From: a virus | Virus record (IMG/VR): IMGVR_UViG_3300027907_000030 | Location: 1 to 37,352 of that record | DNA: 37,352 nucleotides | Strand: one strand, 5' to 3' | Shown here: positions 1 through 37,352 of the stretch, one piece after another | Position numbering within the stretch: position 1 is the stretch's first letter | Layout: the number at the start of each line of letters is the position of its first letter | Notes under the pieces: generated by a model | Seen by the model: the letters and a program-made list of their open reading frames with translations, nothing else | The model's database searches: none | Told to the model about the DNA's origin: nothing | Made by a program: the position numbers and the translations under genes

Positions 1-126
1 CCCCCCGTAGGGCGTTCGCTCGATCTGACACAGTGGGTCGGATTGAAAGCGAAGATTGTGATCAAACACGATACGTGGGAAGGCACTACTCGCCCAACTG
101 TTGACAAAGTACTTGCATCGGCTTAA
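1..126 (+). CDS. Partial C-terminus, probable phage ssDNA-binding / DUF669-like protein
   Basis: The window opens inside a reading frame that runs from base 1 to a TAA at 124-126, giving about 41 residues. The end reads LDLTQWVGLKAKIVIKHDTW and then EGTTRPTVDKVLASA. The pattern of a short helix, a W/G-K-A-x-V strand, an H-D-x-W-E-G turn and a V-D-K-V-L end resembles the C-terminal OB-fold segment of DUF669-type phage proteins, which are often annotated as ssDNA binding and lie in replication cassettes. That match is from memory of the family, not from a search. The 5' part lies outside the window. The position ahead of helicase and polymerase genes fits a replication role. Confidence 0.5.
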   Translation, partial: PPVGRSLDLTQWVGLKAKIVIKHDTWEGTTRPTVDKVLASA

Positions 127-184
127 CTTATCATTGTCTCTAACCTGAGAGACTTCCATGACCAAAACATCAAGGAGTGGTAAA

Positions 185-397
185 ATGGCAGAGGAAAAGA
201 AGCGTCGCCGGTCGAGTGGCCCGCGCAATATGAAGCCGACGTATCTTGTCTATCGCGGTGAGGACATTGAAATCCTCGCAGTGTCGAAGGATGCGTTCGA
301 AATTCTCAAACTTGCTCAGGGTGATGACAGTGTTAAGTACACTGACGTGAGCGAGTTTACGCGGAAGAATAAGAATAAGCTCTCCGTTGCTGCTTAG
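185..397 (+). CDS. Small basic hypothetical protein (70 aa)
   Basis: I do not recognise the family. The frame can be read from ATG 158, but the start at 185 is preferred because AAGGAG at 172-177 lies 7 nt upstream; ATG 158 has only a weak purine stretch. The product starts MAEEKKRRRSSGPRNMKP, a strongly basic tail, followed by a compact segment (TYLVYRGEDIEILAVSKDAF) that looks like short beta strands and one helix. The basic N-terminus would suit nucleic-acid binding, which is inference only. It is the last gene before the hairpin terminator at 428-463, so it probably belongs to the same transcript as the partial gene upstream. Confidence 0.6.
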   Translation: MAEEKKRRRSSGPRNMKPTYLVYRGEDIEILAVSKDAFEILKLAQGDDSVKYTDVSEFTRKNKNKLSVAA

Positions 398-427
398 TGT
401 GTCTTAGCCCACATTGAGTAGTGAGAG

Positions 428-463
428 GGGGAGTTTGCACTGACGCACAGACTCCCCTTTTTC
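428..463 (+). terminator. Intrinsic terminator between early gene blocks
   Basis: A 10-bp stem (GGGGAGTTTG at 428-437 with CAGACTCCCC at 448-457, one G-T wobble) encloses a 10-nt loop and is followed directly by TTTTTC at 458-463. This is a textbook rho-independent terminator on the plus strand. It separates the partial gene and the 70-aa protein from the helicase that starts at 494. Confidence 0.85.
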
Positions 464-493
464 TTATATCATATAAACAAATGAGGTGACACT

Positions 494-1885
494 ATGTCAG
501 CCATTCCGGTAGAGGATGGCTTGGAATTGGAGTTACTATTTGATGAGAAACAGAGACAAGCAATTGAAATTTGTGTTAACTCTGCCAACCGCATCGCATC
601 TGTTACGGGTAGTGCGGGTACTGGTAAGACGACGATCATTAAACGTACTGCGGAAATCTTACAGGAGCAGGGTAGAAAGGTTGTATGCTGCGCTCCTACA
701 GGCAAGGCGGCTCGAAGAATTCGTGAAGCTACAGGCTTTGATGCAATCACCATACACAAGCTACTTGAATTCCCTAAACCACATGAGCGAGACGAGAAGA
801 CCGGACTTCCATTAAAGGAAGGACACCCTAAGAGACATAAAGATCTGCGACTGAAATATGATGCTGTTATTTGTGACGAATATGCGATGGTTGGTCACGC
901 ACTTAATAGACAGCTTATCGACGCTTTACCAAATGGTGGTCTCCTTAGATGCTTCGGAGATATCAACCAACTCCCCCCGATCGAAGACTATAAGATAAAG
1001 AAGAATGGCTACGAGTTTACGCCATTTGAGCGTTTGCTTAAGGACTTTCCGTCTGTAATGCTAGAGAAGGTGTATAGACAAGGTGAAGGCTCAGGGATAT
1101 TCTTAAATGCGCGCGGCATAGTGAGAGGAATGATCCCTACGAAACGTGACGATTTTCGTATTATTTTTACAAATGAACCAACCAATAAAGTTGAGGAATA
1201 TGTATGGAATGAGGCTTATAAGTATAAGGAAATTGAGAATCAGATAATTGTAACTGGACATAGGGGATGGATTGGTACGTATGAGTTAAATCAGCGGATA
1301 CAGTGTATACTAAACCCCGACCCTTATGGCGCTTTCGATCCTCCTAGACATAAGTGGCATGCAGATAAACCGATCACACTTGGGCTAGGTGATAAGGTAG
1401 TTTGCACTGAGAATATTTATGATACAAGAGATTACTTTGAACGTTATAGCGAGTTTGATGACCAGGGTAATCCTGTTCCTAGTTCTTATATAGATCCTCT
1501 TGATGAATGCATGATGCTTAATGGTGAGATTGGTACGATAAGTGAGATTGAAGAGACTGAGGATGGAGAGAATGTAAAACATGTAATTATAGATTTCGGT
1601 GATCGCGAAGTACTCCTCCCGCATACGGTACATGAGAAGAACCCCTATAACACTAGTGTGTATCAGACGTCATTCTTGAAATCGATAGATTTAGGTTACG
1701 TACTTACTACACATAAGTGTCAAGGTAGTGAGTTCGAAGAAGTTATATATGTACTTAATAAGTCGAGTAAGTGGTCACAGGGCCGCAAGAACCTCTATAC
1801 GGCAGTTACGCGGGCTAGAAAACATGTAATCGTGGTAACAGATAGTACTAGTCTTAACTATTCAATGTGGAAACAGGAACGATGA
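494..1885 (+). CDS. RecD/Dda-like superfamily 1 DNA helicase
   Basis: This 463-residue ATP-dependent DNA helicase probably unwinds DNA 5' to 3' during phage replication or recombination. Motif I (Walker A) is GSAGTGKTT at residues 39-47 with K45. Motif II is DEYAMVG from D128-E129, the RecD-type DE-x-x-M form. Motif III is GDINQLPP at 155-162, and a YRQ follows that fits motif IV. Near the C-terminus are TTHKCQGSEF (405-414, motif V of the UvrD_C_2 type) and YTAVTRAR (435-442, motif VI with the arginine finger). All expected motifs are present and in order, and the length is close to T4 Dda (about 440 aa). GAGGTG lies 5-6 nt before the ATG. Its stop overlaps the next ATG as ATGA. The other candidate is a short RecD2-like protein from the same superfamily. 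Confidence 0.93.
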   Translation: MSAIPVEDGLELELLFDEKQRQAIEICVNSANRIASVTGSAGTGKTTIIKRTAEILQEQGRKVVCCAPTGKAARRIREATGFDAITIHKLLEFPKPHERDEKTGLPLKEGHPKRHKDLRLKYDAVICDEYAMVGHALNRQLIDALPNGGLLRCFGDINQLPPIEDYKIKKNGYEFTPFERLLKDFPSVMLEKVYRQGEGSGIFLNARGIVRGMIPTKRDDFRIIFTNEPTNKVEEYVWNEAYKYKEIENQIIVTGHRGWIGTYELNQRIQCILNPDPYGAFDPPRHKWHADKPITLGLGDKVVCTENIYDTRDYFERYSEFDDQGNPVPSSYIDPLDECMMLNGEIGTISEIEETEDGENVKHVIIDFGDREVLLPHTVHEKNPYNTSVYQTSFLKSIDLGYVLTTHKCQGSEFEEVIYVLNKSSKWSQGRKNLYTAVTRARKHVIVVTDSTSLNYSMWKQER

Positions 1886-2064
1886 TCACACGAGAGAAAG
1901 GCAATCGACACATAGTGTTTAATTGCGATGGATGTAGTGAAGTCGAGAATACAGAAACAGACGACTTCAACGATGCGCTGTTGATAGCAAAAAGGGAAGG
2001 ATGGACAAGCGATAAAGATGATGGCAAGTGGATGAATTGGTGTCCGATCTGTACAGATAAATGA
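1882..2064 (+). CDS. Small zinc-ribbon protein (60 aa)
   Basis: The protein has CDGC at residues 15-18 and CPIC at 54-57, a classic four-cysteine zinc knuckle pair separated by an acidic helix (DDFNDALLIAKREGW). Similar small zinc-ribbon proteins of unknown function are common in phage replication cassettes. The frame also has GTG 1867 upstream, but ATG 1882 overlaps the helicase stop as ATGA, the usual coupling in this cassette, so it is preferred; an AGGA sits only 3 nt upstream. Its own stop overlaps the next gene in the same ATGA way. The partner is unknown; DNA, RNA or protein binding are all possible. Confidence 0.65.
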   Translation: MITREKGNRHIVFNCDGCSEVENTETDDFNDALLIAKREGWTSDKDDGKWMNWCPICTDK

Positions 2065-2276
2065 GCAAGTTCGCTTGTCCGAAATGCGGCTCCATTACGA
2101 AAGTTCTGGAGTCGCGTCCATCCATTCCACTAGATGGTAGGAGAAGGAGACGCCAATGCTATCAAGGAAACTGCCGCTTTAGGTTTACTACAGTAGAGAG
2201 GATATACGTAAAGGAGAAGAAACATGAGCGAAAGATTCCTCGTCGTTATACTAAACGGACCATCGAATTGCGGTAA
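2061..2276 (+). CDS. NrdR-like zinc-ribbon protein lacking an ATP-cone
   Basis: The 71-residue protein carries C6-x2-C9 and C33-x4-C38 with VLESRPSIPLDGRRRRRQC and RFRFTTVER. This closely follows the N-terminal zinc ribbon of NrdR, the bacterial repressor of ribonucleotide reductase genes, whose consensus is CPxC, V-x-D-S-R, RRRR-x-C and RFTT-x-E. Full NrdR is about 150 aa and has a C-terminal ATP-cone that senses dATP; that domain is absent here. The protein could therefore bind NrdR boxes or other DNA without nucleotide control, or be a minimal DNA-binding ribbon. It is followed by a dNMP kinase, which fits nucleotide metabolism. It starts by ATGA overlap and its 3' end overlaps the kinase by 53 bp. 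Confidence 0.75.
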   Translation: MSKFACPKCGSITKVLESRPSIPLDGRRRRRQCYQGNCRFRFTTVERIYVKEKKHERKIPRRYTKRTIELR

Positions 2277-2886
2277 GGACACGATTATAAGTAGGCTAAT
2301 GCATGCGACAACGCCCTATATGATACTTAATCATAAACATATAATGGGTTGGCATGAGAAGATGGTGATGCCACTTAGAGATATGGTCTGTGGCCTATTT
2401 GGGTTGAATGGCTATCAGTATGAGACGATGAAAGACGACCCAATATTGCCTAATGGGGTGACACCGAGAGAAGCAATTAAACATTTAGATATACATTGGT
2501 CCCGGCCGCTCTTTGGTGAGGATTTTTTAGGTAACTTGTTAGTAGCTGAATTGAAGCGTAATCACAGACGCGCGAGACCTTTTGAGTTTAAAGATCAAGT
2601 TAATATACACTTTGTAGATGCGGGTGTCGAACCTGAATTTCAGGCGTTGAAGGCGGCATATGGTGATAGGGTTAAGGTGATACGTGTTTATCGGACTGAT
2701 CTTGAATTTGATGATACGAGAGAGTGGCTAAGTCAGTGTAATGGCATTGTCCATAACCATGAGGGTAAGGTGGATGAGGCTGTTGATAAGGTACTATTGT
2801 TTATAAACGAATGGTTGGAGAGGATAGATGATAAAATCGATGCCGGAACTACAGCAGGAGTTTCTGAAGAAGGCGCGAAGCATTAA
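2224..2886 (+). CDS. Deoxynucleoside monophosphate kinase-like P-loop protein
   Basis: The N-terminus FLVVILNGPSNCGKDT contains a P-loop of the GPSNCGKDT form (residues 12-20, K18), matching phage dNMP kinases and AAA/adenylate-kinase-like enzymes that phosphorylate dNMPs with ATP. The segment FEFKDQVNIHFVDAGVEPEF looks like the central strand carrying the acidic residue, and RVYRTDLEFDDTREWL fits a lid region. At 220 residues it is close to T4 dNMP kinase (241 aa). AAGGAGAAG lies just before the ATG. It overlaps the NrdR-like gene by 53 bp and the polymerase by 59 bp. The likely role is raising dNTP supply for replication. A generic AAA-type P-loop protein is the alternative. Confidence 0.75.
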   Translation: MSERFLVVILNGPSNCGKDTIISRLMHATTPYMILNHKHIMGWHEKMVMPLRDMVCGLFGLNGYQYETMKDDPILPNGVTPREAIKHLDIHWSRPLFGEDFLGNLLVAELKRNHRRARPFEFKDQVNIHFVDAGVEPEFQALKAAYGDRVKVIRVYRTDLEFDDTREWLSQCNGIVHNHEGKVDEAVDKVLLFINEWLERIDDKIDAGTTAGVSEEGAKH

Positions 2887-5290
2887 CTTGAAGGTTGATT
2901 GTGGTAGTGATGGTACGTTTAATTCTGATGTGGCGATTGTAGCTGAAGCTCCGGGTAGTAGGGAAGTACAATTGAAAGTGCCGCTTGTTGGTGGTAGCGG
3001 ATCGCTCTTGTGGTCTACACTTAAGAAGCATCAATTACAGAGGGGTAACTTCTATATAACGAATGTAGTGAAGAGACAGCTAACATTTGGAGGATTAGAT
3101 GCGGATAAAGTGCAGTTGCCCAAAGCCGAATATGATCACTGGGTTGGATTACTCAAATGGGAATTGGCTTGTCTACCAAACTTGCGCTACGTGTTGCTAC
3201 TCGGAAACTTGGCTCTCGACGCCCTCTGTGGTCGTAAAGGCATTACGAAGTGGAGGGGCAGTGTACTTGACTTCGATATGTTCTCCCTCGCATCGAGTCA
3301 GCCACGAACTTATAAGGCTGTCGTAGCGAATAATCCCGCCGCTGTACTTAGAGAACCGAAGACTGAGATCTCATTTATAATGGACGTTGCTAAGCTGACT
3401 AAGGTGATGAGTGGGAAATGGACACCTTACGAGATAAAGGGTGAAGTTTGCTATGACTATAAAAGAGCGAAGGAAAGGATTGCGTACTACTCCGCTACTA
3501 GAAAACCTATCAGCTTTGATATCGAAACGGGAGGAGGAGAAACAGCGTGCATCGGATTGGCCGATGATAAGCATTATGGAACTTGCATTCCCTTCAGAGG
3601 TATCAGGGGTGAAGACTACTTTTCGCTCGAAGAAGAAGCTGATTTGCGAATGCGCTTGCAACAAATGTTCGCCAACGAACGACTCCGTTTTGTTGCTCAG
3701 AACGCGAACTTTGACATGTATTGGCTCTGGATTAAGGACAAGATACGGGTACATAAAGCGTGGTTCGACACCATGTTGGCACACCATTGTTTATATCCCA
3801 GTATCCCCCACGATCTTGGATATCTTTGTACACAATACACAACGCATCCGTATTATAAAGACGAAAGAGGCGAATGGAAAGATAAGGGTGACATCGACCT
3901 TTTCTGGCAGTACAATGTTAAGGACGTTTGCATTACTCTTGCGGTACAAGAGCGATTAGAAGTTGAACTTGAACAACAGAATCTGAGTAAGCTATTCTTT
4001 ACACATATAATGAAATTGCAGCAACATCTAGTAACGATGACAGTGGGAGGAGTACTGATAGATGGAGAGGAAAAGGATACGTTCAGACACGAAGTTAGAG
4101 AGACAGTTGCCCGGCTCTTACAAGAATTCCACGGAGCGGTTGCGAAAGCGACTAATGACGATCAATTTAGACCTAATCCGAGTTCATTTAGAGATCGTGC
4201 GGAGTTATACTTCAATAGACTTAGACTTGTCGGACGAGGTACATCAACGGATGCGGCAAATAGAGAAAGAATGCGCCAACATCCTAGAACTTCTGAGGAC
4301 GCACGAGAAGTACTCAGGTATCACGACGAATGGGCCAAAGAGTTCAAGTTCTTAAGTACTTATGCTGAGAGTGATATAGATGAAGATGGAAGAATGAGAT
4401 GTGAGTGGAGACAGACTGGAACGCAAGCGGCCCCCGGTCGACTAAGCAGTGCGCAAACACTACTCGGGACGGGGGCCAACTTGCAGAACCAACCAACAAA
4501 AGCAAGGAGAATGTTCGTTGCAGATGAAGGTTATGTGTTCATCTATTTTGATTTGTCACAAGCAGAAGCACGCTACGTGGCTTGGGAAGCTGAGATACCG
4601 AAGTGGAAAGAACAATTTGAAAGAGCAAGATTAGATGGAAGCTATGATTGTCATAGGGCTTTGGCAAGCGAGATGTTCAATGTCCCTTACGAAGACGTGC
4701 CTACCACTGACGAAGATGCAAGCGGAAGTAAAACGATCAGGTTCATTGCGAAGAGATGCAGGCATGGACTGAATTACAGGATGGCCCCGGAACGGTTGGC
4801 GGAGACCACGGGCCTTCCGATCCAACGAGCGCATGAGAGCTACATCATGTATCATCGCCTTACACCTGAGCTTCGTAGATGGTGGGGAACGCTTGAGAAG
4901 GAGGTACGTTCCACCCGTATGCTGTACAATGCCTTCGGCCGCCGTCTGTACGTGATGGAGCGCCTGACCGAAGATAGTATGGAGTCCATTGTTGCTTTCA
5001 AGCCTCAATCTACAATTGGAGATAAGGTCAGTCAAGTGATTTATCAATGTCACGAGGATGACAGATGGGACAGACGAAGGGAGCGAATCTGTCTGAATGT
5101 ACATGATGCACTTGTTGGATTAGCTACGGCAAGTCGGGCGAAGTCGTGTCTTCAGATTATGAAACACTACGCTGAACAACCTATACTTGTAAGGGGCGAA
5201 CAGCTAGTGATCCCTGCGGATATGGGGATGTCTGTAGCCGATGAGCAAGGGAAACATCGATGGAGTAATATAAAGAAGGTGAAATTATGA
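2828..5290 (+). CDS. Family A DNA polymerase with N-terminal UDG-like domain
   Basis: This is the replicative polymerase, 820 residues. Residues about 34-175 resemble family 4/5 uracil-DNA glycosylase: AEAPGSRE (39-46), PLVGGSGSLL (52-61), FYITNVVKR, a GITKWRG segment and NNPAAVLREP (168-177). The 3'-5' exonuclease has DIE at D231/E233, NANFD with D296, and YNVKD with Y362/D366, so proofreading residues are intact. The polymerase domain has motif A DLSQAEAR (D575), motif B with K642 and Y650 (RCRHGLNYRM), and motif C NVHDAL (H759-D760). It is larger than T7 polymerase (704 aa) because of the added front domain. GGAGAGG precedes the ATG; the stop overlaps the next gene by ATGA. The UDG-like part lacks the iron-sulphur cysteines and has Asn for the usual His, so its activity is doubtful. 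Confidence 0.95.
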   Translation: MIKSMPELQQEFLKKARSINLKVDCGSDGTFNSDVAIVAEAPGSREVQLKVPLVGGSGSLLWSTLKKHQLQRGNFYITNVVKRQLTFGGLDADKVQLPKAEYDHWVGLLKWELACLPNLRYVLLLGNLALDALCGRKGITKWRGSVLDFDMFSLASSQPRTYKAVVANNPAAVLREPKTEISFIMDVAKLTKVMSGKWTPYEIKGEVCYDYKRAKERIAYYSATRKPISFDIETGGGETACIGLADDKHYGTCIPFRGIRGEDYFSLEEEADLRMRLQQMFANERLRFVAQNANFDMYWLWIKDKIRVHKAWFDTMLAHHCLYPSIPHDLGYLCTQYTTHPYYKDERGEWKDKGDIDLFWQYNVKDVCITLAVQERLEVELEQQNLSKLFFTHIMKLQQHLVTMTVGGVLIDGEEKDTFRHEVRETVARLLQEFHGAVAKATNDDQFRPNPSSFRDRAELYFNRLRLVGRGTSTDAANRERMRQHPRTSEDAREVLRYHDEWAKEFKFLSTYAESDIDEDGRMRCEWRQTGTQAAPGRLSSAQTLLGTGANLQNQPTKARRMFVADEGYVFIYFDLSQAEARYVAWEAEIPKWKEQFERARLDGSYDCHRALASEMFNVPYEDVPTTDEDASGSKTIRFIAKRCRHGLNYRMAPERLAETTGLPIQRAHESYIMYHRLTPELRRWWGTLEKEVRSTRMLYNAFGRRLYVMERLTEDSMESIVAFKPQSTIGDKVSQVIYQCHEDDRWDRRRERICLNVHDALVGLATASRAKSCLQIMKHYAEQPILVRGEQLVIPADMGMSVADEQGKHRWSNIKKVKL

Positions 5291-5586
5291 ATGACTTCGA
5301 TGATTATCAGAAGAGGCAGGGTGATATATATTCGGAAGGTAAGGCAATTGAATATTTATCATTGAAGTTGTGTAGTCATACGGGGAGACTTGCGAAAGAG
5401 GCAGCTAATATTGCTAGAGGGGATTATGAGAATAAGGGAACACATGCTTATCAAGATGTTGTTGAGGATATCTTAGGGGAGTGTCACGATATCGTGAGAT
5501 ATGTAGCTATAATTACGACTGTACTTGAGAGGAAGTTGAGCGATGTAGTTGTATATGGAGAAGAAGCGAAACACATAGGAGGATAA
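5287..5586 (+). CDS. Degenerate MazG-like nucleotide pyrophosphohydrolase
   Basis: The all-helical 99-residue protein has the outline of a phage MazG-like enzyme, which hydrolyses NTPs or dNTPs to NMP and pyrophosphate: YLSLKLCSHTGRLAKEAA, then ARGDY, then DILGECHDIVRYVA and KLSDV. MazG enzymes bind magnesium through an ExxE helix and a second ExxD helix. Here the first motif is replaced by S30, H31 and R34, while E65-x-x-D68 remains. It may thus be inactive or bind a different ligand. Its start overlaps the polymerase stop by ATGA, so translation is probably coupled. Confidence 0.6.
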   Translation: MNDFDDYQKRQGDIYSEGKAIEYLSLKLCSHTGRLAKEAANIARGDYENKGTHAYQDVVEDILGECHDIVRYVAIITTVLERKLSDVVVYGEEAKHIGG

Positions 5587-5587
5587 G

Positions 5588-5950
5588 ATGGCTACGAGAG
5601 CCGAACGCGAGCAGGAAGAAGCTGACCGTGAGAAGGCAGAGAAGCAGCAACGCGATCAGCAGCAGAGACAAGGACACGCTACCGGACAGCCGGGAGCGCA
5701 GGCTCAAGACGCTGTGAATGCAGAACAGCGACGTGTTGCTGATGAAGCTGCGAAACAGCAGAAAGCCTATCTTGATGAGATGAACAGGAAACTTGGCGAC
5801 TTCGTGAACACCGCTGCGAGTATGAAGGATAAAGATCCGCAGTTGCTCAACTATACTGTGGAGGCGTTGAAGCGAGCCGCAATGCAGTTGGAAGGTGCGA
5901 CTCCTCCGAATCTTAACCTTCAAGGACAGCCTCAACCGCGTAATCTGTAG
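5588..5950 (+). CDS. Gln/Ala-rich charged hypothetical protein (120 aa)
   Basis: I recognise no family. The first half (residues 1-65) is extremely rich in E, R, Q and A and is predicted by eye to be a long helix or coiled coil; the second half has a short hydrophobic helix (KDPQLLNYTVEALKRAAMQL) and a Pro/Asn/Gln tail ending QPQPRNL. AGGAGG lies just upstream of the ATG, the strongest ribosome site in the early block, so it may be made in quantity. It lies between the MazG-like and DUF3987-like genes with spacings of 1 and 7 nt. A role as a replication accessory or scaffold-like coiled coil is only a guess. Confidence 0.6.
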   Translation: MATRAEREQEEADREKAEKQQRDQQQRQGHATGQPGAQAQDAVNAEQRRVADEAAKQQKAYLDEMNRKLGDFVNTAASMKDKDPQLLNYTVEALKRAAMQLEGATPPNLNLQGQPQPRNL

Positions 5951-5957
5951 GACATAG

Positions 5958-7385
5958 ATGCTCAGTATCAGTGGCCCGAAAGATAGTTATATCGAACTCT
6001 TTATGAGTCTGCTGAAGGATCAGGAGACGCCTAGTGAGTACGACTTCTGGGCTGCTGTGTGGACGGTTGGTGCGGTAATAGGTCGTAGCTGCTTCATCGA
6101 CCGTCCACGAGCACCCATCTATTTTAATTGGTACATTATTATATGTGCCGAATCTGGTATGACACGTAAGAGTACCGTGATTAACTTCGCTAATGATATG
6201 ATAGAGGGATGCCTGCCAGAAGGAGCAGAGGTTTTACAGAATAAGACTACCCCTGAGAAATTGTGGACGCTAATGGCTAATCAAAGTGGAGAGAGAGGTA
6301 AGAGTCATGTCGTCATTAACGTATCCGAGCTTGTCACATTCTTCGGGCGAGAAGGGTATTCGATGGGTATGCCCATCTTGCTCACTGATCTTTACGATTG
6401 TCCGACTAAACGGGAAGGTGGAGGAAGTGTTAACTACGGAAGCTTACCTCTCCTTAATCCTTTCATCACATTTATCGCCGGCTCAACACCGTCATGGCTT
6501 ATACGCGCAATCAACCCAGACGTTATCGAAGGAGGATTTACATCGCGCGTTATCTTCGTGAGTAGTGAGGCGAGGAAGAAGTTGATCTTCTGGCCCGACA
6601 ATGTACATCAACCGAGCATTAAAGCTGCGAAGGAATATTTAAATGCTATTAGAGAACACGCCACTAAACTCAAGACAATCTTACCTGATGAAGAAGCGAA
6701 GAGGTTTCTTGATGCTTGGTACAGGTCTAGGAACTATAATGCGGAAACTTACCTCCGTAGCTTTGAAAGCCGCGAAGATAGCCACATTCTTCGACTTGCC
6801 GGGACGCTCGCCCTTAGCCAACTTAAGTCCCGAATTGGGATTAGTGAAGTCGAACTGGCGCTTCATGCTATATCAAGGGCAAAGAAGTCTGGTAGTCGCG
6901 TATTCAAGCAGGCGGCATTTGATCTTAAACTTACAAACGGGCTTGATAAGGTACGTGAAGTCCTCTTGAAGCGGGGACTGAATGGGATTAAGAATTGGGA
7001 GCTATATGTACAGTGTAAGTATTACTTTACGAATAGTGAGTATAATGGAGTGATGGAATTGTTGGTGGATATAGGAGCGGTGAGACAGTACATCGTGCCG
7101 ACACATACAGGTAGAAGCGGCCGCCCTTCCCGCTATTTTGTGGCGACAACGAAGATACTAAATCCGCAGAAGTGGGAAGAGATAATGCTGAGGAGCGGAA
7201 TGTCTAACGCGGCGTCTGATCCCCGCCTTCCCGAGCAGACTGATGGATTACTTTCGCTAGATTCTCGGGAGTTAATTCCCCATACTTCGACTCAAACTTC
7301 TTCCCACTCGGGCTCGTCTTCACTTGCTTCCATTGATCTTGATATATCGTATAAAGTTGACGATCCAAAGCGACGACTTTCTTAG
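5958..7385 (+). CDS. DUF3987-like P-loop ATPase, putative replicative helicase
   Basis: The 475-residue protein starts with a helical region, then AESGMTRKST (residues 64-73, K71), which fits the shortened P-loop of DUF3987 proteins. Residues 117-150 (HVVINVSELVTFFGREGY, then LLTDLYDCP) fit the Walker-B and sensor region, and FITFIAGSTPSWL with GGFTSRVIFV fits the following core. DUF3987 proteins are phage and plasmid helicase-like ATPases often fused to or beside primases, so a replicative helicase role is likely but unproven. AGGA precedes the ATG by 5 nt. It is the last rightward gene. Its final 60 or so residues (rich in S, T, L and D) are read antisense to the end of the 1416-aa leftward gene, so they may be a readthrough extension. 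Confidence 0.65.
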   Translation: MLSISGPKDSYIELFMSLLKDQETPSEYDFWAAVWTVGAVIGRSCFIDRPRAPIYFNWYIIICAESGMTRKSTVINFANDMIEGCLPEGAEVLQNKTTPEKLWTLMANQSGERGKSHVVINVSELVTFFGREGYSMGMPILLTDLYDCPTKREGGGSVNYGSLPLLNPFITFIAGSTPSWLIRAINPDVIEGGFTSRVIFVSSEARKKLIFWPDNVHQPSIKAAKEYLNAIREHATKLKTILPDEEAKRFLDAWYRSRNYNAETYLRSFESREDSHILRLAGTLALSQLKSRIGISEVELALHAISRAKKSGSRVFKQAAFDLKLTNGLDKVREVLLKRGLNGIKNWELYVQCKYYFTNSEYNGVMELLVDIGAVRQYIVPTHTGRSGRPSRYFVATTKILNPQKWEEIMLRSGMSNAASDPRLPEQTDGLLSLDSRELIPHTSTQTSSHSGSSSLASIDLDISYKVDDPKRRLS

Positions 7386-10300
7386 CCTGTTCTTGTGCTG
7401 CCTTATAGCGCATGATAGGCGATTGTGCGATAGATGGATCAGTACCGATCGTCATGGCTTCGTGACGAGAACGCTCTAGGCGGCGTTGTTCTTCTAGTTG
7501 TTTATATGGTCCAGTGAATAGCGCCTTATGAACATGTGCTATGATGACACGGACATCGGGATCGGCAACAGACGCACCGACGACAGCACCCGGAGCAACG
7601 TCAGTCTTCTCTAGTACGTTGGGTTTAGCGTGAGGCTGTAATGCCCTCCTAACTCCAGCTTCAGCGGGCATCTGTGCTTCAATGCTCTTTCTAAGGATGT
7701 CGAAGTCTTTAGCTCGCTTCTCCGCTATAGGAGTGTAGATGTAGCGACGGTTGGCATCGGGCCAGAGATGAGAGACACCCGGAGTTTGTAGTGCGATTGA
7801 AGTGCCGAGCTTCTGTGTACCGGCAACAATGCCCTTCTCTATAGTGCCACCCGGAGCGCGGGCATGGATGTCGCCAACGTTAGCGGCTTCGAGAACGGTA
7901 CCAATAGTCGTACCCATAAGTCCGGTGATCGCGTCATACCACGCATGAGGAATACGAGATTGCGGAGACATCATATCTTTATTCACACCGGCGAATTGCG
8001 GTTGGCGGATGTCTGTAACGGGTGATGATCCTCCTAACAACTTCCCAGGTTCGGCCTTCTTGCCATATGCGCCTAAGATAGATTGAGCGATAGGCGGTGT
8101 TGCGAGACCGAAGACCTGATCTCGTGCGTGCTCCATGTCATCGCCAAGAGACGGAGGAATGACGACATCAGGATTCTTAACGAGGCCGAGTGCGCGTGCT
8201 CCATGAATGAAGGGGAGAATGAAGAGCATCATCTCTGGCGGTACGGGGACGAGAATGTTTTCTTGTTCGGGCGTTCCTTGTGGAATGTTCATGCCTGCTT
8301 GACGTGCGAGATAACGGAATGGATCTGGAAATGGTACATTCTTTATTCGTGTCTCGTTAGGTAGTTGATTGAAGTACCAATCGTTGCTCTCTTTATCTTT
8401 ACCTACTTGGTTATAGGCCCATGCGGCTACGAGGCCAAAGGACATGAGACGAGTGATGTTCTCTACGGGTGCCTCCTTGATGCGTTGCTTTAAATAGCGA
8501 AGAGCTTGGATATTAGGATTAAACCACGGCATCATAGAGACGATTCGTTGTATCCACGGATTACCACTAATGCGGGCCATATCACCACCGACTATTCTAG
8601 CTTGATCGGCAATGAATGCTTCACTCATATACTTAGCTTGCTGGCGTCCTTTAGCTATCTCACGTTTATAGAGTTTTAAGTTCTGCGATAGGGCCATCTG
8701 CTTAGGGACATCTAACCACACCTGTAACATTGATAAGTAGTTATTGGCCCCCGACTTCCACGCGGGACGCTTCTGTGTGATTGAGTTGATGTTACGTATC
8801 AGCGTCAACACATCATCACTGGCATTGGCGACGTGACCTGCCTTCATTGTCTTAGTGAGATTGGTCATAGAGGCATCGTAGGCTTTAGACATAGCCTGAG
8901 CGACGCCACCTAGTAATTGCTGTGCTCCCGGTATCTTCCCTATACCTGTATTCTTAGCGAGATCTACCTCAATCTTTTTAGCGAGTATATTCCCGAAGAA
9001 TTCTGAGGCGGTCGATTTGATAAGGTAGTATGGATAGGAAGCGAAGACGTTGATAGCTGCTTCTGGTCCTGCTAATAGAGCACTAATGATACGAGCTTTA
9101 GGACTGCCCATACCGAATGTGCGATGAGCCAAATAACTGATGGGTCCGTAAGCCATGCTCTTATGACGGAGTAAGGAACCAGCAATGATATCATAGACGT
9201 TACTGACTAAGAGGCCAAATTTCGGATTACCCGCTCCCGTAGTCCATGAGGTTAGTACTTTACGGGACTCATTAAGGATGGGCACAACTGCTGCTGGAGC
9301 GAACTTAAGTGCTTCTTGAATATGCTTCTCGTTATGTCTGACTAATACGAGACTGCCGTTCTCCCCTCTGTATGCGTAGTGGAAACCCTCATTATTGTTA
9401 GCGGTCTTGTTGACCTTACTCTCCACCCACTTAATGTTCTGAGGTATCTCGTTCTCTGGTATTGTCTTAACGATATCGAGATACTTCTTATTAGCGTTGC
9501 CCGGTGAGTTCATCATCATTTCAGTGTAGTCACGCATCGCTCTGTTTTGAGAGGCTGCCTGACGAACACGAAGGTCCATGTGGGCTAGTTCTTGGAACGG
9601 ATCGCGAGGATTGTTGATGCGAGGATGTGGTTCGAAGCCGGGAGCAGGAGTGTAACGCGATTCGCCTTTAGTATTGACGTAGCCCTTTCTTACACGTTCG
9701 CGATTGGCAGCACGATAGAGACTAAGGACGGCAGCAGGATCGCTATTGGCGATGTGGGGACTCTCCACCATCTGCTTCTCTACCCAATGCTGCCCTCTCT
9801 CTATCCATGTCTTCTGTGCTAATGGATTATCGGTAAGGTGATAGTTACCTTTACGGACATCTAGCTTCGCGCGTGCAGCTTCTGCCGCAGACATCGCGCC
9901 GCTTGAAGCCGCCTCATCAAATGTAGTATCGAAGAGACGCTGTATCTGTCCTTCTACGTTACGGATGCGAGGATCGTTTCTAGATTGTGCGAGACGAGCA
10001 CGCACAGTAGCGGCGTCATCGTTCATAATAGAGTGACGGAGATTAGGATCAGTATCGGCTATGCGGGCTTGTCGCTCCATTTGGAGTTCGCCCGCTTTAG
10101 TTTGTAGCTCTTGAATACGTGCTGCTGTAGCTCGCCCTCTCGGTCCTGTAGCTTTTTGTAGATCGGCCAATGTTTCATTAAGTTCATTAGTAGTACGGGC
10201 TAATGCTTCCGTATCGCCCCATGAACGATACGTATCTGCGAAATGTTGTGAGGCTTTGTTAATAAAGGTTGGATCTTCTCTGGCGAATTGCTCTACGACG

Positions 10301-11454
10301 GGAGCCACTTTCTGCTGCATAAAGATGTCGTGGTCGGCTTTAGCCATACCTCGAGCATTGCGTGCAGTGTCCGTCATGAAAGAAGTAAGTTCGTCGTCAG
10401 TTAGTCCGACTCCTTTACCCATTACTCTAAAGGGTTCAATGTCGCTACCTAAGTTGGCAGCATTCATCTTAATCGGATTAACAGTAGGAGTAACCGCCTG
10501 TTGCATCGTTTGTACGGTTGGTCCCGCAGATACAGGTTTGATCTTTGGAGAGATAACGTTAGCGAGACGACGTGCAGCAAGACCGGCCATGATGGTGCCA
10601 ATGACGCCAGTAGCACCTATTCTTGTAACATCTGCCGAGCCATCATCTTGAGTATAGAAGTCTTTAACACTGTTAACTGTATCGGCGACAACAGAAGGCT
10701 CACCTTTATACGCCCTAGAGGCTTGATCAACTGCTGCTGGGATTGCAATGTTTGCTCCCACTCTCGCTGCGACTCCTGTTGCTGTAGCTCCGGGGGGAAT
10801 AATGGTAACTGGTGTGACTGCTTCTGCGACATTGAGACCTATTCTCCCTGCTTTAGTAGCAGCAATTGATGCTAATCCTCTACCAAAGGCACCAGTACCG
10901 CTAGTGATCGCTCCAATACCGCGAGTCGGAGCAGCACTACCAGCAATGTTCATTAATGTATCGGCTTGTGTACGTTCAGGAGGGAGGCGAGGATCACCGA
11001 AGAATTCGTTAGTACCTTGTCCCCACCTACGAGCGAATGCCATTCCCTGTCGATAGAATGGAGTAGTCTCTTCGTAGTAGCGTTTAGAGTGTTTCTGTAT
11101 TTCGTCGAAACGTTGTTGTATCTCTTCAGGAGATGCGTTAGGACGAGCCCGCTTTACGTCGTCCATGACCTTCTGATTATATTCGGCAAGTTTCTGTTCA
11201 CCACCTTCTGGATCGAGCAAGTGTTGTGCGAAACCTTTAGGAGCTTCCCCACTAGCAGGAGGACGAACACGCTCCATTAAATAGTCAGTACCCGCGGCCC
11301 CCAATCCCCACAGACCAGCAAACGAACCCGGTGTATCTGCGAAGCCAATAGCACCCTGTCGTGCCATCCACTTAAGATAGCCCTCGTCGGGACCACGCGC
11401 CTCTCCTGTATCCTTTCCTTCCTTATCGCGAATGATGATTTTATCTTCAGCCAT
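7204..11454 (-). CDS. Giant internal virion / DNA-ejection protein (1416 aa)
   Basis: This is the last and largest leftward gene, in the place where T7-like phages put the giant ejected core protein (gp16). The N-terminus is soluble and charged, then a Gly/Ala-rich, weakly hydrophobic segment (about 165-300) could insert in a membrane. A coiled-coil-like stretch follows (about 420-480). Around residues 900-1080 is a region ending MMPWFNPNIQALRYLKQRI, which resembles the LPD38 polyvalent-protein domain and similar modules of large phage ejection proteins. The C-terminus KFESKYGELTPENLAKVIH looks genuine. No lysozyme motif is visible; the transglycosylase is a separate gene. The ATG follows the upstream TAA by 2 nt with no clear ribosome site, so coupling is likely. 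The function is inferred from size and order. Confidence 0.65.
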   Translation of the reverse strand: MAEDKIIIRDKEGKDTGEARGPDEGYLKWMARQGAIGFADTPGSFAGLWGLGAAGTDYLMERVRPPASGEAPKGFAQHLLDPEGGEQKLAEYNQKVMDDVKRARPNASPEEIQQRFDEIQKHSKRYYEETTPFYRQGMAFARRWGQGTNEFFGDPRLPPERTQADTLMNIAGSAAPTRGIGAITSGTGAFGRGLASIAATKAGRIGLNVAEAVTPVTIIPPGATATGVAARVGANIAIPAAVDQASRAYKGEPSVVADTVNSVKDFYTQDDGSADVTRIGATGVIGTIMAGLAARRLANVISPKIKPVSAGPTVQTMQQAVTPTVNPIKMNAANLGSDIEPFRVMGKGVGLTDDELTSFMTDTARNARGMAKADHDIFMQQKVAPVVEQFAREDPTFINKASQHFADTYRSWGDTEALARTTNELNETLADLQKATGPRGRATAARIQELQTKAGELQMERQARIADTDPNLRHSIMNDDAATVRARLAQSRNDPRIRNVEGQIQRLFDTTFDEAASSGAMSAAEAARAKLDVRKGNYHLTDNPLAQKTWIERGQHWVEKQMVESPHIANSDPAAVLSLYRAANRERVRKGYVNTKGESRYTPAPGFEPHPRINNPRDPFQELAHMDLRVRQAASQNRAMRDYTEMMMNSPGNANKKYLDIVKTIPENEIPQNIKWVESKVNKTANNNEGFHYAYRGENGSLVLVRHNEKHIQEALKFAPAAVVPILNESRKVLTSWTTGAGNPKFGLLVSNVYDIIAGSLLRHKSMAYGPISYLAHRTFGMGSPKARIISALLAGPEAAINVFASYPYYLIKSTASEFFGNILAKKIEVDLAKNTGIGKIPGAQQLLGGVAQAMSKAYDASMTNLTKTMKAGHVANASDDVLTLIRNINSITQKRPAWKSGANNYLSMLQVWLDVPKQMALSQNLKLYKREIAKGRQQAKYMSEAFIADQARIVGGDMARISGNPWIQRIVSMMPWFNPNIQALRYLKQRIKEAPVENITRLMSFGLVAAWAYNQVGKDKESNDWYFNQLPNETRIKNVPFPDPFRYLARQAGMNIPQGTPEQENILVPVPPEMMLFILPFIHGARALGLVKNPDVVIPPSLGDDMEHARDQVFGLATPPIAQSILGAYGKKAEPGKLLGGSSPVTDIRQPQFAGVNKDMMSPQSRIPHAWYDAITGLMGTTIGTVLEAANVGDIHARAPGGTIEKGIVAGTQKLGTSIALQTPGVSHLWPDANRRYIYTPIAEKRAKDFDILRKSIEAQMPAEAGVRRALQPHAKPNVLEKTDVAPGAVVGASVADPDVRVIIAHVHKALFTGPYKQLEEQRRLERSRHEAMTIGTDPSIAQSPIMRYKAAQEQAKKVVALDRQLYTIYQDQWKQVKTSPSGKKFESKYGELTPENLAKVIHQSAREGGDQTPR

Positions 11455-11456
11455 TA

Positions 11457-11987
11457 TTAATAGCCATCAGGATTTGGGTTACTGACTGTAGGCGTCTCAG
11501 GATTAGGAGATAGTGGTGATGGATACTTAATAGGAGCAACTTCTTGGCCGATTGGTACAAATATCTTGTGTGGTCCCATAGTAACCAACTCATGTGTCTT
11601 AGCAATATCCATCGGATTTGGTACACCGATGCCCATCTCTTTCGCCGTTGCTTGATCAGCAGGAAACGAACCACGCGGGAAGCGGAAGTTCTTCTCGGCT
11701 GCTTGCTTAGTGATTTGCCATTGCCTAAGTCGCTCTGCAACGCGAGCATTCTGTCCAGCTTGTGATGCACTAGCAATACCTTCACGCGATCTACGATCAA
11801 GCTCGCCTTCTTTAGCTCGTTCTGCTCTAGTCATCTCTTGTATTAAGAGACGATTCTTCATCTCTTCTCTAGAGAGTTGATGCTTGGATGCGTCTGCTGC
11901 ATACAACTCAGCCCATGAATAGGGATCACGTTGCGGACCCATCGCTTTGACGAGTGCGAGTGGATCAAAACTGCTGTCGCCAGCCAT
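11457..11987 (-). CDS. Hypothetical internal-virion cluster protein (176 aa)
   Basis: No family is recognised. Residues 35-95 are helical and charged (REEMKNRLLIQEMTRAERA and onward), resembling the coiled coils of small internal core proteins; the C-terminus is Pro/Asn-rich (PLSPNPETPTVSNPNPDGY). AGGAG sits 7 nt before the ATG on the minus strand, and the start overlaps the preceding stop as TAATG. It lies between a 339-aa Gly-rich protein and the 1416-aa giant, matching the position of an internal core protein. There is no signal peptide or membrane segment. Confidence 0.6.
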   Translation of the reverse strand: MAGDSSFDPLALVKAMGPQRDPYSWAELYAADASKHQLSREEMKNRLLIQEMTRAERAKEGELDRRSREGIASASQAGQNARVAERLRQWQITKQAAEKNFRFPRGSFPADQATAKEMGIGVPNPMDIAKTHELVTMGPHKIFVPIGQEVAPIKYPSPLSPNPETPTVSNPNPDGY

Positions 11988-13000
11988 TATGGTGCTCCTG
12001 CGAATGAGCCACTGCTACGACGATTACGTTCATCGTCGCTCATCTGATCGAATAGATTATAGCCACCACCACCCTCAGAGAACATGTTACGCTGGCCCGA
12101 CATATTACGCATGAAGCCTTGACCTGCTGCACCGATAGCACCAGCGAGGTTAGCGTAGCCATAATTGGGTGCTTGATATGGCAACCGTCCCCCTTCCATC
12201 ATCGCAGCTTTAAGTCCGCCACTCTGATCACGAGATGCCATCTGTGATAGACCGCCAGAGTCGATAGGTGTTGGTGAGAACGATGCCTCTGGAGAAGCTG
12301 AAGCACGAGTTGCAAATAGATTATACAAGTTAGCTTCCATCTTATTCTCTTGATCCGCTAGTTGTGGAGCAAGAGATAAGGCTTGTGTTCTGGCTGCTCC
12401 ACCGATATTGCCCAACTCCTTACCACGTTGTCGAGCAATCTCAGAGAGGATGCCACTAGGATTACTGCCAGTCCTTAGAGCTTGTCGAGAAGCTATCTTC
12501 GCCGTATCATCGAAGGCGCGATTAGTACCCGTACCTTGAGCATTAGTGATAAGATGCTCCAACTCTGTAGCAGTTGGAGTTGTAGTGTGCTTCATCTCAT
12601 CGAACAGTGCTCGAGCTTTATCGCGTTCCTGTATCTGTTGATTAACGTTATACTGCATCTGACGACGCTTAGTGGCAACGTCGCCAAACTGCGCCATCTT
12701 CTCAGCATCTTCGCGCTGCATTAACGCTTTAGTAGCGGGGGCGGCCTCCTGAACCCAACCTTGTCCCGGTACGAAGCGAGTAGTGTTACCTTTAATGTCC
12801 GTCATACCGAGGTCTTGCTTAGACTCGATACGACTTGCCTCTATACGTGCTTGATATCGTTCACGTTCCCTCGCGTAGTAATTCATCAACGCGATGGACC
12901 AGTTCGTATTAGCAGTGTATTTCTGTGCGTCAGCGGCAATAGACGCACCAACGATGCTGCCTACAGCACCAAACGCGCCGCCTAACATACCGCCCATCAT
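11987..13000 (-). CDS. Putative internal virion protein with Gly-rich N-terminus
   Basis: The N-terminus (MMGGMLGGAFGAVGSIVGAS) is a glycine-zipper-like hydrophobic stretch, common in phage internal proteins that act at membranes during DNA ejection. The middle (about 45-150) is long, helical and Gln/Arg/Glu-rich. The end is Gly/Ser/Asn-rich and finishes MSDDERNRRSSGSFAGAP, closely like the tail of the next gene. An ATG at 13006 also exists, but AAGG abuts it directly; the ATG at 13000 has that AAGG 6 nt upstream and is preferred. It follows the 369-aa gene with a 2-nt gap from the stop to the upper ATG. Function by position only. Confidence 0.6.
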   Translation of the reverse strand: MMGGMLGGAFGAVGSIVGASIAADAQKYTANTNWSIALMNYYARERERYQARIEASRIESKQDLGMTDIKGNTTRFVPGQGWVQEAAPATKALMQREDAEKMAQFGDVATKRRQMQYNVNQQIQERDKARALFDEMKHTTTPTATELEHLITNAQGTGTNRAFDDTAKIASRQALRTGSNPSGILSEIARQRGKELGNIGGAARTQALSLAPQLADQENKMEANLYNLFATRASASPEASFSPTPIDSGGLSQMASRDQSGGLKAAMMEGGRLPYQAPNYGYANLAGAIGAAGQGFMRNMSGQRNMFSEGGGGYNLFDQMSDDERNRRSSGSFAGAP

Positions 13001-13008
13001 TTCCATCC

Positions 13009-14109
13009 TTAGAACGCTCCTACGCTGCCCGCAGTTCGACGCTTCTCTTCTTCACTCATAGCGTCTTGCAATGAAGCAGCGCCGGGATTAATCGCGCCTT
13101 GAGCCTTACCACCCTTAGCAATGAATGCTTCTGGATCGAAGAATTCAGTAGAGCCAAAGGCGTTACGCAACTTGCCTTCCAGTCCCCCAGTGAAAGCAGA
13201 GGCGCCAGACTTAATCTTACTAGTATAAGAAGTAGGATCATATTGATCACCGAAGTCCCAATTCGTTATACCTTGGCGAGCCTGCTTGTCGATGTCCTTA
13301 AGGGATTGCCGTCCGGTTTCCAGAACGCCCATTCCCATCTCATTACCGCGAGCAATCGCACCCGCACGTTGGTTCTGTAGAGCGGTACTAGCAGTGTTAA
13401 AGCCGACGTCATTCAAAGTACCGCGAGCCTTAGCACGATTGAGATAGTCGGAAGCCTCGTTGTACTGACCACCAACGATCGCTTCAATGAGAGCATCGTC
13501 AGCGGTGTCTGGGATGTAAGTGGATTCGAAACCGGTAGGTACTTCTGCTTCGTAACCACGAGTCAACTTACTACGGTTCTGTGTTCGGATATCTCCGAGA
13601 GTGTTTTCCCACAAGTCCGTCCCGAGATATGTACCGGGGCTAGGATCGAGATTCGGGATGTTACCCTTGGCCTTATTAAGTGCGTTCTCGTAAGCACTCA
13701 TAATACCGTAGTCGTCGTTGACGCCCATAGTGCGGAGTTTGTTGGCACCATAGTCCTTAGCGAGTGAGTAAGCGCCGCCAACACGAGACTGGAAGTCAGC
13801 AGTATCGCGAGTAAGTTTATCTGCTGCTTGTTGATCAGCGAGAGCTTTAGCGTCTGCTGCGATCTTGGCTCGATGGTCTTCCAAGTCCATCTGAGCTTTA
13901 GCTTCAGCCTGCGGATCGGGAGGCGGCGGTGATTGCGGCTGTCCCCCGCCACCACTTCCTGCGTTCAACACCTCACCATCATCATCACGAACGCTAGGCT
14001 CTCTACGATCCCGATAATCATTAGGATGACTACGAGGATCATCGTATAGAGGTTCACTCTCTTCGTCCTTACGACGCTTGACCTGATCGATCATCCATGC
14101 TGGCAGCAT
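13009..14109 (-). CDS. Putative internal virion protein (366 aa)
   Basis: The protein has an acidic, basic and Pro/Gly-rich N-terminal 80 residues likely disordered, a helical Ala/Gln/Lys-rich segment (about 70-110), then a mixed domain, and ends MSEEEKRRTAGSVGAF, a tail shared with the neighbour. ATG 14118 is in frame but its AAAGG abuts it; ATG 14109 (MLPAWMIDQ) has the same AAAGG 9 nt upstream and is preferred. The first about 40 nt overlap the 3' end of the GNAT gene. The place after tail fibre and acetyltransferase genes and before three similar proteins suggests part of the internal core or ejection apparatus. No known domain is recognised. Confidence 0.6.
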   Translation of the reverse strand: MLPAWMIDQVKRRKDEESEPLYDDPRSHPNDYRDRREPSVRDDDGEVLNAGSGGGGQPQSPPPPDPQAEAKAQMDLEDHRAKIAADAKALADQQAADKLTRDTADFQSRVGGAYSLAKDYGANKLRTMGVNDDYGIMSAYENALNKAKGNIPNLDPSPGTYLGTDLWENTLGDIRTQNRSKLTRGYEAEVPTGFESTYIPDTADDALIEAIVGGQYNEASDYLNRAKARGTLNDVGFNTASTALQNQRAGAIARGNEMGMGVLETGRQSLKDIDKQARQGITNWDFGDQYDPTSYTSKIKSGASAFTGGLEGKLRNAFGSTEFFDPEAFIAKGGKAQGAINPGAASLQDAMSEEEKRRTAGSVGAF

Positions 14110-14650
14110 TGTTGACATCCTTTACAAAATACGCTCCAGCCTCTCTGAAGCCGAGCTTTTGAGACATCTTAGCGAAGAGACGAACTTGCTTATCAGAGTG
14201 CTTATCGCGAATGATATCTACGATAAAGCGAACACAGCCTCGTAAAGCGCCCCATTGCAGGAACTGCTTTAGTAATAGGAAGGCAACAGGGCTACCCCTG
14301 TATTGTTTGTCTACATACCACACACTACTAATGGCGAACTTGTCGGTGGAGATGAAGAAGCTATTCACATAACCGATGAAGAACCCGACAGGCTCACCTT
14401 CTCTGTATGCTGCCCATCCATTATATGTCATACGTTCGGGGTCACTCATCTTATAATCAGCATGTCTAAGAATAGCTTTCATATCGAAGTCTTGATGGGG
14501 GACAAGTTCTTGATGAGCCTTTCTAAAGAGAGGTTCTAATACGTATAAGTCATCTTTAGTTAGCATTTCGCGAATGTCGTACCACGACCCTGCACGCTTG
14601 AGGCGTTCAAGACGACGCTGTTTGTGACTAACTTCATTTTGCTGTAGCAA
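14069..14650 (-). CDS. GNAT family N-acetyltransferase, TTG start
   Basis: The 193-residue protein has a GNAT outline: an initial strand YDIREML, helix DDLYVLEPLFRKAHQELV, strand GWAAYREGEPVGFFIGYV, the acetyl-CoA motif region ISSVWYVDKQYRGSPVAFLL (108-126, with the R-G-x-x-x-A turn), and the C-terminal MSQKLGFREAGAYFVKDV. Such enzymes transfer acetyl from acetyl-CoA to an amine; the substrate is unknown. Homologous small GNATs beside tail genes are known in podoviruses. The only ATG in frame would delete the first strand. A TTG at 14650 has GGAGG 6 nt upstream and keeps that strand, so I choose it. The gene starts within the last 17 nt of the fibre gene and overlaps the next gene. Confidence 0.8.
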   Translation of the reverse strand: MLQQNEVSHKQRRLERLKRAGSWYDIREMLTKDDLYVLEPLFRKAHQELVPHQDFDMKAILRHADYKMSDPERMTYNGWAAYREGEPVGFFIGYVNSFFISTDKFAISSVWYVDKQYRGSPVAFLLLKQFLQWGALRGCVRFIVDIIRDKHSDKQVRLFAKMSQKLGFREAGAYFVKDVNNAASMDDRSGQAS

Positions 14651-17198
14651 GTTTGGCCTCCAATGATTCGATGCGAGACATTGCTTCTTGTAGTGCTTTG
14701 GTAAGTGCAGCGATAATAGGGAATGGATCAGGAGATTGCACCATTCCCTTTTGGTCTTTCTCACCAGTTGCTGCACTCTTAACAAGCGACGATTGTAATT
14801 CGTGTGCAGAGAAACCCCATCTCTCTATACCATCGTCAGCAATAAATGGTCGGCCTTCTTTCTTCGCGGCTTCTTCTAGTTCGGGAGGCGTATACTCCCG
14901 ATGCTTATAGCTGATTGGCTTTAGTGACTTAACGCGATCCCACATGCTGTCGAGAAGTCTGATGTCCTTCTTAATACGGTAGTCGGAGACAAGGCCCATA
15001 TTGGCAACGTAGACACCACCAATACGAACAGCGAAGCCACCACTAGCGTCGCCCCAGTTGAATGTCCACGTATAAGCACCAGTATCGCCACCTATTGTGC
15101 TGTGATAACCATTAGGACAATATACAGTACCGCCGTCAATTACTTCTATGTTTGTATGAAATTTAACGTGGTTTCCAAGACCTGCTAACGTAGTGACATC
15201 AAGATGCGGATAATTTACCATGAAACGAAAATCGTAGTCGGAAGCTGAACCGATAGTCTTCATATCCATGGCTTGCGGGCCTTCAATCCAGCCCACTTTA
15301 ATGCCACCATCAGTCTGTAATCCTCCAGCGTTACCGGTACAACTCCCATTAACATTACCATTGAGCGTACCGTTAAATGTACCACTAAACGTAGGTGCGT
15401 TCACATTAGCAGCGAAACCAGTATTGCCATTAGTGTCGATGATCATACATTGACGGCCAGCACTCTCATCCCAGATACCGAAGCTGCCCCAGTTCACTGT
15501 ACCTACAGCCCAAGAGCGCACTCCTTCTACTGTGGTATAGAAACGAGCGTGCCAGTATGAAGGCACGGTACATCTTATTCCGTCAGACCAGTGAGATTGT
15601 ATGACATTAGCATCAATATTGTTACCGACGGCCAGACTAGCATCTACGGTGAGGCCACCGAATATACGAGATGATCCATTAGCAAAGTATGCGTAGTTAG
15701 CTGCACCGTTGGCGTATTGCATATAAATAGGATTACCGCCAACAGCCCTGACAAGGAGATTAGCGCCATCACTCATCATACCAGTAGTCACGTTACTACC
15801 GATAGCGATACCGCCTGAAGACTTAAGGCTGTTATTAGCAACGACGTCGTGTTGGAATACTGCATCGTTGGTAAGACGTTGTAGAGTGAGTATCGAACCA
15901 AGATAAGTGCCAGCATCGTTGTAGTGATGCCAGTTCATATCTCCACCGGGTTCACAACGAACGAGCCACCTTGCTTGTCCTCCTATCTGATACCAAAGAT
16001 CAGAGTTGTTTGCATGATTAATAGTGAGACTGGGAACGGTTAGCGGTCCCGTCATAACGTCGCCGGTAATGTCGACAACGAATGCAGTTAGATCATCGAC
16101 ATACTTTTTAGTAGCAATGTGGAGATCGGAAGTGGGAGGAGTTACCGTGATCTTACCAGTAGCACCATCGACAATAAGGGCATTAGTGCCAGTACCAGCA
16201 GACCAAATTCTAAGTGTATCCGGCGACGCATCTCCTGTACCAAGGAAGAAGCGATCAGTAACAGTAGATGTACTATAATAGGTTCCTGCACCCGGAGTAG
16301 AGTATGACCAATGACCTGTTTTAGTAAAGGTCATCGCTCCCGTCATAGTGTCGCCAGCTTTAGCTACCTTCTCCGTATCGAGTTCGTAGATAGCGTTCTG
16401 CATATTGGTAGATGAGATGCCACCAGCAGGAACGATTGGAAGCGTAGCGGCATTCGTTACAGCAACGGGTATCCACGCGCCATCTACTCCATCATAAGTG
16501 CGTCCGTAAGTGGCAGCATTAACAGGAGGTTCTTCGATGATGCCTTGAGGACCAACTTCGCCTTGTGGTCCTTGTGCACCAGTTTCGCCTATTGGACCTT
16601 GAATACCAACAGGTCCAATAGGTCCAGTTGCTCCACGCTCACCACTAACACTCAGTAACCAATCACTATGCGTACCTGACCCACTAGCGACGTCTACATC
16701 GACAGTTAGTGTATTCTCTGTATAGGAGACGATAGCACCCCACATGTAATCGACGGTAGGATTAGCGGCACTATTAATGATGATCTTCCCACCGGGATTA
16801 AAGATGCGTCCTGTCTGTGTCTGAAATACCTTAGTATCTAGACCAATAGCAACTGCCGTATTCGATGTGCCACTAAGAGCCTGAATGAAGTCGATAGCGT
16901 GCCAATAGTTAGGATGAGCAGTGCGATCCTGTGCGAATGTAGTAGGAGCGGGAGAGCTAGTGTGCTGAACGAAGCACTCGAATGCGAATGCGACATCAAC
17001 GTCGACAACGCGATCACCCACATTGTAAAGTTCGTTGTTCTTCCAGATACCCTTTAGCGAGTCCGTACCTGTCATTAGATACAAGATGGTGTCTACTGTC
17101 TTAATATTGCGATCGTAGTAGACATGCCAACCCGGAAAGTCGAATTGGGGAATCTCGAAGTCGAAGTACTTCGTCGTTTCTCGAACTGCGCCGCTCAT
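14634..17198 (-). CDS. Tail fibre with collagen-like repeat and S74 chaperone domain
   Basis: The 854-residue fibre starts with a virion-attachment region. Residues 50-103 form an aromatic module (IWKNNELYNVGDRV with a later HTS and YW) resembling small carbohydrate-binding modules and repeated in the nozzle. Residues 186-219 are 11 Gly-X-Y triplets that should trimerise as a collagen-like shaft. Repeats such as AKAGDTMTG and DLHIATKKYVDD, plus a YNDAGT module, make the shaft. The C-terminus (from S738) has SDYRIKKDI and GFSAHEL, the intramolecular chaperone auto-processing (peptidase S74) domain, with the S738-D739 and K743 dyad region present and a coiled-coil end. After trimerisation this domain normally cleaves itself off. 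GGAAGAG lies 5 nt from the ATG, which overlaps the nozzle stop as ATGA. It likely binds the host receptor. Confidence 0.9.
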   Translation of the reverse strand: MSGAVRETTKYFDFEIPQFDFPGWHVYYDRNIKTVDTILYLMTGTDSLKGIWKNNELYNVGDRVVDVDVAFAFECFVQHTSSPAPTTFAQDRTAHPNYWHAIDFIQALSGTSNTAVAIGLDTKVFQTQTGRIFNPGGKIIINSAANPTVDYMWGAIVSYTENTLTVDVDVASGSGTHSDWLLSVSGERGATGPIGPVGIQGPIGETGAQGPQGEVGPQGIIEEPPVNAATYGRTYDGVDGAWIPVAVTNAATLPIVPAGGISSTNMQNAIYELDTEKVAKAGDTMTGAMTFTKTGHWSYSTPGAGTYYSTSTVTDRFFLGTGDASPDTLRIWSAGTGTNALIVDGATGKITVTPPTSDLHIATKKYVDDLTAFVVDITGDVMTGPLTVPSLTINHANNSDLWYQIGGQARWLVRCEPGGDMNWHHYNDAGTYLGSILTLQRLTNDAVFQHDVVANNSLKSSGGIAIGSNVTTGMMSDGANLLVRAVGGNPIYMQYANGAANYAYFANGSSRIFGGLTVDASLAVGNNIDANVIQSHWSDGIRCTVPSYWHARFYTTVEGVRSWAVGTVNWGSFGIWDESAGRQCMIIDTNGNTGFAANVNAPTFSGTFNGTLNGNVNGSCTGNAGGLQTDGGIKVGWIEGPQAMDMKTIGSASDYDFRFMVNYPHLDVTTLAGLGNHVKFHTNIEVIDGGTVYCPNGYHSTIGGDTGAYTWTFNWGDASGGFAVRIGGVYVANMGLVSDYRIKKDIRLLDSMWDRVKSLKPISYKHREYTPPELEEAAKKEGRPFIADDGIERWGFSAHELQSSLVKSAATGEKDQKGMVQSPDPFPIIAALTKALQEAMSRIESLEAKLATAK

Positions 17199-19534
17199 CG
17201 ATCTCTTCCTACTATTTTATAACCGAAGATAAAGGCGACGAAACGAAGTGGGAGTGTGACGGCCCCTTGGATACGGAGTTTGAATAGTTTACCGCGACAT
17301 TCGAAAGGCCAAGGACGCTGACGAATAGCGAGGCGACCGGTACCGTAAGATTGTTCATAGACACCGTAGCCACCTTCATCACCAGCAACCATATCCATAC
17401 TCAATTGCGGTGTACGTTCGCCAGTCAGCTTATGCTTATAGTAATAGTCGAGATACATCTGTACAGTGAAATGACCACGTCCTTTAGCATCAACGTTGAT
17501 CGTCTTTGAAATCTTAGTTAGATCACGTTTATCGAAGTCGGCCCATGGGAATTCGATAACGAAGTTGATTGGCTTACCTTCATACAGATCCCAGTTGTAG
17601 GGATACGTCTCTCTGTCGAGTTCAAAGGTACCTGACGCACGAGATGTATGGGCGACGAGGCAAGTGAAGACTTCGTTAGTATCATTGTCTTTAACACGCT
17701 TCCCTACTGTGTAGGCGGCGTTGTTAGTCCATATAGTGTCAAATTCGCCCTTAAAGTCCGCGTAGATAGGATCGAAGCGGTTGCCCATTCGCCAGACTTT
17801 ACCATACTTAGCAAGAAACACCCGGCCATATAGCGACGTCGTGCCGCACGAGAAATTCCAACCACGGTAGCGAGACCAAGCTTTAATCTTTAGTGACTTA
17901 TTATAGGTTAGGGCATAAGCTGTAGTCTCGGTCCTTATACGTATAATGTCTACGTCATCTCCGCCCCAGTTCTTCGCCTCTACGATAGTGTTGAGAATAT
18001 CGAAAGTGATAACGTTGTCGGTAACGACTGTCTTCACTACACATGGATTAGGAAGGTCGACTAGATTACGTGTCAGACTTGTTAGTCTAAAGAGGTCGCC
18101 TTCTTCCATACCATGATTAGGCGTATTAAGGACGGCTCGGGTAGTTCCGACTAGCTCTTGTAGATAGTAGATAGGATCGTTCGGTAATCGCGTAGGAACG
18201 TCATCGTGATTAGGGGCAAATAGGATATAACGGTTGTCGTGAGTACTGTAGACACTGAAGATATCGCGCTCTAATGTCTTCGCTGTGAGACGAGAGATAT
18301 TCTTCTGTATCATAGGGGCGATGAATTCACTCATCCGAGAAGGGATGATAGAACTGTCGAATTGAGATTTAGCGAAACTGGGAACGCCGATAGGATCGGC
18401 CATCACGAGATCAAAACCGAGAAAGACCATGCTCTTATGTGCAATCGCTCCATGACGAGCAACGCTATCTGACGTCTCTGGTCGATGCTTCAATCCGTCG
18501 AAAATGCCCAATTCGACCATCGCTACCGTATCATCGAATGCGACTGCGAGCAGATTGCGAAACTTATTAATCCCGCGGATATAGATGCTCGAACTGTTCG
18601 TATTGTTTAGTTCGATGCCTGTGCCATCGTTGTCGTTTTCATCTGCCGGATTCTGCCATACGCCTTCTGCGTCGGTTGCGCTAATATGCACCTTATACGG
18701 TAGGATGGGATCGCCCGCCATGACGAGCCATCTATCGAGTGTGCAGACGTATCTACAAATAGGCACATTGATGTTAGTGAAACTGTTACCGGGATCACCT
18801 AAGTAGTTTGTATTAGGTGTCTTGCTAAAGTCGATGAGCAGAGGCTTATCTACACCGTTGACTGCGATCAACTTGCCTTTAAAGATAGCTGTCGATACGT
18901 AGTCGATAGGCGAAGACCAGCCCGGTCCACCACCATTAGTCGGTAGTGTGAATGCTATAGAACTATCCCATATACGTGTAACGGTCATAGCTGCGTTAAT
19001 CTTAACTACTTCTCCAACAGTGTCGAATGCGACGAGATGATCGCTATAATAGACGACTTCGATGATGTCTCCTGCTAGATAATGTGTATCCTTAGTGAGT
19101 GTCTTCGGCCCTGTATCACTACTCGTTACGGAAGCCGGGCTATACATCGCTACTCTGAAGTTATTAGCGTCGATGACGCGAACACCGAGCGGCTTACCAA
19201 TAATCTGTGTGCTATTGAGGCCCAACATATTATTCCAGCCAGCAGTGAACGTTACGTGATCACCACTATATAGTCCGTGTGATGCGTAACTACAGACGAG
19301 TTCACGCTGGCCGATTGTCCAGTTGATAGTAAAAGTAACCGTACCTGTGAGTACGCTGCCACGACGCAAGTCCGCAAATAACTCAGTACCCCACCTCACG
19401 CTCAACGTATTATCAACACCTCTGTGGATGTTATCCAGAACGGGTTGAAACGTTGCGGACAAGTTAAGATCGTCGTCAACTACGTTGAGCCCCCCACTGA
19501 AATCACGAACGATAGTAGACTTAAGAGGAGCCAT
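17195..19534 (-). CDS. Tail tubular protein B-like nozzle protein
   Basis: The 779-residue protein begins VRDFSGGLNVVDDDLNLSAT and contains DNIHRGVDNTLSVRWGTELF, the pattern of T7 gp12-type nozzle proteins in which an N-terminal GG-L segment and a later N-x-R-x-G element open a beta-propeller. The rest is beta-rich with repeated Y/W and D/N turns. It follows tail tube A directly, as in T7. Residues 599-652 (IWTNNAAYTVGKRVKDND and onward, with HTS and W) form an aromatic module that also occurs in the S74 fibre. Such a module probably sits on the outer face and may touch the cell surface. The start overlaps the preceding stop as TAATG and the stop overlaps the fibre start as ATGA. Confidence 0.85.
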   Translation of the reverse strand: MAPLKSTIVRDFSGGLNVVDDDLNLSATFQPVLDNIHRGVDNTLSVRWGTELFADLRRGSVLTGTVTFTINWTIGQRELVCSYASHGLYSGDHVTFTAGWNNMLGLNSTQIIGKPLGVRVIDANNFRVAMYSPASVTSSDTGPKTLTKDTHYLAGDIIEVVYYSDHLVAFDTVGEVVKINAAMTVTRIWDSSIAFTLPTNGGGPGWSSPIDYVSTAIFKGKLIAVNGVDKPLLIDFSKTPNTNYLGDPGNSFTNINVPICRYVCTLDRWLVMAGDPILPYKVHISATDAEGVWQNPADENDNDGTGIELNNTNSSSIYIRGINKFRNLLAVAFDDTVAMVELGIFDGLKHRPETSDSVARHGAIAHKSMVFLGFDLVMADPIGVPSFAKSQFDSSIIPSRMSEFIAPMIQKNISRLTAKTLERDIFSVYSTHDNRYILFAPNHDDVPTRLPNDPIYYLQELVGTTRAVLNTPNHGMEEGDLFRLTSLTRNLVDLPNPCVVKTVVTDNVITFDILNTIVEAKNWGGDDVDIIRIRTETTAYALTYNKSLKIKAWSRYRGWNFSCGTTSLYGRVFLAKYGKVWRMGNRFDPIYADFKGEFDTIWTNNAAYTVGKRVKDNDTNEVFTCLVAHTSRASGTFELDRETYPYNWDLYEGKPINFVIEFPWADFDKRDLTKISKTINVDAKGRGHFTVQMYLDYYYKHKLTGERTPQLSMDMVAGDEGGYGVYEQSYGTGRLAIRQRPWPFECRGKLFKLRIQGAVTLPLRFVAFIFGYKIVGRDR

Positions 19535-20169
19535 TAATTAGTCATCCAGTCAGTGAATGGAGACGAGGCAGGAGCACCGAATGGGATCGGTCCCTTATTC
19601 ATCGCTTCACGTAGCTGCGCCTCTCTCTTAGCTGTAGCCTCTTGGAATTTCTTAATCGCATTGGGTGCATCTTCATCGTCAGCGAGATAGCTGAATGCAG
19701 TTGCACAGACGAGAAGATCGTCATCGAGCTTGACCTGATCGTCGGCCAGGAATGGAGGCGGCTTCGTTCTATATGTAACGGTTACGTGCCCCGTTGTAGT
19801 GACGGGCCATATACGGAATAACTTGTCGCTAGGTACAGTTTCGTAGAACCTACGATACGTTACCACATTAAGCTGTGGCGGCATAGCTGGTAATGGAGTG
19901 GTTTCATTCTCATACCAGATAAATCTGATATCATCAGTTCTCTTAATCTTCTGTGTTAGATCTTCAATTACCTCACCAGTCAGTCCATTTAGCGTAAACA
20001 CTTCTCGATTAGTCGTATACGTAGGCCACCAGTAGTGGTCGAAGAAGACGTTAAATTGTCGCTGAAGGATAGCCGCGATTGTGTCTTCTGCATACTGCTG
20101 TACAGAGACGCCGGGTTCTTGCCTTAACTCGACAAGAGTGCGAAAGACGAGATCGTGGAAAGCGGTCAT
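19534..20169 (-). CDS. Tail tubular protein A-like adaptor
   Basis: The protein (about 211 aa) has a helical N-terminus (FHDLVFRTLVELRQEPG and AEDTIAAILQRQFNVFFDHYWWP), a central beta-rich part that includes REVFTLNGLTGEV and RIWP, and a C-terminal helix KFQEATAKREAQLREAM. This matches T7 gp11-like ring adaptors that join the portal to the nozzle; T7 gp11 is 196 aa. The position between head genes and the nozzle agrees. Three possible starts lie in a row (GTG 20175, ATG 20172, ATG 20169); GAGG at 20175-20178 is spaced 5 nt from ATG 20169, so I use that. A long hairpin at 20187-20218 precedes the gene and could control it. Confidence 0.8.
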   Translation of the reverse strand: MTAFHDLVFRTLVELRQEPGVSVQQYAEDTIAAILQRQFNVFFDHYWWPTYTTNREVFTLNGLTGEVIEDLTQKIKRTDDIRFIWYENETTPLPAMPPQLNVVTYRRFYETVPSDKLFRIWPVTTTGHVTVTYRTKPPPFLADDQVKLDDDLLVCATAFSYLADDEDAPNAIKKFQEATAKREAQLREAMNKGPIPFGAPASSPFTDWMTN

Positions 20170-20186
20170 CATCACCTCTAAGAGAG

Positions 20187-20218
20187 TGGGGACTCCTTAT
20201 ACGTATAAGAAATCCCCA
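20187..20218 (-). promoter_or_regulatory. 16-bp hairpin between head and tail gene groups
   Basis: The 32 bases form a near-perfect self-complementary element: TGGGGA pairs with TCCCCA at the outer edge and the core CTTATACGTATAAG is a perfect palindrome, joined by two G-U wobbles and one A-U pair. On the leftward transcript it starts 7 nt after the 226-aa gene stop and ends 9 nt before the GAGG of the tail tube A gene. There is no run of T residues after it (CTCTCTTAG follows), so it is not a standard terminator. It may act as an attenuator, an RNase III site or an RNA-stability element separating capsid from tail expression. Confidence 0.55.
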
Positions 20219-20224
20219 TTGACT

Positions 20225-20905
20225 TTAACCACCGTAATGTTGGATGCCATAGAGTTCAGTCAAGTCACAGATACCAATGATAGCGAAGGTCTTCACACCA
20301 TTGGAAGCAGAAGTGAAGTCAACACTACCACGAGGATCGCTTGAGGCTGCTGTCTGCGCTACACTGTTAGATGCACCGGCGACGAACGTACCCGCAGTAG
20401 CATTGACACCATCCTCGAGCCAATTCTGAACTGCGATTGTACGATACGGAATGCCGAGCACATCCGTCCAGCCAACGTTAATCGAAATACCTTCAGCATC
20501 AGCAGTCCAACTGAAGGATTCGACCCATCGATAGATTTTGAGTGAGTTCACGGGCGTCGCACTATTGAGCGTAAGTGTCTCGACAATAGGTTGACCGAGA
20601 TAGTCACGACCGCGAATAGTGACGACGTTCGTAGTAGAGGCGGGACCGACAAACGACAACTGTCGACCGAAAGGAGCGAGAGCAGCACGGGTATAAGTAG
20701 CAGCGAACGTGTTGATGCTACCCGCAGTCGCCCAGTTACCAGCAGAGATGATACCATTAGCACTCGCTGCTGGAACTGCTCCATAGTCCGCGCGGAATTC
20801 ACCCGTCACATAGTCGATGTCAGCACTATACTGAGCATCAGGAACGTACATGTTGACGTTTGGATTCCAAGTATCAAAGTGCTGAGCATTTACACCTTGG
20901 CTCAT
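20225..20905 (-). CDS. Putative virion structural protein downstream of capsid
   Basis: The 226-residue protein has an N-terminal tyrosine-rich stretch and a core FAATYTRAALAPFGRQLSFV, then VVTIRGRDYLGQPIVETLTL with a following strand, typical of a beta-rich phage structural protein found near capsid genes in several podoviruses. The G-R-D-Y-x-G-x-P-x-x-E-T-x-x-L pattern is the feature I rely on. Placed between the capsid and tail tube genes, it could be a head decoration, head-tail joining or head fibre protein. AAAGGAGAT lies 5-6 nt before the ATG, a very strong ribosome site, so it is probably abundant. The start overlaps the preceding stop as TAATG. Confidence 0.65.
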   Translation of the reverse strand: MSQGVNAQHFDTWNPNVNMYVPDAQYSADIDYVTGEFRADYGAVPAASANGIISAGNWATAGSINTFAATYTRAALAPFGRQLSFVGPASTTNVVTIRGRDYLGQPIVETLTLNSATPVNSLKIYRWVESFSWTADAEGISINVGWTDVLGIPYRTIAVQNWLEDGVNATAGTFVAGASNSVAQTAASSDPRGSVDFTSASNGVKTFAIIGICDLTELYGIQHYGG

Positions 20906-21207
20906 TACTTATCTCCTTTCTTGAGCGGACGATGGACCGCCCCAACAACATCACTCGTCTCCAAGTCTACGAGTTCGACGTGTTCGGGATCACCAACGAG
21001 ACGCTCGACGTCTGCACGAGTTCTTACTCGGATTGAGTGGCCTTTCGGAAACTTGAGGATAAAACTACTCGGTTCTTCGATAACTGAGTAGTCAAAGAGC
21101 CGCTTCTCTTTATTGTAAGTAGCGACTCGACGCTTGTAGGCCCCTCCCTCTTCAACTGTGAACTTAGGAACGGGCTTGTCTTGTCTGAGTTGTACTGATT
21201 GTGCCAT
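20905..21207 (-). CDS. Hypothetical head-cluster protein (100 aa)
   Basis: I recognise no domain. The protein has a basic and aromatic first half (KRRVATYNKEKRLFDYSVIE) and a second half with the strand-turn pattern FPKGHSIRVRTRADVERLVG, then LVDLETSDVVGAV. A GTG at 21216 is in frame, but it overlaps the capsid stop; ATG 21207 lies 5 nt after that stop and is preferred although its ribosome site is weak (GAGTGAGAGAG). Placed immediately after the major capsid gene, it may be a small decoration, head-completion or regulatory protein, by position only. Confidence 0.6.
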   Translation of the reverse strand: MAQSVQLRQDKPVPKFTVEEGGAYKRRVATYNKEKRLFDYSVIEEPSSFILKFPKGHSIRVRTRADVERLVGDPEHVELVDLETSDVVGAVHRPLKKGDK

Positions 21208-21212
21208 CTCTC

Positions 21213-22169
21213 TCACTCGTTAATAAGAACAGCGTGAGTACGATAAGCCTTCCAAAGACAGAACTGTCCTTGCCAGATGACTCGTGAACCGTTTGCGTCG
21301 ACGTTCCACGGTGCGGTCAACTCTTTAACCTTCATATTCACATGTTTAAGGATGTGGAGACGGAGGTACTTAGAGTTGATGAAGTAGATCTTATTCACGG
21401 GACAATCTTCATCGTACAGCATAGGAACGGACTGATGGCTCACGCCTTTAAAGCCAAGGTCCATCATCTTCTTCCCGCTGTTACTGTCAGTGAGTTCGAT
21501 CGTCACCTTGTCACGAACAGCAGCACGGTAAATACGATAGAGATTGCGTCCGGTAAGCATAATGTCGGGACGTTCACCTTTAACAGTGAGGTCCATCAGC
21601 ACGTCATCGAGAGCTTCTTCAATGTTGGTAGAATCGATACCGCCGACATTGAAGTCATAGGAAGAAGTGCGCCACTGTGGTTCTGACGCTCGGCTTAGTC
21701 CTGCCAATGTGCCAGTTGTTGGGTCATCGGGAATGAGAGAAGCCAATCCCAAAGGATCAGTACCGCCACCAGCAGCGTATAGATAAGCACTGAACTGCTC
21801 CTTAATTGACTCTTCGAGCACTTCCATCTTCGCTTTCATAAGCTTGAAGATTTGTGCTCTACCTCTATTCTCATCTTCCTCTTGTTCGGAGATGATAACA
21901 GTACCAGCGAAACGCGACCATCCGTAACGGACAGTCGTGAATTCGTTGGTCTGATTTACGGGGAGCGTCTGATAGTATTCATACGTTCCCACGTTAGGGT
22001 TACGACCAACGGTGAGAGGGTTCGTGATTTCCCATCCACCATCTTCGTATTCCACACGATTAGTCGCCATTGCCCAAGCTACGAACGCATTGGACTTAAC
22101 GGCGGCCATGATCAACTTCCCACGACTTTTCGTGAGAGTTGAATTAAGTACCGTTGCGATAACAGACAT
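21213..22169 (-). CDS. Major capsid protein
   Basis: The 318-residue protein follows the scaffold gene and has the layout of an HK97-fold capsid protein: an N-terminal helix region (TLTKSRGKLIMAAV), a charged E-loop-like section (RFAGTVIISEQEEDENRG), a long helix (QIFKLMKAKMEVLEESIKEQ), a central DPLGLASLIPDDPTTGTLAG segment common in short podoviral capsid proteins, a P-domain helix (EEALDDVLMDLTVKGERPD) and a strand-rich end with NKIYFINSKYLRL. Its length is close to that of T7 gp10A (345 aa). The start overlaps the scaffold stop as TAATG, so the two are coupled. No protease gene was seen, so maturation may not involve cleavage. Confidence 0.9.
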   Translation of the reverse strand: MSVIATVLNSTLTKSRGKLIMAAVKSNAFVAWAMATNRVEYEDGGWEITNPLTVGRNPNVGTYEYYQTLPVNQTNEFTTVRYGWSRFAGTVIISEQEEDENRGRAQIFKLMKAKMEVLEESIKEQFSAYLYAAGGGTDPLGLASLIPDDPTTGTLAGLSRASEPQWRTSSYDFNVGGIDSTNIEEALDDVLMDLTVKGERPDIMLTGRNLYRIYRAAVRDKVTIELTDSNSGKKMMDLGFKGVSHQSVPMLYDEDCPVNKIYFINSKYLRLHILKHVNMKVKELTAPWNVDANGSRVIWQGQFCLWKAYRTHAVLINE

Positions 22170-23152
22170 TATCCTTGATACCCTGCTTCTAGAAGCGCCT
22201 CTTCGACAATCGAAGCATAACTACGATCTGGAGAGGCGACTTCGGTTTTCCGCTCTGTCATCCCGTTAGGAGCACCGCGCCCGTTAACGATTGGACGACG
22301 ACGAGATGCTTGTTGCCTCGGCTGTTGACCCTGTTGCATAATCGCTGCAAGTTGAGGACCAAGAGGTTGATTAAAATCCAACCCATTCCGAAGCGCAAAC
22401 TCGCGAACTCTAAAGTAAGCCTCCGTCTCGTGAAGGCCCTGAGTTCGCATCAAGTTCGCGATAGCATCCTGATGCGGATCAGCGTCAGGGTATTTAGTCA
22501 AAAACGTATTATAACGGTTCTGAACTGCTTCATTAAGTTGTGCTTCTTGCGCTCTCTCTTTACTCATTTTATCAAGAGGCGCGAAACGCTCATCGAGCAT
22601 TTTCTTAATAGCATCGGTTTGAACAGTACCCATGTTCGAACCGAGTAATTTATTTAAGTCTACTCCTTTAGCAGATGCCTCGGCCAAGACGATCTGGACG
22701 AGTTGTCCCGGATTATTCTTGAATAGAGCCATCATGTCAAGGGCCGCAGCGGTTTCGTCAGTGCTGAGGCCAAGTTTTGACGGTGCTCCGTTGAGGTATT
22801 CCGCCTCTCCGTATCGAACCTTTAACTGCTGTATTTCTTTATCTTTAGCTTCAAGGAGACCACGATAACGACGGTTTTGTTCGTCTAATCTACGACCACG
22901 ACCAGCAGGAGCGACGATATTACCGCGAGCATCGATAACATTGCCCGCTTGATCATAGCGAACTTGTTCTTCGGCCTTAGGAGTGGCTTGTCGTTGTGGT
23001 GTTTCACTAGTACTATCTGGCCCGCCTTCATCGGGAGTACTGTCGTCAACTCCACTAAATTCATCGTCACCAGTATCCTGATCCATGCCAGGAACTGTAT
23101 CGAGCATATTATCTTCTACTTCACTATTGAGGGATTCCCGACGGGGTGCCAT
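22169..23152 (-). CDS. Capsid scaffolding protein
   Basis: This 327-residue protein lies between portal and capsid, the usual place of the scaffold. The N-terminal 90 residues are acidic, Asp/Ser/Thr/Pro-rich and probably disordered; a coiled coil follows (LDEQNRRYRGLLEAKDKEIQ and on), then helical domains, and the C-terminus has RQQASRRRPIVNGRGAP and SYASIVEEALLEAGYQG. A basic helical end that docks to the capsid protein is typical of scaffolds. AGAGGA lies about 8 nt from the ATG, and the start overlaps the portal gene by 29 nt. Confidence 0.85.
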   Translation of the reverse strand: MAPRRESLNSEVEDNMLDTVPGMDQDTGDDEFSGVDDSTPDEGGPDSTSETPQRQATPKAEEQVRYDQAGNVIDARGNIVAPAGRGRRLDEQNRRYRGLLEAKDKEIQQLKVRYGEAEYLNGAPSKLGLSTDETAAALDMMALFKNNPGQLVQIVLAEASAKGVDLNKLLGSNMGTVQTDAIKKMLDERFAPLDKMSKERAQEAQLNEAVQNRYNTFLTKYPDADPHQDAIANLMRTQGLHETEAYFRVREFALRNGLDFNQPLGPQLAAIMQQGQQPRQQASRRRPIVNGRGAPNGMTERKTEVASPDRSYASIVEEALLEAGYQG

Positions 23153-25391
23153 TAGCTTGTCCTCTCGCTATTGATGGTTGCTTCGGAGTTGCACTCTGAT
23201 TGTGTATCTCCGTAACTCTATTCTGTTTAGATTGTTGAACTCTCATCATCACTTCTTCGACTGCCTGTCGAATAGGTACACCTTTAGCAGTTGCCTGACC
23301 GATAGCCGCTTTAGCTTCCGGTGGTAGTTGATTTATTACCTGCTCCATCTCCGCAATCTGATCACCTTGCGGTTGTTGTTGCTGTTCAGGCTGTTCTGGT
23401 GCGAGTTGTTTCTCGACCGACATCCTGAGCATCGCCCAATCTTCTTCAGTTATCACCATCTCATCAAACGCACGTTCGAATACTCTCATCAACACAAGTA
23501 CGGCAGCGGGGACAGCTTTACCGAACTGACCTAGAACTTGCCCCATCTGCATTGCTTCTTCTTTTTTCGCTCTCGACGTAGGTTTAAGCGCACTACCGCC
23601 GACCATTCGCATCGAGAATTTAGATCGCAACTCCTGAGGCGTCATTGGTGTCATCTGTGACCATATCTCGCCACACTTATCCTCAATAAGCGCGCCGACC
23701 ATCTCTGCTGGCATCTTACTTACACACAGTTCGAGAAGGCCCATTCCAATGTTACCAATGAAGTCCTCGATCTGATCGATCTTCTCATCTAGTCGTGTCT
23801 GTGTTTGCGACTCGTAAGACTCGATGGCCTTATTTGTCGTATTGGTCTTGTATTCGACCCCACGCATTACATTGGTTACTGACGACACGCGATCTATCGC
23901 CTGTAGGTAAGGCTGAGGGTCGAACAACTGCATAAATTGACCAGATGGGGGAGGAACGCTGAATATAAGCTCGGCTATCTTCTTCCCGTCTGGTACTTTC
24001 ACTCCAACCGCTCCACCTTTCTCTGCACCACTTAGCCACGCACTTATAACGGCCGGATCTTTTATCGCATCTATATCGTAGAACAGATTCTTCCTCGCCC
24101 ATGCTATCGCTCTCCGTCTTTCACTCGCGATTTCGTTGATCGCGTCTTGTTGATCGAGGTAGTACATGACCTCAGATCGAGCATAATCGCCCTCGGGATC
24201 GGTATAAAACTCCAAGCAATAGATGGGGAAGAAATTGGTGAGATTGTACGGATCGTCCCAAACCCAGATGGGCCACGACCAGTTCTTATCGTTAAACAAT
24301 AAGAGCCGTCGTGTAATCTTGTCATATACCCTCCACACTTTAGTATACTGTGCTTTGCAATAGCTTTCTTCATCATCATACCCATATGAATGATAGTCCT
24401 TATGTCCATCTAGCAATGAAAAGTTATTAATCTCCTCATCGGTGTGTCCACCTCCAGTCTTTGCATTAAGTACATGCGTTGGTGCATAGATCGATTCCCA
24501 TTCGTCACTTTTATCCTCACTCTTCTTAAAGTAGATCGCCCTTAGAAGGGTAGTCGCTACAAAGTCAGCGATCATTATCCAATTACAATCTGTAAGATCA
24601 TTATGAGTAGTGGCGGGATCTCTCAGTACATCCTTAGGATGCCTGAACTTCGCCCATGGACCGCTTGGATTTAGCACATCCACTTTATCTTCAAGTGCCG
24701 CTAAATTGCCTTCGATCTCCTCGATCTCCTTAATATCCTTCGCCTTAGACAGTTTATCCGCTTCTACCTGTATCTCATTCAGCGTAGCCTCACTGCTATC
24801 CTCTTTATCCGTCCAGCCTAATTCTAGATAAGCTACGTTCGTAAGTGTACACATTATGATACACTTACGGGCTTTCGGCTTTAAGTTGATACCGGGACTT
24901 GTTTTACTTGCAAACAATGTATTGACCAGCCTCTCCGCGCATGTGGCGAAGTACTTAGTCGCTTCATCCTGCTTATCATTAGGGGTGATTTCGACATCTG
25001 GATTCTTGGCGTATGTTGCGGGGACAAGTGCGGTCGTGTTAGCGAAGACAACGTTCTCTGTTTCAATGTGCTCATCACTAATCCCTGTCCCTTTACGAGC
25101 CATTCTCGATACGTTAGGACTTCCAGAGACACCACTCTGCGTCGTCTGATCATTATTATAATATCTAATACACTCATCCCAAGCGTCAGCTATCCCTTCC
25201 TTCTCCAACTTAGACTTCGCCTGATCTCGTCTCGATTTCCACAACTTACCCAGTTGCTTACTAACGGGTATCTTCGAATCTCCCGTCACCTTATAAGACG
25301 GTTGATACTCTTCAGCCTTCTTCTCAGGAGTAATACCCCCTTCAGTGAGACTCGCACTAATGGCATCGAATTCATTCTGGTCTTCAGCCAT
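23124..25391 (-). CDS. Portal (head-tail connector) protein
   Basis: At 755 residues it is large for a portal. It is supported by its place between large terminase and scaffold and by its make-up: the front has KQLGKLWKSRRDQAKSKLEKEG and ENVVFANTTALVPATYAKNPD, which is a common portal core pattern; the middle has WPIWVWDDPYNLTNFFPIYC and SEVMYYLDQQDAINEIASER, matching the clip/stem region of podoviral portals; the end has a long Gln-rich helix (PEQQQQPQGDQ) and a crown-like C-terminus. No signal or membrane segment. It starts by TAATG overlap with the terminase stop. Confidence 0.88.
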   Translation of the reverse strand: MAEDQNEFDAISASLTEGGITPEKKAEEYQPSYKVTGDSKIPVSKQLGKLWKSRRDQAKSKLEKEGIADAWDECIRYYNNDQTTQSGVSGSPNVSRMARKGTGISDEHIETENVVFANTTALVPATYAKNPDVEITPNDKQDEATKYFATCAERLVNTLFASKTSPGINLKPKARKCIIMCTLTNVAYLELGWTDKEDSSEATLNEIQVEADKLSKAKDIKEIEEIEGNLAALEDKVDVLNPSGPWAKFRHPKDVLRDPATTHNDLTDCNWIMIADFVATTLLRAIYFKKSEDKSDEWESIYAPTHVLNAKTGGGHTDEEINNFSLLDGHKDYHSYGYDDEESYCKAQYTKVWRVYDKITRRLLLFNDKNWSWPIWVWDDPYNLTNFFPIYCLEFYTDPEGDYARSEVMYYLDQQDAINEIASERRRAIAWARKNLFYDIDAIKDPAVISAWLSGAEKGGAVGVKVPDGKKIAELIFSVPPPSGQFMQLFDPQPYLQAIDRVSSVTNVMRGVEYKTNTTNKAIESYESQTQTRLDEKIDQIEDFIGNIGMGLLELCVSKMPAEMVGALIEDKCGEIWSQMTPMTPQELRSKFSMRMVGGSALKPTSRAKKEEAMQMGQVLGQFGKAVPAAVLVLMRVFERAFDEMVITEEDWAMLRMSVEKQLAPEQPEQQQQPQGDQIAEMEQVINQLPPEAKAAIGQATAKGVPIRQAVEEVMMRVQQSKQNRVTEIHNQSATPKQPSIARGQANGTPSGIPQ

Positions 25392-26971
25392 TACGGTATC
25401 TCTCTCATCTCAGGAGCACGTTTATTAGTATGACGCCACTTCCGTTGTGCTTTAACCTCAAAATCGCCTTCCATCCACTGTAGATACTTAATCTCTTGAT
25501 TAAGGCGTGGATCAGGCCGCGCAATAGCTTCTAACTTAGTCAGCATATACTTCGTAGTGTCCATCGCGTGGTCATTACGATCATTCGGCTTATCGTCTCT
25601 CTCGCCCTTCGTATCCTTATCCCAATAATAGCCGCCGATCTCATCGATCCACCAATCTAACTTGCGTGATACATAAAGATGAGGAGCACCAAAATTACCA
25701 GTGAAAGGGTTACGGTGGAAGCGAGTAACAGTGAGATAACTGCCGACTTTGACAATCCCCCCGAGTACATCATTATTACCTCTCCGCATAGGGACACCCA
25801 GATTATAAAATTGACTAGCCACCGTTTCATTGACATTGCCTGCACTACTACCATATCGCCTAAATATGTTAGGATCGGCCCAACATTCCTGATCTTGCGG
25901 CAGGCCCCACCTATTCCTAATCGTCTTTACTCTATCTGCCTGTTCTAGAATGCCAACTTCCGCTTGATAGAACCCATCAACGATAACCACGTTACCTTCT
26001 TCATCTACGAATGCAACCAAGTAACAAGAAGGCCGAGCGATACCAAAATCATACCCATCAATAAGAGGTACAAAATAACCTTGATCAATAAGTTTGTCCC
26101 ATAGCTGAACAATGTCACTGTGCTCTACCGAATGTACTAGATCGTTATATTGCGGATACACTAGTCCTTCATAAGCGGCCCACTTACCTAATAGAAAGCG
26201 ATCCTTCATCTGCCCAGTATACGTGCTCTCAAGTCCCTGTATAACATCTGGCTCCAAGACATGTGCATTCTCGTACGTACTACCCTCAACAATGTCCAAT
26301 AGCAGAATAGGCTTACCATCTTCGCCATTAATGACTTTACCATCTTTATCTCTCAATACTATCAGATCAGGCGTTATTAATCCTGACTGATTATATAAAT
26401 GAAACGGGTGGACCAACTTCTTGTAAACCCAATTCCGTGTAGGGTTACAAGTCAAGATCATCATACGTGGACCCGTGTGCGGCATTGTAGAATCGTTGCC
26501 CACGTAAGGAGTGTTACCTCGAAGGCGTCCCATAAGATCGAGAAAGTCCTTATGTACGATCTCTGGGTCTTCGATCTGGTCCACAACGATCCAATCATAA
26601 GTCGCGCTCAACAAATTACTCGTAGCCGCTTCATCTCCTCGAGACTGTTGCTGCATATATCTGAAGTTGATCGTAGTACCATTCTTCAGTGTACACATAT
26701 TGGAGCTATTTTGTCCTAGTGGGAATTGCTTGATCCATTGCTTGGGACACCATTTGATGAACTCCTTCCGTAAAGTATCATTAAGTTTAGGATAAGTTGC
26801 ACGAGCCATAAGACCATTCGAACCTGGATAGTCTCTCGCCATTTCCAATGCCGCAATACAAGCAGTAGCAGTCTTCCCGTTAGCAAAGCCGCCACCAAGA
26901 ATTCTGATTTTGGCACGCGACTTAAAGAACCGATCATTCAGACCGCCTTCTTTTACGATATAATTAGTCAC
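25391..26971 (-). CDS. Terminase large subunit
   Basis: This 526-residue ATP-driven DNA-packaging motor has Walker A GGGFANGKT (26-34, K33), a Walker B region IVVDQIEDPE (D131, Q132, E134) and the coupling motif TCNP (174-177). The C-terminal RNase H-like nuclease has DGYDFG (D305-D308), ADPNIF (D366) and NDRNDHAMD (D464-D471). All parts are present. The start is GTG at 26971 with GGAAGGTGA upstream; no in-frame ATG keeps the N-terminus. The Q after the Walker B Asp is a variant seen in related podoviral terminases. It acts with the portal downstream and a small terminase, which is probably the gene at 33503-34141, more than 6 kb upstream. Confidence 0.93.
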   Translation of the reverse strand: MTNYIVKEGGLNDRFFKSRAKIRILGGGFANGKTATACIAALEMARDYPGSNGLMARATYPKLNDTLRKEFIKWCPKQWIKQFPLGQNSSNMCTLKNGTTINFRYMQQQSRGDEAATSNLLSATYDWIVVDQIEDPEIVHKDFLDLMGRLRGNTPYVGNDSTMPHTGPRMMILTCNPTRNWVYKKLVHPFHLYNQSGLITPDLIVLRDKDGKVINGEDGKPILLLDIVEGSTYENAHVLEPDVIQGLESTYTGQMKDRFLLGKWAAYEGLVYPQYNDLVHSVEHSDIVQLWDKLIDQGYFVPLIDGYDFGIARPSCYLVAFVDEEGNVVIVDGFYQAEVGILEQADRVKTIRNRWGLPQDQECWADPNIFRRYGSSAGNVNETVASQFYNLGVPMRRGNNDVLGGIVKVGSYLTVTRFHRNPFTGNFGAPHLYVSRKLDWWIDEIGGYYWDKDTKGERDDKPNDRNDHAMDTTKYMLTKLEAIARPDPRLNQEIKYLQWMEGDFEVKAQRKWRHTNKRAPEMREIP

Positions 26972-27241
26972 TCAGTACTCACCTTCCATCGCGGGCCACA
27001 CTACATTGTGTCCTCCAGACGTATTAAATTCCTGCATGTTAGCTTCCTTCATCATATCATATACCTTCTGTTTGGCACCCTCTTTAGGAAGTCCCGTCGA
27101 AAGAAGAGTCTGATAATACTGCGATGGCGAATAGCCGTGCGGATTAACATTAGGATAACCCGCCATCGGTACAGGTTGTTCTGCGTCCATCATTGCAGAT
27201 TTTAGTTCTTGTTCTCGTCTAATCCTATCCGCTTCACTCAT
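26972..27241 (-). CDS. Small hypothetical protein, MSEADRI-type N-terminus (89 aa)
   Basis: It starts MSEADRIRREQEL, almost the same as the start of the adjacent gene. The rest (AGYPNVNPHGYSPSQYYQTL, then KQKVYDMMKEANMQEFN) is partly disordered with a small helix. Its stop precedes the terminase GTG by no gap (TGA-GTG), so it is likely coupled. I recognise no known domain. It overlaps the upstream gene by 8 nt. Its place just ahead of the large terminase fits a packaging accessory, by inference. Confidence 0.6.
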   Translation of the reverse strand: MSEADRIRREQELKSAMMDAEQPVPMAGYPNVNPHGYSPSQYYQTLLSTGLPKEGAKQKVYDMMKEANMQEFNTSGGHNVVWPAMEGEY

Positions 27242-27539
27242 CGACGGGTTTCCCTGTTATTGTATCGATGCCATTGACGATGCGATTGGGATGATTCGGT
27301 CCTTTGAACTGACTAGACCAATGTAGCATCTGATCTCCCGGATCACGTACAGTAGGTCGTGCTCCAGCCTCCCAAGCACTTCTATAGTCATAATTAGGAT
27401 CTTCTAAGTTAGGTTGTTCACCATGTTTAGCTACGAATTCCTTATACCAATCAGTCCCTTTAATACCCTCCTGAAACATCTGTTCTCTCATCGCACCAGT
27501 TAATTGCTGTCCTCTCTTAATCCTATCAGCTTCACTCAT
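27234..27539 (-). CDS. Small phage protein upstream of terminase (101 aa)
   Basis: The protein begins MSEADRIKRGQQL and later contains DPNYDYRSAWEAGARPTVRD and MLHWSSQFKGPNHPNRIV. The pattern Y-D-Y-R-x-A-W-x-A-G, then H-W-x-S-x-F-K-G-P-N-H-P, recurs in small proteins and domains found near structural genes of many podoviruses; I know no assigned function. ATG 27551 is in frame, but it lies in the CTTTATATGGG element after a hairpin; ATG 27539 is the start that matches its neighbour and I prefer it. The gene is first after the hairpin at 27559-27584. Confidence 0.65.
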   Translation of the reverse strand: MSEADRIKRGQQLTGAMREQMFQEGIKGTDWYKEFVAKHGEQPNLEDPNYDYRSAWEAGARPTVRDPGDQMLHWSSQFKGPNHPNRIVNGIDTITGKPVDE

Positions 27540-27549
27540 CTCACTACCC

Positions 27550-27584
27550 ATATAAAGTGTCGGTGAGTGTTTAGACCCACCGAC
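27550..27584 (-). terminator. Hairpin with CTTTATAT tail after Pro-rich gene
   Basis: On the leftward transcript GTCGGTG (27584-27578) pairs with CACCGAC (27565-27559), with a further two pairs inside after an A-C mismatch, and is followed by ACTTTATAT then GGG. It starts 10 nt after the stop of the Pro-rich gene. It resembles a weak intrinsic terminator; the same tail, CTTTATATGGG, follows another hairpin near 36165-36197. On the plus strand the stem is followed by TTTT, but no plus-strand gene is seen here. Confidence 0.6.
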
Positions 27585-27593
27585 TTTTCTCCT

Positions 27594-28025
27594 TTATCGC
27601 TTCCTGCTTGGAGTTGCGACTTCACCAGTCGGAACAGCAACAACGATCCATCCAGTTACGGGAGTCCACGCAGCCTTAACTTCCCAATTCGGTACTTGCT
27701 CGGGAGGCATAGGTTGCGGAAGTGAGTTATCCGGACGCAAATAACCGTTATCTTCATCAATTCCCCAATCCGGATCAACCGGACCTTCAGGCGGAAGTAC
27801 GATCGGATGCGTTGGTTCACCCGGCTTAACAATCGGATGAGAAGGATGCGCTCCCGATGGAGGTTTAACAATCGGATGCGTCGGTCGCAACCAACCCAAA
27901 CCGAGATCAATACCATAACCCGGATCAACAGGAGCTTCGGGCTTAGGCAATCCTTGATCCGGTTTATTTGGATCACCTGCCGACACGATGACAACTTCCC
28001 CCGGCTTCAATTTAACAATAGACAT
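27594..28025 (-). CDS. Proline-rich tandem-repeat protein (143 aa)
   Basis: The protein is built from short repeats: KPDQGLP (21-27), RPTHPIVKP (47-55), HPSHPIVKP (60-68), EPTHPIVLP (70-78) and RPDNSLP (97-103), set in two about 50-residue copies that share PVDPxxGID (32-40 and 82-90) and G-x-LRP (44-48 and 94-98). A short non-repetitive C-terminus, WTPVTGWIVVAVPTG, ends in RKR. Pro-rich proteins with HPDQGLP-type repeats occur in other tailed phages, with unknown function. A TTG at 28031 is in frame; ATG 28025 with GGAG 7 nt upstream is preferred. Polyproline-like rods often act as spacers or protein-binding linkers. No signal peptide or membrane helix. Confidence 0.7.
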   Translation of the reverse strand: MSIVKLKPGEVVIVSAGDPNKPDQGLPKPEAPVDPGYGIDLGLGWLRPTHPIVKPPSGAHPSHPIVKPGEPTHPIVLPPEGPVDPDWGIDEDNGYLRPDNSLPQPMPPEQVPNWEVKAAWTPVTGWIVVAVPTGEVATPSRKR

Positions 28026-28090
28026 GTTCAATCTCCACTCTGTTTGGACCTACTACGCATCAGCAATCTGGTCCGATGATTACTGATGTA

Positions 28091-28258
28091 TTATGCGTGA
28101 ATAGCGAAGCCGAAAGCGTGCCAACCAAGCAGGAAGAGAAGGATGTAGATCAACCAATCCCATCCCCATCCATAAGGAGCGATCATTGGCGACTGTCGTG
28201 CTAATCCGAAGATCAACACAAGGATCATTATCATCCAGAAGATTAGCCCTATAGGCAT
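28091..28258 (-). CDS. Two-helix small membrane protein (55 aa)
   Basis: This small leftward gene begins MPIGLIFWMIMILVLIFGLA and ends near GWHAFGFAIHA. It shows two hydrophobic helices, about residues 3-20 and 35-52, separated by a short loop (RQSPMIAPYGWGWDW). Small proteins starting MPIGL-x-FW are known to me from other podoviruses, without function. GGAAGAAG lies upstream of the ATG, overlapping the end of the preceding 69-aa gene. A role in lysis (holin-like) or virion membrane passage is possible but unproven; it is not beside the transglycosylase. Confidence 0.7.
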   Translation of the reverse strand: MPIGLIFWMIMILVLIFGLARQSPMIAPYGWGWDWLIYILLFLLGWHAFGFAIHA

Positions 28259-28259
28259 A

Positions 28260-28469
28260 TCACTTCTTCCTCATCGATTGCATCATAGCATTTTGTAGAT
28301 TCGCTGACGATGCCTTAGTGGTGTTCGATCCGCGCGCACGAGGCGGCAACTTACCTGGCTTATCTGCCGCTGTGAATTCTTGAGCTACCTTCTTCGGTAT
28401 CCCAATTGTACTCTTACCTTGAGCCGCAGCGTACATCGCTCTACGCTGCGCTTGACTTACCGGAGGCAT
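28260..28469 (-). CDS. Small basic phage protein, [16 protein letters not shown] type (69 aa)
   Basis: It begins [20 protein letters not shown] and contains [13 protein letters not shown] and GKLPPRARG. Short basic proteins with MP-x-x-S-x-AQRRAM-x-AAA starts are widespread in tailed phages near structural genes; function is unknown. AAAGGAG sits 6 nt before the ATG. The sequence is basic, has no membrane helix and could bind DNA or a virion protein. Confidence 0.7.
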
Positions 28470-28481
28470 TTACAATCTCCT

Positions 28482-29072
28482 TTAGCTAGAACCACGTAAC
28501 TGTATCAGAGAGATATTGAGTGTCTTTGTTGCAGGCCATTTATTCTCGATACGATATCTTCCATTTCCTGCATTGTAGTAAATATTGATTTTATTTGCTG
28601 TACCTTGGGCACCAGATATTCCATCAGCAGCGTTCACTATGAAATATATTCCTCCATATATAAGCATAACTAGACCAGCAGATCCTCCTTCTTCAAGATA
28701 AAGGCCAACAAGTCCTGATCCGAACGCGAGATCGTAAGTAGCATTAGTCGCCATCGAGATTGTTATGTAGGGCGATAATCCCCACACATCACTTGGTGCA
28801 CCTGCCACTTTAAATGATCGAGCAGTTAAATCCCCACTCATCGTATCGCCAGTCTTCGCTACCTTACCATCAATTTGTCCCTGCAATCCCGAAACATCAG
28901 AAACTGGATGCACATGTGCTGACGGAGGAAATGTTGATGGTTTACTTGTAACATCATTCCAGTCAGTTGGACCAGTCCCGGCAACAATCTTCTCGGCTAC
29001 CGTATCAACATAATTCTTAGTCGCGGCATCTTTCGCGAATCTCGGAGTCCTTATATGATTTCTATGATACAT
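28482..29072 (-). CDS. Small fibre-type protein with GDTMSG repeat (196 aa)
   Basis: The N-terminus has FAKDAATKNYVDTVAEKIV and VAKTGDTMSGDLTARSF, the same hinge and shaft repeats seen in the larger fibres. It has PSTFPPSAHVHPVSDVSGLQ, a segment common in phage fibre-end proteins, and a beta-rich, glycine-rich tip (GLVGLYLEEGGSAGLVMLIY and on). It probably forms a trimeric tip or a short fibre that attaches to the longer one. The start lies 1 nt after the preceding stop with no clear ribosome site, so translation is probably coupled. Confidence 0.75.
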   Translation of the reverse strand: MYHRNHIRTPRFAKDAATKNYVDTVAEKIVAGTGPTDWNDVTSKPSTFPPSAHVHPVSDVSGLQGQIDGKVAKTGDTMSGDLTARSFKVAGAPSDVWGLSPYITISMATNATYDLAFGSGLVGLYLEEGGSAGLVMLIYGGIYFIVNAADGISGAQGTANKINIYYNAGNGRYRIENKWPATKTLNISLIQLRGSS

Positions 29073-29073
29073 A

Positions 29074-30147
29074 TTAAGCCATGATTATCGCACGAGGCTG
29101 TGCTGTAACTGGGAGTGTCCATCCCTGCACATTGGTTAAGATTGTAGAATTTAGACCGGGAGTAAATATTCCACCACCACTTGCCCAATTATCCTTTAGT
29201 GAAATGTAGTTACATGTCACATTCTGCGCTGATACCAAGTTCGCCTGCGATCCAGCAACTGTACTTGCAATCGCTATAATATTACCCGCACTACTAAGTA
29301 TATCCCAAGCATTATAGAGTGAACCATTGAGTGTCTGAGTCGATCCAGCAGTTAAGTTTAGCGTCCCGCCTCCAGCATATGTAGTGGCCTTGAATCTCCC
29401 AGTATTACTACCCGTAATCGTTGTTGAGCCACTTGGACCTACAGCAAACCAAAGCAGAGTGAGCGGACCAAAGTTGCACCCACCACCATTAAATGTCTTA
29501 TTGCCCGCACTACTCATTATAATCGCTGGAGCAGTACCACCCGGAACACTTACATTGAAAGTGTTCCCTGCTGGAATAGTACACGTATCGCCCGAAAGTG
29601 TGATATTACCAGCATATGCAATATCCCAATATACTGCTCCGTCAGCTACCAGATTCCTGAAATTGAAGTTACGTCCCTGTCCCATAGTAATAGTAGTGGT
29701 GTTACCATGTACTATAAGATCGCCAGTGCAGTTTAGATCACCACTTCCGCCTAGCGTCAAACTTCCAGTCGTAGCATTCTTTACGATGTCACCACCTACA
29801 GTACACGTACTAGTATTACAGTAAGCGTTGCAGCCACCAGTATGATTAAAGATGGTAGTAATGTTATAACCATGACTTGGATATATACTCCAACCTGTCG
29901 TAATGCTTCCCTGCATAACCAGTGGCCCACCTATAAAATTCCCGGTGAATCCACTCGTATTGAGAACACCACAAATCTTATTAGCAGCAACCGTTACCGT
30001 AACTGCACCACTAGCAGCGTCGAAGAAAGCAGTATCACTAGCACCAGCAACCGCCGCACCACCAGCACCACCAGACGAAGTTGCCCACTTAGTCCCAGCA
30101 GTAGAATCCCAAGTATTATTTCCACCGACCCAATATTTATTAGCCAT
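29074..30147 (-). CDS. YWVGG-type beta-rich virion adhesin (357 aa)
   Basis: It starts ANKYWVGGNNTWDSTAGTKW and has FDAASGAVTVTVAANKICG. Proteins with a Y-W-V-G-G-x-x-x-W start followed by an S-S-G-G and F-D-A-x-S-G are known from many phages and look like beta-helical cell-surface binding proteins. The rest is composed of short repeats rich in N, T, G and S (such as GTLNLTAGSTQTLNGSL), consistent with stacked beta rungs. Located inside the fibre cluster, it is probably a distal fibre or adhesin subunit. Confidence 0.7.
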   Translation of the reverse strand: MANKYWVGGNNTWDSTAGTKWATSSGGAGGAAVAGASDTAFFDAASGAVTVTVAANKICGVLNTSGFTGNFIGGPLVMQGSITTGWSIYPSHGYNITTIFNHTGGCNAYCNTSTCTVGGDIVKNATTGSLTLGGSGDLNCTGDLIVHGNTTTITMGQGRNFNFRNLVADGAVYWDIAYAGNITLSGDTCTIPAGNTFNVSVPGGTAPAIIMSSAGNKTFNGGGCNFGPLTLLWFAVGPSGSTTITGSNTGRFKATTYAGGGTLNLTAGSTQTLNGSLYNAWDILSSAGNIIAIASTVAGSQANLVSAQNVTCNYISLKDNWASGGGIFTPGLNSTILTNVQGWTLPVTAQPRAIIMA

Positions 30148-30148
30148 C

Positions 30149-32134
30149 TTACGCTCTTATCACTTGTATTGTTATTCCAATATCAGCAAGCGTACCATCT
30201 TGTGTCGCTGGAGCTACTAGTTGCAATGCTTCACCTATTGCCACACTACCTCCTGTACCCGATAGCGTTACCGTTGTCCTACTACCCGCAGTCACCGATA
30301 TAGTACCCAATGCTGTCTGTGTTCCTGCACTATTAACCTTATTCAACGTGAACACTGCTGTACCTGTACCTACAATATTACAATAGCTCACAGTTCCCGC
30401 GAGACTTGCTGGTACAGTTACAGCGAACGACATCGGTGCGTGGATAGTAGCACTTGCAGCAGGTTTCCCTGTAAATGGAAAGCAGATACCAACAGGACGA
30501 TTATCTACATATTGTTTAGTCGCAACACCAAGAGGAACAGTTGGATCACTCCCTATTATAACCTTACCATTTGATCGTTGAATATTAAATGGTGCATCTA
30601 TATACGTACCAGCATCATCAAAGCGATTGATAAATAAATCATCCGGTGTGCCGCCGCCACCAATTGCCCATCGTCCTGTCGAGTTCGTCCTTAACATTAT
30701 TTGAGATAAACTAGTTGTGTCTGGCTTATCCAGTAGCACCGTCGGCCATGCTTTAACTATCCCTAGATCACCGGTCATCGTATCACCGGCTTTAAGCACC
30801 TTCGTACTATCAGTTGCTGGCTTATTATCTACATACTGTTTCGTTGCTGCATGTAGATTCGAGGTTGGATCAGCAGGCAATACAATCGGCACGAAGGCTT
30901 GTATATTCGAATTCGAAGCCAAAAATCGGACGGTCGCCGCTGTCGAAATCGCTATAGCAGTCGTGTCACCAAATATACCAGTACCAGCCGCACCAAAATT
31001 AAGTGATGTCAACGATGACGATCCAGTGGGCATTACCAACGCACCGGTCATTGTACCGCCAGCCTTAGCGACACGTAATGCGTCTTGCGTATCTACATAT
31101 GACTGAGTTACACCGCCTCCACCGCTAATCGGAGCACCAGCAACAGTAGGTGCCACAGCGAAGTCAGCGACACCAGTAGCACGATTAATAGTCAAAGGAG
31201 TACCAATAAGAGTACCACTATCATTATAATTCTTAATTGCGAAATTACATCCTACATTCGACCCACTCTCACTAACATTATCGCCTAATATCAAATCCCA
31301 TCGCGAACCGCCCGACGACCTTCTACCTCTAATTGATGCGTTCTGTGCGTCGCCATTCTTAACTATATCGAGTGACGGATTAGCCATAGTCATCGTTAAT
31401 GAAGCGGTCATCTGTATGCCATTACACGAAATGGCTCCCGACGCACGCTCGACAAGCATTGCTACACCAAGCAACGTGCCCGCATCATTATATCTATTAA
31501 GTCTAAAGTCCGATCCAGAATCCGGCGCTCCTGCTCCGAATTCCGTAGCAGTATCACCTAGCACCAAACTCCAACGCTGGACTCCTCCTCTATATGAAGT
31601 AATCTGATTTGAGTTACTACCAGTTGCTTTTCTCAAACTCAAAACAGGCGATGCCTTATCAACAATCAAATCACCTGTCATAGTATCGCCAGTTTTAAGT
31701 ACTTTAGTACTATCAGTCGCACTAACAGTCACCGTTGGCGTTAGTGTATTCAACGCATCATCATAAGCCCACGTAATTCCCGTACCATTCTTAATCATTC
31801 CAGCGACGGCATCCATCGCCTGTTCGTCAGTATATCCTCCGCCAGCAGTAATCGAATCAGTTACGAACTTTCTATTCGCAGCGTGCATATCGGCAGTAGG
31901 AGCAGCACTTAATGTTAGAAAGCCGGTCATCGTATCTCCAGCTTTCGCAACCTTCTCGGCATCCAACTCCATCAATGCAGCTTGGACATTAGTCGAACTA
32001 ATGCCGCCACCCGGAGTTACCGGAATATCAACAGCATTACCCGCGAGAGGCGTAGCTTCGTCTTCACCTAGCAACAATTTACGTCTACGGTCCAACCAAT
32101 GCGGTTTACCTTGTCGTTTCTGAAGTCGGTTCAT
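30149..32134 (-). CDS. Modular tail fibre protein (661 aa)
   Basis: The protein starts with a basic helix ([19 protein letters not shown]) that may attach to the tail, then a segment that is nearly the same as one in the S74 fibre ([20 protein letters not shown] and [11 protein letters not shown], residues 41-71). GDTMTG hinges occur at 66-71, 149-154 and 450-455, with GGTMTG at 359-364. Three related modules lie at about 187-234, 278-323 and 488-525 (RW, then YNDAGT or FDDAGT, then an R-x-x-G end). ATKQYVD elements lie between. The C-terminus (from residue 550) has a Ser/Ala/Thr-rich beta domain ending [10 protein letters not shown], a common receptor-binding type. Start 1 nt after the previous stop. 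Confidence 0.82.
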
Positions 32135-32135
32135 C

Positions 32136-32489
32136 TTATGGCACCAGAACGAGCGTTACACCACGAGCAGCAGCCTCAGCAGCACCGCCAACTAGCCTTA
32201 CCATATCCAATCCCGTCAACGGTGGCTGCATATGCACATACTTCCCACCCTCAACCATCACACTATACGCCACTCCATCATTCTCATTCTCGACACTAGC
32301 CCACGTCTTCCCACCATCAATACTATTCAAGAAGGTCATCGTCGTACTCGTCAACGCAGGACCACAATCTAGTCCAACGATCATTTGCCCACCTACAAAG
32401 ATAGGCGTACTCACCGTTCCTCCACTCGCAAACGTAGCAGGTTTGCGAATGACATTCATATTCAGATCTTTACCGTCGTTAATAGCCAT
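32136..32489 (-). CDS. Small fibre-associated structural protein (117 aa)
   Basis: The protein has [40 protein letters not shown] and [19 protein letters not shown]. Phage structural proteins with a leading S-G-x-T-x-S-x-P, then a SxDGGxTW turn, are known near fibre genes and form small beta domains. It could be a tail hub or fibre cap. GAGGTAGAG lies 2-3 nt from the ATG. It is the first gene of the fibre cluster on the leftward strand. Confidence 0.65.
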
Positions 32490-32493
32490 CTCT

Positions 32494-32727
32494 CTACCTC
32501 GTTGGTGGCGGGATCACACACTGAGCCAGTAACTTCTGCACCTCATTCTGCGCAGATACAAACAACTTCACATTGTCCGCTCTCTGCGTCGTAAACTGAG
32601 AACTCTGTATATATATAAAGCCAATGAGAGCGAAGTTCATCACGACAAGTGCGAGTGCTAAAGGCTGAGTCTTCATACTATCCATGAAGCTCATGGCAAC
32701 CTCAGCGGACTCGCGAACAGGACTCAT
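32494..32727 (-). CDS. Single-helix membrane protein, possible lysis factor (77 aa)
   Basis: There is one clear hydrophobic helix (PLALALVVMNFALIGFIYI, about residues 22-40) preceded by DSMKTQ and followed by a charged helix (TTQRADNVKLFVSAQNEVQ) with a Cys at residue 70 and a PPPTR end. Phage proteins with a D-S-x-K-x-QP-x-x-LALVVMN core are known to me; they are usually unannotated, sometimes suggested as holin or spanin-like. No lipobox is seen. The gene overlaps its neighbour by ATGA and has GAGGAAAG upstream. Lysis or virion-membrane roles are possible. Confidence 0.65.
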   Translation of the reverse strand: MSPVRESAEVAMSFMDSMKTQPLALALVVMNFALIGFIYIQSSQFTTQRADNVKLFVSAQNEVQKLLAQCVIPPPTR

Positions 32728-32960
32728 CGCTTTCCTCTCTTCAAATCTCTAGCGCGTTGTCCCTTCTCTTGCGTCTGTAACCTTTCACTAATCTTCTCCA
32801 ATCCCGTCCTACCCTCGCTACCCGCTTGTATTGCAGCAGCCATAGCATCCATCAAATCATTCCCACCAAGACCGAAGCCTCTCACTGTCGTCATCTTATC
32901 GAACACTTCACTCTTCTTAGCTCTCGGTCCCGTCGATGCCCTAACTGTCGGAGGCGGCAT
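32724..32960 (-). CDS. Hypothetical protein (78 aa)
   Basis: No known family. The N-terminus is Pro/Thr/Arg-rich (PPPTVRASTGPRAKKSE), the middle GLGGNDLMDAMAAAIQAG is an Ala-rich helix, and the end EKISERLQTQEKGQRARDLK is a basic helix. The start overlaps the upstream stop as TAATG and its stop overlaps the membrane-protein start as ATGA, so it is part of a coupled three-gene block. Confidence 0.55.
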   Translation of the reverse strand: MPPPTVRASTGPRAKKSEVFDKMTTVRGFGLGGNDLMDAMAAAIQAGSEGRTGLEKISERLQTQEKGQRARDLKRGKR

Positions 32961-33445
32961 TATACGTCACTCCCACCATTAATATAGAAGTCCATCAATT
33001 GCTGCATATCCTGTTGTGGCACTTGTGGCATCACCTTCATATATGGATCAACTTGTGTAGTACCGCCCTCTGGTAGACTACCATACGCGCCAGCTAATCC
33101 TCTCATTCCATTAGGATTAGCACCAACATCAGGAGGCGGCGGCATGTCAGCCATCTCGCCTCTATTACCTCTATTAATACGAGGACCAAACTCTCTACCT
33201 ACAGCATTGCCTCTCTGCGATTCTGCCTGAGCCATTGCTTCGGCAGTAGGTTGATCATCATAACTCCCGCCCCATTGCGTCATCGGTTCTCTATTATACA
33301 TCAACTCTTGACTCGGTACATTTCCTCCACTCAATCCATCCGGTCGATTCGCCATCGACTCAGGATTCTTCTCCAACTGTTGTTGCTGCTCTAACGCGAA
33401 TATCTCTTCTCTAAGAATATCTTCAATGCTGGGTCTACGTGGCAT
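32960..33445 (-). CDS. Hypothetical disordered protein with QLM-F-GG tail (161 aa)
   Basis: The product starts MPRRPSIEDILREEIFALEQ, a short amphipathic helix, then is low-complexity Gly/Pro/Asn/Met-rich. The end reads MQQLMDFYINGGSDV, matching the end of the transglycosylase gene upstream (QLMQFFTQGG). A GTG at 33448 is in frame, but ATG 33445 has GGAG 6 nt upstream and is preferred. A small stem in the leader (33450-33478) pairs with that GGAG. The shared ending suggests a common binding partner. Confidence 0.55.
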   Translation of the reverse strand: MPRRPSIEDILREEIFALEQQQQLEKNPESMANRPDGLSGGNVPSQELMYNREPMTQWGGSYDDQPTAEAMAQAESQRGNAVGREFGPRINRGNRGEMADMPPPPDVGANPNGMRGLAGAYGSLPEGGTTQVDPYMKVMPQVPQQDMQQLMDFYINGGSDV

Positions 33446-33449
33446 CACG

Positions 33450-33478
33450 ATCTCCGATCGTTTGAAGAAAGCGGAGAT
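33450..33478 (-). promoter_or_regulatory. Hairpin that could mask a ribosome site
   Basis: On the leftward RNA, ATCTCCG (33478-33472) pairs perfectly with CGGAGAT (33456-33450), a 7-bp stem with a 15-nt loop. The 3' arm contains the GGAG of the 161-aa gene, so folding would hide its Shine-Dalgarno sequence. No T-run follows, so it is not a terminator in this direction. Confidence 0.45.
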
Positions 33479-33502
33479 TGTTTAGGGTTCACTTCGTTCA
33501 CG

Positions 33503-34141
33503 TCACATTGCCTCATCATAATCAGCATCAATCGTGACGTGCTTCTCCGCATCGCCTCTAATATGCACGATCTTCAATTCATTCTCATGCTTCACTCTAT
33601 GCTCTACCACATCAATAGGACGGAATCCTCCGCGGTCTAGTACTTCCTTAGAAGCCATATGCCTCACTTCAGGTATCTTACTCTTCAATCCACTTATAAT
33701 ATTTTCTGCTGCATTCTTCGCATTATTAACAAACATCGCCCTCACATTATCGCTCTGAGCCCTCATTACGTTGTCTATAATCCCAGTAAGAAAGTCCTCA
33801 TACCGCTCACTCTGTTTAACCGCGCCCACTTTATCCACATCAGTATTACAGACTATACTAATCTCCCTATTACTCAATCCAAATAGTGTAAGTCCCGCGA
33901 TCACACTAATTGCTCTCGTCCCATTCGTATCACCGGGGAGATCCGCAATATATCTATTAACAGGGATTCGCCGTTTAATCTCAACTATCTCTTCCTCGTC
34001 AACACTCTCATCTTGGGCGGCGACAGGTTCGTCACCATCGATAAGTTCGGGAGTAGGAGGCTTATCAACTACGACGCTACCTGTCGCCTTATCAATCTTA
34101 GTACCATCAGCTAGTACTAATACGTCAACCGACTCCGCCAT
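33503..34141 (-). CDS. Probable terminase small subunit / HTH DNA-binding protein
   Basis: The protein (about 212 aa) has an acidic linker up to residue 55, then a helical domain with ISVIAGLTLFGLSNREISIV and NTDVDKVGAVKQSERYEDFL, which reads as a helix-turn-helix (G-L-S-x-x-E-I) followed by the next helix. Residues from MRAQSDNVRAMFVNNAKNAA through PEVRHMASKEVLDRGGFRP form long helices, as in phage small terminase subunits, which bind DNA at the packaging site and hand it to the large subunit. A GTG at 34150 is in frame; ATG 34141, with GGTGG just before it, is preferred. It lies upstream of the structural genes but more than 6 kb from the large terminase. An HTH regulator is the alternative. 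Confidence 0.55.
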   Translation of the reverse strand: MAESVDVLVLADGTKIDKATGSVVVDKPPTPELIDGDEPVAAQDESVDEEEIVEIKRRIPVNRYIADLPGDTNGTRAISVIAGLTLFGLSNREISIVCNTDVDKVGAVKQSERYEDFLTGIIDNVMRAQSDNVRAMFVNNAKNAAENIISGLKSKIPEVRHMASKEVLDRGGFRPIDVVEHRVKHENELKIVHIRGDAEKHVTIDADYDEAM

Positions 34142-36143
34142 TACCACCACCCTGAGTGAAGAATTGCATCAACTGCATCATAGTTGGGTCCATCATTTGC
34201 GGATTCATCTGTGGTTGCTGCATCGGACCACTAGGATTAACAGCTTCGGGACTCGGCGGTACATCATAAGGCCAAGGTGCACTTGCCGGTACTCTCTGCA
34301 TACTTTGATTACGCTGCATCGGTTGATCTTGTGGATAACCACGCGGAACTGGTGTACGTTGCGGCGGAGGTACATCGCCCTTCTCCGCTCCGGGAGGAAT
34401 TACCTGATTGAGTATTTGTTCTTCAGTAGTATTCCTTATTTCAGGAGGAGTAGAGCGAGCATTAACTGTACCTCGAGTTGTTTGTGGTATAGGTGCAGGC
34501 GGTCGTGGTGGCACTTGTTGTTGTGGAGGTTGCGATCCCATTCTGCGCGCTAAGGCGCGTTGATTGTCCATCATCACTGCACGTTCCATTGCCCGATCAT
34601 CCTGCACTCCACCGGGCATCTGTCCTCGTGCCGCCATCTGCTGATAATAAGTTGGATCATTCCTCACATCGGCTCGTTGTGCATCAATCTGCGCCTTCTT
34701 TGTAATCGCCGTCTTAACCGCGGTCTGTACCGCCTGTCTACCTTGTGGATCTTTCATCACTTCCTTAAACACTGGTAGAGCTTGACCAATCATCGGGCCA
34801 AGTGTCGCAGTCTCCATACCAGCATTACCACTACTCAACGTTCCCGGAGGAAGTCCTGCTCTTTGTTCCTCAGCAGCGAGTGCTTTCATTGTACCTGCAT
34901 CAACATTCGCCGCTTGTGTTGGAGGCGCACCAGCAGCAGCAGCATGTCCCTGATTAATTCTCTGCTGAACAGCTTGAACAGCAGGATCAGTATCAGTCGA
35001 TGCAACTCCCAATGCAGTAGCCGCAGCAGCAGTAGCAGCACGTCCACCCGGAGTTGTCGTTGAAGTACGCGGAGTGGGACCACCACTATTAGGATCGATC
35101 GTACCTTTAATCGTAGCAGGAACTACCGCTCCACCTGCACTCGGAGCAGCCTGATTAGAAGGAACGACAGCAGTACCTGGCTCACGGAAATCATCTGGTC
35201 TACGTGTTGATGGTGGTACTGCCGCATTAATTGCTTCTTCGCTTAATCCTGCGGGACTTGGACCGGGATGTGGACCGCTACCTTCGCGCCATGCCTTATA
35301 CTGTTCAAGCCACATCCGTTCCTTTTCACCTTTAACGTAATCCCCATACGTTCCTTCCATTCCTCTCGATGAAGGCTGACTGCGATCATATGGAGTACCT
35401 GCTTCTCCTGTACGTTCAGCAGCACGACCCGCAGCATGTCCCGCACCTTTATCAGCAACATTGGCATTCGCTGCTCGTCTCGTAGTCGCTGCACCTTTTG
35501 TTAATCCCGGAGGAACGAATCCTGCTAATCTAGTCCGTCCCCTTATATCCGTATCGGGTGGGATTTGCGATCCTCCGCTCATCTGCACATTCTCAGTATT
35601 ACCAGTCATCGAACTCTTAATCGCTTCATCGAAACCCGGATAACGAGCCATTGCACCCACCTGTTCTGTCGGCGATCTCTGCGTCATTTGTTTAAGGATA
35701 GATGATTCAGCACTATCCTCTCTCGATACATTCCGAGTAGGAGCGACAGGTGCTAAGTTCTGGAGTTTAGGCTCGTCGCCTATATCAATATTTTGTGGAC
35801 TCTTAGTATTAACGCCTGCCCATCTCGTTGTCCCAGTATCTCTTGCCCCGCCCCACTGCCGCCATCCATCCCTTTTAACTGTATCTAATGAAAAGTCTAC
35901 GTGCTGTTTCCACTGACTAGGATCAGTTGGTTCTATTCCGCGCTTCCTCGCCTCAACACCCAAGCCACCTTGAGTATTAAGTTGAAACAATCCGTAGCTC
36001 TTCTCTCTAGGAGTTTTATCGTTCGCGGCAGCAGGATTAAAGCTGCTCTCTTGCTGAACGACCCTCAACACGACAGCGGGATCGATACCCCGTTTTAATG
36101 CAGCTTGCGTAATGTAATTAATAATCTCTTGCCTTGTGGGCAT
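34125..36143 (-). CDS. Virion-associated lytic transglycosylase (SLT domain)
   Basis: Residues 1-110 form an SLT-type domain: AALKRGIDPAVVLRVVQQES with the catalytic E32 in QQESSFNP, then SYGLFQLNTQGG (49-60) and DFSLDTV/GWRQWGG. It cleaves peptidoglycan between MurNAc and GlcNAc, giving 1,6-anhydro ends, presumably to pass the wall during infection. The remaining 560 residues are long, low-complexity, Pro/Gly/Ala/Gln-rich and end MMQLMQFFTQGGGNGGVG. An in-frame GTG at 36173 falls inside the hairpin at 36165-36197; ATG 36143 is the better start. There is no signal peptide, so it is not a secreted endolysin. A structural protein with built-in lysozyme activity is the most likely role. Confidence 0.83.
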   Translation of the reverse strand: MPTRQEIINYITQAALKRGIDPAVVLRVVQQESSFNPAAANDKTPREKSYGLFQLNTQGGLGVEARKRGIEPTDPSQWKQHVDFSLDTVKRDGWRQWGGARDTGTTRWAGVNTKSPQNIDIGDEPKLQNLAPVAPTRNVSREDSAESSILKQMTQRSPTEQVGAMARYPGFDEAIKSSMTGNTENVQMSGGSQIPPDTDIRGRTRLAGFVPPGLTKGAATTRRAANANVADKGAGHAAGRAAERTGEAGTPYDRSQPSSRGMEGTYGDYVKGEKERMWLEQYKAWREGSGPHPGPSPAGLSEEAINAAVPPSTRRPDDFREPGTAVVPSNQAAPSAGGAVVPATIKGTIDPNSGGPTPRTSTTTPGGRAATAAAATALGVASTDTDPAVQAVQQRINQGHAAAAGAPPTQAANVDAGTMKALAAEEQRAGLPPGTLSSGNAGMETATLGPMIGQALPVFKEVMKDPQGRQAVQTAVKTAITKKAQIDAQRADVRNDPTYYQQMAARGQMPGGVQDDRAMERAVMMDNQRALARRMGSQPPQQQVPPRPPAPIPQTTRGTVNARSTPPEIRNTTEEQILNQVIPPGAEKGDVPPPQRTPVPRGYPQDQPMQRNQSMQRVPASAPWPYDVPPSPEAVNPSGPMQQPQMNPQMMDPTMMQLMQFFTQGGGNGGVG

Positions 36144-36155
36144 ATCGGATGGCCC

Positions 36156-36197
36156 ATATAAAGAGGGCGTCACTCTTACGGGGGAGAAGTGACGCCC
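36156..36197 (-). terminator. Intrinsic terminator-like hairpin after leader gene
   Basis: GGGCGTCACT (36197-36188 on the minus strand) pairs with AGTGACGCCC (36174-36165) in a perfect 10-bp GC-rich stem with a 13-nt loop, then TCTTTATAT, then GGG. The stem lies about 28 nt after the stop of the leader gene. This should end or reduce the short leader transcript. The tail CTTTATATGGG matches the one at 27550. Confidence 0.7.
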
Positions 36198-36225
36198 AGA
36201 CTAGGGAACGGAGAGTTAGCTGCAA

Positions 36226-36630
36226 TTACAATTTCAAACCTAGCTTTCCACCACCACCATTACCACTCGCGTCCTTCGGATAAGTAGTAATAGTGTTATT
36301 CTTCTCAACTGCATCTTGGAAGTTAGCCGAAGTCATCGGCACAATATCATAAGTACCAATCGGAATCATCCCACCATTAACAATGGGATTGCCCGGTTGA
36401 GCATTCGGTGTAACTTGTTTCACGTCTTCATTCAGATCGAAGAACATACGTTCAGCAGCAGTACGTCCGCCTCTCGTATGTACAATAGTTGCGATACGAC
36501 GAGCCATCGCATGACCACGAACAGTTTGTGTACCGCCACTCGTATTATAATCGCGCGGGATAAGAAGAGAGTGTTGTTCTCCGCCGACTCTATTCCAGAG
36601 ACCGGACCAACCACCTGTCACTGTCGGCAT
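36226..36630 (-). CDS. First leftward gene, hypothetical protein (134 aa)
   Basis: The gene starts at ATG 36630 (MPTVTGGWSGLWNRVGGEQH) because AAGGAG lies 7 nt upstream; a longer reading from 36669 is possible, but that part is the promoter region. It has LLIPRDYNTSGGTQTVRGHA, MARRIATIVHTRGGRTAAER, NPIVNGGMIPIGTYDIV and a Gly-rich end (GNGGGGKLGLKL). I recognise no family. It sits alone between a sigma70-like promoter and a terminator-like hairpin, with a strong ribosome site, so it may be made early or in bulk, e.g. a small virion or regulatory protein. Confidence 0.65.
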   Translation of the reverse strand: MPTVTGGWSGLWNRVGGEQHSLLIPRDYNTSGGTQTVRGHAMARRIATIVHTRGGRTAAERMFFDLNEDVKQVTPNAQPGNPIVNGGMIPIGTYDIVPMTSANFQDAVEKNNTITTYPKDASGNGGGGKLGLKL

Positions 36631-36660
36631 CTCGGTACTCCTTATAGTAGCGATGTGAAC

Positions 36661-36688
36661 AGCATACACAAGCTGACCCTCTTGTCAA
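36661..36688 (-). promoter_or_regulatory. Leftward sigma70-like promoter
   Basis: On the minus strand TTGACA (36688-36683) is a perfect -35 box; TATGCT (36666-36661) is a 4/6 -10 box with a 16-nt spacer. Transcription should start near 36654, about 24 nt before the ATG at 36630. It can drive the leader gene and, by readthrough, the whole leftward arm. Confidence 0.65.
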
Positions 36689-36952
36689 CCTATATGAAAG
36701 TGTGATATGACCAGCCCCGACGACGAAGAACCGACCAGCATATAGTAAGCGGTGACGTCGTTATAATATACATATAATAATAATACAACTTATAATAGCA
36801 GTCCAGCCGAATCGTATTGCGCGACGTCTTCGTCGCTCCCTTCCGATCATATTTACAATCACCAATTTTATAAATCGCGCCCTCTTATATAATAGATGGA
36901 TGTCGAGTTTGTTGTTGGGGGGACTATCGCGCGTGTCTAAAGCCGCGCAAAC

Positions 36953-36994
36953 AGGGGGACAACGGAGCCTCGCTGGTGCCCAGCTCGTCCCCCT
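36953..36994. repeat. Nested strong hairpin
   Basis: AGGGGGAC (36953-36960) pairs with GTCCCCCT (36987-36994); inside it GCTGG (36972-36976) pairs with CCAGC (36980-36984) around a tgc loop. The outer stem is GC-rich. It is followed by CTTTAGG on the plus strand and TGTTTG on the minus strand, so it could be a weak terminator on either side or a structural element. Confidence 0.5.
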
Positions 36995-37040
36995 TTAGGC
37001 CGAGTTTTGGAAACGGGGGGAATACAACCTACAGGATTTA

Positions 37041-37084
37041 GGGATTAACATATGATTAAGCTTAATCCCCCTACCCATTAAGCT
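37041..37084. repeat. Cluster of ATTAAGCT-type inverted repeats
   Basis: Three overlapping inverted repeats lie here: GGGATTAA (37041-37048) with TTAATCCC (37062-37069); the perfect 14-bp palindrome GATTAAGCTTAATC (37054-37067); and AGCTTAAT (37059-37066) with ATTAAGCT (37077-37084), 10 nt apart. The half site ATTAAGCT is thus used at least three times, like an operator for a dimeric regulator or an iteron-like element. It lies about 230 nt upstream of the rightward promoter. Confidence 0.55.
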
Positions 37085-37317
37085 CTGCAATTAAAGAAGT
37101 GCCTGTTGGACAAGGGTTTGTCATACGTCGCAGCTTGGCGCTCTTATCTGTATCACCCTACACTCACTAACTCTAATCATCACACTCACATCAACCAACT
37201 AGACTACAACTCAAACGACCATCGCTCTTATATAGTGGGCGCGATTGTGTTTGCAATGTGTGTGTCAATAGCGTTGTTCTACGTACCAACTCTTTACACG
37301 TATAAGACTTTTCAGAT

Positions 37318-37346
37318 TTGACATAAGCTTTCATAGCGTGTACACT
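37318..37346 (+). promoter_or_regulatory. Rightward sigma70-like promoter at window edge
   Basis: TTGACA at 37318-37323 is a perfect -35 box; a 17-nt spacer leads to TACACT (37341-37346), a 4/6 match to TATAAT. Transcription would start just past the window end and go right, away from the leftward genes. The gene it serves is outside the window; by layout it is likely the start of the early block. Confidence 0.55.
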
Positions 37347-37352
37347 CTTACT

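Follow-up and report, generated by a model that had tools for sequence, protein, structure and literature searches.

The stretch of DNA analysed here, called the window throughout, is an IMG/VR virus record of 37,352 bases and derives from an uncultivated short-tailed phage. Its structural genes are located on the minus strand and run from the terminase over the portal to the four genes P2, P1, P3 and P4:

25391-26971, minus strand: terminase large subunit (Terminase_6N)
23124-25391, minus strand: portal (P22_portal, E 6.9e-12)
after the portal, minus strand: proteins of 327 aa (22169-23152) and 318 aa (21213-22169) in the usual places of scaffold and coat, putatively assigned from gene order
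19534-20175, minus strand: SU10-type adaptor (SU10_adaptor, E 2.8e-8)
next in order, minus strand: 779-aa tail protein, preceding the 854-aa tail protein
next in order, minus strand: 854-aa tail protein with collagen-like repeats and an S74 chaperone
14069..14785, minus strand: GNAT-fold acetyltransferase-like protein (PF00583, E 7.5e-8; PHROG 1249, E 1.7e-16)
13009..14118, minus strand: P2, 369 aa, belonging to a phage protein family that is all-helical and undescribed; putatively an ejection protein inside the virion
11987..13006, minus strand: P1, 339 aa, with a hydrophobic Gly/Ala-rich N-terminus and a helical body, putative internal virion protein
11457..11987, minus strand: P3, 176 aa, following P1 in the cluster, with an acidic/aromatic end
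7204..11454, minus strand: P4, 1416 aa, large and last of the cluster, in the position of T7 gp16 and P22 gp16

Small proteins are encoded between the 327-aa/318-aa pair and the adaptor. The gene of the GNAT-like protein sits between the tail fibre gene and P2; its mechanical ORF shares 152 bases with the tail fibre gene, and its real start is probably situated further inside this ORF. It possibly holds the place of P22 gene 14 and T7 gene 13, the position whose product has been named IVPA (PMC10386132), and is a candidate equivalent. The order P2-P1-P3-P4, ending in a very large ORF, was found in the window as well as in its relatives and is that of the ejection-protein cluster of short-tailed phages. 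From this gene order, which is the sole ground for their location, we infer that P1 and P2 are internal proteins of the virion.

Some further observations were made along the window and its relatives. Weak matches to the carbohydrate-binding module CBM_5_12, under the curated cut-off, occur in the neighbouring tail proteins (17195-19534 and 14634-17198, minus strand). A single 820-aa ORF (2828-5290, plus strand) has an N-terminal uracil-DNA glycosylase-like domain (E 1.3e-12) and also 3'-5' exonuclease and family A DNA polymerase domains, and the product of 34125-36173 (minus strand; 682 aa), distant from the ejection-type cluster, has a lytic transglycosylase (SLT) domain at its N-terminus. 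Many distant relatives have P2 and P1 separated by a gene of about 150 aa (L021:5687-6139; L038:4447-4896; L040:5813-6265); the C-terminal end of its product resembles that of the upstream GNAT-like protein, of which it may be a second copy.

Like the genes of T7 gp14/gp15/gp16 and P22 gp7/gp20/gp16 (PMC8954989), the cluster adjoins tail genes. Its members are the GNAT-like protein, the mid-size P2 and P1, both helical, the small P3 and the very large P4; a P22-like portal is encoded in the same genome, and the hydrophobic N-terminus of P1 is as the membrane-inserting gp14 would suggest. Comparison of P2 and P1 with these T7 and P22 proteins gave no accepted PHROG, Pfam or PDB-sequence match, and the folds were unmatched as well. 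Since these families diverge strongly, the missing homology is weak evidence.

The P2 family comprises 76 distinct members, which were gathered by body-based scans and by a blind DNA pattern for the tail, and it has no accepted match in Pfam, PHROG, PDB or BFVD. In 50,697 phage records, tblastn detected no named relative with P1, P2 or any of five distant members of the P2 family as query, and protein-derived patterns revealed none in the GTDB genomes. In Paenibacillus phage API480, which gave the best terminase match, two genes of similar size precede a 1631-aa ORF; they were ruled out, as neither the P1 nor the P2 profile matches and the tail is absent. The family of P1 has 49 distinct members, and P1 itself matches PHROG 2867 ('virion structural protein') weakly (E 9e-5). 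No match to P4 was obtained in PHROG or Pfam.

The first-pass annotation had noted that P1 and P2, although different in their bodies, share a C-terminal tail, and it took this tail for a docking or packaging signal or for the trace of an old duplication. Its span of 11990-13059 begins at the end of P1 and closes where the P2 tail starts, and the ORFs and tails of both proteins agree exactly with its quotation:

13012..13059, minus strand: C-terminal tail of P2, MSEEEKRRTAGSVGAF, with the core R-x-x-G-x-x-G-[AV]-F-COOH at 13012-13038
11990..12043, minus strand: C-terminal tail of P1, MSDDERNRRSSGSFAGAP, in which the subclade motif ends at GSF (12002-12010)

The tail of P2 carries a signature of its family, R-[G/T/S]-[L/A/S]-G-x-x-G-[A/V]-F-COOH, in which Arg, the two Gly and Phe vary little or not at all; the C-terminal Phe is present in all 76 members. 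The 67-sequence P2 alignment has just five invariant columns, two of which (Gly364 and Phe369) fall within the last six residues. The last nine columns rank first among 353 nine-column windows of this alignment (mean entropy 0.73 bits) and follow a stretch which, with 2.79 bits, is among the least conserved. Because many members had come in via the tail, the ranking was redone with members found by their body, where the last nine columns rank 8th of 354 windows. Within the 22 members detected without using the tail, 20 carry R-x-x-G-x-x-G-[AV]-F; L042 (TSAGSGGVF) and L022 (EAVGDSISF) deviate but retain the Phe end. The expectation that the tails stay conserved while the bodies vary is therefore borne out for P2. 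For P1 it fails at the family level, as the 49 homologues have no common ending.

The blind DNA pattern, R-G-[L/F]-G-x-x-G-[A/V]-F followed by TRR, detects only members with RG[L/F]G and TTC and was applied to 2.9 million viral contigs and to 84,980 bacterial and archaeal species genomes. It matched 70 viral contigs, ten of them with TGG and 60 with a stop codon at the last position, and a profile without the tail assigns all of the latter to the P2 family (E at most 6.5e-31). None of the 37 stop-ended matches in the bacterial and archaeal genomes falls into it; these are mostly short chance frames. Where the motif is found internal to other proteins, the occurrences are chance ones only. The tail was not found on further proteins of the cluster and its surroundings: P4 and the tail fibre end otherwise, and so does P3, whose relatives end in DPYD or DGY. 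Among 713 other C-termini (at least 150 aa), ends of the type G-x(0-3)-G-[AVSI]-[FYW] were limited to two P1 sequences and one chance ORF. The P2 tail is one of the most conserved parts of its large undescribed family.

The likeness of the P1 end to the P2 end exceeds chance. Local alignment of the two gives a score of 45, which was never reached in 20,000 shuffles of the P1 tail (mean 15.9, sd 3.5), and 665 control C-termini scored 29 at most against the P2 tail; these controls, real C-termini of further ORFs (150 aa or more), stem from the same fetched loci and include mechanical ORFs. The likeness also stretches further upstream than had been written, with GGYNLFDQMSDDERNRRSSGS in P1 and GAASLQDAMSEEEK-RRTAGS in P2. 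The bodies do differ: BLASTP gives a best E of 0.18, and that match is the tail, while the profile-profile comparison likewise aligns the tails only and is not significant (probability 2.3%).

How far this likeness extends can be followed in the subclade of the window, a sample of eight genomes that are not phylogenetically independent. In five of the eight, the P1 tail scores above all 665 controls against the subclade P2 tails; the remaining three are in the control range, L002 at its edge and L006 and L009 indistinguishable from controls. A P2-tail profile built from outside the subclade does not recognize the P1 tails (E above 1). Within the subclade, the P1 tail has its own motif, L-[WF]-x-x-[MI]-x-D..R-x-R-x3-G-[SA]-F, from which L009 deviates and which is preceded by a region of variable length. 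Outside the subclade this motif was recognized in one further relative only, L042, whose P1 is 31% identical to that of the window and carries GGGLFGRTADRVRAGGGIY. The L042 tail scores 42 against the subclade P1 tails (control maximum 36) and 19 against P2 tails, to which it shows no resemblance. The P1 tail is thus real and kept locally, unlike the family-wide signature of P2.

These results bear on a reading in which the P1 tail would be an independent charged helix with a Gly-rich end, so that only the P2 tail is a signal and no site is shared. The reading is restricted to P1 and leaves room for docking by P2. It is favoured by the P1 family, which has no tail in common with P2, by the varying lengths of the P1 tail and by the three subclade members in the control range. 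Against it stand the five members above every control, and also the persistence of the P1 motif as far as L042. We regard it as a serious contender, with a chance somewhat short of even. The suggestion of a docking or packaging signal thus remains a good reading of the P2 tail, while a docking site common to P1 and P2 appears possible within the subclade of the window, to which its plausibility is limited.

Structure prediction fits a tail that is free to bind elsewhere. The AF2 model of P2, calculated with the 67-sequence alignment, has an all-helical body (residues about 64-340, pLDDT above 90) and a disordered N-terminal part. In its tail, the helix 345-362 stays below a pLDDT of 60 and the last 5 residues, below 50, are disordered; the tail is predicted to be flexible and so free to dock. 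For P1, the AF2 model (mean pLDDT 69, pTM 0.34) consists of helices and one beta hairpin at 75-87, and its low-confidence C-terminal third ends in a short tail helix (318-329). Foldseek found no match to P2 with E below 0.001 in PDB and BFVD, and the best VIA-align hit of P2 was a designed helical bundle with Z 9.0, a level expected by chance from long helices.

We propose that P2, as an internal protein, docks by its terminal peptide and that the look-alike in P1 may bind at this site or at a similar one, a proposal in which we place an evenly balanced confidence. P2 would be a helical protein of the internal (ejection) set of the virion, whose last 9 residues, R-x-x-G-x-x-G-[AV]-F-COOH, sit after a variable, flexible and often charged linker. 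The anatomy is that of a docking motif, because conservation reaches to the last carboxylate, follows a variable flexible linker and is confined to one family. The free carboxyl of the C-terminal Phe, together with the invariant Gly and Arg, would be accommodated by a pocket of some fixed component of the particle; the scaffold, the coat, the portal or another internal protein are candidates for this partner. The tail would thereby bring about the incorporation of P2 during assembly or keep the protein in position. The P1 of the subclade would represent a shorter version of the same design, an amphipathic L-W-x-x-M-x-D..R-x-R helix followed by G-S-F, and here both proteins may use one site or similar ones. 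The location in the virion is suggested by gene order, and docking, its partner and any sharing of a site are putative.

A conserved terminus could have other uses as well, namely folding, self-assembly or a channel formed after ejection. The main rival to docking in assembly is a role in the ejection channel, in which the tail would be a self-assembly or ejectosome element that docks onto a neighbouring P2, P1, P3 or P4 for the post-ejection channel. In T7, five positively charged C-terminal residues of gp16 are needed for infectivity, and the ends of gp15 and gp16 rearrange after ejection (PMC8954989). P2 is long and, according to its model, helical, as expected for a channel former, and the tail of P1 is P2-like only where P1 directly follows P2, with another gene intervening in many distant relatives. 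The single-chain model of P2, in contrast, shows no tail packed onto the body, although with low confidence. Altogether we consider such a channel role to be unlikely, with a modest probability left to it.

An explanation at the nucleotide level also has to be weighed against the docking reading, since the ends of both genes overlap with ribosome-binding sites:

13017..13020, minus strand: Shine-Dalgarno-like GGAG in the Gly-Ala codons (GGA GCG) of the P2 tail; the ATG of P1 (13006) follows after 10 nt
11995..11999, minus strand: AGGAG, Shine-Dalgarno sequence of P3, whose ATG (11987) follows after 7 nt; translated within P1 as Ala-Gly-Ala
11990..12001, minus strand: AGAP extension of P1, the translated leader of P3 (GCA GGA GCA CCA TAATG)

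The two ends could be alike simply because both encode the Shine-Dalgarno sequence of the next gene, where GGA GNN is read as Gly-Ala or Gly-Val, and the peptides would then have no function. For the extreme end of P1 this fits well. P1 ends with GGC TCA TTC GCA GGA GCA CCA TAATGG, the ATG of P3 overlapping its stop codon. In two subclade genomes the stop codon comes right after GSF, namely in L002 (GGATCGTTT TAA GGGAGCCAACAATGG; L002:5928-6000) and in L006 (GGTTCATTC TAA GGAGTTCTCTAATGG; L006:1010-1090); there the leader is untranslated, GGGAG/GGAG is located 3' of the P1 stop and AGAP is absent. In L008, where P1 ends with FANVP, GGAG is likewise 3' of the stop. At the P1/P3 junction (window 11987-12010) the leader is accordingly translated as AGAP or AGVP in some genomes and untranslated in others. 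Because L002 and L006 stop right after GSF with the same leader untranslated, AGAP is best read from these sequences as a four-codon extension, in which a shift of the stop codon made the P3 leader coding; the change may have occurred in either direction. The final G-A, which had been counted among the common elements of the tails, therefore has to be dropped: AGAP of P1 does not correspond to the GAF of P2, for which GSF is the better match.

The rest of the likeness does not follow from this overlap. At the last Gly of P2, the GGA codon is indeed enriched (42 of 76 members, compared to 17% of the Gly codons in the bodies). However, the Shine-Dalgarno sequence accounts for the last Gly-Ala only, and the score of the two tails is still 44 of 45 once the final residues are removed; the Arg, the first Gly and the Phe of the P2 tail fall outside GGAG. 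GAF is kept in L126, L131, L132 and L137-L139, although the codon is GGT and the next ATG is 42 nt downstream, in members using GGC, and in subclade genomes whose next start follows at a distance of 17-28 nt. Since the synonymous codons for R, G, L and G of the P2 tail vary freely and GAF persists where no Shine-Dalgarno sequence is needed, the tail peptide itself appears to be selected, with the ribosome-binding site laid over it. As the sole cause, the Shine-Dalgarno sequence is refuted, since it fits AGAP and the GGA bias and not the remainder; likeness of the ends without any protein function is very improbable.

Old whole-gene paralogy of P1 and P2, with bodies diverged past recognition, has next to no probability and we reject it: a true tandem P2 copy of 429 aa directly after the 312-aa P2 in L009 (L009:2761-4988; 33% identity; tails KRSSGSQGAF and QRTSGGQGAF both kept; unique to L009 among the fetched genomes) does prove that duplication occurs at this place, but P1 is unlike this duplicate, in that no similarity of its body to P2 is found by BLASTP or profile-profile comparison, neither profile ever recruits the family of the other, the hydrophobic N-terminus of P1 is absent from P2, the models differ with the beta hairpin 75-87 in P1, and the tails are alike in one subclade only whereas common descent predicts family-wide likeness, so that the proposed old duplication with divergence is left without support.

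For the docking reading, several known systems offer parallels. Short aromatic docking tails are exemplified by the bacterial SSB protein, in which a conserved C-terminal Phe follows a flexible charged linker; sequence, protein and context differ from those of the P2 tail, and the comparison is an analogy only. The internal proteins of phage T4 have a capsid targeting sequence as their sole common element (PMC3012670). It is N-terminal, and the first 10 residues of IpIII suffice (PMC8402733). As in T4, where the signal serves encapsidation into the core, a short terminal signal would be found here on otherwise different proteins. The P2 tail, in contrast, is C-terminal with an invariant last Phe, and is ancient in one family and only local in the neighbour; the ends of P1 and P2 are alike, above all controls, in the five of eight subclade genomes and not family-wide.

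Cargo proteins of encapsulins bind the shell by a disordered, conserved C-terminal targeting peptide, for example GSLxIGSLK in the DyP cargo (PMC10960027). The P2 tail has the same anatomy of a conserved peptide after a flexible C-terminal linker. Like the encapsulin peptide it is Gly/Ser-rich and hydrophobic, and encapsulin shells share the HK97 fold with phage coats. The sequence is a different one, since P2, a phage protein, lacks the GSLxIGSLK consensus and has R-[GTS]-[LAS]-G-x-x-G-[AV]-F with a free C-terminal Phe. In P22, gp7 and gp20 are thought to enter procapsids via their N-terminal parts; the ejection proteins have their own site each in the assembling particle, their recruitment depends on the scaffold, and their final location is not settled (PMC8402733). 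By this analogy a C-terminal signal would not be the rule, which counts against docking by the P2 tail. A more specific version, in which R-G-L-G-S-x-G-A-F-COOH would be the docking code of an undescribed class of ejection proteins and the P1 look-alike of the subclade would share its site in the head, is in our opinion distinctly doubtful.

Since the nine-residue peptide alone identifies the whole family, it represents an easy handle for reporter fusions, single-residue mutations and docking prediction. The tail motif is also a simple genome-mining key to a family of putative virion proteins which is absent from current profile libraries. If the reading of a shared site is true, two different cargo proteins would use one site in the head of this phage, and the tail would be the C-terminal counterpart of the T4 capsid targeting sequence.
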